Origin: Branchiostoma floridae
Taxonomy: Eukaryota; Chordata; Leptocardii; Amphioxiformes; Branchiostomatidae
Assembly (NCBI RefSeq): GCF_000003815.2
Contig: NC_049987.1
Location: 10,424,307-10,488,306, forward strand
Length of the DNA: 64,000 nt
Reading direction: 5' to 3'
In this document: positions 1 through 64,000 of the stretch, piece after piece
Layout of the letters: every line of letters starts with the position of its first letter
How positions within the stretch are numbered: position 1 is the stretch's first letter
The notes under the pieces: generated by a model
Told to the model about the DNA's origin: nothing
The model's database searches: none
The model's input: only the letters and a program-made list of their open reading frames with translations
Position numbers and translations under genes: made by a program

Positions 1-20
1 ACCATTTTTGCTTGTTGAAG

Positions 21-118
21 GAATACTATGGCGTGATTCCGGACCTGGTTGGCTATGGTAAGGCCCTGGGAGGAGGCTACCCGATTGGTGTGTTTGGAGG
101 CCGCGCCGATATTATGAG
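21..118 (+). CDS. Aminotransferase exon with PLP-lysine
   Basis: Coding exon between a pyrimidine-rich acceptor (AG at 19-20) and a GT at 119. It encodes [19 protein letters not shown] and then [13 protein letters not shown]. The Lys is the predicted cofactor lysine. Confidence 0.8.
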
Positions 119-2955
119 GTCAGTATACGTATCATGGATTACTGCTGTAAAACGTTGAGAGATTCATGTTTCGTTCTTTAATCAATTCTGTTATAAACAT
201 TCAAACATGTTGTTTGTGGGATCGTGTGGCTCAGAATCACGTGACTGAAAGCCGAGAATAGGTCCCTTTTCCGTAGAGCGTAATCGGCGGTTTTAATTCT
301 ACGTACTCCGTAGCGGGACCGTTCGAATTCAACGTAGAGCGTAATCGGTGCATTTTGCGTCGAGCGATATTGGCCCCTTTAATTTAACGTAATACGTAGA
401 AGCTAACCGGATTTTACCGTAAAACGTAATTCATATTAATTTTTCGTCAAGCGTAATCAAAGTTTCATTAAACTTAACTAGTCTACCGGCAAATTTTACC
501 CGCGAAAATGCTGGAAATTGCATTTCAAAGGGTCCAGATTTCAAAATTTCGCCGGACATTCCTTGCTATGGCTCAACACTTCAGCACTGGACATGGTGAA
601 AATATGTTGCGGGAGCGTCGTCCCCCAGCTAGTGGAAATCTTTTTACCGACCTTAGCTTAGTTAACAAGCAAAATTTGCCCCTTAAATGCAAGAAATGGC
701 ATTTCAGAGGGTCGAGATTTCAATTTTTCTCCGGGCGCCGGGCGGCCCTTGCCAAGGCTTGCGACGGCTTGGGCCTCCAGCGCTCACGACTCTCCGGCGC
801 TCTTCGCCAAAGACGTTTCTCTGACAGAAATGTCATTACATTGAGCATATGCCTGCCAGCAAAATTTGCCCCTCAAAGTGCAGGAAATGGTGTTTCAGAG
901 GGTAAAAATTTCCAAATTTTCCCGTACCTACCTTGCGACAGTTCGACTGTTCGTTCTTTCGGCACTAGAAATCTGAAAATGATGTTTGGGGGCGTTGCCC
1001 AGCTTAAAGCTAAAACCATGTGAATTTCTAATTGGATGCTATTTAACTTAGCTTAGTCTGGGAGCAAAATTTGCCCTTCAAAATGCATAAAATGGCGTTT
1101 CAGAGGGTCAGGATTTCACAATATTCCCGAGGGAGCATGCCCCCGGACGGCCTAGGATTGTCGCGCCTCCGCTTTCGGTGCTACAAGTGCTGAAAATTAC
1201 GTCACATGAGAAATTTGCTGTAGCCGCCTTTGGCCAGCAAGACGTCTTTAGAAGTTAAGTTTTAATCTTATTGATGGAATTATCAGTTTTGTTTAGATCT
1301 CATCTTCACATGTTCTGCAGTCGGCGGAGTTCAGCCAAGAGACAATAAAAATTTGCATAATGCATTATGAAATTTCGTAATTTAGCGTAGAGCGTAATAA
1401 AGTGTCCAAAATTTAGCGTATTACGAAGCCGGCCCTCCCGAATTTAGCGTAGAGCGTTGTCGGTACCCCCCCTTGAGGGCCCTCTCACATCTTGCGTCCT
1501 TCGGAAAGGCCCTTTACATGACTTTCCTCACTCCACTTAGTGTAAAAAACGGGTACCGTGTTCTTATACCCCCCTCACATTAGGCGAAATTCGGGAATTA
1601 AGGGGGAACTCTGCCATTTCTTCGTCGGCATTAGGGTCATGCCTCCTCGTAATTTAGAGCTCGCAGACTCGTCGTCCGATCGATTTTCGCCCAATGTGAT
1701 GGGGGATATCGGCCTCCAAAAATGCTACGGGACTTCCTTTACCATCTGTTTGTTCGTTGTATGTCGCACTGTTAGAATAAGTCACTAAAATTGTGGCACA
1801 TTGTCCTTGACTTTCTAAACAAAACATTTTAGTTGTTAATTGTCGTTAAGAAGTGTTAAGAATGTTTTGGATTCTTTCCAGCCTTGTGAACGAGGATCTT
1901 CTCGGCAAAGACGAGCGCTACGTGTGGACAGCCTCGTCTCTAGGCTGTAACACCATCAGCGCTTCAGCCGCCCTGGCAGCGCTACAGATATACCGCCGGA
2001 CCGGCACGTACCAGCAGTTACATCAGTACGGCATCATAAATGTTGATTATATTGACTTTGTTCTTTATTCATAAATATTTTAAACCTTGCTTGTTATCTT
2101 AATGTGATAGGAATTTTACTGTTTATATTGTATTAACTGTGCTGAATGTGATGTCCTACACCAATTCAGCCGAAAGGCTGCGAACTGTTTGACATGTGAA
2201 GTTTGCCAAATAAACCATCATATATATATGGATGAACTTTTTTAGCCAAACTTTTTTTCACGTTTGTTTTGCGGTTCCTAGAGTATGTCATCCATATGAT
2301 TAAATCAATATGGCCTAACGCTTTGACAAAAATGAGAATGATATGAATATCTATATCCCGTCTTAATTATAAAGCTTTAAAAGCTCATGATCAGTCGAGA
2401 TGTTATATCCATATAGAATATTGATTTAACTTTCATGCGTCTACTTTTAGCATCGGCAGGTACGTGAGGAACAAGATGAAGGAATGTTTGGAGAAAAATG
2501 ACATTTCTGGTCATGTGATCGGAGACGGGCCTCTGGCACAGGTTTGTTTGTGTCTATTTGTGTCTGAAAAAAATCACGAAAAACTTACAGCTTTGCAAGC
2601 GAATTCTACTATGTGTACTACATGTATTGACGGACGTCTCCAATGTAACTGCTTTTGTTTTCGCTTAATATTTGAAAAACAAACGATACAGTTATCCTGT
2701 GTCCCCTTCTTCTAGGTTTTATTCACGGAAAAGCTTGTCTACAACTATCGCGAGCAGAAACTTCAGGAGAATACCGCTAGGAGGCGCGCCATGATGGTGG
2801 GGCTCTTCAAGCGAGGCGTCTTCCTCAACCCCATGGGCACCAAACTTTACCTGTCCCTCAAACACACGGAGGAAGTTTGCGACCAATTCGTGGAAATCTT
2901 CGACCAGACTCTGCAAGAAATCAAGGAAAATGAGAAAATCACAACAAGAAGTTGA
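21..2955 (+). CDS. Class-III PLP aminotransferase, glutamate-1-semialdehyde aminomutase-like (3' part, four exons)
   Basis: Partial gene entering from the left edge. Exons are 21-118, 1882-2025, 2451-2541 and 2716-2955, all with AG/GT borders and phases that join. The first exon carries [17 protein letters not shown], the PLP-lysine segment of fold-type I class-III aminotransferases: the Lys before ALGGG is expected to form the Schiff base. The middle exons carry [19 protein letters not shown] and a helical stretch ending in [10 protein letters not shown]. The last exon gives the C-terminal small domain, with [19 protein letters not shown], ending in a TGA at 2953. Enzymes of this family move an amino group using pyridoxal phosphate; the substrate cannot be told from this fragment. 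GSA-aminomutase-like proteins are the closest pattern, but in animals without tetrapyrrole synthesis from glutamate the real reaction may differ. The N-terminal part lies outside the window. Confidence 0.85.
260..1460 (+). repeat. Dispersed short motif GTAGAGCGTAAT in the aminotransferase intron
   Basis: The motif GTAGAGCGTAAT and close variants recur near 273, 342, 1385 and 1448, with GTCGAGCGATAT and GTCAAGCGTAAT forms in between. The copies flank the ~190-bp repeat block, so both are probably parts of one repeat-derived insertion. Function unknown. Confidence 0.5.
490..1135 (+). repeat. Diverged ~190-bp tandem repeat, four copies
   Basis: A core reading roughly GCAAAATTTGCCCCTCAAA, then AATGGCATTTCAGAGGGTC and ATTTC, occurs near 490, 668, 860 and 1062, giving periods of about 180-200 bases. 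Copies differ by substitutions and small indels, so this is an old tandem array. The open frame across 508-1023 is a by-product of this repeat and not a gene. Confidence 0.6.
1882..2025 (+). CDS. Aminotransferase internal exon
   Basis: Starts after TTTCCAG and encodes [20 protein letters not shown] and following helix residues. The GT at 2026 joins in phase to the exon at 2451, giving [14 protein letters not shown] across the junction. Confidence 0.75.
2451..2541 (+). CDS. Aminotransferase internal exon
   Basis: Starts after CTACTTTTAG, ends GCACAG|GTTTGT. Encodes [16 protein letters not shown] and VIGDGPLAQ, the region leading into the C-terminal subdomain. Confidence 0.8.
2716..2955 (+). 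CDS. Aminotransferase terminal exon
   Basis: Starts after CCTTCTTCTAG. Encodes the C-terminal 79 residues, including [12 protein letters not shown] and [20 protein letters not shown], and stops with TGA at 2953-2955. Confidence 0.85.
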   Translation, partial: VLFTEKLVYNYREQKLQENTARRRAMMVGLFKRGVFLNPMGTKLYLSLKHTEEVCDQFVEIFDQTLQEIKENEKITTRS

Positions 2956-3032
2956 ACTCAGAAGGCATTCAAGGCAATATTGTTGCACTGCGTGCATTAA
3001 ATGGATGATACTTTTATCTGCCAGGAATGCGC

Positions 3033-3038
3033 AATAAA
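3033..3038 (+). terminator. Polyadenylation signal of the aminotransferase gene
   Basis: AATAAA lies 78 bases after the stop codon, in AT-rich sequence. It is the nearest canonical poly(A) signal. Confidence 0.6.
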
Positions 3039-3265
3039 AAAGGTTTCAAAACGGATTATGATATCTTTAATAGCAGCCTTTCCTCTATACTGGTAACCTC
3101 TACGTGACAAAGTTTATTCTTTCGTTCAATTCAATGTTAACCTTATTATCTTTGTGGTGTTGAAAATAGGGTGACCTTTAATACGCCAAGAATGTCATAT
3201 TGATCTATTCACTTTGACAGGAAAGACATAGCGGTGGCGCACTTAAGTTATCAATTTATATTAAC

Positions 3266-3537
<272 letters not shown>

Positions 3538-3975
3538 TATATACAAGGATATAAACATAACTAAACAAAGCGAAATACAAAATGGAGGAAGATGTAAACA
3601 ATACTGATAACAAATGGAAATTAAATGATGTGTATGACAAAAGTTGATATGCGCGCGTGTCTGATCCCCCGTCTATTACAGAGAACTAAGAAGCTTGGAA
3701 GAACAAATCAGGATGTAAAACGTTTAGAGGTTGTAATGAAATTTTGGGTTATGGCATATGCCTGTGATGGTTAGAATTATGGAAAGAAAAATAGACCAAC
3801 ACTTGCTTGTAGTTGCAGTTAGAACGTCCCAAAGCGACAATGGTGCCTGCAGCAGTAATGCCTCACACGGCAGCGACGCCTGGCCCGCCTTCCACGGCAG
3901 CGCCTTCTCCGGCAGTATCTCACACAAAGGCAGCTAGGCATAATGGCTGATAACGACACCACATAATCTAGATAC

Positions 3976-4132
3976 ACCATCCCCTCATCATCAAGACCGG
4001 CGGAAACCACAGCGGAAACCATCCCCTCATCATCAAGACCGGCGGAAACCACAGCGGAAACCATCCCCTCATCATCAAGACCGGCGGAAACCACAGCGGA
4101 AACCATCCCCTCATCATCAAGGCCGGCGGAAA
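3976..4132 (+). repeat. 42-bp minisatellite, 3.7 copies
   Basis: Near-identical 42-bp units start at 3976, 4018, 4060 and 4102 (last one partial). The unit length is a multiple of three, so one plus frame reads TIPSSSRPAETTAE repeatedly (mucin-like) and the minus frame reads SAGLDDEGMVSAVV. The plus frame is closed by a TAA just upstream, and I see no convincing gene around it. Confidence 0.85.
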
Positions 4133-4440
4133 TTATCGGACCTTGCGGAGAGGAACGCACCTCGCGAACATGCCCTACATCCCCTTGAGCTTCACCTGCA
4201 ACACAATGTGAATATCCAAAACTGCATATTTATAACTGATGCGGGTTCTCGGTATGATGTAAAAAAAATCCGTTGATTTTGCAAAACATTTTGTACATTT
4301 CAATGATATTGATTTAGTTCTGAGAGTCGGGAATATGAAATACGATTATCTGCGGTGTCTCTAATCTCTTCTGGTCCTTTCTCAGTGCCTTCCTTCACGG
4401 CCAGAAGGGACCGCTGAGGAAACAAACCTTTGCTTAGATA

Positions 4441-4720
4441 TATCTGTATCTAAATTTTATATAGCCGGTGTAACAGACCTTTAGCGTAACACAGCAGCTT
4501 CGTAGGTACGCGGTGCGGCAGCAGCTGGTTATATTACACTGAACGACCTGTCACACCTAACTTTCAATCAGTAAATGCTCTTTAAAACTATCCAATAAAG
4601 ACACCCCTACTGTGCTGGTGATAACAAATTCTGCTCTGTGATAGTTCTGGAAAATACGAATTTTTGAACAGATCAATCCTAGCTAGGTTGGTAACTCTGG
4701 TACTTGAAGGCATCACTCAG
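4441..4720 (+). repeat. Dispersed repeat family R1, copy 1
   Basis: Shares blocks with 56580-56760 and 58603-58860 in the same order: TATAGCCGGTGTAACAG-like start, GCGTAACACAGCAGCTT, then TTTGAACAGATCAATCCTA and GGTAACTCTGGTACTTGAAG. Several hundred bases long, no coding capacity; probably a non-autonomous mobile element. Confidence 0.6.
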
Positions 4721-5059
4721 TATATATAATTCCTTGTTCTTTTTTTGAGCTGGTATTAGATACTTATCAGTCGGTACGTCCACCAGTTTGTCGGTCATTT
4801 TGTACATCATACAAAGTCTGGAAATTTTCCTGTGTTATCCACTGTATGTCTGTTTTCATTTTGGTAACAGGAGACCGATTGTGCCTGGATATCATATCTC
4901 ACAATTTGCAGTTTGATCAAGGAGACTGAAAATGGTCAAAATTGTATTTTATGTTTTGAGCAATTGTGTGGGTCTTTGTGCTCAGTCTTGCCCTATTTCA
5001 TGTTGGAAAAGAAAACACAAATCATGTAAGTGAAATGTTGAATCGCGGCAGAAGCTCAC

Positions 5060-5137
5060 CTCCGGAGGCACTGCTGCAGCCGGCTGGAGCAGGATCAGCA
5101 GAACCACCACTCCCGTAAACAACGTCATCGTTGTCAT
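5060..5137 (-). CDS. Possible first exon with signal peptide of an unidentified secreted protein
   Basis: On the minus strand an ATG at 5137 opens MTTMTLFTGVVVLLILLQPA followed by AAVPPE, a good signal peptide with an Ala-rich cleavage region. It runs into a strong donor, GAG|GTGAGC, at 5060/5059. I could not find a convincing second exon to the left; the minisatellite frame at 3976-4132 does not join in phase. It could also be a chance hydrophobic frame. Confidence 0.3.
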
Positions 5138-6275
5138 GGAAATACGTCCTGACCGCTGATTACCAATCAAGACATGCAGAGACAAAGTTCAACTTGATCA
5201 TGCATGAAATGAAGCATTTCAATATTAACTATATATACACTCAGAAGAAATGAAAAGATTTGCCTCTGTCCCACTTCAGTATCATGACACTCTAATCTAC
5301 CAGACAGTTGATTTGCAACTGTAGACATTTACATACGTGTAAGCAGAAAGGGAAGGTAACAAAGTCATGTATGTAAAACATATTGCCTCCACGAATTACG
5401 TGTACTGTACGGGAGACTGATTTTCCGAAGCAGACATGGAAGAAATTGAAATATGTAGTCTCTACCAGACTGAATATGCTGGCTGTCTTAGGGAGAATGC
5501 CAGGAGAGTTTTGCTACCAGAGGAGTTCGCCGGGCGGGAAACATTTACTGACTGACTCCCCTGGCCGATGTGTTTGCCAAACTCTACGATCCCCGTACAC
5601 CGTAGGAAGGCCTGGTGGAGGCTAAGAAATATGGCCTTCGTAAGCTGAACAAACTTTAATAGCCTCTGGCGGATCTTTCACTTATCACGTGGTATGCACA
5701 CGTAGCCTATGATATAGGGTCGTTGAGTTAGAATCTAAAGGTTCGAAATTAATTCTAGGTTTGAATATCCAGCAGGCTCCAACATATGTTTGAAGTTAAT
5801 CTCTTGCAGGTTTCAATTCTGTATACCTATATTCTCACTCGTCTCCAGGGAAAATGAGTAACGTTACCTCCAGCCTACTGCCTACTACCACTCATAGTGG
5901 AGTGAGTGTAGTAAACCTACCATTCTGACCTTATATATATAAAGTTATAGTATTTCGCATAGTGTACCTACTGCACTAAACTTGTGGGTCACTAGTGGTG
6001 ATCAGTGGTCTACAGACGTACCTTACTCCGATGTCCAGAGTCTGTCATGTCTCCCACTGAACCACACACAGAGGCCGGTTATATTCTAATGTTCTCCTGA
6101 CTGAAGCGGTCCGTGATCACAGTATTTTTCACGTCTCAATCTTCCTTGTTGTCGTTTGAAATGGTGACCATACCCTACGGCTCATTCTTGCCTAATTAAC
6201 CGCCTCGCGATCTTCAGGTGTGATGAACCGAAAAATGATAAACAACATTTCCATAGTCGAAGGGTCGAGTGTGTA
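5138..6275. other. Intergenic stretch without recognised features
   Basis: No open frame, RNA gene or repeat family recognised apart from AT-rich intergenic sequence. A short open frame at 5383-5625 has no family features. Confidence 0.5.
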
Positions 6276-6607
6276 TAAATCTCCAGGCAGATTCACCGGT
6301 GGCCTGAGATAGTATCAAAACTGACCAATTGCAATGAGGAGTATAGCTGGCTACCATTTGCTTGTGGTTTAGAATATTTCTTAAAATTCATATCTTTATT
6401 GGGACAAGTTCGGTAACCCGCGCACATCCCTATAGGCCGTGCCAGAATGAGGGCTTCGCTATCACAGTTTGGTTAGTTGGATGTTAATAACCTTTCCGAG
6501 TCAAGATTTCGGTGGCCGACTGACTCCCATTGGGCTTCAGCTATACTTCTTGGTCAGTTTTGATACTATAAGTTGTGCCACCGGTGAATCTGCCAAGCTA
6601 GAGATTA
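6276..6607. mobile_element. MITE-like element with ~53-bp inverted ends
   Basis: 6276-6327 and 6551-6607 are inverted copies of each other. Both contain GGCAGATTCACCGGTGGC and AGTATCAAAACTGACCA. The 330-bp size and lack of an open frame fit a miniature inverted-repeat element. No target duplication was assigned. Confidence 0.6.
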
Positions 6608-7811
6608 CCAAAACATCGCAGTGAATGGCTATGGCTTATGATATGGCTTGCAAGGTTACTGTTGACCTCCCCCTCCCCAACTAACGCATCCAGTTGTAGC
6701 TCCGAGTATATTCGTCAGAAGCGATCATATGAGAAATTCAGAGCTAGAATAGAATGGATTCCATGCTATTCATCAACTAAGGAAGGTTAAAACAACAAAA
6801 CGTCTCGTAGACGCATTTATCCAATGACGACAGTTCTATTCGCATTGCTCACGGTCTCACAGCGACCTCTAGTGAACAGAAAGCAAAATGCAGATCTTAA
6901 TTGACATGCAGAAATGAAAGCTTGAAGTCGATTGGCTAACGAGGAGTCGATCGTTAATATCATTGGACACATTTAACCAATGGCAGACAGGTGAACTTGA
7001 TAGACATGGTACCGTAGGTGTCAAATTGATATGCTCACCATTGGTCAACGTGAGAAGCATCTCTTCCAAATTCCAATGGGAAAGCCTAAGAGTTACTAAG
7101 GCATTATCAAATTATCCAGTCATAGATTCGAGATTAAAATGCCTCTGCTTGAGATAAAGGTAATAATAATTTTGTCCGCAAGGCGGCGCTTCTATCAGTA
7201 TGCCATTTCGCTGTATAACGCTTGTCATGTTGTAATATAATTTGAGTTATGGCTGCTAAGTATATACATGTACATGTACATGTAAAGGCTTAGTCACTCC
7301 TAGTTAGTTTAGACCACGAGATGTTTTGCAAGTTTCATCAAGAACAGCCATCTTTAATCTTTACTCTTTTTTTTAATTCGATACGGCAAACTTTTGTTTA
7401 GCCAGTATAAATGCATCTTCAAGGACAGTTTTAAAAGAACGTCTTGTACTTGTTGTAGATTTTGCAGTCAAATATAAACACAGGTCAGAGGACAATAGCC
7501 CGGAGACCATTTAAAGTGGGTACAATGTCCAGGACGCTAAGCAAACCGGCTACTACATCTATCTCCGAGCAGATGTAGCAAGGCAAAGTCGTTCCATTTC
7601 TGAAGCTTCCGGTTACGTCGAGCCCGAGCCCACTGCGCCACTGGACTGGAAACCTGAGATACGTAATGATTTAATATTCTTACATCTGCTTGTAGAAATG
7701 CCACTACTCCGTGGGACCGGGATCTTGAGAAAGGTCACAGTTTCAGATTTCTACATCTGCTTGGAGATTCTGCCCACATGACTCTCAGGTGATGTAATAC
7801 ACTCTCTCAGT

Positions 7812-7821
7812 GTCATGTGAC
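7812..7821. promoter_or_regulatory. CLEAR/M-box-like E-box in the receptor promoter
   Basis: GTCATGTGAC is a 10-base palindrome-like E-box 16 bases before the start codon of the mannose-6-phosphate receptor gene. It differs by one base from the CLEAR consensus GTCACGTGAC bound by TFEB/TFE3/MITF, which control lysosomal genes. Binding is inferred only from this match. Confidence 0.45.
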
Positions 7822-7833
7822 CTGACTAAATCC

Positions 7834-7844
7834 AACATGGCGGC
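7834..7844 (+). promoter_or_regulatory. YY1-type site overlapping the start codon
   Basis: AACATGGCGGC matches the AAnATGGCGGC motif known for YY1, which often sits at the transcription start or initiator ATG of TATA-less genes. Here its ATG is the receptor's predicted start codon. No TATA box is evident nearby. Confidence 0.45.
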
Positions 7845-7985
7845 CGCCGTGCACCTGTGGCACCGACGGAACCCAATAACTTCGATGTTTTGGACGTTTT
7901 CTTCACTCTTCCTCACCCTACAACTTGTCAGTCGGACCAGAGGAGACTGCGTAGCCGGGAACTATAATTTAGAGCCGATTCGGGG
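7837..7985 (+). CDS. IGF2R: CI-MPR exon 1: signal peptide and start of repeat 1
   Basis: ATG at 7837 in context CCAACATGG. A hydrophobic core ([15 protein letters not shown]) precedes the first repeat cysteine ([15 protein letters not shown]). Donor GGG|GTGAGT. Codon split 2+1 with exon 2. Confidence 0.85.
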
Positions 7986-10900
7986 GTGAGTAGAGCTCGC
8001 ACGAGGTCTGTTTTTGCGGAAGAACGTAGCGAATTTTCGCTTGCGCCAACTTCCTCAGGCATGAGCTGTGCTTCCATAATCAGCTGACTGTGTTTACATT
8101 GCCCAAATCACGGCATGGGAATTCATCAACAGAAACACAACTGTGTTTTAACAAATTTTGTACAGTAGTACGCTATCTGTAATTCCTACAGTTGGTGTTT
8201 TGACCAGTTCTTAGCTTGTGACGTTGTGTAATATTTTGGCGGATGGGAAAGGGAGAAGGGGTTGGCTAAGGGTCTCGTGACTGTTGATGCAATTGTTTTG
8301 GTTCTCGTCATTTATGAAATGCTACTACTTCTGTGAGGCACTTCCCCATCTTTTAGCCAAGCTTGCAGGTCACGATATTGTTTCACACCACTGTCTAGTC
8401 GGTCAATCACTTGATGACCACATGTGCTTTCTTCCTTTCTCGTCTGTCTCAAGTGCTGTATGTCATCTCTCTGTACACATCTCACGTTGCTTTTGGCCAA
8501 CGGTTGACCATACATTGTGTGGTGGTAGATTCTCCCCCTTTTTTCCTTTTTAGTTTCTGCCTTTTTATTAATCGCCATTGAGTTCCCTATTGGCGCATAT
8601 TTACGTATTAATTCATTACAACATCACAAAGTGTCATGTCACAGAAAGCAGAACAAAGGGGCTAGGTTTTGTGTAGATTGGATTTTGTTTCCTGCCACAA
8701 TGTTTTATTAGCAAGCAAAAAGATTAAGCCAGTGGTTGTGATAGAGGTTGGTACCCATGGAGGTTGCAACCTCCTACATGAATATATTGGATGGCCTAGG
8801 GCCCCAGCTTTAAAAGTTGCCAGCTCAATTCGAACAGCAAGAATATACCAGAAGTCAACAGGTAGAGAGATGATTACAATGTTCAAAGTACTGTAAATTC
8901 ATATACGCATGTATGTTGGCAGGGACCTAATTTTGAATTTTGAGGGAGGAGGAGATACAAAAGGAATTTTTGCACTTGCAATTTGATTTAAGTTCGCAGT
9001 TAGCTGCTTCATTCAACTCATGCAGTACAAGACATATATAGAACATATGTTTATGGTGTTAGTGACGAGTTTACAATGAATGATAGGTCAGTTGGTGTGT
9101 TTTTACTGATGCTGCAAAACTGTGAAGATATAGATACCACCGTAATATGTCACCGGTTTTGTTTTATTTACACTTGGTCTATAGGACCGGACATATATTG
9201 ATTAGTTCGATCTCGCGAATGCGTATGGTTCGATCCCCCACAAGCTTGTGGAAACAGCACTGACCAGACACCATGTTCCAGAGTCAATTCAGAACCTCAT
9301 CTTAGATTACTACAGCAACTTCTGGCTAAGAGCTGGCTCCAGTACAGCAACTTCAGCATGGCAACGGTTAGAGAAGGGCATCATTACTGGATGTACAATT
9401 TCAGTGCCCCTCTTTGCACTAGCGATGAACATGATTGTTAAAGGAGCGGAAGCAGGATGTAGGGGTCCCGTGTCTAGGTCTGGAACCAGGCAGCCGCCGA
9501 TTCGAGCCTTCATGGACGATCTGACGGTGATGACTGCAACAGTCCCGGTGTGTAGATGGCTCCTACAGGGATTAGAGCGTCTCATTACATGGGCACGGAT
9601 GAGTTTCAAGCCGGCCAAGTCAAGATCTCTTGTCCTGAAGAAGGGGAAGGTGGCTGAAAGGTTCCGTTTCACCCTGGGAGGCACTCAGATTCCCACAGTG
9701 TCAGAGAAACCAGTCAAGAGTCTGGGCAAGGTGTTCAGCAGCTCTCTGAAGGACACCGCTTCAGTTCAGCAGACTAGGAGTGACCTGACAACGTGGCTCG
9801 AGGGAATTGACAAGACAGGGCTACCTGGTAGCTTCAAGGCCTGGATGTTCCAGCATGGAGTCTTGCCAAGGGTACTCTGGCCTCTTCTTGTGTACGAGGT
9901 GCCGATGACCATGGTGGAGCAACTGGAGAGAACCATCAGCAGGTTCCTTCGCAAATGGTTGGGGCTCCCGAGGTCCTTAAGCAACATTGCCCTGTACGGT
10001 AGATCCACCAAGCTGCAGCTTCCCTTGAGTGGCCTGACTGAAGAGTTCAAGGTTACCCGTGCAAGAGAAGTGTTGATGTACCGGGACTCCTCAGACTCCA
10101 AGGTCTCTTCAGCCGGCATCCATGTCAGGACTGGAAGAAAATGGAAGGCACAGGAAGCAGTGGATCAGGCAGAGGCAAGGTTGAGACACAGTGTCCTCGT
10201 GGGGTCCGTGGCAGTAGGACGGGCAGGACTGGGCAGCTGCCCAAAGCCTCGGTACGACAAAGTCAGCGGGAAGGAGAAGCGTCTACTGATCCAGGATGAG
10301 ATAAGGGCTGGGGAAGAGGAGGATCGGCGATGCAGGATGGTAGGCATGCGCAAGCAAGGTGCGTGGACTAGGTGGGAACATGCTGACTCCCGCAAGGTCA
10401 CATGGCCAGAGTTGTGCAGAGCTGAGCCTTCTCGGATCAAATTTCTCATCTCTTCAGTGTACGACGTGCTTCCAAGTCCAGCTAACTTGCATGTCTGGGG
10501 CTTGGCAGAGACCCCCTCATGCCAACTCTGTAAGAGGAGAGGTACCCTTGAACACATTCTCAGTTGTTGTCCGAAAGCACTAAGGGAAGGGAGGTACCGC
10601 TGGCGGCATGACCAGGTTCTTAGGGTGTTGGCAGACACAGTTAGCAACGCCATCCAGAGTAGCAGGAGTCAGCAACCCCCCAAGAAGTCAATTGTCTTTG
10701 TCAAGGCCGGAGAGAAAACCCGACAACAACCCACTTCCGCAGGTGGGCTTCTCTCCACTGCTAGAGATTGGCAGCTTCTAGTCGACCTTGGGAGACAGCT
10801 CAAGTTTCCAGAACACATTGTAGCCACGTCACTTCGCCCTGACATGGTACTCGTGTCAGAATCCACCAGACAAGTGGTTCTGCTGGAGCTAACGGTTCCC

Positions 10901-13900
10901 TGGGAGGAGCGGATAAGCGAAGCCAACGAGCGGAAGAGGGCGAAGTATGCCGAACTGGTAGTACAAAGCCAGAGTAATGGGTGGAGAGCCCGGTGTGTAC
11001 CAGTGGAGGTTGGTTGCCGGGGTTTCGCAGGGCAGTCTTTGGCTTATGTGTTAAAACTCCTTGGAGTAAGAGGTTTCCGTCTTCGGAAATCCATCAGGGA
11101 TATTCTAGAGGCTGCGGAGAAAGCCTCACGTTGGTTGTGGTTCCGTAGGGGGGAACCGTGGAAGCCACACGGACACAGGTCGGGGAATGATCAACCTCGG
11201 CTGGGTCGCCCGGGCGAGGGTGTATGGTGATTAAAGACCCGAAACACCCAATGACCCCGGGTTCATCACAGATGATGTGTCCCTGTTCGCACTACCAGAG
11301 TGTATTCTAGAGATCAACCGGGAAATGAAAGACCCCTACTAGTGTCAAACACAGGACCTGTACTTGGCATTCTCGTTAAAAGGATGTCCCTAAATAAAGT
11401 CAGGACTCAGGTAGTCATTTTACAAGTTGGGTGATAAAATCAGTTTTAAACACCTTTCCCAATGGCAGAATATGTTTTGAAGATAGCTATAGATGCATGT
11501 CAATTGATCTCTTTATGTATTCCTTATAAGTTAAAACTTAACAGCTGCCTTACTGTTATGATTGTATCTATATGCAGCATGAGTAACCTCAGAATGAGTC
11601 ACTAGCAGCTGCGTCTGCAGTCAAGAATACATTCAATGGTGTAATCATTGGTCTTATTATATCACTCTTGGTCAACGTTGTATTGATATTGCTTGTAGTT
11701 GTACTCTTCAACAATTGGTTGTCTCTCTGCTGTCTAATTCCGTAACTGATAGAGAATTGATTCAAATGGCTTCTTCTTACAAAAACCAATGATGCAGTCA
11801 CAATATATAATTTTCTGTCGTCATAGTGAACAATACAATGCACTGTATTGCCCATTACTTGTACAGTGACTCTTCCAATACTAATCAAATTAATTCATTA
11901 CCCTGTCATCTCTCGGCATTGTATCTATTAAATTTTCATGTACACTTAATGCACCTATAGAGTATATGATGCTAATGAATATAGACAGGCCATTCCACAC
12001 CACATGTCTATTGATTGTAAGATGACAATTGCAACAGCAGCTATGCTAGTTACACTGTATATTCACCTTATAATGGTTCATAATGGTTAATGGGGCTCCT
12101 TTCCAAGACAATTTTATGGCAGTGTGGCATGTTGATACACCGTTAAGCAACATACAGTCTGGTCAGAACGTGGATGGGAGACCACCCAAGGATCACCGGA
12201 TGCTGTAGCCCGACCAAGAATTCACGAATTCGTCTACGGGAAGGGACGGGGGGTCCCATTTTTGAGGAGGTGCCTCAAGCACGTAATTCATCCTCATAAC
12301 TAAAAAAAATTGGGTACCTACTGGCTGCAAATAATACACCAGATGTATTAATGTTGCTAATTATTTGGTGTTACACACAACTTACACTGTGTTTTCACTT
12401 TTTTTATTTACAATATTGAGTGACATGGTTTGAATGATGTGTAAACGGTTAAAGATTCTTTGTTCTATGTTATGACTTTCACAGCCTGATGGCTTCCACT
12501 GTTGGACACTAGTCTCTACCAGACTCCGGATCGCTGGAAAAATCGTAGAAATGGAACAAATCAGAGGAGTAAGCCGGCCAGAGGAATATAACCGGCCAGG
12601 GAACAGCACGCGATCGTCGGAGTCTGTGGAATCCCGGTGTCTTGTTTGATGTCCACTAATCGCTATCCAATAGGTGCGAAGTGGCTAAATAACCCTTTTA
12701 TTGCTTTCCTACTCGCCCGTGACGGTCCAAGCGGGGCGAGCCTGTCACATGTGACCTTCCTCTAAAATTAATACTCGGCAGTTTACAGGCTTAAATTCCG
12801 AAAAAAAAGTACATGAATAGAAATAACAGACACGCCGGAGCGCGGTTCATGTTGTTCTGAATAATTAGTCAAAACTTTATTGACACGACGAGTACCGTAC
12901 GCTTGACGGACGCCGACTCTGGCCGGTCTGCGGCCAGCTAAAGGCCGAGGCTGCCAACACAACAACAACAGCCCACTGGATACTGCTGTCACGAAATGGA
13001 GATCTAGAAAAACATGCGAGTGGCGAGCGACAAGAGAAAACATAGCGATAACCACCACAGACTATGGTTCAGAAGTCAGGACCAAACTCGGCATTGAGGT
13101 TTAGCAGCGAAGAACTCGGGAGGACGTCAGCGAATCGGCCACGTGATCGATCAAGAAGGCGTCCCAGAAAGAAGTCACCCGCTTCGAAACGAAGGAGATC
13201 GCAAACTTCCCACACAAAAACATCGGCAGGCCCCAGAAACTTGGTGACCTCGATGCGGTGTTACCGGACTTTGTAAGAACCACACAGCGGCGCCATTTTC
13301 TTTGTTTTGTTTGTGCGCTCGGCTGGCGGGAGAAATCTGGCGGTTTGATTCCGAATTATTAATTATATATTTTTTTTACATAAGTACACGGGAGGGGGCC
13401 ATACTTCGACACCCGTTCTAAGTGGATGCGCATGGATTTTGTCAATGTACATTTTACAGTGAACTCATCAAAAACAAGTTAAGATCTTGTATACATCCAT
13501 ATAACTGTTCTTGAAGCTGTACAGATATATATTTCATTTGACAGTAGCTTTCCGCACTGTACTTTGACAGCGCACGAAACTTACGGCAGGTTTTCGGCTT
13601 GCGTCCTAGCAGAACGTTCCAACACAAAAAAGGGGTCCAAACTCCGACATAGTAACAACCAGACCATCGCCATGCATTTTTAAACAACTTATGCAAATAG
13701 AATAGCACTAAAAGTCTTCATTATAATTTTTTTTTACCAAATATGGGTCATATTTTGTATTACGCGACTTATTCAAATACGGTGTGTTAAAACGTTTACC
13801 TCTCACGGTGAGACCAACTTGCCGCAAAACGGCAGCGCATTGTTACGTTGGACTGTGATGGCATTTTCGCTTTTCGGCTTCCTTGATTGCCTTTTCATCC

Positions 13901-16900
13901 TGTCTTTTGGCAGCAGCAATGGCTACAGGATTTTTTAGTCGGTAGGGATCGATTTTTCTTGAATGTTTGTCGCTCGACGGACGGGTTGACTGAATTCAAC
14001 GTGTTGAGCATCGCTCGCCCGCCTTCGTGCGTGATAGTAAAATGGCGGGTCCCCGACTGCGTGAACATTGTGGCATCATTTTAGCTCCGTTTATCCAACC
14101 CAGTTAAAGGCAGAACAGAACACAGGTATTATTTTTCGGAAGGCTAATAAACATCATTTCTATGTGTGGTGGTATTTTTTCACATGTCGTATTTTGCGAA
14201 GAATAATTCAAGAGTTTCCCGGGCCATGGTCTCGATACATTCGCTCGTCAACTTGCACGGAAGGCGTCAAACTTGAGCAAGTTTTTCAATCGTTATCTGT
14301 GGGACTTGCTAACTTCGACACATATCCCGTCTTTGTAGTTATTTACAACAAGGTTTAGTCTACAGCTAGTGTACTTCTCATGTGCAGGCATCTATGCATT
14401 TCTCCGCAACAAGGATTTTTAAAACCTGTCGAAATTTGGACCCCTGTCGAAGTATGGCCCCCTCCCGTTAAAAAGCTCACTTACATATTACACTTTTGAC
14501 GCTATGAATTAGAATAATTCTAGCTAGAAATTTGTAGGTTTAAAACGCATTTTTTCGTAGTTGCTCTTTTTTTAACAATTTGTGTGACCAAGGAGGTTAA
14601 AGAAAGCCTTGGTGTGACGCCATTTCTGCTGCTGTTGTCTGCACGCTAAGATGTCGCTGGCATTTTCTGGAGATTTATGTAACCTCTTAGCAAAACGTGA
14701 ATATCGTAAGCATTCTGTAAATTGTATGGAGAAACTTTGAAAGTGTAGTGTGAAATAGTATTGATAAATACAATTGTGTAAATACGCAGCGAAGTTCAGC
14801 TCGTAACGAATTTGTTTGCGTATGATAACACGCCATGCTTTCATACCCATGCTTTGATACCCTTGCGTTTGTAAAAAAATTACAACAAATTTTCCGTATA
14901 AATAAATGTTTATTTCTTGAAGAACGACACACTTTTTATTCCTGTGTGAATTACTAGTGTTATGTGCGCATGTTTCGGTTACGAAATGGAGCATGATTGT
15001 GAACGTACTAGTATAAACATGACTTGACACCAGTAAACAGTGCCGCATCAAGAGGGAGGGGGGTGGATTCGCGTAATCAAAAAGTAGCCACGATGAAAAT
15101 TTAGTGGTCGTTAAAACCGCTAAATGGAAGTTATCGTTGTAAAATCAAGGATTGGGAACAGTTTGACGTTTGTACCGAAAAAGGCTTATAGAAATAGTCC
15201 GCGTTTGCCGGACGCTGAGAGACGCGCCCCACGGCGCGTTAATTGATATATGGCTTAAATAATCTGAACTCTGAAGCTGCTGTCTTTGTGCAGAAAATGA
15301 GCGGATTAGTTTTATGGCCTTTCATCAAACCGAAAGTCGACAGACTCCTGGGATCGCGAGCTGTTCCCTGGCCGGTTATATTCCTCTCTATTTGTTCCAT
15401 TTCTACGATTTTCCAGCGATCCGGAGTCTGGTAGAGACTAGTTGGACACCATGCATCAGATTTTGCTCAAATAGATAAACCATTGACTCTGAGTCTGACA
15501 AATTCTCATCTGTTGCACATTAGGGTATGGGAAGCAAGAGGAGACAACAACGTGCAATATAACATCAGTATCTGCAGCGAGCTGGCCCTCCCCGCCCCCT
15601 GCAATGGTAACTCTGTGTGCAGACTCCAGAACAACACCTCCTCAAACATAGGAAACTTCAACTCTACCTTACAGATCGATGAGGACAGACATGGGGGTGG
15701 ATTTAGGATGGAGCTGTTCTCTGATGAGGACTGTCCTGGGTACCCTGGGCACAAGATTGGAACCAGTATCAACATCCAATGTGGTAGGACTTTGGTGGGT
15801 GTCAACTTTCAAAATGTTTGGTCAGTTTTTAGATTCTTTGGGCTTAAGAGGTTTAATAAAGGAAGTACTTCACTCATTACCAACATTCACATTTTTGTTG
15901 ACTGATGATAAGGTACAAGCAGAAAAAGACTGAACATCAAATGTCTGTTGGCAGATGATTCTGGAATTTGTTAAAGACAATCTAGCTGTGCAGCCCTAGT
16001 TCACATCATTTGTAAAAAACTGTCAGAATTTCCAGTTATGCAGAATTGCAAATACACACACATATATAAATAACTTGTAATGTTGTATATAGAATGTAAA
16101 TCCTCTAGCTCTTACTTTATCTACATGGTTTCAGGTTTCTTTTCCTTCCCGTATATAATTATTTTGACAATCTATATTTTCCCAGGGCTTCCCTGAGTTT
16201 GTGGAGGCCAAACCCTGCACCACGTATTTTGACTGGGACAGTACGGTAGCCTGTACGTCCGTACAACACCCGGCGCAGAAGGAAGTGAAATGTTACGTGT
16301 ACGATACAGATGGGAAGAAGAGGGACCTGACATCACTGATCAAACAGAGCGGTGGGTACCTAGTGGACTCAGCTGGGGAGAGGGACTTCTACATCAACGT
16401 GTGTCGGGACATCACTCCAGGTCAGTTCTCATACTGTTTTAAAGTGAATTCAAAGTGAATCCACCTGGAACCAGACAGTATAACTCATTGAAGAGCTAGT
16501 CTTCCACTTGTTGTGACAGAGAAGACAGACACTTTATACTTACAGGTTCATTGTACCAGGGAAATTTCCTTAGTTCTTCTAGACAAGCACAATGATCAGC
16601 ATACCAATTTTAGCTTAACCGTTAACGTCCCTTTCTTGGGATTGCAACCCTTCCCATTAGCATGATTGTTCGGTGAGTAACACAGCCGTGATTCAAACTC
16701 ACAGCTTCTTGGTCCAGGCACAGGGTGGCTATCCACTGGTCTGTGCACCCTACCTGCATGAAGATTGAAGATTCTGGTGCCATACTGTATAACATACGTC
16801 ATCTAATCTTGATTCTATATCATGTAAGCTATTTTAACCATGAGATATACTTTATCTTCCTTCAGAAACAGGTGGTCCTACCTCATCCTGCCCTCCTGGG

Positions 16901-19900
16901 ACAGCAGGCTGCCGTGTGATTGGTGGAGAGGCTGTGGACATGGGTCGTCCCACTACAGACCTACAGATGGGGGAGGATGGCAAGCTGTTCCTGCACTATA
17001 ATGGCACAGACGGGGACGCCCCTTCAGGATGTAACGGGGTCAAACCGACTGTCCACATCACGTTTGTCTGTCCGAATGGTGATGGAAGGGGTGGGGTGAG
17101 TACACAACAGTTTGACATTTCATTTCTTATGTTATGTTATTTCGGTGATATTGTCGTTTTGTACATTTATGAAGGTTGGAAATTAGGTAAGCAATATCCA
17201 AAGAAAAATCGATCTCCATAAATTAATCCCCAATATGCAACGTTTCAAGCGACATAACTCTTCTTCAGCATCATTAGGAACTGGAACATTACGTCAATAT
17301 ATGAATTTCTTGTCTTTCTGTTGTTCACAATCATATATGTAATACTATATATTATTTATTATTTGGTTTTGAACTTAGAGGCACACCTTTCATTTGAAAA
17401 ATGTACATTCTTGGCTTACAGTATCATGTGAAAGTTATTTTACAGTGTAGTGGTTTTGCACATAGAAGATTTAATTCCAAGAAATCATTGAATCAAAAAG
17501 TGTTTTCCCAGAGTAAGGACCCGCTCCTGACCCTGGACACAGACTGTCAGTACCAGGTGGAGTGGTGGACGGAGTTCGCCTGCCCTGCAGAGTACCTCAC
17601 CACGACAACCTGCAGCTTCAGTAAACAGCAACACGACATCGACATCGATCTGTCTCCGCTACGTGTAGAAGAAGGTAGGGTTGTTGTACTTGCAGATTAT
17701 TACTGTTACAAAAATGTTTAGTATCCAAAATATTTGATACTACTACTGAAAAGATAAGCATTTTGCAACACAAAGCTGGGTAGAAACTGAAGGGAAAACT
17801 TGACCCAAACTTCTGTTGCTCTACAGTCATGTACAATGAATTGGTGCTCACAAGGCTTCCATCGTGTTTTCAATAGCAGTTTTGTGTTAATTTTTTTATG
17901 ATATACAATTTTGCACAAGGATAGTATGAGTATCAGCAAAAAAGAGTAGGAGGCTACTTGTATATTTGTTTGAAGCTGTTTATATTTATTACACAGTTTT
18001 TTGCTTGATGGTTAGTAAAACATGCATGGTCCTTTCGCTTCACACAGGAACAAATCCCTGGCCGTACAAGGTTACTACCACTGGTGACGATGGGAAGGCA
18101 TATGACTATTGGCTGAATGTTTGCGGGGCTGTGGGCATATCGTGTGGAGACAATGACAATGACGGAACTAAAACTGGTGTGTGTCAAACATCAGCAGATA
18201 CTGCTCATATTGCTGGAAAAGTACTAGGCCACACTCTGAGGTTTGTGTCTAGTTCACATGTCTTTCAACATTTTCCTGTTTTCTTGATTGCATCACTGTA
18301 TTTGCATAATTGATATGATATAAATACATATTGAAAAGTTATGTAAAAAAAAACTAGTCAGGTGGTCTAAGACCAAACATCTACCGGTAAATGCTAAATT
18401 TGATAAGGAAAATGCTACATGACTTTGTGTAGTATTGATTCTCATTTGATTTTGGGAAAGAACAGATTGGCAGCTAGGGAAAACAAGACACACCTTGTTT
18501 GTTTGTGCCTTTATTTCAACTCGAAAAAATACTCCATCGGCCTTTTCAGTCAGTGCATCATAATGCAAGCCCTCTTACTGAGATTTCTTTCTTTGATATA
18601 CACTGTTCCAAGAAAAACTCTGAGCTCAAGTTGTGCATTTGCCAAATGTGAATTTCAGGTATAGTGACGGAGAACTGACCCTGACATACAAAGGTGGTGA
18701 AGTGTGCAGACACAACGGCTTCAACAGGACCTCCGTTATCACATTCAGGTGTAACAAGACTGCAGGTGAGATGAAAGTCAAATTTTCAGAAGACCTCCTG
18801 TTATTCTGCGGAAATTTCATGTTTGTCAAATGTTTTTTTTTTCAAAAACATTCAAGGTTGTTATAGAATGTTAAAAGGAAGACTACTGGGGATTTCTTCT
18901 CCAGTTTGTCAGATAAATTTGTAATACTAGGATAGTAACAATTGAAAAAAAGCTTGAAAAGACATCTTTATCATCTTACCATGTTTACAATTATGTTTAT
19001 GAGCAGTTATTGTTTTGTATTTTTTTCATCAATGCACAACTACTGGATTTGTATTGAACACAAAAAATATGTCACTGGTTGATAAATTGTTGTCAATTTG
19101 TAGTTTCAACCTTTTATTCACAAAGACCAATGAACATAATCAAGCTATGTAAAGTGTACACAATGATGTCAAAATGCTCTTTCCTATTTGCAGGTAATGA
19201 TGGAAAAGGCCGACCAGTGTTTAACAGTGAGGAGGACTGCTCCTACTTCTTTGACTGGGACACCAGCTACGCCTGTCTGCAGCACGAGGAGGGGCGGTCC
19301 TGCCGAGTCAGCTCTCCCGATGGGAAGAAACGCTACGACCTGTCCACCCTGGTACAGGAGGGTCCGCTGAACTGGGAGGCGCTGGACGGGAGACACGAGC
19401 ATGGCGGAGGAGACAATGACGAACGGTTCTTTATGAACGTGTGTGGGGAGGTGATCACGCTGGAACAGGCTGCAGACTGTCCACAGGGAGCTGCTGCATG
19501 TGCTATCAGTAAGTGTAATGAAAAATTAACCTCTGCCCTGCTGAGTTAGCATCAAGTAATGGATTGCAGGGTTAACCCTTTACTTACATTGTACATTGTC
19601 ATCTTTTCAAGAAAATGTAATTAGTTCTCAGCTATAAGTTTAACACCCTTCTTGCTAGAGTATCTGTTTTGCACCAAGTCTGTATCGATCACAAAATTAG
19701 GCAGCAAGGAGAAGGTTATATGCTTAGTATCAATAAATAACAGCCATTTTGGAGTTTTACAAAACACCTCTTTGGATACCATGTTTGTCACTGTACCAAG
19801 AACTGACTATAAACTGTTTTGCCATGTACAGGCGATTAGTAATTGAAATTTCTGAGAAAGTTGGATACAATGGCCAGCTGGCTTCAACACTAGGGCAGTT

Positions 19901-22900
19901 TGTATAATTGTATTCCAACTGAATGTTGCTTTGTCATATACAGGCGATACTGGGGGAGGTGCCACAAACATAGGAAGATACCAGACAGACCCCGTACTGG
20001 AGGGTAACCACATCAAACTGACGTACACAGACGGGGACTCCTGTCACGACAGTCTCACCTGGTCTACTGTCATACGGCTGGTGTGCAGTCCTGGTAGGTC
20101 TTTCATCTTCTGTCAATGTAGATTTTATAGGACTGTTGCTTTTTAATAGTTCAGATATTCCATGATTTTAAGATATGGAATGCCGGACCTTTACCTTTCA
20201 AAAGTCAAAATTTTAAAGCCTCCATTTTGACAATTTCTTGCCAGCTTTACAATTAAGTTTTACACAATGTCATGAGATAGCACTAGGTACTGTAATACAC
20301 AATGTCAGGTAGAAGGGACATATTATAGGCAGGCTATTCTCAATAATGCCTTTTCCATGGGGTGAAAAACAGCAATTTTATCCATCAATTTTGGGGTAGA
20401 ATTGTGTCTTTGGTGGGAACAATCATCAAATTAGACCTACTCTTAGTAGAAGCCCCTCTAATGGAATAATTTATTTTCGAAACTATACCTCCGCTTCCCT
20501 TCAATACCACCTTAAAGCATGTTTGTACAAACTAATAGATACATGTGTCTTGATTTTTTCATTTGTGGCTGTCCCACACAGGTGACCTTGAGAGTGCACC
20601 TGTACTTCTGCGAAGGTCGGATGAGAAGTGCCTGTATGAGTTTGAGTGGCACACAGCTGCAGCATGCCCACTGGGCCGCAAGAGTGGCTACGACTGCAGA
20701 GTCTTTGATGATGATGCAGGTATGAATGTACTCTGCCTAGTTAAGTTTTCAGTGTACATGGACCTATGATGAACTTTCTTACTTTTGACTTCTAAAATGA
20801 TGTCATAAGTAGACCAATTTGAAGTACTGAGGTTCATTTTAGCACCAATAGGTATAATATTTTTTTTATGTTTGACTTTTGCTGAAACCGATCCTTCCTC
20901 TCTATGCAAATGACAGTCAAACTCATACAAGTGTCACTGAACATCTTTTCGTAAGGACCACCTAGCCAATGTGACCCTTTTTGGTGTTCCTTTATGATGA
21001 CTTTTTTCCATTGACATAAGCATGAAGAATCCTGACTGTAGTGACTACTGTCCACAAACATTTGTGCAATGTTGACAGACCAAATTGCATCAGGCCCCTA
21101 TAATCATATGCAGTTTTGACTTCTGTATCAAATGAATTTTGATTCTGGCATGTGCATTACAAAATGCTGTTGCTGCTTTTTATAATTTTATGTCCTGTTC
21201 AATCAATATTGACCAGATTTGCTGATTCTAAATTACAAACTTTAAGGAAACTCCTATTTGTTTAACACGATTAAATGTTTAAGAACTAGTTACTATAGTA
21301 TGTGATATTTTTCCTATCAGGTATCAAGTGACTTTAAATGCATTGAGCACCAATGAGACTATTTCACATGATGTATCAAATTGCACGCAGGGTTCTCGTT
21401 TGACTTGACTCCACTGTCCAGAGCTGGTACTACAGCAGACAGCTTCTACAACGTGACAAACGGGAAATATGACTACCTGATAAATGTGTGTGGTGACATC
21501 AATGGGACACAGAGCTGTGAGGACAGAAATGCCAAGGCTGGAGCATGCCAAGTGGACAGAAGGTTGGGACAAAATTTGGAATTTGGATATGATTCAGTAA
21601 TTATAGTAAAACGTCTGAAGTAAAATAATTCAGTTTCACACGAAACATTCTAAGAGAAATAGTGAAAATAAAGGAAGACTTGCCTATTGATTTTCTCAGT
21701 GATTGTTGAGTAATAGTTGCAGAATTGTAGAATGGACCTATGATGAATATTATTACTTTTGACTTCAAGAATGATGTCATAAGTATCTACCAATTTGAAG
21801 TACTGAGGTCCATCACAGCATGTAACTGACAAACACTGGAAATGCACCTACCATACAATACATACATACCCTGCATTGGTTTAAACTACAACCTGATCTT
21901 GTAGTCAGAGATAGAGCAACAATTTGAAATACAATGTAGGTTGGTATGGGAAAACTGTATCTCTTTCTTTCCAGCAACAACAATGCCAAAAGTCTTGGTG
22001 TGTTCAACTCCCACCTGAACTACTACGATGGGCTGATTAACCTCACGTATACCGGAGGGGACCCCTACCATGACAAAGTGAACCGTTCCACACACATAGC
22101 TTTCCTGTGCGACCCCAAAGCCGGCCCAGGCCAGCCTAGGTTTCTTGCAGAAGACAACCATTTCTACTACTTCAAGTGGTACACAAAGTACGCCTGTCCT
22201 GAACAGCCGATAGAATGTGTGGTGACAGACCCAAATACACACACACAGTATGATCTTTCAAGGTAAGCATAAGCTACATATTGAACAATGCTCAGTCTTG
22301 TAGTTACATTTTGTAATGAAAAATTTAAGTTTTAAATGTCAATCTTGTTATAGTTTATAGCCGTAGTTCAAAGTCTGCCATTTAATTATGTTGAAGTTAA
22401 ATATTTTGTACTTTTGCAAGAGATTTGCATTTTGTACCTGTGTTTTAAAGGTAGACAGAGGCATCATGTCTTAAATCCAGTAAAGGCCCCGGCCGTAAGA
22501 CAGTCCCTTGTGAAAATCCATTTGTTAATGGTTTAGTGCCTCTAAGTGATACCCCTACATACGATGACCCCCAGAATAACTAAATGCAACCTGTTTTGCT
22601 GTGCCTTTTCCTCAAGAAGCATGTACTCTTTCCACTGTTCCTCTTTTGTCTAATGTGATGTTGTTTGGCTTCTCGTAGCCTTGCCAAGTCAGAGGATGAT
22701 AATGGGGAGAACTGGTCCTATCTGGATGACTCGGACCCTAACAACAAGAAGAAGTATTACATCAACGTGTGCAGACCCATCAACCCTGTTACAGGCTGTG
22801 ACACCTATGCCGCTGTGTGCCAGACCAGTTTTGCCACTGGAGAGGTAATTTTCAGTTTTTTACTTTGGAATATCAATGGAATGCCCCTTGAGATTAACCT

Positions 22901-25900
22901 TATACAGTATTGTTTACTCCAACATAACACTTTGCTTTGTAAGGGTGAAATATGCCAAAATTGATTAGAAATTAGAGTACCTAATTTGAAATGTTACATC
23001 ATCATCATCATCATCGGTCGACGTGATCAAATGTAGACATGTTCGCACATGTCTACACACGACGGGGTTATACCGCCCCTTACGGGGTGACATACCCTTT
23101 CGTAGGCTAATTACAAGACGGGGATGCGCCAGGTCTCCCGTCCGGGTGAATGATGTAATTCACCATGTGGCTGATACGAGACAGAGGTTCGCCAGGCCTC
23201 CATCCGGGTGATTTGAAGTGAATCACCAACTCCCGACAGAAGGATTTGCACCAACGCACACCGCACCATCGCACGTGTGGGGGTTCTTTAACGTGCATGG
23301 GGTATGGCTCTCCCCATACACGGGACCTCCATTTAACGTCCTATCCGAGGGACGACTCATTTTTCACTTGAGTAAAGTGAGGAATGTCGTGTAAAGTGCC
23401 TTTCCCAAGGGCACAAGACCGGCAACACGGTAGGCGGATTCGAACCGGCGACCTCTCGATCACGGGCCGAATACAATACCACTGTGCTACGCGGCCCCAC
23501 TAAAATGTTACAGTATCACAAGTTGTGAGTTCAGATTCCAGCTCTGGTTGTCTTACTAGTAATCATAGCAGGATGTTCATCTATAATTTACTCGCTTCAT
23601 TTATAAAGATGAGAAAAATCTTTAGCTTTGAAGGTATGCCATTTGCTTGGCTGACCACAAGCTGCATGTATTCTAAGCTTTAAACTGGTAATCAAGTCAG
23701 AATGAATGCATTTTGCATAACATATTGACATGTCACTGCAAAAGATTAGTATTTAAAATGACTGAATGTTGTCTTGACCAACACAGGAAGCAGTGACCCT
23801 CCCCAACATGGGTATGGCAGAATCCCGACCCACTATTGAGGGCCAGGCGGGCCATCTCCTACTGACCTACAGTAACGGTGGGCCCTGTACGGGGCCAGAC
23901 GGGGTGGCCAGGACCTACACCACCAAGATCCACCTCATCTGTCAGAGGGGCAGTCTGGTAGGGCAAATATCTACTGTCACTCTCTTTTACCTCTAGTGTT
24001 ACATTGTCAAGTAGATACTGTGTTGAAGCTTTTCATGTCTATCAAACATTTTAAGTGATTTGTTGATAATGAATGTCACTGGTGTAGGAAGACATGCTGC
24101 TAAACGTAGGATAGCACACGAAATTTCAGGCCCCATAAAGAAATCTAAAATGATGAGTGTAAACTAAGTCAGATGGAATCATTTATTGAAAAACATACTT
24201 CAAGTTTAGTTCCTCCCTTTGCTACTGTACACATCTGCAACAAGATTTTATTAAATCTTTGTGAAAAACAATGGACCAAGTGATGTCCGGTGAAAAACAC
24301 GATTTGAACTACCTTCATGCCAATTCCTAATTTAGGTTATGATGGGACCTCATTCTTTTCAGTCACTCATATCCTCCCTCTTGTCGTGTCACAGATAAAA
24401 TATCTGCAGTGTATAAAACTTGTTCAGCTGCCTGAGTAACTTTTTTATTATTGTATCTTATCACCTAAGATATCTAGCTTTCATCAACAAATGAAATTAA
24501 AAGTTTTTTTCTTTCTCCAGTCGAGCAGCCCGCGGTTCCTGGAGCAGATGGGTTGTGAGTATGTGTTCACCTGGGAGACTGAGGCAGCCTGTGGGATTAA
24601 GGTGGAGAAACAGGAGGACTGTACCATCCCCGACCCTAACTCTGGCTACATCTTCAACCTACAGCCCCTCACCAGGGGCGACAGGACGGAGAAGAAGTAC
24701 TACGATGTCACCAGTAGTGATGGTCAGGCCTTTAGGGTAGGAGATGTTCTCAAAATCATGTCTCAAATTACCAGTGGTTTAGTTTATGTTGCATGTACAA
24801 AATATGGATTTATGTAGTTTTTCCTCTCTAGACCTACTTTATGAGAATTAAAGTGGCTTTGGGAGCAAGAGAAATACTAACAGCGAGGAAAAGTTTTTCT
24901 AAAAAGAAGGAATGAAAAGAGTTTAGCATATTTTCTTCACATTGGAACTATCTTACAATAGGTTATTATATCAGATTGTCCCTCGACGCTGTCACGTGGT
25001 GAACACTGCGTGGATTCTCGCTTCCACGCCCATCCTGAAGCTCATTTGTAGTCACCTGAAAGAAGAAGCCCCTCCCCTTTCGGTGACGTGTGCACTCTCG
25101 GCTTGCATAATCCTCAGTTATAATTTTTGCTTCGTACTAGTAAGACCTATTCCGTATAGCTCTGTCACATTTAGTGACCGTAGTTCGAGTTAACATAAGT
25201 CTGAGTGGTCACGCAAAAGAAAGTGACCCTCATTAGTCGCGCTCTCGGCAAGTTCAAGAGGACAAGAAACGCGAGCGTAAGAGGAAAACGTCGCGTGAAG
25301 ATAGGGCAAGTACTGCCCCGCCTGCTCCGCCATGCTGGAACGTGTCCGTGCTTGTGTACAACCACGTGCTTCGCCGCCGTCCCCCCTGTCAAAAGTCTGG
25401 GGGAGTGTATGCGCCGTATGGCCGGTCTCCCGACAGCACAGGGGAGTTCTACGCTCCATGGCGGCGAGTCTACTCCTCGGGAGTCTGAGCAGGAGCATTT
25501 GTCCCGGCAGGAGCAGGAAGATTTTCCGGAAAATTTAGCGGAGTTGCGTGCCACTTTGGGTGTCATCACCACACAAGAAGATCAGAACGCACTCCGTGTG
25601 GCCTTCAGCATGATGTCGGAAGAATTCCTGGGAGTTCAGGAAGTTCTCGGCGGCTCCTTTGCGGCTTCCGTAGGCGCAAAGAGGCATTCAACGTATCCTT
25701 AGGGATGGTTCTGGCAGGAAGACAAGACTGGAAGGTCGACACATGGTCTCCCTTTCCCGGTGCATCGAGTGTTATACACCGGCAATGTTCGTGTGTGTTA
25801 ACAGTAGATGCACAGGGGCACATCGAGAGACATAAGTTTTGCACGGGCGCTGTTCCGCGAGTCGGTTACAGGACAGTCCTAGTTGCAAATGTGCCCCCAT

Positions 25901-28900
25901 CGCTGGAAGACCTTCAGAGAAACTGGTATAATACCAGTTCGGAGATGCCAGTTCTCAGACGCCAAGAGTGTGGACAACGCTGGCGACTACTGGCTACATG
26001 GGTCTTCCACGATCGGCACAAGATGGTCGCCGAGTGCGTACCATGCCGTAACGAGTACAACGTGCTGTCCCACTCCGGTAGGTGTGGTTTCCTTCGACTT
26101 ACCTTTTTAGGTAACGTTACTCGTAACGTACCCTTTGCACGTTGTCCTCAGTTCACTTTACTCCGGTTCCACTTAGTTCATGGATGATGGAGTTGTATTA
26201 CGTTTTTGTGCCGCATTAAATGCACCGCTAAGTCGGTTTCCACGCAGCAGAATATAATATTTCCCTGCGTCTGACGCCACATATTTTGATCGCACCGTTG
26301 AGTCGGTTTTGTTTCCTCGCAACAGAATATAACTTTCCCTGCGTCTGACGCCACATATTTTGATTGCACCGTTGAGTCGGTTTCGTTTCCACGCAGCAGA
26401 ATTTTATTTTTCTCTGCGTCTGTTGCCACATAATTTTACGCACCGTTGAGTCGGTTTCGTTTACACGCAGCAGAAAATTATATATTTTTTTCTCTGCGTC
26501 TGACCAGTCTCTCCGTTCGTTAGAGACACGTAGTTACGTTTTCTACGTTTCTAACTTGAGTAGAAGTTGTTCAGCGGTTATTTGCCTCAGTTTTACCTTG
26601 AGGTTTCAGCAAGGACTCTGTTTTGTCCCGAGTTTCAGCCACCGATCGTTTCGCTGCATGCGGTTTCTGCAGTTTAGCCGAGGCTTCCTTCATAGGTGCC
26701 TCCTTTTTTGCTGTCTTTGAAACAGTTTCAGTCTAGACAGGTGGTTCCCGCTGGTCCGTTTGGGACTTACAGTTTACTTAACCGCGCCCGGTGCCTCTGC
26801 TAGCTAGCTGAGTTTGTTCGGGCAACCTACTGTTTTCGGCGATCGATCAGTAACGTTATTAAACGTTAGCGTCATGTCAGTCACTCAGTGTGTTTTTGTG
26901 GCCGCAATGTCGTCCTTGTCAGGCGCTTGTTTTGGCCGATCTTTTATTGGTAATACCCAAATTCCTTTATTAGCATAGTGAGCATGTATGTCAGGGTTGA
27001 TATCCTTGTTTTGGGGCTGTTGCTCCGCTAGATGTGCTCACTTTGTGCCTTCGCACAGCAGATTCCTTCTAGAATGTTCACAGCTGTTCACAACAAACTT
27101 GTTTACGTCACGTGAGCGCCCGTGAGCGCCATTTTGTTTTTCGCTTTTCTCGCGAGATTGCCCGAGTTCTCGACGCCCTCTTGCGGTTTCAGTGTAAACT
27201 GCAGTGTTGCATTTGCGTTTGCGGTCCGTTTGAGATTTTATTCCTACGTTGACTGCGGTTTTAGCGGGTTTGCGGTAGTTACCGCTTTTAAATGTCTATT
27301 TACTTTTTTCTCGACCGTTTTTTGCCGTACCTTTATGGTTTTTACCATTCTGAGGGTGTGTGGTACATATGTCGGTATTTTTTATGGGCAAATTACAGGA
27401 TTCTTGTGCAAGTTTGAGGTAACTTTAAATTAGTTACTAAAATCTAGGAGGTTTTATAAAAATTTTATAAAAAATTTTTTAAATGAATAGAAAATGTATT
27501 TATATATTCTAAAATTATTTAATCTTTTTGTGTTTCACACATTTCAGAGTTTTCTGTTCTGGACTGTTTTTCAGCTGGGTTATCTAACCTTTTTTTGTGT
27601 TCTGAGTTTTACCAAGTTTTCACCATTTCTTGAAATGATGGTAGTTTTCAGGTATTGTTGCACCTGGTTTGACCTTTGGTTGGTGTCAGTGTTTAGCATC
27701 ACTTTACTGTAAAGGTTTTTACCTTTGAGTGTTTTTCCTAGTTTAGTCTAGGTCTATGCTAACCTTTTGGGAATATTTTTCCCAGTTTTGGTGAATTCCT
27801 GAGTTCAGTAGTAGTTCCTTTGAGTAGGATACTAGTTTGTCTTTTGACAAGAACGGGTCTCTTATTGAGTTCTCGGTTCGCACTTGTTTTACAAGTTTTG
27901 AGCAGTCACAGCAGCGACAGTGTTAGTTCTGCTCAGTCACCTACTTTTCCACCTTCTTCAGGTTCTCCCTCACTCTACAATATAAGGAGTGTTGGTTTTT
28001 ACCATAAAGGGCTAGTCAGACCCCTTTTTGGTGATGGGTCAGTTTACCCCCTTTTTACGTTCAGTCATATGGCACTTTCCCAGTGTCTCAGGGAGAACAT
28101 CGCGTTAGACAGAGCAGCAGCTCTCTGTTTGGCCTCCCCAAGAGGCATTCGCACAGGTGGACCTTGGGCTCGTTGTAGAGCCTGGCACTCTCAGATGCTG
28201 TCCACCTTTCGCAGTGTCACCCTTCTGCTAGGACGCGCGCGTCTCACCGTGTCTGTATCTTAGTTTTTCATCTTCCAAGTTTGTCAACTGCCGGGTCAGA
28301 AACATGTCTCCAGCCCATCACCTCGCCCTCAGCATGTGTAAGTGCGTTGTGGTGAGTAGTCTCCACGTGTCAGCCGTCTTCGTGTCTGGCTATGACATCA
28401 TGCGAGCACTTCCGCGCCAGATCAGTTCTTGCAAGGTTTGCTTTTTTAACTTTTGATCTGTGACACCAGTGTGTTCGTGACCTTACACAAGTGTCCCGGC
28501 CTCCGCAAATGGGGAGCATTGGACTCAGTGTTTCCCACATATATATTAGATTCTTACCCGGTTTCTGTCCTGGGAGCCTGATCTGTAGGCGTCGCGTACT
28601 GTGTCTATTCAGCAGGCCATTCTCGTCTAAAAGATGCTGAGAGTATTCCTACATGCAATACGAGGTGCGGGTGTTGCAAATGGCACCGTTCGGGGGCACA
28701 TCGGCATGCTACCTTGGAGACTCATCCGGTTCGCGCTTTTTTACAGTCCAGTGCCAACAAGTCTGCTCTTGTACCAGTAGACTCCCAGGTCCTTCAGACA
28801 ACTTTCTCTGTGTGGACGTCCCTGGTGACTTTAGTTCTACAGAGAGTGCTAACCTCTGGAGTAGCGACCATATTGCTCCTAGCGTCTGAAGGCAAGAGCG

Positions 28901-31900
28901 AAGGAAGTTGCTCCTCTCCACGTAGGGGAAGGTCTCGCTGAGCTGGAGGTAAGTTTATTTGGGACGTTTCAGTGGTCCTGAAACTCCTGCGTAAGTGGGC
29001 ACCGGCAAATTGTTTCAAACAGTTGACTCTTAGGTGGCTATGTTAGTAGCCTTAGTGTCAGAAATCAATCATTGGCATTGTTAGACTCTAGTCATATGAC
29101 CTCTTCTAAAGAGGGTTTGTCGTTGAAGTCTACAGACTGACAAAGACTTCTCGACCGGACAAACCTTCTTATTCTTTGGTTTCTGTCTTAGTTTGAGCAG
29201 AAGGAAGTGTGTCCTGTGTTTTATTTGAAAGCATTTTTAGCCAGGACAGCTAAGTTCTGTTCTGATTCCGTTTCAAGAGTGTTCCGCACATTGGCCAAAC
29301 CGCACAAGGCAGTGTGCTCAGCCGCGATAGCTCGTTGGCTTATATCATTCCTTTCAGAAGCTAGTTCAGTCACATATAGCTTCATTGGCCATTCTGTCAG
29401 AAGTGCGCCTACCTTTGCTGTCTGTCAATCCGGGGTATCAGTGAAGGTCATTATGCAAGCGGCTAACTGGTCTAGTTCTTAGACCTTTGAAAAGTTATGA
29501 CTAACCGTCAAATTTGTTTCACTTTGGTCTTTTTGTTCTGGCCTCCGCTTCAAACTCACGCAGTGTTCACCACGTGACAGCGTCGAGGGACAATTGAAGT
29601 TTGGTACCAACCAACCTTGGTGCCGGACAAATGTAATTGTCCCTCGACGTGGAACGTGGTGAAACCCAGCCCAAAATAGTACTGCTGGGGTGCTGCATCT
29701 GACTATTCCCACCCTGGGATGGTCGGCCAGAACGGGTTGTGAAGAACTGAGGATTATGCAAGCCGAGAGTGCACACGTCACCGAAAGGGGAGGGGCTTCT
29801 TCTTTCAGGTGACTACAAATGAGCTTCAGGATGGGCGTGGAAGCGAGAATCCACGCAGTGTTCACCACGTTCCACGTCGAGGGACAATTACATTTGTCCG
29901 GCACCAAGGTTGGTTGGTACCAAACTTCAATTCTCTTTGTCTTTAGCTGAACATCTGTGGAAGTGTCAAAGATGGCTGTCCACAGTACTGTGATGAAGAC
30001 GGACACTGTGAAGACGCAAGTGTGTGCTCAGTAGCCAGCGGTAAGGACAAGGCACTTGCACACGCAAGTGATGCCCAGTTGGAGTTTTCTGATGCTGGAC
30101 AGCTGACTCTACGGTACGATGGAGTCCGAGATGAGGGGTCAGGTATGTGGAGATCCTAGTACAGATAGTTGTTGAAAGAGTTGTCCATGTATCTGTATAT
30201 GTGCATGTCTTTCTAGCACTATTAGTCAAAGTCAAAGAGACCTGCCAGCATTTGAATCATGGTTATCAGTGTATACAAAATAAAATGAGTGCTGAGATGA
30301 AAAATGTATCAATTTGTCATTTCCATTTTGAGAAGTTTATCGCAGATACTGTAATAGTGGGAAAGTTGCATATTCGCGGTGGGTTTAAGTTGTAATGCCA
30401 TAATTATTACTATCAATAGTCATATACTATAATTATGGAAAATGTTTGTGGTGGTTTTAAGTTTGCGGTGAGGTGGCCACCGTGAAAACCTCAAACATAA
30501 AACCACCGCAAACATTTCTGTTTTTAGAGTATTCCTTAAATTTTGCAATTGTCTTCCTTTCTTCAGGACAAGTGACAAGCATCATTGTCCACTTTGTCTG
30601 CCGGACACAAGTGGCACTGGGAGAGCCCAAGTTCCTGCGCCAGGAGGGGCTGACCTTCCTGTTTGAGTTCTCCACTTCTCTAGCCTGTCCTCCTGCACCT
30701 GTAGACTGTCTGGTAACAGATACTGCAGGGAACCTGTATGACCTAACACCACTGTCTCGCACGGTGAGTTTATGTGTTGAAGTAATCCTTACTATACACA
30801 GTGTGATTACAGATGTTTCTTAGAATTTGTAAAATCATAATTATCTCTAAAAGTTAAAAGCTGCTAGGACTAGATATTCATTGTTGTAGCGATTTGTTGC
30901 AGTCTGTTATATCTTATTTTCATAGAAAAGCAAATGAAATTTTGCCATCTATACTGTTGATCAAGACTCATGGCAACTGTCATACAATCATATTTACTCA
31001 AATTATCATGGAAGCTCAGGTCATGAGGAGTACAATGCTAACAGTAGTATAGTACAATGCTAAATGATCCATGTACATGACATAGCTTGGTGTTTGAAAA
31101 AAGTTTTGCGTTGTACTATCATGTGTATTAAATTCTGCATTTTTATATTTCAGCCATACCATAGGTATGGTGAAATATATTGTATTCGTAATGTTTCTTT
31201 CTCCTGTCAAATCTTCAGAACACGGTATCTCCGTTGTTCCTCAACCGAATGACTTGAAATTTGGCACAAGGGAAGAGTGGGCCAATACCCTCGGGCGTTT
31301 TTTTCATTTTTTCCATATCTGTCTCTTAAATGATTTTATTAAGGTTTTTTGGTCATCTTAAGACCAAAACTGTATATTTGGGCCCCCTGTACCCTGGTAT
31401 TATAACCGAATGAGCTGAAATTTGGCACAGATGTGCCTTGATAAGTCCCCCATATAGATTCAATATCAGTTTTGGTGTACAGTACAACAAAATGCTTATT
31501 TTTGCGATTTTTTGACCAATTTTTGACCAAAAAAGGACACTTTTGGCCCCTGTACCCTGGTATTACAACCAAATGAGCTGAAATTTGACAGAGATGTGCC
31601 TTGATAATGCCCCCATATAAATTTAAGAACACTTTTGGTATACAGTACAACAAAATGCTTATTTTTGCGATTTTTTGACCAATTTTTGACCAAAAAAGGA
31701 CACTTTTGGCTCCTGTACCTTGGTATTGCAACCGAATGAGCTGAAATTTGACACAGATGTGCCTTGATAATCCCTTCATATAAATTCAATAACACTTTTG
31801 GTGTACAGTGCAACAAAATGCTTATTTTTGCGATTTTTGGCCAATTTTTGACCAAAAAAGGACACTTTTGGCTCCTGTACCCTGGTATTACAATTAAATG

Positions 31901-34900
31901 ACCTGAAATTTGGTATAGATAGGCATTAGATACTTGGTAACAAGATTCAAGTAAAATTTTTGACATAAACAACTTTAAAATGATTAATTTTGGCACTTTT
32001 CTGAGGGGAAATTTGTTTCCTTTTGGCCTCCTGACGTGACCTTCCGTGACCCCGCACAGAGCCACACCTGTGCGCGTCAGCCGGAGAGTTAATTGAATCA
32101 AAGACCTAGCCAATCAGCGAAGAGGAGGCCAAAGGCTAATTAATATTCATAAGCGGGGCCTCATGATCCCGTATATAGCAGTGTTCCCGCCAGGGGTAGC
32201 AAAGCCCGCCTAAGGCTCTCGCATTTTAGACTATTCAGAAGGCTTTATATTGTATCAGTTCTTAGGGGCATATCTATGATAATCGCAGCAGTCACTTCTC
32301 TTCAGGAGTTTAGCGTAACACTGTTTCAGGTCAAACCGTCAAAGGCAACTAAAAACAAACTTTAACGTTACTGAGTTCAACAGTACTTATAACTTGTTAT
32401 CCGAAGTTGAAACGCTAGCGATGGTATTTTCGCTGCGCTGTTAGCTCCGTGCGACTGTTGTTGACGGTCTTATAACGGTATATTTTGCACCCCTGTACCC
32501 TGGTATGAGTAACATTTGGTATAGATAGGCATAATATAGTTGGTAAAATGATCCAAGTAAAATTTTTGGCATAAAGTACTGTAAAAGGCTTAATTACAGC
32601 ACTTTTTTTAGGGGAAATTGGTTTTCTTTCGTTCTCCATGCCGTGACCTTTCGGACGTTCACCCCACAGAGCCGACATCTGCACCTGCGTCTAGCCGGCA
32701 GGAAGAGTTAATTCAATTAATGGTTCAGCCAATCAGCGAAGAGGAAAGCGAAGGCTAATTAATATTCATAAGCGGGACCACACAATACGTTAACTTGAAG
32801 ACTCAGGCCGTACAGACTTCTCGCCAGGATTTTTTCAAAGCGTCGGACAGGGGTCCGGGGGCCGCCGAATGTCCCTGGCGGGGTCCAGGGGCAGGGCCAC
32901 TGTGGGGGGGACCCAGGTGGGCGAAGCCCCCCCGGAAGCTCTTGCATTTTAGGCTATTGAGAAGGCTTCTTTTATCAGTTTTTTTAGGGCCATATCTACG
33001 ATAATCGTAGCAGTCACTTACTTCTCTTCAGCAGTTTGACTTTAAAATATTTCGGGTCAAAGCTTCAAAGACAACTAAAACCTCATAAACAACAAACTTT
33101 ACTTAGCTCAACAGTATACAAAAATATTGTACGGGTTGCCATCCTTAGTTGAAGCGCTTATTTATAGCGCTAGTATCTTCGCTGCGCCGTTAGCCGCCGT
33201 GCGACTTTTGTTGACGGTCTGATATCCCTACGTCGCCGCCTCGCTGATATTCCCACGGACATGTTTCAAAAAAAATACCCAGCAAAAAACGCTGTTCTGC
33301 GTCAAATTCTATTCTATAAAACTCAGTGTTACAGTCTAAATATTTTGTAGAAGCACCGCTGTAGGAAAGAAGGTCCAAGCAATGTAAAACATCACGTAGC
33401 ATGAAGTTCGCTGTCAACTGGCACACAGCACATGACTGTTTGAAACTCTAAGTCTAATCAACAGCCGTGTTTGATTGATAGCCGGCGGTCCTATGATGAA
33501 GTCGGCGAAAGGTGCGTTAGTTAGAAAATCTGCGTTTAGTTTTGATACGTAATTATAAGTTAGACAGTGGCGAGAATGATTATTTTCTCATCAATATTTC
33601 TCTTCAGAATTATTTGAACTTAATTGTACATCTAAACAATTGGCTTACCTGTGCAATGTTTATATGATTAATGATCAGTGTACTGAAATCATGTGTAACG
33701 TATGGCTCCTAGTCAATAGATCAGCATTTTCTCTATAGTGACCACCTGTCTATAGTGGCCACATTTCCTAGTGCTGTTGTTGTTTGGCATAAACTTAGAA
33801 CATTTAAATTGTAAGTAACTTTAAACTGCCAGAGTTTCAGCCCAATAAAACACTCTCAGCGCCAGGGTATGAACAGACTGACCAGACAGACGAAAATAAA
33901 TCCTCGAACAAGGTTCAATCGTATCTTCCGGGTCTGGCAGGAAGTTGTTAAACTAAAATAAGAATAGGCTCGATGGTTGATTGCATACAAAGTAAAACAG
34001 TTTAACAGTTTTACAGCTTGAAGAAAACAAACGCTCCTACAGTACCTGCACCTGCTTGATAATTATTAAATCGTATGCCCTACTTGAATAAAAAAAGTTC
34101 ATTGCAATAATAAATGTACCCACATCACAAGGAGCTTATACTTTTTTAAACTTACACCTAGTTATCGTACTGAAAATTGTTAATGACATTACATGAAGTC
34201 ATTCAACAATTTTCAGTCATGATGAAAATTTTCTGAATGGAAGGTGTGATTATTGTCATTTTCTGAAAAATAGAAGCAAGCTCTGTTTTTACCTGGAGTC
34301 AATTCACAATACCAGTCCACTTTGGGGGATAATGTACTGTTAAGAGGATGTTCCATTTTTGCGCAGGGGTGATTTGGAACAGTCCAATGTTGCGTGGGAA
34401 GGGGTATGGCTGAAATATGCTGTATTTGCTCTTAAGCAAATGTCGGCCTTTCTAGTTGTATCTAGAGTAATACTAATAATTTCTTTTTGTGTGAACCACT
34501 CTTTTGATTTTTTTTTAGGACCATAACTGGGAACCACTTAACCCTGAGTCCACGCCAGGACACAAGGACGAGCGTTACCACATCAACGTGTGTCGACCGC
34601 TCGTTGTCACAGACAACATGGACTACAACTGTCCTGGTACAAACTTCATCACTGAACAGCACACAGTCTTACCAGGGATATTACAATCAAACCTGTACAC
34701 ATCTACATAAAGACTGGCCAATTTTTGAGCTCCTATAGAATCCTTTTCCCATGATTGGTGTGATTTACACGTAGAATTCTGTCTCTAGTGACCACCTGTC
34801 AACTAGATTTTATTGACCCCAAGTGGTCTTGTTGGGCATTTTTGATTGTAGTCTGTATAATACAGTATATGAAATGAAAAAAAAAAACAATTATAAGGAA

Positions 34901-37900
34901 ATATGTTTTTTATAATTTGCTTCTTTGTCTATGTTACAGCTTTGCAGCTGTGAAATGTGGAATCACTTATTGCTACTGCAGCAGTATAACTGAAACTTGC
35001 CTTTCCCGTTCTCAGGTGGTCCCCTGGGGTCATGTATGACTGGTCCCCAGGGGAATAAGAACCTGGGTGTTGTCCAGTCCAACCCCCAGGCTGCCGGGAA
35101 CTCCCTGTCCATCAGGTACTACAACGGGGACATGTGCAGAGACAACGTACACTACAGCACTGTCATTGTGTTCGAGTGCTCTCTCACTCAGGTGGATACT
35201 TGTTTTGCATTTATAGCCAGTTATAGTCTGTAGTATTAGTCTCTTAAATGAAGTTTAAGTATGTGGTTCACATGATGAAGAGTTGACGTAAATAAAGATA
35301 AAGTTATTCTTATGTATACATTCATTGGTTTTACAATAAAAAATGACATTAACCCCCAGTCAGGCTCACTTCTATCTTAGCGCAGTAGATTAAAAACATC
35401 ATTTGCACTTTTGCTGACAGATAAAGTTCTTCTTGGCAACCTAACTACAATGTGCTTCCTGTGTCAACAATCATTTCACATTGAACTGTTGAAAGTAACG
35501 TTAGGACTCTGAGCTAAAATTTGTATTGTACATGACTTCCTTTCATGGTCCAAAAATATGTATTACAGAAAGCACACTTATATTATTAAGCTTGTCTATA
35601 ACTTATTTTTGTTTTCTTTTTGAAACGCCATATTGTATATGACTTGTATGATTATTAGGCTTAAGTGTATCAATGAAAATAAAAGAATCCTTTGTTCTCC
35701 CTCCAGGGCACCCCAACATTTCAGACAACAACACAGGACGGCTGTGAGTACGCCTTTCTGTGGCGTACCCCGAGTGCCTGTCCAATCAGACGGGCCATCG
35801 GCAACAACTGCCGCGTAAGGGACCCGCTCTACGGATTTGAATTTGACCTCTCCCCACTGTACAACTACACTCGTGATTACAGGTAATGAAGCTCTAGATT
35901 TGGGCAAAGTCGGTATTGTAAGACTTAGTACATTTTAACTGGGTCGTTTACATGTATAGTACTGGCAAATGCTGGTATAAATGACATCATAACAATTTAA
36001 GAAAACATAATTTTATGCAAGGCATGCAAACTTGCTGTTGCCATGATAGCCTTAGATGCAAAACAATGTTGCAAACAACAGACTATTGTCAAATGTTTTA
36101 ATTTTTTAAGATAATATACCCATCTCCAGTTCTGTCTAATGTATTTTTATTTATTTATTTATTCACATATATTTTGCGAGTATGAGGCGGAAAGCACAAA
36201 TTGCTTATATTAAGCCTTCTACTCAAGAAACATACGCATAAGACAAGAATAGTAAACGGCATTACATACATAAGTACAAAATGGATAACAGAAAAATAAA
36301 TTTAAACAAGACAAGTCGGTGCTGAATCAATTAGGAGAACCTGCCTGTACAATGGATATAGGTAATGACAAGATCAAAAATGTTACAGTTCTGTTGATGT
36401 GAGAGAGATGTTGATCCTGATAACAGTAAAGTACATAAAGTAGTGTTGTTGAGGTGCTTTAGGTCTACTATAATATTTGAGACAGCCGATAACAAAGAAC
36501 TTCTTTGGCTAGTATAGAGTGTGCAGTGTAGTAGATAATGTTCGGTTGTTTCACAATGATAGCCGCATTTACATGTAGGATAATCAATACAATGGTGTTG
36601 AAATAGATGGTAGTTTAACTGACTGAAGTTTAGACGGAGCCTTGTAAGATGAACTGCGGAACGACCTTGGCCATAAGAGAAATGGGAGTATTTTGTCGGC
36701 TTGTTGAATAGTGAGTCCAGCTCTTTTTTGAAAGTGTTGATCGAAAGGACGGCTTTAGCATTTGTAGGCAGTTCATTCCACAAGTGAACAGTTGAAGGTA
36801 GGAAGGATCTTTTATACTTTTCAGTTTTACAGGCAATGGAAGTAAGGTTTTGGTTTGCGCGAACGTTGTAAGGGACCGTATCACAGATACGTGGAGGGAT
36901 AATATTATGTAAGTACAGTGGTGCGAGACCATTAATAATTTTCCAAAACTGAATCAACTGGTGCTTTTTCCTTCTGTCCGCTAGTGTGTCCCATGCAACC
37001 TCGGCTAACAAGCTCTCATGTTTAGTGCCTCTCATGGCTCCGGTACAAACTCGTGCCGCGGCCATCTGGACAGACTCAAGAAGATCACAATCTTTGCCGA
37101 GAAGGCCACACCAAACAATGTCAGCATATTCAAGTAATGGACGAATCATAGTGACATACAGAGTTTCTAATGTTCCCCGAGGAACAAAATATGATATCCT
37201 CTTCAGAAGATTGATTCGCTTCATTGCCTTGGTAATCAATGTAGACACGTGATATGACCAGGACAAGTCACGTTTCAAGTTTAAGCCCAAATGCTTGTGA
37301 GAGTCAACTTCCTTAAGCACAACTCCTTTAAACACTAATGGTGGGTGATAGACTTTGACCCTTTTCATGGAGAATGTCATCAGTTCAGTTTTAAGGGGAT
37401 TAAAAGTTACCAGCCACTGGTCCGACCATTCACCCACCATTCTAAGATCATGGTTCAATCTATTAAAATGCTGAGACGAGCGGATCCAAAACTACTTCCA
37501 CAAGAGACGTGTCATCAGCAAAAAGATTGGCATCAGTTTGCAAGTTGTCCACTAAATCGTTAATAAAAACTAGGAAAAGGAGTGGGCCCAAAAGCGACCC
37601 CTGTGGGACACCTGCGTCAATCGGTAGCCAGTCGGAGCATGCCCCATTAATGACAACTCTCTGCTTCCGATTTGTGAGATAAGATTGTATCCATTGAAGA
37701 AGTGAACCAGATATCCCTAGTTGGCTTAATTTGAAAAGGAGACCATCGTGCCATACCTTATCAAAAGCTTTTGATATGTCCAAGAAAACGGTGCGTACTT
37801 CAAAACCTTGGTCTACTGCTTTGTGCAGCTTATGAACAAGGTGTGTCAATGAATTAACTGTTGAGTCTCCGGGGGTAAATCCAGAATTTCGATCGGTTAG

Positions 37901-40900
37901 CAGGTTGTTGCCATGTAAGTACGCAGATAATGGGGCATAAACTATCCGTTCAAACACTTTGGACACACAGCACAGGAGTGAAATAGGCCTATAGTTTTCT
38001 TTGGCCTGCTTATCACCTTTTTTATACACAGGGACAACATTTGAAAATTTCCAAATTGACGGAAAACAGCCGTATTCTAATGAAACATTAAACAAATGCG
38101 ACAGTGGTTGTGCTATTGAAGGTGCTATACACTTCAGAAGCCTATTACTTAGTCCATCAGGCCCTGTGGCCTTGTTTATATTGAGGTTTGACAGTACACT
38201 GTAGACATTTGCGGGGCAACAATTAATTGAATTGAGAGCTAGTTCTGTTCTGGGTACAAAGTTTGGGAAAGAGGCGCCATCGGTATTCAGGTACGTTTGA
38301 GATGCAAAGTAGTTGTTAAGAATATCGGCCTTGGCCTTGTCGTCTGTCATAACATTTCCATTCTCAAGTAAAGAGGGCAGAACCCGGTCCGCCTTGCCAA
38401 GAAAGATTTCCTTGGAAATTGACCACCATTTCTTGGGGTTAGAAGTTGGATTGGCAAGGTCAAGACAGAGGCTATGCCGATGATTTCTCTTCGCTTTTCT
38501 AATTAAATCTATACAATTATTTCTAACTCGTTTAAATGCACAAAATAAACTAGAGTTATTTGTTTTTTTGTACCGTCCGTAGAGCCGCCTCTTTCTCCTG
38601 AGTAAGCGCCTGATCTCACATGTCATCCAGGGCTTATCTCTAGGGCGGATAGTGACTACTTTACTTGGAATAACCGTCTTTATGACATCTGTGAGAGTCG
38701 ACATAAAAGCCTCAGCTGAGGCATTCACGTCTGGAATGTGATCCGATATCACGGAATTCCAGTCTACTTCAAGAATCTTAGAATTAAGTTCTTCATAATC
38801 GACGTTCGTAAAGTCATACATTGTTCGTTTATAAGCGTTGACTTTAGACATTGTTCCATAAGTAACAGCATGGTCACAATTAGCAAGGGGAGGAAGAATA
38901 CCATGGTCCACAAACATACCTGGTGAGTCAGTAATAATCAGATCAAGCACAGATGCTGAGGTGTCGGTACTACGAGTAGGTTCCGTTATTAACTGAGAAA
39001 AATTATTGTCAGACACAAATCTGTTTATCATACCAGCTGCATTATCTGAATTACCATTGAAATCACCAAGTAAGACTATTGCATTTTGCTGAGAAGGCCC
39101 ATTGTCCACAATGGTATCTACTGCCCGCTGCAGGTGGTCTATGAATGCCGTGCGCTCATCCACATTCTGGCCAGGTGGTCTATAACAGGTACAAATGTAA
39201 ACAGTCCAGTTCTTTAGCTTCACCTCGCACCAGATTGTTTCAGAACCATCTGTTTCAAGGTCAGACCTTCTTTTACACGGTAGATTATTGGATGCGTAAA
39301 GCGCAACTCCACCCCCATGTCTGTTGCGGTCCCGTCGTAACGGGGATTGATATGACGACAGGCTAATATCTGAATCGGGAATAGTTTCATCACACCAAGT
39401 TTCTGTTAATGCTATCACGTCGAATCCGACATCTAGGGCAACAGATTCGAGTTCATGGAGTTTAACAAAATCATTAGCAGGTAGACTTCTCACGTTGGCG
39501 TGGCAGACGGAGAGAGACTTCATGTTATGTGGGGAGGGATTGGAGTACTAAAGGAACAATGCTCTCCCGCCTGGCACGCACGTGTGAGGAGGAATTCCTC
39601 GCTAATTGATAATGACAACACCAACTATGCTGTACAGAACAGCGACAAACATGTTTAACAAGGTGACACAAATTGTTACATAAGTACAAAACTAATAACA
39701 AGATTATACTCATACTAGAGTGAGTTTACAAGTGACTGGCAACAGAATGCAGTCAAAGTTGGACATGGGCTCTCTCGTCCGCCTATGCCATAAGTAAAGG
39801 TTCCATTAGCTCAGCAGAGATACAGAACTTACAGTGAGTAACATTACAGTTCCATGTTGTCCAAGTCCGTGCGGTTGGCGACCCTCTTCTTGACACTGTC
39901 ATGCAGACAGTAGATGCGTCCGTCCATGGACCAGCCGTTCCCCATCTTCTCTCTGGTTGCACGAAGCAGTTGAGCATTCTCCTTGGTAAGCTGCTCAGTG
40001 ACAAAGAGCTTAGATCCTTTGAGTTTGGACTTAGCGGAGAAAAACTTGTGCCTGGCGGTGTACGAGACAAACTTGATCACAATGGGAGGTGGGCGTTGAC
40101 CATCAGAACCTTTGCGTCTGGGTAGCGGGTGAGCCCGATCAATATCACCCTCCGACAAGTCGATGCCCAGGGTGTTCTTGGCGGTGTCGAGGATGAACTG
40201 GACGGTGTCGGAGGTAGGTGAAACAGCCCCATGCAAGAGGAGGCAGTTTCTTCTAGAATACTGCTCAAGATCATTTAATCTGGCAGAGGTCTCGCGAACA
40301 GCTGCATCTGTGGTGTTGATTTGAGACTTCACCTGTGCAACACTTGATTTGATTTCCCTCTGCTCGTCAGCAACGCCAGCAAGTTGAGACTTCAGCTCCT
40401 GTATCTCAGACTTCAGGGGAAGTAGAAGCGTGGCTTCAATGGCATCCAGGAGTAACTTGTTATCAGCAGATAGCTTCTCCCGAAGCTCCACAGACTTAGC
40501 TTGGGTTTGAGACGACGCACGTGTGTTCCTCTGGGTGGACGCCATGACGGATAAACGTGGCCTCGGTGCCAGCCGCCAGAGACGAGCTCAAACAATGGAA
40601 AAAAACGCAGGAACCAACCTCGAAATCAACAGAAGTCCTGACTCAGAGGCTTGGGCAGTAGGTTGGCCTGTGATTTAGCTAAATTTCAGAGCTAGGCAGT
40701 TACGAATTCCAAAGAAAGATAGGCGGACGATAGAGCGACGAAAATTAACGACCGTCCATGTTTTCGTGACCTTTGACCTTACGTCTAATGTATCTAACAT
40801 TGGATCAGGCAAGACATTTTCAAACTTATCCAAAAGAATTAAATTGAATCAAAAGTTTAGAAGGGTGGTGTATGCATGGTTATTGAATCATGGACCCCTG

Positions 40901-43900
40901 TCTAATTCTGTACTATTCTGTTGCTTCTCTCCACATTGCAGAGTCAGAACACAGCAGTATGAGTACAGTCTGAACGTGTGTGGACCGCTCCATGAGGGAA
41001 CGGGGGCATGTGATGCTAAGGTTCATAAAGACGTCAGTGCCTGTCAGAAGACTCTGTCTGGAGTTGAGCCGGAAGTGAACCACGTTACAGGTCAGAGGGC
41101 ATTTAGAATCATCTTTGTTCTGTTTTGCAAAGAGACAAAATGACATTTTAATAAGTTATTAACCCAATCTTCTGCTGGGTGCAAGGGAAAAAATATATTA
41201 TAACCGTGTGCATCCAACAGCTTGAATTTCAAGTTGAAGGTTTTTATATTTTGATTACAAAACACCTCTCATATTTCTGAGGTTTATCTGGAAGAAAACC
41301 ACTTAAGTGAGTGTCTGCGCTGATAGTAAGGTATGACTTGTGTAAGCTGAAGAATCAGAATGAAATTTTTGTGGCACATGATATAGAGAATGTTTAATTT
41401 ACAAATTTCTGTTGTTGAACATGGGTCCACAATGAGAAGTATCCTTCTTTTAAAGAATCATTTGTACTTATCAGGCACATTCAACAAGACGGTTGTGTAT
41501 GAGGATGGGCAGATCCTGTTGAACTACACTGGAGGAGAGAAGTGCCACACCGTGTACACCCGCTCTACAGCCATCAACTTCTACTGCGACCACTGCGCTG
41601 ATGGGAAGTGCAAGGACGGACCCAAGCCTGGACCTGTAAGTACTTTTTGTACATGTTTGGAGTCATGAGTGTGTTCAATGCAAAGATCACATCAGATTTG
41701 TGATTGTAGTATACAGCATTTTATTGGAGCAACTGCCACATTAAAAGATTATTACCATTTGGTAGAAATAAGGCCATACTTGTGATTTTTATGGATGACA
41801 ATTCAGCAAAAAGAGCCTTTTCCCCTCTGGAGGAGTCAACATGACAAGAAATCATATCACGTGGAAGCCTTGATTGTGCTTGTAGAAGACTAGTGACACT
41901 AGTGAAGAACATGTAGTCATAGTAAGAAGTGAAACTAGTTTGATATTTAAAGTGTCACAAATGTGGTTGCCAGTAGTGTTGTTAACTTGTTAAATTATAC
42001 CAGTCTAGTGTCACTTTGTGCACCTCTTCAATACAGAAATCAGAGAAAAGACTGTGATACCATGTTTTGATGCCATTGGTTTGACACTGTTACAATGTTC
42101 AACTTTATGATGTCTATTTTTAAGATGAAGGTATGATCTTTATTTATGCCCATCTTGCTCTTTTTTGCCGTCTCTTGTTAAATTTGGAGTCTGCAGAGGA
42201 TGTCATCCATAAGATTTAAAAAAATGTCTTTATTAAATGTGTCTTGAAATATAAACTTAAAGGTAATTATTCATCTTGTGTCTTAACTATCCAGTTCCAC
42301 ATGGTATGCAATTCACCTATCTAAAACTTTACACCTTGGATATTAATTTAAATTTACAGGAAGTAAAAAATGCATACTACTTCAAATTATACGATAAAGT
42401 GCCCACTAGAACCGTGCATCGAAAAGCAGTATTTTACTTAATTCTCCATTGGCAAGTACTCACCCCCTTCTGGAGTTACATGTAAGTACTAATCTTTAAG
42501 AACACCTCAGCTTTCCAAGATGATGATAACCATTTGCTAAATGCCCGGCAGTGTTCCCAAGCCTGAGCTGAGTGACAGGCAGGTCAGACTTGTGGGTCAG
42601 GAATCCCTCGTCGCTACGCCAGTTATAGTCGTCATTATCGCAGTTACACCTGGGTTGTCCATTGTCACAGGTGCCTGGTAACATAATATTTGGAAATAAC
42701 ACAATTGGTTCCAAAATTAACACCATTTTAAATTACCGCTACATGTAATTGCCAGATATTTAGAGATTAGGACTGATACAGACAAGTCATGTACAGGTCA
42801 GGTTCAGGTCCAGGGGGTTTATGTCTAGGTCAGGACCTGAACCTGGACCTGATTGTCTGTGCACATGAAAAGGGGCGATACTCAAAACAACTTGGTCCAT
42901 TTTGCTACAAATTTACAAACTTTAAGGAAGCTGTTTGGTGGAGTACATGTACCTAACTTCCTTGGCATCTTAAAATCCTATCTTGAGGTTCATGCAAACT
43001 GTAATTGCCTCAGTCTGTACATTTGAGATTTGATTATAAATCTGGTAGACATGACTTTTAATGAATCATGTATCAGTAGATAGGGATTCTTTTTAAAAGA
43101 AGTCATCCAGCAAATACCAGCGCTCTTATAGTTGTATACATTGTACAAGGCACTAAAATAATGAGATGTCATCACACAGACAGATAAAAAATTTTATGTC
43201 CTTAATGCCAGCGCTTGCAGTTAATTAAACCGTAAGGGTCAACAGGTTTTTGCTGCAGGTTCGGTTAGTTAACGGGAAACACAACATTTTTTTCTTAGGC
43301 CTTACCTTCTTCACCACATGCACAATTGCCACTGCCAGGGGTAGCCCCTCCCCAGTAGTCTGCCATCCTGCCATCCCAGGTCACCCACCAGGCAACATCA
43401 GTATCACCAGTATTTATCATGGTGTGGAAACACTCATACTGCATTGGGTGGAGACAAACATCATTGACAATTCACAATGCAAATTCAGACAAGTAACTGG
43501 GTTTTATCGATGGTCAGATGTTTCAGATAGCATTTGCTAGCACCTTTAACTACTAGTAGTATTGACAAATGTCAGCGGTGATCTGAAACGTTTTAACACT
43601 TGCAATTCTTATCCGTTGTATTTGCTTTTGAGTAATTTTGTATTGTGCATCTTATTGCCAGGTTGTGTGATGAAAACATAGCAAAACATACTAGTAAGTC
43701 ATTCAATCAAAAGTATGTGCAACTAATGTATTAGATATATGTAATCTACGTCTCTCTCTCAGGGATACATGATAGTTACTTTGAATTTAGAATCATTACT
43801 TGACTCCGTTGGTGTAAAGTTAGAAAGCATCAAATAAGAAAAAAAAATTAATATTCAATTTTTGAGCCGTCATCTTTCTGTACCTTGATAAACTGCTTGC

Positions 43901-46900
43901 ATGTCTGTGAGACGTAAATCAGGGCTCTGATCTGGTCCACTGATGCGCTGTAGGTCACATCCCGCATGTAGGTACCAGCACCAGCATACCCATTTCTGAC
44001 GTGGGTGCGGGCCTCACTGTCGTGGCTTATCACAGTCACACCTGATCAGGCAGGGACAAAGTGGGGCGGGGGCAAAAACGGAAGTCAGGTGTTTCTGAGT
44101 CATATCTTTGTCAACTGAGATTCTGACTCTTGAAGTGCCTGTTTGTTTGTTTGCTTACCAGTGTCAAGGGTCATGCCTGGGCCATACGTAATAGATCTAC
44201 TAGGTAATATTGCATAGTCTGATATGCAAAATCCAGGCTGTGTCATATTTCCATTATATAATGTGGATGGGATTGGCATTCAAGCTAAGTCTAAGTCTAT
44301 TTTGTAAGTTAAACTGTAACGGCAATGTTCCCACTAATTCACCATCTTAAATATAATATATTAGTTAAAAGCAAGACTGCTAGTTCGTTACCTTTGCCAG
44401 GCTCCAAGTCCACGTCACAGTAGACAGAGAAGGGTTCCACCCCGGTCTCAGGTCCGTCAGGGTCGATAAGGTACTCCCCCGAGGCCATCCCTGGATGGTA
44501 CAGGCTGGAGCAGGTTCTGGGAATGTCACCTACATGAATCAGAAAGAAGTTTAAAAAAAAGATCAGTGGCATGCATGGAATTGTATGTAATGCGCAATGC
44601 CCTTGCCATAGTCGGATATGAAGATGCCTATACATACAATCATGTGCATGTGCTCATCATGTGTACACAGTTTGCACACGCATACACATACACATACACA
44701 TCACACAAATGAACAGGTAAACATGTGCATACACATATGCAGTGTACAAGTTGATGTTATACGCACAGTCTACACTCTCTAACAATGCTAGACATTGTTA
44801 TACTCCAAGGAGTCATAAAGGACTGTCAATATTTACTTTCGATCAATTGCAAGTGAGAGTCATTCCATGGTACAAACTATTTTTGTCACCTGGAAATGTG
44901 GTGAAATTCTGGAAGTCACAGTACACATCAGATACGTTTGAGGACACCACGTAGGAACCCGACTGTCGACACCCCAGCTTCCACAGGTGATAGCAGGAAG
45001 GCACACCTGTATAGATAAAACAATTCTCTATTTTCTGGTTGCTATTGCACAACTGAAACCAGTTAACTGTTAATAGTGTTCTGTGCTTTGCACTAAATTT
45101 AGAGACGAGTTAACAACAATTAAAGAACAGTAATTGGCTTGAGTTAAAAATACTGCTCATTTGTTTTTTTCATTAGTGAGCACTAAGTGTTTCAATAAAC
45201 TTAAGGTAAAAAAAGTGAAATTTTGAAAATCAAATGTTACTGACCTGGAAGCCTGTGTCCTTCAGCGCACTTGTCAACCAAAATCTTTGTCTCCAGTACT
45301 TGTACTTTTGTCTGCAGAAGTTGCACCTCAGCCTCCTGTTGTTGCACCTTCCTCTCTTGTTGTTGCACCTTTGTCTCCAGTTGTCGCACCTTGTCTTCTT
45401 GTTGTTGTGCTTTGGTCTCCAGTTCTTGCACCTTGTCTTGTTGTTGTTGCATCTTTGTCTCCTGTTGTTGTGCCTTGGTTGCCAGTTGTTGAACTATCTC
45501 TCTCAGTTCACTCACTTCTTGTTCTGAGCCAGCGCTACAGTCCTGGACGCTGGAAGGCGGCAGCACAAACGTGTAGGCCCGCTGCCCTCCCGTGCTGTAA
45601 CGGCACTGTGCACTCACCTCTTGAGTGGACTGTGCACTGCCGACATGTGCTCCAGCAAGCAATACCACAAGAGACACTAAGTGATTCATAATAATCAACC
45701 CCTTAATGTTGCAAGTAGAGTTGATGGAACACCACAAAGGTGTTTTGAAGCAAGCACAGTCAGTAGAGATGATGAGCCAAGTTGAAGGAGACGTTTCTGT
45801 CAATATCTTTTTTGTATCATTTACTTCCTCTTGCGTAGTGCCTTAAGGGTCAATCTGGTCACATGATGTAACTTAACTGAATATGCTATTGAAGCAAAGT
45901 GGTTGTGTTGAACAGGTATTAAATGCCCTTAGGCATATCTGATGACAATACAGACTGACTTGACTCATTGTTAAAATTGAAAGAGCAAGGGGAATCACAA
46001 TGACATCATTTTTTGGTCATGTGACCATCAAGGAAATGACCTTTGTAAAATATCTGCATGCTCAAATTAGTTCCACACTGAATTGTAACCCTACATAATT
46101 TTTTTTCAGTCACAGTGATGACTTGGCTTGAACACATTGAAAAGCAATTAATATTATCATGACATTCATGAGTTTTTATCACACTTTCTTTTTCATATAG
46201 ATATTGTGTTGTTACCCAAGCCTCCAAAAACTTTGATTACAATTCAATTTGCATGCATGCAGTGACAGGATTGTTTACATTCTCTGTTCATAAATAAAAA
46301 GAAAAACATAATTGAACTAGTTCAACTGTAAAAAGAAAACAATTTGGTACCTGACATAGACATGAAAAAAATCCTTTAGGAGCCCCCGAGGTACTTTTTT
46401 ACATTCTTTTGACATCTTGACAAATTTATCCAAGAGCCTTAATGAGTATAATTTGTTAGTGTCAAAAAGTCTGGCATGGCTTGACATCTGTACTTTTTAT
46501 TTCCAGGTCTACGTTAATGAGACCTCTGACTGCACCTATGTGTTTGAGTGGGCGACATCGTACGCATGCCCTCCCTTCAAGATCGTGGAGTGTGTGTACC
46601 ACGACGACAAAGGGAACCAGTTTGATCTGACTCCACTGTCTCTGTCCCACGGGAACTGGGAGATCATCCCGACATCACGCAGCTCAAACAATGAGATATT
46701 CTACATCAATGTGTGCAGATCAGTGGTGCATTCGAAAGGTGAGCTGTCCCACAATATGTAGTCTGGGAAAAATCCTCCAGGTTATCATCTGTTGTTTTCT
46801 GCCAGGCCAGTGTAGATTTGCTTGCATGAAGATGTTTAGGCTTGGTGGCAGCTCATATGCTGTTGTTCATGCTTTAACCTCCTTGGTCTATGGTCATTTG

Positions 46901-49900
46901 TGTGATCTTCTTGGGCCATTACTCGTCTTCCATTCTCTGGAGGTGGCCATTTACCATGATCGTAATCTGTTGAAAAAAGTGAAAATTAAAATTGATCTCA
47001 AACTAGTCTAGCTCAATGAATTTTTTAAGGGTTCTAAGTAAAAGTAGGGTTCCTTCCCTTACACTACAGCAGCTGCAGCTTTGATGAAACTGTGCAACGT
47101 TTGCTGGCCTCTAGTACAAAAACCACAAGTTGGTATAGAATATGGGGGAATTATATTTGTTACCTGACAAAGGTGTGTGCTCTCCAAGTACCAAAGAATT
47201 CACATTGTTCTTCCCATATCATTTTAGGTGTCCAGTGTCCCTACAACGCAGGTGCCTGTATGAAGTTACCGGAGTCCGGTGACGCGAGTACAAAGTTCCT
47301 GAACCTGGGAGAGGTGCAGGGTGGGCCGTGGTACGAGGATGGGAACCTGGTGCTGAACTACACCCTGGGGGCTAACTGTACCGCGGACGGGTCCAGGAAA
47401 AAAATGACTGTCATCAAATTTGTCTGTGATACAGATTCTGTGGTGAGTTTGAAGGATTAAATATCAAATGTAGTACTAAAATGGGGACTAAAAAAGTTGA
47501 ATATAATATACATATTCAGATGAAAACTACTAAGCCCTAAATTTTCTTCATTTTTGTATCACAGTAAGGTCAGTGATGAGCAAAATAACTGTGGTCAGAA
47601 AGAATATGAGACAAGATATTTTCAAGATTAAAATAATGCCATTGAAAGACCTGGGTCCTATAAAGGTTGTCCATTGACAAAGAATTGCTATATATGATAA
47701 CAATACATTAACCATTTGTGTTTTCCATAGGGAAATGGTCCCCAGTTTCTGGGCTCTACTGACGGCTGCATCTACACCTTCATCTGGTTCACTGATGTGG
47801 CCTGTCCACTCAAGGCTGACCAGTCCAGCGAAGGACACTGCAAGGCCAAGAACCCCCTCACAGGTAAACAGGAACTGTTACTGTAACAGTACTGTTGTTC
47901 TACATGACTGTCATTTCAGTTTCTCCCTTTAATGTTGTGTAATCCCAAAAAAGGGCTAACCCGCAAAACAGACAAATAATCTAATCAACCTTCTGACATT
48001 GATGTAAAAGTAAGGAAAAGGTATGTTTCATTGCCAAAGGTGAATACTTGTCAATTCCCAAAGATCATACATCTCGGGAGTGTTTGGAAACTTTGTTTGT
48101 CGTGATTTTGTCATGATGCTTCTCAAGAGTATCCCCAATTATGATGAGAACTTGTTATGAATTTTTATGGTGACTTTCAAAGATTTATCTTGACTCTAAA
48201 GTTGACTTAGACTTTCATAGATGGAGCAATGTTGTAAGTTAATGTTACATGATTGTGCATACTGTTACCTTTTGAACACAAAGCAAGACAAGCCATATTG
48301 TGGAACTTGCTAAAATTAACAAGATTCTGTAACAGTGACTTTATAGACAATGTAGCATAATACCATACATCTGTATTCATATTATGTAAAATGTATCGTG
48401 CACGATTGTTAAATTTTGTTGAATATTTGCACCTTTTCCTGCTAGGCTATGAGTTTGATTTGAGTGAACTGAACAAGAAAGACTCGTACTACCAAGTACT
48501 GGACCAGACAAAGGAGCATGCCTACCAGATCAATGTCTGTGGAGCTGTGAAGGGGTCCAAGTGCAAGGGGGATGACATAGGTGAATACTGTTACTTACAT
48601 TTAAAATCACTTCTACTAGTTATCTGTCCACTATTTCTTTTGCCACTGACTTACATTTCTTCATGTTCTTGCAGCAAATTGAAATGATTTCAATCCTCCA
48701 AACATGACTGCAATATATTCCTATTTTCTATAAATTACAGTTTACTCAATTTTAATGTCATTTTTTTAAAATTACGCAATAGTTGTGTCATACATTTTTA
48801 TATAGTATGAAGGGCTGTGAAGTGACAACATATTGTTACATCCTGATAGTGTATTGTATTGATTGTGCTTGTAAACTATTGATTTGAGTGATCATATCAT
48901 TGGCATTTTCCAGCTTTTATATGTACTACACATACTCTACACCCTGCTTTACATATGAACTCAGTGCATAGTGCATATTGTTCTTGATTCTGAAATGTAG
49001 CAAAACAGTACAGTTTACTATGATCATGTTATATAATTCCTGTAACAATACTAACATTAGCATGTTTATGATTGATGTAACTGTGAGAGTATACATTCTT
49101 GTTGGATTCTTTGGTCAAAATGGAGTTTATTTTTCCATCAGGTGTGTGTCAGGCAGAGCTAATCCATGGCCAACGCACCTTCAATGGCGGCAAGTCCAAC
49201 TCCAACCTGGACTACAACGAGGGCATACTGGAGCTGACCTACAAACAGGGCGACCACTGCCACAAGGACCAGTTTGAACGCAGCACGGTCATCAGTTTTG
49301 TGTGCGCCAACCGGACGGACAACGGCAGGCCTGTGTTCATCGATGAGTCTGAGGACTGCACCTACTATTTCTCCTTCCATACACCATTGGCTTGTGAAAC
49401 CCAGGTCAGGTTCAAGGATTTGTTACTCTCAAGCACTAATAGAGGTCTGGTTTTAGTTTCCTGGCTTGCAAGGCTGGTGGTCTGCTGACTGGATCTGCCT
49501 TGCCTGATCTGGTCATGTTTCATGTGGATGTGCATGATGTATAATGATTATCATAATTATGTCTCTAAGTACAAAGTATCTATAAATTTCTTTTGTTGAT
49601 CATGTTTTGCCAATGAGAAGTACATGATTATATGACATTGTGCTATTCAAGTCAAAATCCTTCCCGCGCCTGAGGGCAGCACCCATCTTCGTTTCAGTAG
49701 CCCTGGGCCATGGAACCTCCTACAATCACTACAGCAGGGGGCTAGTCCACAGGTAGTGGTGTGTGTTCAACTTCCATACCCTTTCCCGGATGCTGAGTGC
49801 TAGACAGAGAAAGCTGCAATGTACCATATTTAAAGTCTTTGGTATGACTCGGCCAGGGATCAAACTTACAGCCTACCGAATGCAAGGCGAACACTCTACC

Positions 49901-52900
49901 CACTCAGCCACTGCACCAGTACAATTGTATGTAACTAGACAACATCTTAATAGTACACTGTATTAAGATGTTGTCTTTGACGAATATTCATTTCTTGTTT
50001 TTGTATATCATGTTCTCACAGGTCCCTTGCATTGTGGACAATGGAACAAACTCCTTTGACCTTTCCCCCCTGATCAAGGCCGAAGGTCACTTCATGGCGC
50101 CCTCAATAGGAGGGACCGGGGCGTACTACATTAACATCTGCCGACCTTTGAACCCAATCCCTGGTGTTCGCTGTCCACCGGGGGCCTCTGCTTGCATGAA
50201 GGAAGACAACAAAAATCCTGTGGTATGATTCTTGCTTTTATCATCGATAAGTTTGTTGTGAAACTTGCTCTGTATGATGTAATCCTTGCATTGGAGACAT
50301 ATATCTGGAAAGTAATATATTAAGCTAAATGCATCTACCAATGTCCTACTTTATTAGTGTAGCAGACTTCATGTAACATCATGACATGATCTGAAATAGT
50401 CGCTAAGCGTACATTTGATTTAAAACTGTAAAAAAACATTATGGACAAGAATGCCTAAATTCCGACATTTAGAATCATTTATTTGAAATACAGTTATTAC
50501 GTAGTCATCGATTTTTAAAAACAGATTACAAACGACAATGCGGTTTGGCGAACATTGAAGAGCTTGATTAAAGAGCATTGTTATGAAGAATTGTTGTTTG
50601 ATAAACAAATTGTTGCCTCTGTACACTTGATCCACCTTTCCAAATATGTACATTGTGATATTAGCTATAGCTACATGTTTCAACATATAATAGAACTTGT
50701 TATTGATTGTGTTTGAGAGCACAATTTTTGTTGTGTCACTTATTTGATTTTTTTTTACGTAACAGAGCCTTGGTCGAGTGTTTGAACAACCCAAAATCAA
50801 CCCAGTCACAAAAGAGATCACAATCATCTACAAGCATGGCTCCAGGTGTGAGAGTAACCCTGACTACAACAACACTGCTCAGATTGTCTTCCGCTGTGAA
50901 CAGGGAACATCAGTGGTGAGATACCATGTTTTTTTAAAATCAAATATCTCATGGTCTTTGATGTAAAAGACTGTTATGTATAGTGTATAGCAAAAACTGC
51001 AAATTCCATTCTTTCGACCCAGTGTTATATGGAGGGTAATTAACACAAAATAGCAGTTTCTCAAGCAACTGGATGGATTGTTGACCCAGTTTCCTATCTG
51101 ATTTACTTTATTTACAAACCTCGGTTTCATAAATGACCTACCTTGGACCGTAGTCCTCTTTCCCCCCACAGTGAGTCCAATGGTCAGAAAATGGACTTAG
51201 TAATACTTAGGGAGGATTGAAGATGGACTTACTCTCTTATAATAAATTGGTGTGAAGTACTTACTCTGGATAATAGTCCACATGGCAAAATGGGGTGGAC
51301 TTACTGTGGGAGTAACTCCCTAACAAGTAGGTCAACCTATATTTAATAAAAACTATACTGGCTACTTGTACATTCATCCTCTTTTAAGTCCCAGGTTTGC
51401 AATGATGATATAGCCATGTGTATCGTATTACCTGGATGTCTGAACTTAAATGATGTAAAGCAGGTGATAGCCTTATAGTCCTTTTCAAAGCAGTTTTCTG
51501 TAATCTCATGTTTGTGTTCCCCCAGGGAAGCCCACAGTTCAGCTACAAGACAGATGACTGTGTGTACTTCTTTGAGTGGAAGACCAATGTGGTGTGTGCG
51601 GCACCCAAGCCTGTCCAGACCACACAGTGCACCTATACAGATCCAGCCATCAAGTACACATTCAACCTCACCAGTCTCAGAAGTACTGGCGATAATGGAT
51701 ATGAGGTGACAATTATAACATGCTAAATATGATTCTCTTTCTTAAAAGTAGTGGTTTATAAAGTACAATATTAGAGTCAACAGTTGCTAGTCTTGAAAGA
51801 AGTACTGAATGATAGAAAGATGAAAGAAGTACTTGTCGATCTCTCTGTCAATTTATCATGAAGTTTTGGAAAGATGTTTGAGTGACTGGAAATGGAGTAT
51901 TTCATGAAAGAAGAAAGTTGTAGATAGAAGAAGTTAAGATAATCTCATAGCCTTTTTGAGGCTGTAGGGGCACTATGGTCAATTATCCACTGTGTCTTGG
52001 TACAATATTGGAAAGCAGAGCCCAACCCTCTCCTTCCACCTCCTTTTACCTCCTTAACTGAAGTCAGGTACCTGGGGGAGTGAGGACAGTCACATAAAGT
52101 ATCTTTCCGACACAAGGAACACCTGAGGAATGGAACCCGTGACCTCTCAGTCTCATGTCTTCTAGCTTAGCCATGTGGCCATATGATGCCACAAGGAAGT
52201 TATGCTCAGCCTGATAAATGTAACTGTTGAAAAGCAGTCAGTGCATATCTTGGTCTATCTATAGGTTTGGCTGTCATGTTGCAGTATCTAAGATCTATTT
52301 CTTGTCATTTCTTCAGGTGGAGGACAATGTACAAGGTGGCAAGTACAGTCTGAACGTCTGTGGCACCGTCCCCAGGGCCGGCTGTGACCCGGACACAGCT
52401 GTGTGTGTAACCCTAGCTGACGGGAAGAAGATCTCAGCAGGCAAGTTTAACACCCAGACCTTCAAGTACGAAGGAAACCTGCTGACGCTGTCCTACAGTG
52501 ATGGGACGACTTGCAGAGGGAGTGAGAAGTACAGTACCAACATCATATTCAAGTGTGCAGATGAAGAAAACAGCCAACCTGCTATCTTTAGTGTAAGTTT
52601 ATGTGTCCACATCAAATGTACCTAATAAGAGAATCATAATACAGATTTCCTTTCAACTGATATTGCCTCTTGAAATTTTGTTTCATCAAATATTGTATCT
52701 TTTAATGAAAAACTTTCACGTATATTGTACCATGAAAATTAGTTAAATCTTATTTTAACACTTATACAGCATAACACTCAGAAATCAATGTACCTCTTAG
52801 AATTTGTAACATTTCAAGTTTGATTTAAAGCATTATTATGACTACTACATTATCTCATCACCAAACGACATGTTTACACACAACAGGGTTATACTGCCTC

Positions 52901-55900
52901 TTTGCAGGGTGACATATCCTTCTGTTTGCTGATTACACGATGGGGATGCGCCTGGTCTCTGGTCTGGGTGAATGGTGTAATAATTTAGTACATTTGTCTA
53001 TCTTTCCCTAGATGACAGGATGCTCATACACATTCATGTGGAAGACCTCCCTAGCCTGTCCGCCGGCCAGCCAGCCCTGTGCCATCAACCAGAACGGACA
53101 GACCTACGATCTCAACCTCCTCTCACAGGAGACCAACAGCTGGAGGTTCAGGGACAAGTTTGGCAACAAGTATTACCTGAACCTGTGTCAGCCTGTACAC
53201 CAGGGACCACCAAGTATGTCAAGCAATGCAGCTAGAAATATTCCTTTCTTTCCCTATTTTTTACTTATAATGTGTGTAGTTACCATGATTTGCAGACTGT
53301 GATAGACATTTTGATCAATAATCCAATCTGATGTGCTACTTTAAATCCTGTCATGCCACTAATCTTGTGCATTTGGGAAAGGCCTAGCACCTTAACACAA
53401 ATTTTCTCACTTCACTCAAGTGAAAATGAGTACCTAACTGCGGGGGCCACTTTATTTGATACAGAACAATAAGAAACATTCTGTAATGATCATCATCATG
53501 ATTGTGGGAAGGAAAAAGAAAAAAAGAGGATATTTGGATGAGGATTAGCAATCATTAACCCTGCTTATGGTAGCTTTATAAATCATGTGTGAAAATGATA
53601 TCCAATGTGTTTGTATACTATCTGCCATGTTTTACTGTTTTATTTTGTTGATTTCCTCCTAAAGATGTCCTCAATAAAACCCTGTCTAGAATTTCACGTA
53701 ACATTTCACCGAAGACTATATTATGCCTACTGATCGCTGTATGTTTCTGTACACTACAGGATGTGACCCTAATGCTGCTGCATGTAGACAGAGGCCTGAT
53801 GGTACAGTTGATAATCTGGGAGTGGTCAGCTCCCAGACTATGAACGTGGATGGTAAGCACAATTCCTAACATATCATAACCAATAAATGTACATGGAAAA
53901 TTTCTAATTGTAATGTTACAAGCACAAAAAAAGCTATTTGAAAAGTAGTGGCTGAGATTTGATTGCATTTCAGCACCAAGGACAGATGCTAGTCAGTAGG
54001 TGTTAATTTGCTAAGTCTACTGTACCTACTGACGCCAAAGGATCAGAAAAGTGTTTTGCAACCCTTTTCGTTCAATTCATCGAGTTTATTAAGAACATAG
54101 GGATGGATTGTTTTATAAAAAGCTGTAGTTGTCAACAGCAGTATAGTATTACATAACTAATACAGAGTTTTAGCTCTCTGTGTTTGCATACAATTAAGAA
54201 GATGGTACTCCTTTCATCACACCACCTTCACAAATTCGTCTGATATGTACGTATTATCATATTTGTCCCCTCCACCTCCCAGACACAGGGTTGAAGGTTG
54301 TGTACAGCGAGGGTGGGGCAGGGGTGTGTGACGACCACTCCCGTAGGTCCAACAGTGACACGGCCTCCATCGAGGTCCAGTTCTCCTGTGGTTCTACGGT
54401 GGGAGGGCCCCAGCTGCACAGTATAGACAGCAATGGGAGATGCCACTTTGTGGTCAACTGGATGTCTGCCATCGCCTGTGCAACAACAAGGTAAAGATTT
54501 CAGTCATACAGCCTCATTCATTAGCCCTGAATCAATTGACAAATAAAATGTTTGTACTAGGAAGACTTTTTCAAATATCTAATGTCTTCAGCTAACTACG
54601 ATTCAGTAGAAGAACTCTGTATGTTCGTCTTCACATGTTTTAAGAAGAGGGAAGAAGCATATAGAAATATAGGCATGAGTAGAACATAGAATAGCTTTCC
54701 TATCAGTCTGGTTGTATGCAATTTACTGCATTTACAACTTCATTGTCATTGTCACTATAATACACATGCCTGCAAAGCTGGTGTGTAACGCCAAAGGGCT
54801 TTTACACTGGCTATATACATGTAGATACAGATACAGATGCACCAAGGGTAAAAAACAATTTGGTAGGCCGGTATGCCTGAATCCAGTATTCCCTCTTTGC
54901 ACATAAAGGTCTAAGAACAGTCCAAAAGATAAAGACTGATAACTACTGACTAATGATTAGTACCACATACCACAGCATCGGCCTCTCAATACACATCTGG
55001 AAGATTGGTATGCACAAAACCAGTAACTACAACTAAACCAGTAGTCAGAGTAATCTGTATCTGTATCTATATAGCCAGTATAATCGCCCTTCGGCGTAAA
55101 ACACCATATGGTAATGTTTATCTCAAACAATTTGTATTCATATTTGTCAAATGATGTTTTCTGGTAACTTCTGTCTTCAAGACTGAAATGTCTTCAATCA
55201 TTTTTATTCACAGACAACCTGTGACCCCTGAAGATGGAAAGATCAGAGACCCCTTCTCCCAGAGCATCATCCACATCTCACAACTCTACAATGATAACGG
55301 GTGAGTTCTCTTATATTTATTATTGTTTGATGTTGCCTGAAATTTAAACATTTCAAATACAATAAACTAAAAAACTTTGGAGGAATTGAAATGCTGACAT
55401 TTGCAAAAGACTTCTACATAGTCTTTTCCTGCAACTTGTGTAAATTAGAATACTTTTGCCTTTGAATTTTTTGCTTTGATCAAAGTAGCATTTGAATGTC
55501 TGCTTATTTAAAAGATTTCCACTTAATCATGATAATGCTTTCATGACAATTAGATTATCAACGATATTTAAGGATAAACCATAGCAGGAAATTATTATTT
55601 TTTTGCTTATTATAGGTCAGAATACTCGAGGATGAATGAGGGTTCATTTTCTTAAGATTTTTTCGTCTTTTTGTTTATTATAAGAATATGAAGTTGAATG
55701 AAGGTTGATTTTTTCCCCAAATAGTAATTCCTGGAGAGTGACCGGAGACCTGCGACCTAACAGAGACGTGTATGTGTACTACATCAGAATGGACGATGTT
55801 GGCATACAGGAGGACCAGTGCAGGGGTGCTGCCGTGTGCCAAGTCAAGGAACAAGACAAGTTCATGAAGATTCTAGGCAAACCAGACATGATCAATTATT

Positions 55901-58900
55901 ACATGCAAGGTAAGCATGGACAGATGGATTCATATAGAATACAACACGGTGTATTCCGTATCACCTGTAGTTCTAGATCTTACCTGCGGGAGGGCTGGGA
56001 CCGAGGGTGATGCAGAATACACCTTGTTGTATTTTATTTATGTCATACCCACCTGAGAAAACCCATTTTTTTATGCGAAATGTGCCAGAAGTTGAACAAA
56101 TTTGGTGCCCTCGAACAAAAAGTGTTACAACAGCAATGTTCCAACGTCCAAATCAGGTATTCGAATTGCCAACCGCGACGCACTCGGCCCGCTTGAAATG
56201 GTTCGATTTATTCGAAGGAAGCCTGTGTGATATAAACTTCAAGCCTGTGCGATACAGAAAGTTATCACACGGTCCGGAACACCTGTATCTGAGTTTAGGC
56301 AATCAGTGTATATTTATTTATTCATAGACTGTTAATTGGATTATAAATTACAATGTGTTAAACTGTCTGTTATAGATGGAGCCCTAGAAGTTCAAATTCT
56401 TTCTGATACAAGATGTGGGAGAAGAGAAGAAAAGAAGACCAGTACCACCATTATCTTCCATTGCTCGGAATACATTGAAAGGGTAAGGTCATCATTATGT
56501 ATCAATAATTTTTAAACTTGTAATTCCTTAGATTTTTCTGTCAGTCTCTTATAATGTGTTAATACTGTGACAGCTGTCTATCTTTATAGCCAGTATGATG
56601 GTTCAGCATAACACGCCAGGCACCACAGCAGTAGCTGGTTATGTATTACACTTAATGACCGCACGTTTGCAGCTGTTTAGTGAGAATATCTAAGGAAATA
56701 TCCATTTTTGAACATATCAATCCTAAGTTCACTTGACAACTCTCGTACTTGAAAGCTACATAAAAAAAGTGTATTTCTTAATCTTTTCTGGCAGAGATAC
56801 TAATACATAATGTATATTTCTGTATGCCTTCTACACAGGGTCAGCCTGAGTTTTTCTCTGAGTCTCATGATTGTGAGTACATCTTCAACTGGTACACCAA
56901 GGTGGCCTGTTTGAAGGATGATGTGGAGGAGAGTGTGTAAGTCTTCACCTGTACATCAATACTTGAGACACTCAATGGTCAAATTAAGAAAAACGTTGTC
57001 TAGAATCTGTAACAGTTCATGATATGGTTGTATTTAACCTTCATCTCACTGAAGTAGCCCTTTTGCTTCCATGTCTCTACTGGTTACTGGTTAAGGCATA
57101 AGGTCTGAGAATTAATTATCAGACAAATACATGGAATTGAAGGTATTCCTTCATTTAAAGGAAGTTATTCTAATGTTTAAACCTTTGCTTGAAATCCAGA
57201 TTGAAATACATTTAACCTTATGGTATGGTGTCCTTATTATCTAAGGAATTCAGAAAAATCTTACTGACGGTGTGTATGTCCAAGAAAAGAAAAAGGAATT
57301 TGGTCCATCCTTCTGCAAATATTTAAAATGTAACTGTTACAGTCTGGGAGTTTGACATCTTTTTCTTCTCAATGTTTATCTTAATGTTTGTCTTTGTCTA
57401 GCTCCATCCCACCACCTGAACAAAATCTTCCAGATGATGGAACAGGAATTCACCACTTCATCAGCCAGCACAAAAGCTCAGCTGCCACAGTTGTGGGGAT
57501 AATGTTGGCAATAGTCATCATCTGTGTTCTAGTCATCATCTTTCACAAACAGGAGAGAAGGTAGGGAAAACAGTCAGACATTATGATCAAAGTAGTATCC
57601 AGTATTTGATTATACTGCTGCTGGGGTCCCTGACACAGGGATAGGCAGGGATAGGCAGCAATTGGCTTGTCTTCACACCATGCTTCCATGCGGCTCTGTC
57701 CAGTGGCCTCACCCTAGTTAGACCACATACTTAGATATGATTAAGCTGTGCTATTATTTTAGATGTTTGATTTAAGGAACTGTTTAGTTTCTGTGAATTT
57801 TTTCTTGTGTCTCTTAAAGGCTGTTTCTTTCACTTTAAATGGACAATGGAGTAGCCAGTAATTGCTTTCCTCCTAAAGCCACAAAAGTTGACATACGGCC
57901 TGTAATGTCACAAGACAAATCAAGCATTTCTGTTGGATTTCTGTGATATGCTTCCAGTTTGATTAGTAGAAATATCTATGATATGCGCTAATCATATTTT
58001 TGTATTCAGATAAATGATCATAACATGTCCCTTGCTAATTTTTATTTCCCATTTCAGACAAGCATTTGTACGAAAAATGAAATCTTGCTGTGGAAGAGGA
58101 GGAGATCTTAGTCACCCAACCTACAGATATACAAAGGTAAAGGAAATGTACTCTTTAACCTGTCCTGGACATAGATTCTCATTCACATGTTACTGAACGG
58201 TTGCAGTCCCCTATAGGGGATGTTAAGCCATCAGGTTTTTATACCTTCCTCCCCCCGTTGCTTGTCAACATCATGCTATCTCTTAAGGGTGATTTTTCAT
58301 TATATGATAAAGACAAAGATTCATCATGATCTTTCCTCTCCCCAGTTTATGTCCAACGGTGACGAGGATGGGTCGTTGCTAATGGGCGGACTTGACAGCG
58401 ATGAGGAGAGTGGCAACAGCCAATCAGAAGAGGCGTCAGATGACTTCATGGTAGAGTTTGACGCAGAGTCCCATCAACAAAACAGAGCAAAGAGAAAAAA
58501 GGTACGTGAAGAACAAAGGTCTTAGGTCTCATCTGCTTTTGTTCATGGTACTGATTACCCGATGAAACTTCAATGAAACCTGCATTTCTATCACCCATGT
58601 CTGTATAGCCAGCATAACCAGTCTTTAGCATAACACAACAGCTTTTCAGGCATGCAGCTTGGCAGCTCATTATTATCAATATGTCACAACGAACCTTGTA
58701 TATCTGCTTGTGTAGTTTAAAACTATCTATTGTGAATGACCCTATATATATATCTATAGTACTTAATGGCAACAAGTATACAGTTGTTATAGGGAAGTAT
58801 GAATTTTGAACACATCAATTCTTCAGGTCAATAACTCTGGTACTTGAAGGCATGGCTATTTCTATTTGGTACATCTACCAGTGTTTAGAAGTTATTTTGT

Positions 58901-59020
58901 ATATTGTGCTTACTTTGTTCAATTTTGCTCCAGAAAACCAAACCAAAAGCGGATGAGAACCATGTGGAAGAAGTCAGGCCTTACCATGACGACAGTGATG
59001 AAGACATGCTGGATGTGTAG
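7837..59020 (+). CDS. IGF2R: Cation-independent mannose-6-phosphate receptor (CI-MPR / IGF2R orthologue), 42 coding exons
   Basis: Type I membrane receptor that carries mannose-6-phosphate-tagged hydrolases from the trans-Golgi and cell surface to endosomes. The 42 exons listed below sum to 7371 nt, all junction phases agree, and the product is 2456 residues (human: about 2490). Order: signal peptide (exon 1), repeats 1-15 (exons 1-37), a stub with the conserved GQPEF..CEYIFNW (exon 38), membrane segment (exon 39), tail of about 113 residues (exons 39-42). Each repeat shows the family pattern: GxPxF, CxYxFxWxTxxACP, FDLSPL, YxINVCG, DGxxLxLxYxxGxxC and a final IxFxC. Q/R/E/Y mannose-6-phosphate residues are complete in repeats 3, 5, 9 and 11. 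The fibronectin type II insert of vertebrate repeat 13 is absent. Repeat 2 opens with an in-frame TGA (16195-16197). Introns hold many mobile elements and one nested gene. IGF2 binding is not implied by the symbol. Confidence 0.93.
9203..11335 (+). mobile_element. 5'-truncated non-LTR retrotransposon with RT and C-terminal endonuclease-like domain
   Basis: One open frame, 9206-11230, starts abruptly at RT motif A ([16 protein letters not shown]) just after a stop, so the fingers of the polymerase are missing. Motif B-like [10 protein letters not shown] and motif C AFMDDLT follow, then a thumb region, a CCHC-type knuckle ([17 protein letters not shown]) and a restriction-like endonuclease-type region (RPDMVLVSE ... 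[12 protein letters not shown]). This layout resembles R2-like RLE elements. The frame is free of stops over 2 kb but cannot make an intact polymerase. It lies sense in receptor intron 1. Confidence 0.8.
12142..12210 (+). repeat. 5S rRNA-derived sequence (3' half), probably a SINE3-type head or 5S pseudogene
   Basis: GTTAAGCAACAT, then CTGGTCAGAACGTGGATGGG, AGACC, and GGATGCTGTAGCC follow the 3' half of eukaryotic 5S rRNA, including the internal promoter box C region, with several substitutions. The 5' half is absent, so it is not a functional 5S gene. 5S-derived SINEs are known in animals. Confidence 0.65.
12510..15440. mobile_element. Mutator-like DNA transposon with long inverted ends and 9-bp target duplication
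   Basis: Both ends begin TAGTCTCTACCAGACTCCGG when read inward and stay similar for about 120 bases; the left copy has a ~18-base insertion. The element is flanked by GTTGGACAC at 12501-12509 and 15441-15449, a perfect 9-bp duplication. Long inverted ends with 9-bp duplications are typical of Mutator/MULE elements. I recognise no transposase, so it is probably non-autonomous or decayed. It contains a nested element at 13389-14467. Confidence 0.75.
13389..14467. mobile_element. Nested element with 22-bp perfect inverted ends
   Basis: CGGGAGGGGGCCATACTTCG (plus AC) at 13389-13410 is repeated in exact inverse at 14446-14467, inside the Mutator-like element. No coding region or target duplication recognised. 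Confidence 0.55.
15524..15783 (+). CDS. IGF2R: CI-MPR exon 2: repeat 1
   Basis: Encodes [17 protein letters not shown], then CNGNSVC, and ends INIQC. Acceptor CACATTAG, donor GTG|GTAGGA. The post-Cys position where Gln binds mannose-6-phosphate is Arg, so repeat 1 lacks the sugar signature. Confidence 0.88.
16187..16420 (+). CDS. IGF2R: CI-MPR exon 3: repeat 2, first half, with in-frame TGA
   Basis: After TTTTCCCAG the expected frame reads G-L-P-TGA-V-V-E-A-K-P-C and then [19 protein letters not shown] and FYINVC. The family has G-x-P-E-F-V here. A second AG at 16197-16198 would start the exon at 16199 in frame and skip the TGA. Donor CCAG|GTCAGT. Confidence 0.75.
16866..17095 (+). CDS. IGF2R: CI-MPR exon 4: repeat 2, second half
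   Basis: Encodes [28 protein letters not shown] and [10 protein letters not shown]. Acceptor TCTTCCTTCAG, donor GGG|GTGAGT, ending in phase 0. Confidence 0.9.
17512..17674 (+). CDS. IGF2R: CI-MPR exon 5: repeat 3, start
   Basis: Encodes [17 protein letters not shown] and IDIDLSPL. Acceptor GTTTTCCCAG, donor GAAG|GTAGGG. Confidence 0.9.
18048..18240 (+). CDS. IGF2R: CI-MPR exon 6: repeat 3, middle; mannose-6-phosphate Gln
   Basis: Encodes [15 protein letters not shown] and [14 protein letters not shown]. The Gln after Cys (codon 18185-18187) is the position of bovine Gln348. Donor GAG|GTTTGT. Confidence 0.9.
18659..18765 (+). CDS. IGF2R: CI-MPR exon 7: repeat 3, end; mannose-6-phosphate Arg
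   Basis: Encodes [17 protein letters not shown] and [15 protein letters not shown]. The Arg (18726-18728), eight residues before the Cys, is the position of bovine Arg391. Donor GCAG|GTGAGA. Confidence 0.9.
19194..19508 (+). CDS. IGF2R: CI-MPR exon 8: end of site 3 and repeat 4
   Basis: Opens [10 protein letters not shown]. Glu (19229-19231) and Tyr (19244-19246) complete the repeat 3 sugar site. Then [24 protein letters not shown] and FFMNVCGEV. Donor A|GTAAGT. Confidence 0.9.
19944..20093 (+). CDS. IGF2R: CI-MPR exon 9: repeat 4, end
   Basis: Encodes [13 protein letters not shown] and [11 protein letters not shown]. Acceptor CATATACAG, donor CCTG|GTAGGT. Confidence 0.9.
20582..20719 (+). 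CDS. IGF2R: CI-MPR exon 10: repeat 5, start
   Basis: Opens GDLESAPVL, strikingly like the vertebrate repeat 5 start, then [16 protein letters not shown] and CRVFDDDAG. Donor GCAG|GTATGA. Confidence 0.92.
20761..20844 (+). repeat. Dispersed ~85-bp repeat, copy in receptor intron 10
   Basis: Matches 21735-21820 closely: GACCTATGATGAA, TTACTTTTGACTTC, AATGATGTCATAAGTA, CCAATTTGAAGTACTGAGG. The two copies flank exon 11. Confidence 0.7.
21391..21562 (+). CDS. IGF2R: CI-MPR exon 11: repeat 5, middle; mannose-6-phosphate Gln
   Basis: Encodes [26 protein letters not shown] and AGACQVDR. The Gln (21549-21551) is the repeat 5 sugar-binding position. Donor GAAG|GTTGGG. Confidence 0.9.
21735..21820 (+). 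repeat. Dispersed ~85-bp repeat, copy in receptor intron 11
   Basis: Second copy of the repeat at 20761-20844, same strand, with scattered substitutions and a short insertion. Confidence 0.7.
21975..22262 (+). CDS. IGF2R: CI-MPR exon 12: repeat 5 end, repeat 6 start
   Basis: Encodes [18 protein letters not shown] and [10 protein letters not shown] with Arg 22084-22086. Then [18 protein letters not shown] supplies Glu (22150-22152) and Tyr (22165-22167), completing the repeat 5 site. Ends QYDLS. Donor CAAG|GTAAGC. Confidence 0.92.
22679..22844 (+). CDS. IGF2R: CI-MPR exon 13: repeat 6, middle
   Basis: Encodes [34 protein letters not shown] and [12 protein letters not shown]. Gln is kept, but the partner Arg is missing in exon 14. 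Donor GAG|GTAATT. Confidence 0.9.
22999..23502 (-). mobile_element. tRNA-derived SINE with 10-bp target duplication
   Basis: Read on the minus strand, the head has a pol III A box TAGCACAGTGG (23479-23489) and a B box GGTTCGAATCC (23436-23446) in tRNA spacing. A body follows containing GCACGTTAAAGAACCC and paired inverted blocks. The tail is a (GAT)n run. AAATGTTACA at 22989-22998 and 23503-23512 flanks it as a perfect target duplication. Receptor intron 13, antisense. Confidence 0.85.
23787..23957 (+). CDS. IGF2R: CI-MPR exon 14: repeat 6, end
   Basis: Encodes [26 protein letters not shown] and [13 protein letters not shown]. The sugar-site Arg position is not Arg. Acceptor CCAACACAG, donor CTG|GTAGGG. 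Confidence 0.9.
24521..24736 (+). CDS. IGF2R: CI-MPR exon 15: repeat 7, start
   Basis: Encodes [30 protein letters not shown] and [13 protein letters not shown]. Acceptor TTTCTCCAG, donor AGG|GTAGGA. Followed by the intron that holds the DIRS element. Confidence 0.9.
24976..25119 (+). repeat. Left inverted terminal repeat of the DIRS element
   Basis: Begins TTGTCCCTCGACGCTGTCAC and ends GCATAATCCTCAGTT. About 95% identical to the reverse complement of 29745-29887. Confidence 0.85.
26217..26506 (+). repeat. Four ~75-bp tandem repeats inside the DIRS element
   Basis: Units share GCACCGTTGAGTCGGTTTC, then ACGCAGCAGAAT and CTCTGCGTCTG. Four copies with length changes in the AT-rich middle. They lie between the putative gag-like frames and the recombinase. 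Confidence 0.75.
28700..29520 (+). pseudogene. Degenerate tyrosine recombinase of the DIRS element
   Basis: An N-terminal block around 28714-28941 ([14 protein letters not shown], like the family's FLLALASGKRRSE) and a C-terminal block 29207-29482 ([50 protein letters not shown]) belong to one recombinase broken by frame changes. After WSSS comes TAG and then TFEK before a stop. Confidence 0.75.
29558..29663 (+). repeat. Internal complementary region of the DIRS element
   Basis: 29558-29593 is the exact reverse complement of the left end 24976-25011; 29594-29663 is the exact reverse complement of the right end 29861-29930. In DIRS elements this joint templates the circular intermediate. Confidence 0.85.
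29745..29930 (-). repeat. Right inverted terminal repeat of the DIRS element with extension
   Basis: Inverse of the left repeat up to 29887, then 43 extra bases ending CAAACTTCAA. The unequal right end is as described for DIRS1. Confidence 0.85.
29947..30142 (+). CDS. IGF2R: CI-MPR exon 16: repeat 7, middle
   Basis: Encodes [18 protein letters not shown], then GHCEDASVC and GQLTLRYDG. It has two more cysteines than usual between NICG and the ASVC cysteine. Acceptor CTTTGTCTTTAG lies directly beside the DIRS element end. Donor TCAG|GTATGT. Confidence 0.88.
30440..30517. repeat. ~78-bp hairpin-forming inverted repeat
   Basis: Arms with AAATGTTTGTGGTGGTTTTA and its near-complement ending CCACCGCAAACATTT pair almost fully with a small loop at GGTGGCCACC. 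Could be a fold-back element remnant. Receptor intron 16. Confidence 0.65.
30567..30763 (+). CDS. IGF2R: CI-MPR exon 17: repeat 7 end, repeat 8 start
   Basis: Encodes [37 protein letters not shown] and [11 protein letters not shown]. Donor ACG|GTGAGT. Confidence 0.9.
31386..31872 (+). repeat. ~162-bp tandem array in receptor intron 17
   Basis: Units begin CCTGTACCCTGGTATT at 31386, 31549, 31711 and (transition to the larger unit) 31873. Each has GAGCTGAAATTTGRCA, GTACAACAAAATGCTTATTT and CCAAAAAAGGACACTTTTGG. A partial unit precedes at about 31230. Minus-strand open frames here are by-products. Confidence 0.85.
31873..33226 (+). repeat. Two tandem copies of a 0.6-0.7-kb unit
   Basis: 31873-32491 and 32492-33226 share, in order: CTGTACCCTGGTAT, GTATAGATAGGCAT, AGCCAATCAGCGAAGAGGA, GGCTAATTAATATTCATAAG, CTTGCATTTTAGGCTATT-like text, and the end GTTGACGGTCT. 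Both keep a CCAAT-type box and an AT-rich block spaced like a promoter. No coding region recognised. Confidence 0.75.
33227..34518. other. Rest of receptor intron 17, nothing recognised
   Basis: AT-rich intron sequence. Small open frames only; a short direct repeat TAGTGACCACCTGTC occurs here (near 33739) and again at about 34785 in the next intron. Confidence 0.4.
34519..34636 (+). CDS. IGF2R: CI-MPR exon 18: repeat 8, middle
   Basis: Encodes [25 protein letters not shown] and DYNCPG. Acceptor TTTTTTTTAG, donor CCTG|GTACAA. Confidence 0.88.
35016..35191 (+). CDS. IGF2R: CI-MPR exon 19: repeat 8, end
   Basis: Encodes [28 protein letters not shown] and [12 protein letters not shown], very close to the vertebrate LGVVQMSPQAA segment. 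Donor CAG|GTGGAT. Confidence 0.9.
35707..35882 (+). CDS. IGF2R: CI-MPR exon 20: repeat 9, start
   Basis: Encodes [30 protein letters not shown] and FEFDLSPL. Acceptor CTCCCTCCAG, donor ACAG|GTAATG. Followed by the intron with the antisense LINE. Confidence 0.92.
36331..37458 (-). CDS. LINE ORF2, C-terminal part after a frameshift
   Basis: 375 residues that continue ORF2: [38 protein letters not shown], and a Cys/His segment [18 protein letters not shown] single-frame slip at the GTCTCAGCAT stretch separates it from the first part ([10 protein letters not shown] reads through in the shifted frame). Confidence 0.9.
   Translation of the reverse strand: MNHDLRMVGEWSDQWLVTFNPLKTELMTFSMKRVKVYHPPLVFKGVVLKEVDSHKHLGLNLKRDLSWSYHVSTLITKAMKRINLLKRISYFVPRGTLETLYVTMIRPLLEYADIVWCGLLGKDCDLLESVQMAAARVCTGAMRGTKHESLLAEVAWDTLADRRKKHQLIQFWKIINGLAPLYLHNIIPPRICDTVPYNVRANQNLTSIACKTEKYKRSFLPSTVHLWNELPTNAKAVLSINTFKKELDSLFNKPTKYSHFSYGQGRSAVHLTRLRLNFSQLNYHLFQHHCIDYPTCKCGYHCETTEHYLLHCTLYTSQRSSLLSAVSNIIVDLKHLNNTTLCTLLLSGSTSLSHQQNCNIFDLVITYIHCTGRFS
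37463..39523 (-). CDS. LINE ORF2, endonuclease and reverse transcriptase (first part)
   Basis: 686 residues. An apurinic-type endonuclease comes first ([33 protein letters not shown], then the domain-end [11 protein letters not shown]). Reverse transcriptase follows: [67 protein letters not shown], and catalytic LFADDTSL. It then leaves frame near 37460. Target-primed reverse transcription enzyme of a CR1/Jockey-group element. Confidence 0.92.
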   Translation of the reverse strand: MKSLSVCHANVRSLPANDFVKLHELESVALDVGFDVIALTETWCDETIPDSDISLSSYQSPLRRDRNRHGGGVALYASNNLPCKRRSDLETDGSETIWCEVKLKNWTVYICTCYRPPGQNVDERTAFIDHLQRAVDTIVDNGPSQQNAIVLLGDFNGNSDNAAGMINRFVSDNNFSQLITEPTRSTDTSASVLDLIITDSPGMFVDHGILPPLANCDHAVTYGTMSKVNAYKRTMYDFTNVDYEELNSKILEVDWNSVISDHIPDVNASAEAFMSTLTDVIKTVIPSKVVTIRPRDKPWMTCEIRRLLRRKRRLYGRYKKTNNSSLFCAFKRVRNNCIDLIRKAKRNHRHSLCLDLANPTSNPKKWWSISKEIFLGKADRVLPSLLENGNVMTDDKAKADILNNYFASQTYLNTDGASFPNFVPRTELALNSINCCPANVYSVLSNLNINKATGPDGLSNRLLKCIAPSIAQPLSHLFNVSLEYGCFPSIWKFSNVVPVYKKGDKQAKENYRPISLLCCVSKVFERIVYAPLSAYLHGNNLLTDRNSGFTPGDSTVNSLTHLVHKLHKAVDQGFEVRTVFLDISKAFDKVWHDGLLFKLSQLGISGSLLQWIQSYLTNRKQRVVINGACSDWLPIDAGVPQGSLLGPLLFLVFINDLVDNLQTDANLFADDTSLVEVVLDPLVSAF
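39844..40545 (-). CDS. LINE ORF1, coiled-coil RNA-binding protein
   Basis: 233 residues. A Gln/Lys/Glu-rich coiled coil (about residues 20-95) is followed by [17 protein letters not shown], the start of an RRM-like domain as in L1-type ORF1 proteins, then [15 protein letters not shown] and a C-terminal domain. It would coat the element's RNA. Complete from Met to stop. Confidence 0.85.
   Translation of the reverse strand: MASTQRNTRASSQTQAKSVELREKLSADNKLLLDAIEATLLLPLKSEIQELKSQLAGVADEQREIKSSVAQVKSQINTTDAAVRETSARLNDLEQYSRRNCLLLHGAVSPTSDTVQFILDTAKNTLGIDLSEGDIDRAHPLPRRKGSDGQRPPPIVIKFVSYTARHKFFSAKSKLKGSKLFVTEQLTKENAQLLRATREKMGNGWSMDGRIYCLHDSVKKRVANRTDLDNMEL
40942..41090 (+). CDS. IGF2R: CI-MPR exon 21: repeat 9, middle; mannose-6-phosphate Gln
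   Basis: Encodes [18 protein letters not shown] and [10 protein letters not shown]. The Gln is codon 41045-41047. Acceptor CACATTGCAG, donor ACAG|GTCAGA. Confidence 0.9.
41475..41635 (+). CDS. IGF2R: CI-MPR exon 22: repeat 9, end; mannose-6-phosphate Arg
   Basis: Encodes [11 protein letters not shown] and [10 protein letters not shown] with Arg 41561-41563. Then a Cys-containing extension, [16 protein letters not shown], is longer than in vertebrates. Donor CCT|GTAAGT. The following intron holds the nested gene. Confidence 0.9.
42229..42234 (-). terminator. Candidate polyadenylation signal of the nested gene
   Basis: AATAAA on the minus strand, 262 bases beyond the nested gene's stop codon. 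Confidence 0.4.
42496..42674 (-). CDS. Nested gene exon 6 and stop
   Basis: Encodes [37 protein letters not shown] and [11 protein letters not shown], stop TAA at 42496. The CNCD...W..D.G.LT.K..LPV pattern is characteristic of the Caspr fibrinogen-like region. Confidence 0.87.
42496..45689 (-). CDS. Secreted coiled-coil protein with contactin-associated/fibrinogen-like C-terminus, nested in receptor intron 22
   Basis: Complete six-exon minus-strand gene: 45245-45689, 44890-45006, 44392-44529, 43884-44041, 43306-43438, 42496-42674. All borders are GT/AG on the minus strand, all phases join, and the CDS is 1170 nt (389 residues). Signal peptide [20 protein letters not shown]; a Gln/Glu/Lys-rich heptad coiled coil (about residues 45-145) built from repeats like TKAQQQE; then a Cys-rich region. 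The C-terminal exons carry [49 protein letters not shown] and [17 protein letters not shown], the pattern of the fibrinogen-like region of contactin-associated proteins (Caspr). It is probably an oligomeric extracellular lectin- or matrix-like protein; ligand unknown. No membrane segment or laminin-G domains, unlike true Caspr proteins. Confidence 0.85.
42795..42853. repeat. GC-rich palindrome in the nested gene's last intron
   Basis: CAGGTCAGGTTCAGGTCC is followed by GGACCTGAACCTGGACCTG after a short loop, so the region can fold into a hairpin of about 20 pairs. Confidence 0.6.
43306..43438 (-). CDS. Nested gene exon 5
   Basis: Encodes [20 protein letters not shown] and [18 protein letters not shown]. 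Acceptor CCAATGCAG; donor GAAG|GTAAGG. Confidence 0.83.
43884..44041 (-). CDS. Nested gene exon 4
   Basis: Encodes [36 protein letters not shown] and SQTCKQFIK, matching the Caspr-type HDSE..V..Y...QI.AL...S..C.Q pattern. Donor CAAG|GTACAG. Confidence 0.85.
44392..44529 (-). CDS. Nested gene exon 3
   Basis: Encodes [20 protein letters not shown] and [16 protein letters not shown], the first strands of a fibrinogen-like fold with its Cys pair. Acceptor TCATGTAG, donor AAAG|GTAACG. Confidence 0.85.
44890..45006 (-). CDS. Nested gene exon 2
   Basis: Encodes [20 protein letters not shown] and [14 protein letters not shown]. Acceptor TCTATACAG, donor CCAG|GTGACA; phase 1 on both sides. Confidence 0.8.
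45245..45689 (-). CDS. Nested gene exon 1: signal peptide and coiled coil
   Basis: ATG at 45689. After the signal peptide come a short Cys-containing segment ([16 protein letters not shown]) and about 95 residues of Gln-rich heptads. Donor CCAG|GTCAGT. The open frame extends upstream, so a longer N-terminus is possible but would bury the signal peptide. Confidence 0.82.
46507..46738 (+). CDS. IGF2R: CI-MPR exon 23: end of site 9 and repeat 10 start
   Basis: Opens [20 protein letters not shown]: Glu 46519-46521 and Tyr 46537-46539 complete the repeat 9 sugar site. Then [16 protein letters not shown] and FYINVC. Donor AAAG|GTGAGC. Confidence 0.92.
47228..47442 (+). CDS. IGF2R: CI-MPR exon 24: repeat 10, end
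   Basis: Encodes [28 protein letters not shown] and [14 protein letters not shown]. No sugar signature (Met after Cys). Acceptor ATCATTTTAG, donor GTG|GTGAGT. Confidence 0.9.
47731..47863 (+). CDS. IGF2R: CI-MPR exon 25: repeat 11, start
   Basis: Encodes [28 protein letters not shown] and CKAKNPLTG. Acceptor TTTTCCATAG, donor ACAG|GTAAAC. Confidence 0.9.
48446..48580 (+). CDS. IGF2R: CI-MPR exon 26: repeat 11, middle
   Basis: Encodes [34 protein letters not shown] and ends DDIG. Acceptor CCTGCTAG, donor ATAG|GTGAAT. Confidence 0.9.
49142..49404 (+). CDS. IGF2R: CI-MPR exon 27: repeat 11 end with full M6P signature, repeat 12 start
   Basis: Opens [11 protein letters not shown]. Gln 49150-49152, Arg 49279-49281 in [10 protein letters not shown], Glu 49345-49347 and Tyr 49363-49365 have the spacing of the functional repeats (43 residues from Gln to Arg; Glu six before Tyr). 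The mammalian IGF2-pocket residues Phe1567 and Ile1572 correspond to Gln and His here. Donor CCAG|GTCAGG. Confidence 0.92.
49640..49920 (-). mobile_element. tRNA-derived SINE, second family
   Basis: On the minus strand the head reads like a tRNA: A box TGGCTGAGTGG near 49909, then AGTTTGATCCC as B box. A body of about 200 bases follows. Receptor intron 27. Confidence 0.6.
50022..50222 (+). CDS. IGF2R: CI-MPR exon 28: repeat 12, middle
   Basis: Encodes [31 protein letters not shown] and [11 protein letters not shown]. Acceptor TGTTCTCACAG, donor GTG|GTATGA. Confidence 0.92.
50766..50915 (+). CDS. IGF2R: CI-MPR exon 29: repeat 12, end
   Basis: Encodes [28 protein letters not shown] and [13 protein letters not shown]. 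Acceptor ACGTAACAG, donor GTG|GTGAGA. Confidence 0.9.
51526..51705 (+). CDS. IGF2R: CI-MPR exon 30: repeat 13, start
   Basis: Encodes [39 protein letters not shown]. Acceptor GTTCCCCCAG, donor GAG|GTGACA. Confidence 0.92.
51960..52195 (-). mobile_element. tRNA-derived SINE-like fragment
   Basis: Minus strand: TGGCTAAGC (A-box-like) and GGGTTCCATTCC (B-box-like) at tRNA spacing, with a short body. Receptor intron 30. Confidence 0.5.
52317..52592 (+). CDS. IGF2R: CI-MPR exon 31: repeat 13, end, without fibronectin type II insert
   Basis: Encodes [26 protein letters not shown] and directly [10 protein letters not shown]. In vertebrates a ~47-residue fibronectin type II module lies between these last two blocks; here only a few residues do. 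Acceptor ATTTCTTCAG, donor AGT|GTAAGT. Confidence 0.92.
52864..52980. repeat. Truncated copy of the intron-13 SINE
   Basis: ACAGGGTTATACTGCC, AGGGTGACATATCC, and ATGGGGATGCGCC track 23050-23160 of the SINE at 22999-23502 with about 15% differences. The head is missing. Confidence 0.65.
53012..53213 (+). CDS. IGF2R: CI-MPR exon 32: repeat 14, start
   Basis: Encodes [36 protein letters not shown] and [14 protein letters not shown]. Acceptor TTTCCCTAG, donor CCAA|GTATGT. Confidence 0.92.
53760..53852 (+). CDS. IGF2R: CI-MPR exon 33: repeat 14, middle
   Basis: Short exon encoding [20 protein letters not shown] and [11 protein letters not shown]. Acceptor CACTACAG, donor GATG|GTAAGC. It has no long open frame of its own, but phases match both neighbours. 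Confidence 0.85.
54283..54490 (+). CDS. IGF2R: CI-MPR exon 34: repeat 14 end, repeat 15 start
   Basis: Encodes [32 protein letters not shown] and [16 protein letters not shown]. Acceptor CACCTCCCAG, donor CAAG|GTAAAG. Confidence 0.88.
55060..55105 (+). repeat. Dispersed repeat R1, short fragment
   Basis: ATATAGCCAGTATAATCGCC and GGCGTAAAACACC match the start of the R1 repeat at 4441 and 56580. Confidence 0.45.
55214..55300 (+). CDS. IGF2R: CI-MPR exon 35: repeat 15
   Basis: Short exon encoding [20 protein letters not shown]. Acceptor TATTCACAG, donor CGG|GTGAGT; phase 2 on both sides. Confidence 0.8.
55725..55909 (+). CDS. IGF2R: CI-MPR exon 36: repeat 15; Gln position
   Basis: Encodes [20 protein letters not shown] and [17 protein letters not shown]. 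Gln follows Cys as in sugar-binding repeats. Acceptor CCCAAATAG, donor CAAG|GTAAGC. Confidence 0.88.
56376..56482 (+). CDS. IGF2R: CI-MPR exon 37: repeat 15, end
   Basis: Encodes [20 protein letters not shown] and [16 protein letters not shown]. The residue eight before the Cys is Thr, not Arg, so the repeat 15 signature is incomplete here. Donor AGG|GTAAGG. Confidence 0.85.
56580..56760 (+). repeat. Dispersed repeat R1, copy in receptor intron 37
   Basis: Shares TATAGCCAGTATGATGG, AGCATAACACGCC, GCAGTAGCTGGTTATG and TTTTTGAACATATCAATCC with 4441-4720. Confidence 0.6.
56839..56936 (+). CDS. IGF2R: CI-MPR exon 38: juxtamembrane stub
   Basis: Encodes [20 protein letters not shown] and [11 protein letters not shown]. 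It supplies the Glu and Tyr that complete repeat 15. Donor GT|GTAAGT lies immediately before what would otherwise read as a TAA. Confidence 0.9.
57402..57560 (+). CDS. IGF2R: CI-MPR exon 39: transmembrane segment
   Basis: A Pro/Gln-rich linker is followed by the hydrophobic [20 protein letters not shown], then FHKQERR as stop-transfer. Type I topology as in the family. Acceptor TTTGTCTAG, donor GAAG|GTAGGG. Confidence 0.92.
58058..58136 (+). CDS. IGF2R: CI-MPR exon 40: cytoplasmic tail, palmitoylation and internalisation region
   Basis: Encodes [10 protein letters not shown] and HPTYRYTK. The adjacent cysteines match the palmitoylated region of the mammalian tail. With the first codon of exon 41 the tail reads YRYTKF, a YxxPhi signal in the position of mammalian YKYSKV. 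Donor AAAG|GTAAAG. Confidence 0.88.
58346..58501 (+). CDS. IGF2R: CI-MPR exon 41: acidic cytoplasmic tail
   Basis: Encodes F (last residue of the YxxPhi signal), then acidic stretches [20 protein letters not shown] and [14 protein letters not shown], with Ser next to acids suited to casein kinase 2. Acceptor CTCTCCCCAG, donor AAG|GTACGT. Confidence 0.88.
58603..58860 (+). repeat. Dispersed repeat R1, copy in receptor intron 41
   Basis: Shares TATAGCCAGCATAACCAG, TAGCATAACACAACAGCTT, AATTTTGAACACATCAATTC and AACTCTGGTACTTGAAGGCA with 4441-4720. Confidence 0.6.
58934..59020 (+). CDS. IGF2R: CI-MPR exon 42: C-terminus with acidic dileucine-like signal
   Basis: Encodes [14 protein letters not shown] and ends [14 protein letters not shown], stop TAG at 59018. 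This matches the mammalian end FHDDSDEDLLHI, the GGA-binding DxxLL signal, except that the first Leu is Met. Acceptor TTTGCTCCAG. Confidence 0.92.
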   Translation, partial: KTKPKADENHVEEVRPYHDDSDEDMLDV

Positions 59021-59871
59021 GCTGATTTCTACATGGAAAAAATCTCTAGTATCGTATCTACAGCTCTGATGGTGTAGGGTTAGCATTAGCAAGCTGGGAC
59101 TTGCTTCTCTCTGCTTGGACGTTCTTTATATTATGAGCTATTGCTGTGATGATTCAGAGAATATAAGGCTTTTCACTTTATGGTACAGTGTTAGATATAG
59201 AAATGAAATTGTACCAGCATGTGAGAGATGATAAGTTTGTCAAGAGAATTTCTGATGAGAGTCTAAAACTTCAGTTGGAGTATGCTGTAAGTAACTCCAG
59301 TCCTATAAGTGTCTGGGGTACCAATGGAACTCCATGCACCGAGCACAAGAAATCAGGCATTCTTTCTTCCTGAGTAATTAGTAATGTAATCAAATTCTAA
59401 AGATGGGTGAAATAAATGAATGAACGTACTTAAGGCCAGCACAGCTTACCAGATCTAAACATGTACCATTGTGATAATATTCTTACAAGATCGTGACACT
59501 GTGCCTATACAATGCGCTTGATAATGCCAAATGTTACTTGAAAAAAAGTTTAATCAACCACTTTGTGCCATGACTGTAAGTCAGTAGCATGATTTGAAGA
59601 ATGCTATTACTGAAGCGTATTTTTGTCCTGCAAATATTATTTGCATGATTGATTAAATGTACATTGGGTAAGTTGAATGTATTGGCTTATATTGAAGATG
59701 AAAACTATAATTTAAGATGAAAACTATGGCTAAATGTGAAATCTGAATGTAATTTTTTGGTCATGAAAATATTTGCAGAATGCTGTATAAAATTGTGCTC
59801 AATACTGATGAACATGACTATTTTGTTGTTATTTATGTTACTTTGTTTTCTCTGGTGCTCAGCATTGTGTT
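59021..59871 (+). other. Receptor 3' UTR and following intergenic DNA
   Basis: No open frame of interest; AT-rich. The shortest 3' UTR would end near the AATAAA at 59411. Confidence 0.4.
59411..59416 (+). terminator. Candidate polyadenylation signal of the receptor gene
   Basis: AATAAA 391 bases after the receptor stop. Other AATAAA copies exist further right, so use is uncertain; 59021-59416 would be the shortest 3' UTR. Confidence 0.45.
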
Positions 59872-60726
59872 TAATGAATGAATGAATGAATTTATTGCTC
59901 AACGATCGCACAAGGTACAATGTATGGCAACTAACAACAACTAACAGCTATACAGACAATAGTACTACGGGGCTACATACAGAACAACAAAATATTATCG
60001 ATAATAGTACAGTTATGTATGAGTGATCTGGTCTCGCATTTGGAATACAGTATAAAGAAACTGACCTACGTAGACGGATATATGAGATGAACACGTTAGC
60101 AGTGTATGGAAGATATCGTTCTTTGTACCAGTAAGAGAGTAGTGAGTTTTGGTTCTAATATTCTTAAACAATGTATCTCTCTCTTTATCGTAGGTAGGAC
60201 ATTTCATAACAAAGTGGAGTTCATCTTCGATATTTTCATGACATGTAGGACACAGTCTCTGAGTGGCTGGTGTGTTACGGTGACGACCTTTTTCTATTTC
60301 TAAACAATGTGCACTAATTCTCAGTTTTGTAATGCTGTATGTAAATGGTCTATTTTGAATTGATGTGAGATATTCTTCTAAGCCAAAGTGTTTTTTGATT
60401 TTTGAATACGTTTGGAGTTTGCTGGTGCTTTTGAGTTGTTCCCTCCAGCCAGAAAGAAACGTGTCTTTTAGACGCTCTTTAAATAAGTTTCCAAAATGTT
60501 TGGCATTAACAGCGGGGTTAAGCCAAACATTTTGGAACCCATGTCGGCATAAAATGTCCTGAACGTGAGTAGCCCAGTCATGTCCTTCTTCGACTGAAGT
60601 GTCGTAAGCCTTTAAAGGATTACTCACAAACGGACATTCTGTTTTAGATAGTGGGTCAGTATATATGGTTTGCCATAACGGCTCTTGAGACACCAAGACT
60701 GACCACTTATGAGATGGAACCTTCAC
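59872..60726 (-). mobile_element. 5'-truncated LINE, ORF2 C-terminus
   Basis: Minus-strand frame 60726-60013 is the end of a LINE polyprotein: SVLVSQEPLWQTIYTDPL, HGFQNVWLNP, and a zinc-knuckle-like CPTCHENIEDELHFVMKC. The 3' tail is a TTCA-type simple repeat (59872-59893). The endonuclease and polymerase are absent. Different family from the intron-20 LINE. Confidence 0.75.
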
Positions 60727-61671
60727 TCAATACCGTAAACTTTGTAACTTTATTTTGTTCTAAATGCTGCTTTGAAGACATTAGTTTTTCATGATGTGAG
60801 TTGCACAGTGTTGCTCTTTTCAAAGGCACATGTAAATATAGCCAATAGCACAGAAATACTGTACAAGTTCTACAATCAAGAGTGCTACAGTCAAGAGAAC
60901 TAGACTTGTACACTCTGGTAATAATAAAAAATGTCACACACAAAACTATTTGGAATAGCAAAGTGAACATTAACTCTTAAAATGCACAGTAGCAACCTTA
61001 TTTGGTATATTGGAAATTGTCACTGCAACAGATAAGCATGCAGTTGGGTGCCTCAGTAAACTTGTTGGCAATGATACAATTAAATGCTGGTAACAATAAC
61101 ATGTTTGAAGACCTCTCAATATGTTCAATTCAGAAGAAATAAAACATGTCTGAGTATAGATGAATGATAAAAGAAAAGGCCAGTGGTCTTCTCTGGTAAA
61201 TTTTGCATTTTTGCACATTTCTGTGAAAGGCAGAAATTTGCCTATGATTGTGATTGTATGAGATATGATTTATTTGAAAATGTGCCTTATTGATTTACGA
61301 CTTGCTAAATCGTGATGTTGAATTGCGTTGTTACAAGAAGGTTAATATCTATATTTAACCTCCTTATGTGAACAGATAGGAAACTGCAAACAGTGTTTAT
61401 GCTATTATATTGTTTTCTGCTCTGTAGATGTTTTGTGATAGTATACCTTGTAAGAAATACAATATTCAAGAATAAATAGGAATGCCAACACTGCAGCTAT
61501 ACAAATGTTATAAGAATTTTAAAGCGAAAAACTTAGAGTCTGTAATTATTTTGTTAATGTGGCTAAAAAGTTGATGAAGCAATTTACATGCAAATAGTGT
61601 GAAATTATGTAAATGTATTGGATAACTAGGTTATGTTAAGTTTAAACCGAAAATGCAAACTGTATGAACAT
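60727..61671. other. Intergenic stretch without recognised features
   Basis: AT-rich, small open frames only on both strands, no repeat recognised. Confidence 0.4.
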
Positions 61672-61808
61672 ATGATGAATTTTAATACTTTAGTTTAAAA
61701 CAAAACAAAAGCAAAGCAAAACGTTGCACCTCAAATTTTCAGGATCGGCTGAAAATTCGAGGTGAGCAATTTTGCTTTGTGTTAAATGAAAGTATAAAAA
61801 TTCATCAT
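61672..61808. repeat. 137-bp hairpin element
   Basis: ATGATGAATTTTAATACTTT... and its inverse ...GTATAAAAATTCATCAT bound a nearly palindromic sequence whose loop is GATCGG. Both arms keep GCAAAACGTTGCACCTC / GAGGTGAGCAATTTTGC. Likely a small fold-back MITE. Confidence 0.7.
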
Positions 61809-62326
61809 AGATACCGGCACAGATGAGTTCTCATGTTACATGCACATGTATAATTCAAGTGTGATCCTGCAGATTAGCCATTAGAAGTTTCGTTGGTATA
61901 GAATCTGATGCATGGGTTAATAGGAATAGGCCATTTTTTGGGAGGTTTAGAAATGAATTCTCCATACCTGGATTGGTTACCAAAGCTTGTAAATATAAAA
62001 GAAATAATAATTTTCTTCTCTGAATGTTGAGAAATGATAAAGATGCTTTACTACATACCTTAGACAAATGTTTCAGTGTCATCACTTTTTTTCTAAATAT
62101 GATTTTGACATGCTTCGGTTACATAAGTGGTAGTTACAGGCTCATACGGCTGCCACACAGTGTAGCCAGGCATGTCAGCACTATTGTACACAAATAGTTT
62201 GAGTACGCACTTAAGTGTTAGAGCTATTATCTCCTAAATGTTAGAGTTATCATCTCAATGGAAATTAAGTAGGTGTACACCTGTCTATTCCTCTACATCA
62301 CACTTCTAGTGTATGGCAATCAAGAG

Positions 62327-62441
62327 TGAACATTCGTAGTTGTTGATGCTTGTGTGACTAATAATAGAAAACATTCAACGTGCATGTCAGCGTGACATTG
62401 CTTTTATATCTTGACGTAAAACATGATGTTGTGCATGTAGA
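62327..62441 (-). pseudogene. Decayed tandem copy of the HGSNAT-like 3' end
   Basis: 62327-62441 repeats 62449-62568. On the minus strand it still reads VYMHNIMFYVKI and a stop, beside VYLHHIKFYVKI in the real exon. The upstream part of the exon is not duplicated. Confidence 0.7.
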
Positions 62442-62525
62442 CTTATGTGAACATACGTAGTTGTTGATGCTTGTATGATCATACAATAGAAAATACCAAT
62501 ATTGCATGTCAGTGAAACTCTGCTC

Positions 62526-62704
62526 TTATATCTTGACATAAAACTTGATGTGGTGGAGGTAGACTGCTATGATGACCCAAAGAGTGGTGCCCACCAGGTC
62601 CATGGTCAGGAGATGTGGATGTGTCAGAGGAACTCCGCGCCAGAAAAACGGGAAATAATCGTACAGGATGTTCTGTCCAGCGTACAACAGGATAGAGTTC
62701 ATTC
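62526..62704 (-). CDS. HGSNAT: HGSNAT-like terminal exon
   Basis: Acceptor TTCTTTACAAG; stop TAA at 62526-62528. Contains the conserved GMNSILLYAGQ block and the final membrane helix. Confidence 0.85.
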
Positions 62705-63820
62705 CTTGTAAAGAAGGAAAAAAACACCGATTATTCTGTGATTTGGGATATGCGTCTAGAGCAATCCCTACGCAAAAGGTTATCGAACTGACATCTGATC
62801 CTGATTCATCATGGAAGCGTCCTAGAGGCCACCCAAGAGGGAGATGGGAAGAGCAGGTCTTTGACACATTGCAGGGGCTAGGGGTCTACAATACCGACTG
62901 GACTGTCTGTAGCCGCAACGCATCAACTAATGATGCAAGCGAAGGATTGATTCTGTGAAATATTTGATCAGGTTTTGTTATTATCTTAGAATCGTTTGGA
63001 CAGGTTATTCATTCTGCTGAATAGTTGTCCTATGCATATGGTACTCAGTCTGGTTCTGTCCTTGGTGCTGAAATGAGATTAGGAAAGGTACATGAAAGTT
63101 TTGAGAACATTTTAGTATTTCATTCATACCAATCGAAAGAACTTCCAGCCAGAAGAACGTGAGATTCCCTCCAAAGTACAGCAGGATAGAGTTCCTACCC
63201 GGTAAAGACAAATCGTGGAGTAATTTTCGTTACATGCTTGTCAAAAATGCCAGATACTTTGAAAAAAGTCGAACATGGTTGTGCTAACCCTACCCATAAC
63301 AATTCGGATTAGTTGTAAAACATTGATTTACTAGGCAAATTTGATTCTCGGTAAAAAGAAGTATTGCCTATTCGACATCTTAAATGCTACTATGCTAGGT
63401 TTACGTTTGTGCAGAAAATTGAATAATAGAAGTTCGATCAACCTTGACTGCTGGATAACGTTATACATATGTATAAAATTTCTTCAAACGATTCAGATAG
63501 CATCCAATGTCTTACATATGTAAAGCTTTTGAAGTTTTTGTATAATATTATTTTTATTTTACTGATGAAAGACAATTTATGCTGTCTGAAACCTTTACAT
63601 AAATATTGTGTATATTATATATCCATTACTAAAGATTGATCTAACTTTTATCTTGCCAGGCTTGGTGTAAGTTGGTGTAATGTAACCGTAACAGAACTAA
63701 GGCGTACCACAGCAGTAGAATGGCCAGCCAGACCACCACTTCTTTACGTCTACCAGCAGGTAGCACAGAGCCAACAGCAAATACGCCATGGAACATAGGG
63801 CGAGCACGTACGACAGGGAC
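62526..63820 (-). CDS. HGSNAT: HGSNAT-like acetyltransferase, last two coding exons
   Basis: Minus-strand gene continuing beyond the right edge. Exons 63708-63820 and 62526-62704 join in phase (codon split 1+2). The first encodes SLSYVLALCSMAYLLLALCY and VDVKKWWSGWPFYCCG (a membrane helix and loop). The second encodes GMNSILLYAGQNILYDYFPF, a hydrophilic loop, and the last helix LVGTTLWVIIAVYLHHIKFY ending VKI. The NSILxY..G..xxxYFPF and C-terminal ...F..KI pattern is that of heparan-alpha-glucosaminide N-acetyltransferase, which moves acetyl from cytosolic acetyl-CoA to heparan sulfate glucosamine in the lysosome. The catalytic N-terminal half is outside the window. Confidence 0.82.
63130..63196 (-). 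pseudogene. Decayed duplicate of the HGSNAT-like terminal exon start
   Basis: Encodes NSILLYFGGNLTFFWLEVLS, clearly a copy of NSILLYAGQNILYDYFPFFW. Alignment of the two exon borders shows the acceptor AAG of the real exon replaced by CGG, and the only nearby AG would break the frame. No membrane helix follows. Confidence 0.65.
63708..63820 (-). CDS. HGSNAT: HGSNAT-like penultimate exon
   Basis: Acceptor TATTCTTAG before GTCCCTG, donor GTG|GTACGC on the minus strand. One membrane helix. Confidence 0.78.
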
Positions 63821-64000
63821 CTAAGAATATGTACACATGAACGGATGGGGATAAAAACTAATATCTAGTATATGATACAGAAAAGTAAAAAATTTGATAC
63901 TTTAACTCATAAATGTTAACACAACATCAAGAACGTTCCACTCGTTTCGATGTTGTTCACATTAGTTGAAGTTAGATACTTTATGTAGTATATTCCATAC

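What the first reader, a model, noticed from the sequence alone, without database searches (positions are those of the whole stretch)
47731..49404. Receptor repeat 11 carries a full mannose-6-phosphate signature instead of the mammalian IGF2 pocket
In mammals repeat 11 binds IGF2 through a hydrophobic pocket that includes Phe1567 and Ile1572 just after a conserved Cys. Here the same loop reads CQAELIH, so Gln and His stand at those places. The Gln, an Arg 43 residues later ([10 protein letters not shown]), a Glu (IDESEDC) and a Tyr (CTYYF) have exactly the spacing seen in repeats 3, 5 and 9. This suggests repeat 11 was a fourth sugar site and that IGF2 binding arose on a former sugar-binding face.
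Basis: partly seen in the sequence, partly recalled or inferred. Interest (0 to 1): 0.85.

Follow-up and report, generated by a model that had tools for sequence, protein, structure and literature searches.

The report
Lancelet receptor domain keeps sugar-site signature
In what looks like the lancelet version of the receptor that sends enzymes to lysosomes, the domain that in placental and marsupial mammals catches the growth factor IGF2 still carries all four amino acids that other domains of the receptor use to bind the sugar mannose 6-phosphate, suggesting that a lost sugar site was later reused for a hormone.

Summary
[quoted passage not shown] Repeat 11 is the counterpart of mammalian domain 11 by order, best hit of the vertebrate domains and tree. 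It carries Gln, Arg, Glu and Tyr in the sugar-signature columns; of 15 repeats only 3, 5, 9 and 11 have all four, and only those have the Arg. With the signature columns removed, repeats 3, 5, 9 and 11 still group (98/98), and a two-state model gives the domain-11 ancestor the signature with probability 0.95-0.96. Three corrections: spacings are not 'exactly' equal; mapping Ile1572 to His is unsafe, because the human CD loop is five residues shorter; and an avian domain 11 (PDB 2l21, organism recalled) lacks Gln, Arg and Tyr, while IGF2 binding is reported as a later mammalian gain. The likeliest history is sugar site, then vacant pocket, then IGF2 site, not a direct switch. Binding is inferred. 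No structure model could be run (eight attempts, machine busy); no fish, lamprey or other invertebrate sequence was available.

The parts
47806..47863 (+). Domain 11, first piece (end of exon 25; the exon, from 47731, begins with the end of repeat 10)
   Evidence: Gene model; alignment
48446..48580 (+). Domain 11, second piece (exon 26): N-terminal half with INVC...KC
49142..49404 (+). Domain 11, third piece (exon 27): carries all four signature residues and ends in HTPLACETQ
   Evidence: a CIMR match of the own-genome search covers window 49273-49398 (E 8.2e-7)
49150..49152 (+). Gln codon (CAG) directly after the Cys: signature position 1, place of human Phe1567 counted from the Cys
49279..49281 (+). 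Arg codon (CGC): signature position 2, eight residues before the Cys of ISFVC
49345..49347 (+). Glu codon (GAG): signature position 3, six before the Tyr as in repeat 9 (a second Glu, 49351-49353, is four before it)
49363..49365 (+). Tyr codon (TAC): signature position 4
7837..59020 (+). Whole receptor gene as modelled: 42 exons, 2460 residues, 15 repeats, one membrane span, cytoplasmic tail
   Evidence: no transcript evidence
18048..19276 (+). Repeat 3, sugar-signature part, introns included (CQ, NRTSV, SEEDCSY)
21391..22197 (+). Repeat 5, sugar-signature part, introns included (CQ, NRSTH, AEDNHFY)
40942..46569 (+). Repeat 9, sugar-signature part, introns included (CQ, TRSTA, ETSDCTY)

Best explanation
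Repeat 11 of this receptor is a working mannose-6-phosphate-type lectin domain. Gln, Arg, Glu and Tyr line the pocket of the beta-barrel and hold the mannose; the Arg is the key residue; the loop CHKDQF before it, which resembles that of repeat 9 (CHKVYQ in human), would face the phosphate. The domain helps the receptor to collect phosphomannosyl enzymes for lysosomes. This state was inherited from the ancestor of repeats 3, 5, 9 and 11. On the line to amniotes the Gln, Arg and Tyr were lost and the CD loop became shorter (13 residues here, 10 in 2l21, 8 in human), leaving a pocket without sugar; in therian mammals the same face became the hydrophobic IGF2 site. Shown: gene model, residues, orthology, grouping. 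Inferred: pocket geometry, sugar binding, which phosphate form is bound, and the timing of loss.
For: Full signature in repeats 3, 5, 9 and 11 only, 4 of 15. Arg to Ala or Lys at this column in bovine repeats 3 and 9 is reported to abolish binding (PMC3632087, passages). Eight cysteines are present and align with human domain 11. Tree of 18 repeats without the signature columns: repeats 3, 5, 9 and 11 together 98/98, the three domain 11s together 92/95. AU test rejects repeat 11 with this protein's repeat 9 (p 0.017), with the repeat-9 pair (0.041), the repeat-5 pair (0.035) and the repeat-3 pair (0.034). Two-state model on that tree: signature in the domain-11 ancestor 0.95-0.96. Exon 27 shows no recent DNA copying: the next hits in the window are 30 bases at 83% and 46 bases at 74%, in the exons of repeats 5 and 3.
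Against: No structure, docking or binding result. Raw scores of repeat 11 are higher to human repeat 5 (216), own repeat 9 (207) and own repeat 5 (203) than to human domain 11 (198). Placing repeat 11 with the six sugar repeats, apart from the vertebrate domain 11, is not rejected (p 0.205). On exon-27 columns alone the domain-11 group is weak (78/65). The trees carry long-branch warnings, also at the join of the sugar group with repeat 10, and the place of domain 11 inside the sugar group is weak (62/72). CD-loop length does not separate sugar repeats (10-15) from most others (10-16). One non-vertebrate species carries the whole claim. Human repeat 5 has the signature yet prefers the GlcNAc-diester (PMC3632087), so the signature does not fix the ligand.
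Confidence: 0.62

Rival explanations
1. The signature is inherited but no longer works: repeat 11 keeps the four residues, yet loop changes or neighbouring domains close the pocket, so it is a structural repeat.
For: No binding data; signature domains differ in ligand (repeat 5 prefers a diester, PMC3632087, passages). In the IGF2-bound bovine receptor the repeat-9 pocket is blocked by neighbouring domains (PMC7481795, passages).
Against: All four residues and eight Cys are kept, while 9 of the 11 repeats here without the Arg also lack the Gln, so the set does not seem to be kept for structure alone.
Confidence: 0.25
2. Repeat 11 gained the signature secondarily in this lineage, by conversion from repeat 3, 5 or 9 or by parallel change; the chordate ancestor had none.
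For: All four residues sit in one exon. Grouping repeat 11 with the six sugar repeats apart from the vertebrate domain 11 is not rejected (p 0.205). Repeat 11 scores higher to some sugar repeats than to human domain 11.
Against: Only short DNA matches to other exons; AU rejection of a pairing with repeat 9, 5 or 3, and with own repeat 9 also on exon-27 columns alone (p 0.016); ancestral state 0.95-0.96.
Confidence: 0.11
3. The domain already binds an insulin-like peptide, as in mammals.
For: Phe of GQRTF aligns with Ile1572 in the HMMER and MAFFT alignments.
Against: CD loop five residues longer than human; Gln follows the Cys where human has Phe; Tyr where human has Leu; a paper states that invertebrate CI-MPRs seem not to bind invertebrate insulin-like peptides (PMC8805411, passages).
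Confidence: 0.02

Closest known systems
CI-MPR/IGF2R domain 11 of human (PDB 1e6f, 2v5o; IGF2 site; organism recalled)
   Same: Same place in the 15-repeat chain, eight Cys, HTPLACE end; grouped with repeat 11 in the tree
   Different: Lacks Gln, Arg and Tyr of the signature and has the shortest CD loop of the 27 repeats compared (8 against 13); binds IGF2
CI-MPR domains 3 and 9 (high-affinity M6P sites)
   Same: Gln-Arg-Glu-Tyr in the same columns; loop before the Arg like that of domain 9
   Different: Different position in the receptor; exact spacings differ; sugar binding of repeat 11 untested
Domain 11 of PDB 2l21 (chicken, organism recalled)
   Same: Counterpart domain, grouped with human domain 11 and repeat 11
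   Different: Ile, His and Ser at the Gln, Arg and Tyr columns; CD loop 10 residues
CI-MPR domain 15 (fourth named sugar domain of mammals)
   Same: A further sugar repeat outside 3, 5 and 9
   Different: In this animal repeat 15 has Gln, Glu and Tyr but Thr at the Arg column; the bovine residue there was not seen

Membership tests
CI-MPR / IGF2R (whole receptor) | Tandem CIMR repeats (Pfam PF00878), 15 in vertebrates | tested here: met
   15 repeats in the gene model; 15 exon-level CIMR matches over the cut-off in the own genome, each inside this window (a lower bound); repeat 11 alone 85.6 bits against a cut-off of 22.5
CI-MPR / IGF2R (whole receptor) | One membrane span and acidic tail with sorting signals | tested here: met
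   By eye only: hydrophobic stretch [21 protein letters not shown], tail ending [10 protein letters not shown]
M6P-binding MRH domain | Gln, Arg, Glu, Tyr in the pocket columns | tested here: met
   columns fixed by alignment to human 3, 5 and 9
M6P-binding MRH domain | Cys pattern of the MRH fold | tested here: met
   Eight Cys in repeat 11, aligned with human domain 11
M6P-binding MRH domain | Four residues meet in one pocket in three dimensions | not tested
   Structure prediction did not complete in eight attempts
M6P-binding MRH domain | Binds M6P or Man-P-GlcNAc | not testable with these tools
   Needs a binding assay
IGF2-binding domain 11 | Hydrophobic CD loop with Phe1567 and Ile1572 (human numbers), short loop | tested here: not met
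   Gln after the Cys, loop 13 against 8; the residue at Ile1572 is ambiguous, His or Phe
IGF2-binding domain 11 | Binds IGF2 | not testable with these tools
   A paper states that invertebrate CI-MPRs seem not to bind insulin-like peptides (PMC8805411, passages)

The most novel reading that the evidence does not exclude
The chordate ancestor had a working phosphomannose-binding domain 11, still working in this animal. Vertebrates lost its sugar-binding residues before the amniote radiation, and the empty pocket was the raw material for the IGF2 site of therian mammals: a ligand site reached by losing an unrelated older ligand first, not by building a site on a blank surface.
Probability: 0.5. 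Interest if true: 0.68.

Novelty: new variant of a known kind. Interest (0 to 1): 0.52.

Why it matters
IGF2R is a textbook case of a receptor that gained a hormone late and then came under parental conflict and imprinting. One paper lists it among receptors that may have had another function before they bound their ligand, noting that none of the human pocket residues are present in non-mammalian species (PMC7244123, passages). A counterpart domain with a complete sugar signature would tell what that pocket did before, and gives three states to compare (sugar, vacant, IGF2). It also predicts an additional sugar site in a living invertebrate chordate that can be tested directly.

Tried and rejected
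Recent exon conversion: not seen in the DNA and a pairing with repeat 9, 5 or 3 is rejected by AU tests, but not fully excluded (p 0.205). Misnumbered repeat: rejected by order, scores and tree. Mapping of Ile1572 to His: judged unsafe. Structure model of exon 27 with the window's other repeats (alignment A1): never run, machine busy. Search of the own genome for the cation-dependent receptor (PF02157) and for M6P-making enzymes (PF11380; PF09992; PF18440): not answered, so nothing is said about them. Literature: in ten searches I saw no listed title or abstract start on domain 11 of amphioxus or on a sugar signature in any domain 11; one search matched 2,256 papers and listed 20. Passages of 11 papers were read, no paper in full. 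The library holds open-licence papers only, so subscription papers on domain 11 were not seen. Bovine repeat-15 residues at the Arg column: alignment cut off in the output, left open.

Rows left out: nine repeats (1, 2, 7, 13, 14, 15 of this protein; 1, 2, 14 of human), most of them marked as long-branched, were dropped from the trees. All 27 rows were, signature columns included; there domain 11 is one group against the other named groups (90/86, 98% of 200 bootstrap trees), but 18 ungrouped rows are not counted and some may lie inside. Human repeats 6, 7, 13 and 15 were not used, as their letters were not printed in full or were not read off. The 2l21 row is partial (102 residues).

Full report
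What is there. The + strand of the window carries one long gene. A script that joined coding exons over AG/GT borders (the only borders it allowed) gave 42 exons. The CIMR family has 15 exon-level matches in the own genome, each inside this window's coordinates; the tool calls such counts lower bounds. The genome has 513,431,437 bases in 431 contigs; from recall that fits Branchiostoma floridae. The tools name no organism.

Is it domain 11? Repeat 11 is the eleventh of 15, as in vertebrates. Human domain 11 scores best against repeat 11 of the 15 (198, next 146), and 2l21 domain 11 likewise (186, next 140). Seen from repeat 11, human repeat 5 (216), own repeat 9 (207) and own repeat 5 (203) score higher than human domain 11 (198), though the shuffled z-score is highest for human domain 11 (43.2). 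In a tree with the signature columns removed and nine rows left out, repeat 11, human domain 11 and 2l21 form one clade at 92/95. In the tree of all 27 rows they are one group against the other named groups (90/86), but ungrouped rows may lie inside.

The signature. Gln, Arg, Glu and Tyr of repeat 11 fall in the columns of the sugar repeats. Full sets: repeats 3, 5, 9 and 11, 4 of 15. Repeats 6 and 15 lack only the Arg. The Arg matters most: in bovine repeats 3 and 9 its change to Ala or Lys is reported to abolish binding (PMC3632087, passages). Human domain 11 has Tyr at the Arg column and Leu at the Tyr column; 2l21 has Ile, His and Ser at the Gln, Arg and Tyr columns. That 2l21 is chicken is recalled; the output gives only the receptor's name. 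Among the domain-11 entries listed it is the least like human (53.2 bits, against 71.1 and 70.9 for 2l2g and 2lla, with a human fragment), which fits a bird.

The loop. The loop after the Cys has 13 residues here, 10 in 2l21 and 8 in human, the shortest of the 27 repeats compared; sugar repeats have 10-15 and the others 10-16, so the length marks out human domain 11 but does not mark sugar repeats. This is the CD loop in which Ile1572 sits, whose change to Ala cut IGF2 binding 100-fold, and in which an exon splice enhancer found in monotremes is linked to the gain of IGF2 binding (PMC6684648, passages). Because of the length change, which residue stands at Ile1572 cannot be read by counting from the Cys.

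History. Without the signature columns, repeats 3, 5, 9 and 11 group at 98/98; the tree carries long-branch warnings, and the place of domain 11 inside the group is weak, 62/72. A two-state model on that tree, with the signature as one trait, gives 0.95 (equal rates) or 0.96 (free rates) for the signature in the domain-11 ancestor. Pairing repeat 11 with repeat 9, 5 or 3 is rejected (p 0.017 to 0.041); placing it with all six sugar repeats apart from the vertebrate domain 11 is not (p 0.205). On exon-27 columns alone the domain-11 group is weak (78/65), and the pairing with own repeat 9 is rejected (p 0.016). In the DNA, exon 27 has only short matches elsewhere in the window, the best two in the exons of repeats 5 and 3 (30 bases at 83%, 46 at 74%).

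Mechanism. I take repeat 11 to be a phosphomannose-binding repeat in this animal (0.62). Shown: residues, fold family, orthology, grouping. Inferred: pocket geometry, binding, and loss before the split of birds and mammals. IGF2 binding is a later mammalian gain: papers state that it came after the monotreme split (PMC7244123) and is missing in monotremes (PMC2042987). So the path is sugar, then vacant, then IGF2. That the IGF2 site of human domain 11 overlaps the place of the sugar pocket in related receptors is recalled, from no call.

What is known. Mammals have four named sugar domains, 3, 5, 9 and 15 (PMC7481795, passages). Invertebrate CI-MPRs are said not to bind insulin-like peptides (PMC8805411, passages). 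In ten searches of the open-licence library I saw nothing listed on a sugar signature in domain 11 (calls under Tried and rejected; listings were capped). Subscription papers were out of reach, so priority cannot be claimed.

Verdict. A real and testable feature, correctly seen, with an interpretation that needs the vacant intermediate and weaker wording. It rests on one non-vertebrate species and on sequence alone.

Noticed in passing
55725-56913: Repeat 15, a named sugar domain in mammals, has Gln, Glu and Tyr but Thr at the Arg column, so this animal may have a sugar site at 11 in place of 15.
   Followed up: partly
49150-49188: CD loop of domain 11: 13 residues here, 10 in PDB 2l21, 8 in human, the shortest of 27 repeats compared.
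   Followed up: yes
52317-53062: A simple pattern found no fibronectin type II motif in repeat 13 or elsewhere in the window (no positive control run); human repeat 13 has one (recalled).
   Followed up: partly
58934-59020: Tail ends [10 protein letters not shown]: an acidic cluster with Met-Leu where the mammalian sorting signal has Leu-Leu (recalled).
   Followed up: no
9206-11227: Open frame of 674 codons with reverse transcriptase (RVT_1, 3.1e-10) inside the first intron of the receptor gene.
   Followed up: no
3218-3604: Long TA microsatellite, seen as an Ile-Tyr run in the translation, followed at about 3944-4185 by a short tandem repeat.
   Followed up: no
3-155: Frame like class-III aminotransferase, 25.3 bits, below Pfam's cut-off of 30.5.
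   Followed up: no
31414-31898: Similar short frames recur within an intron, probably an interspersed repeat.
   Followed up: no
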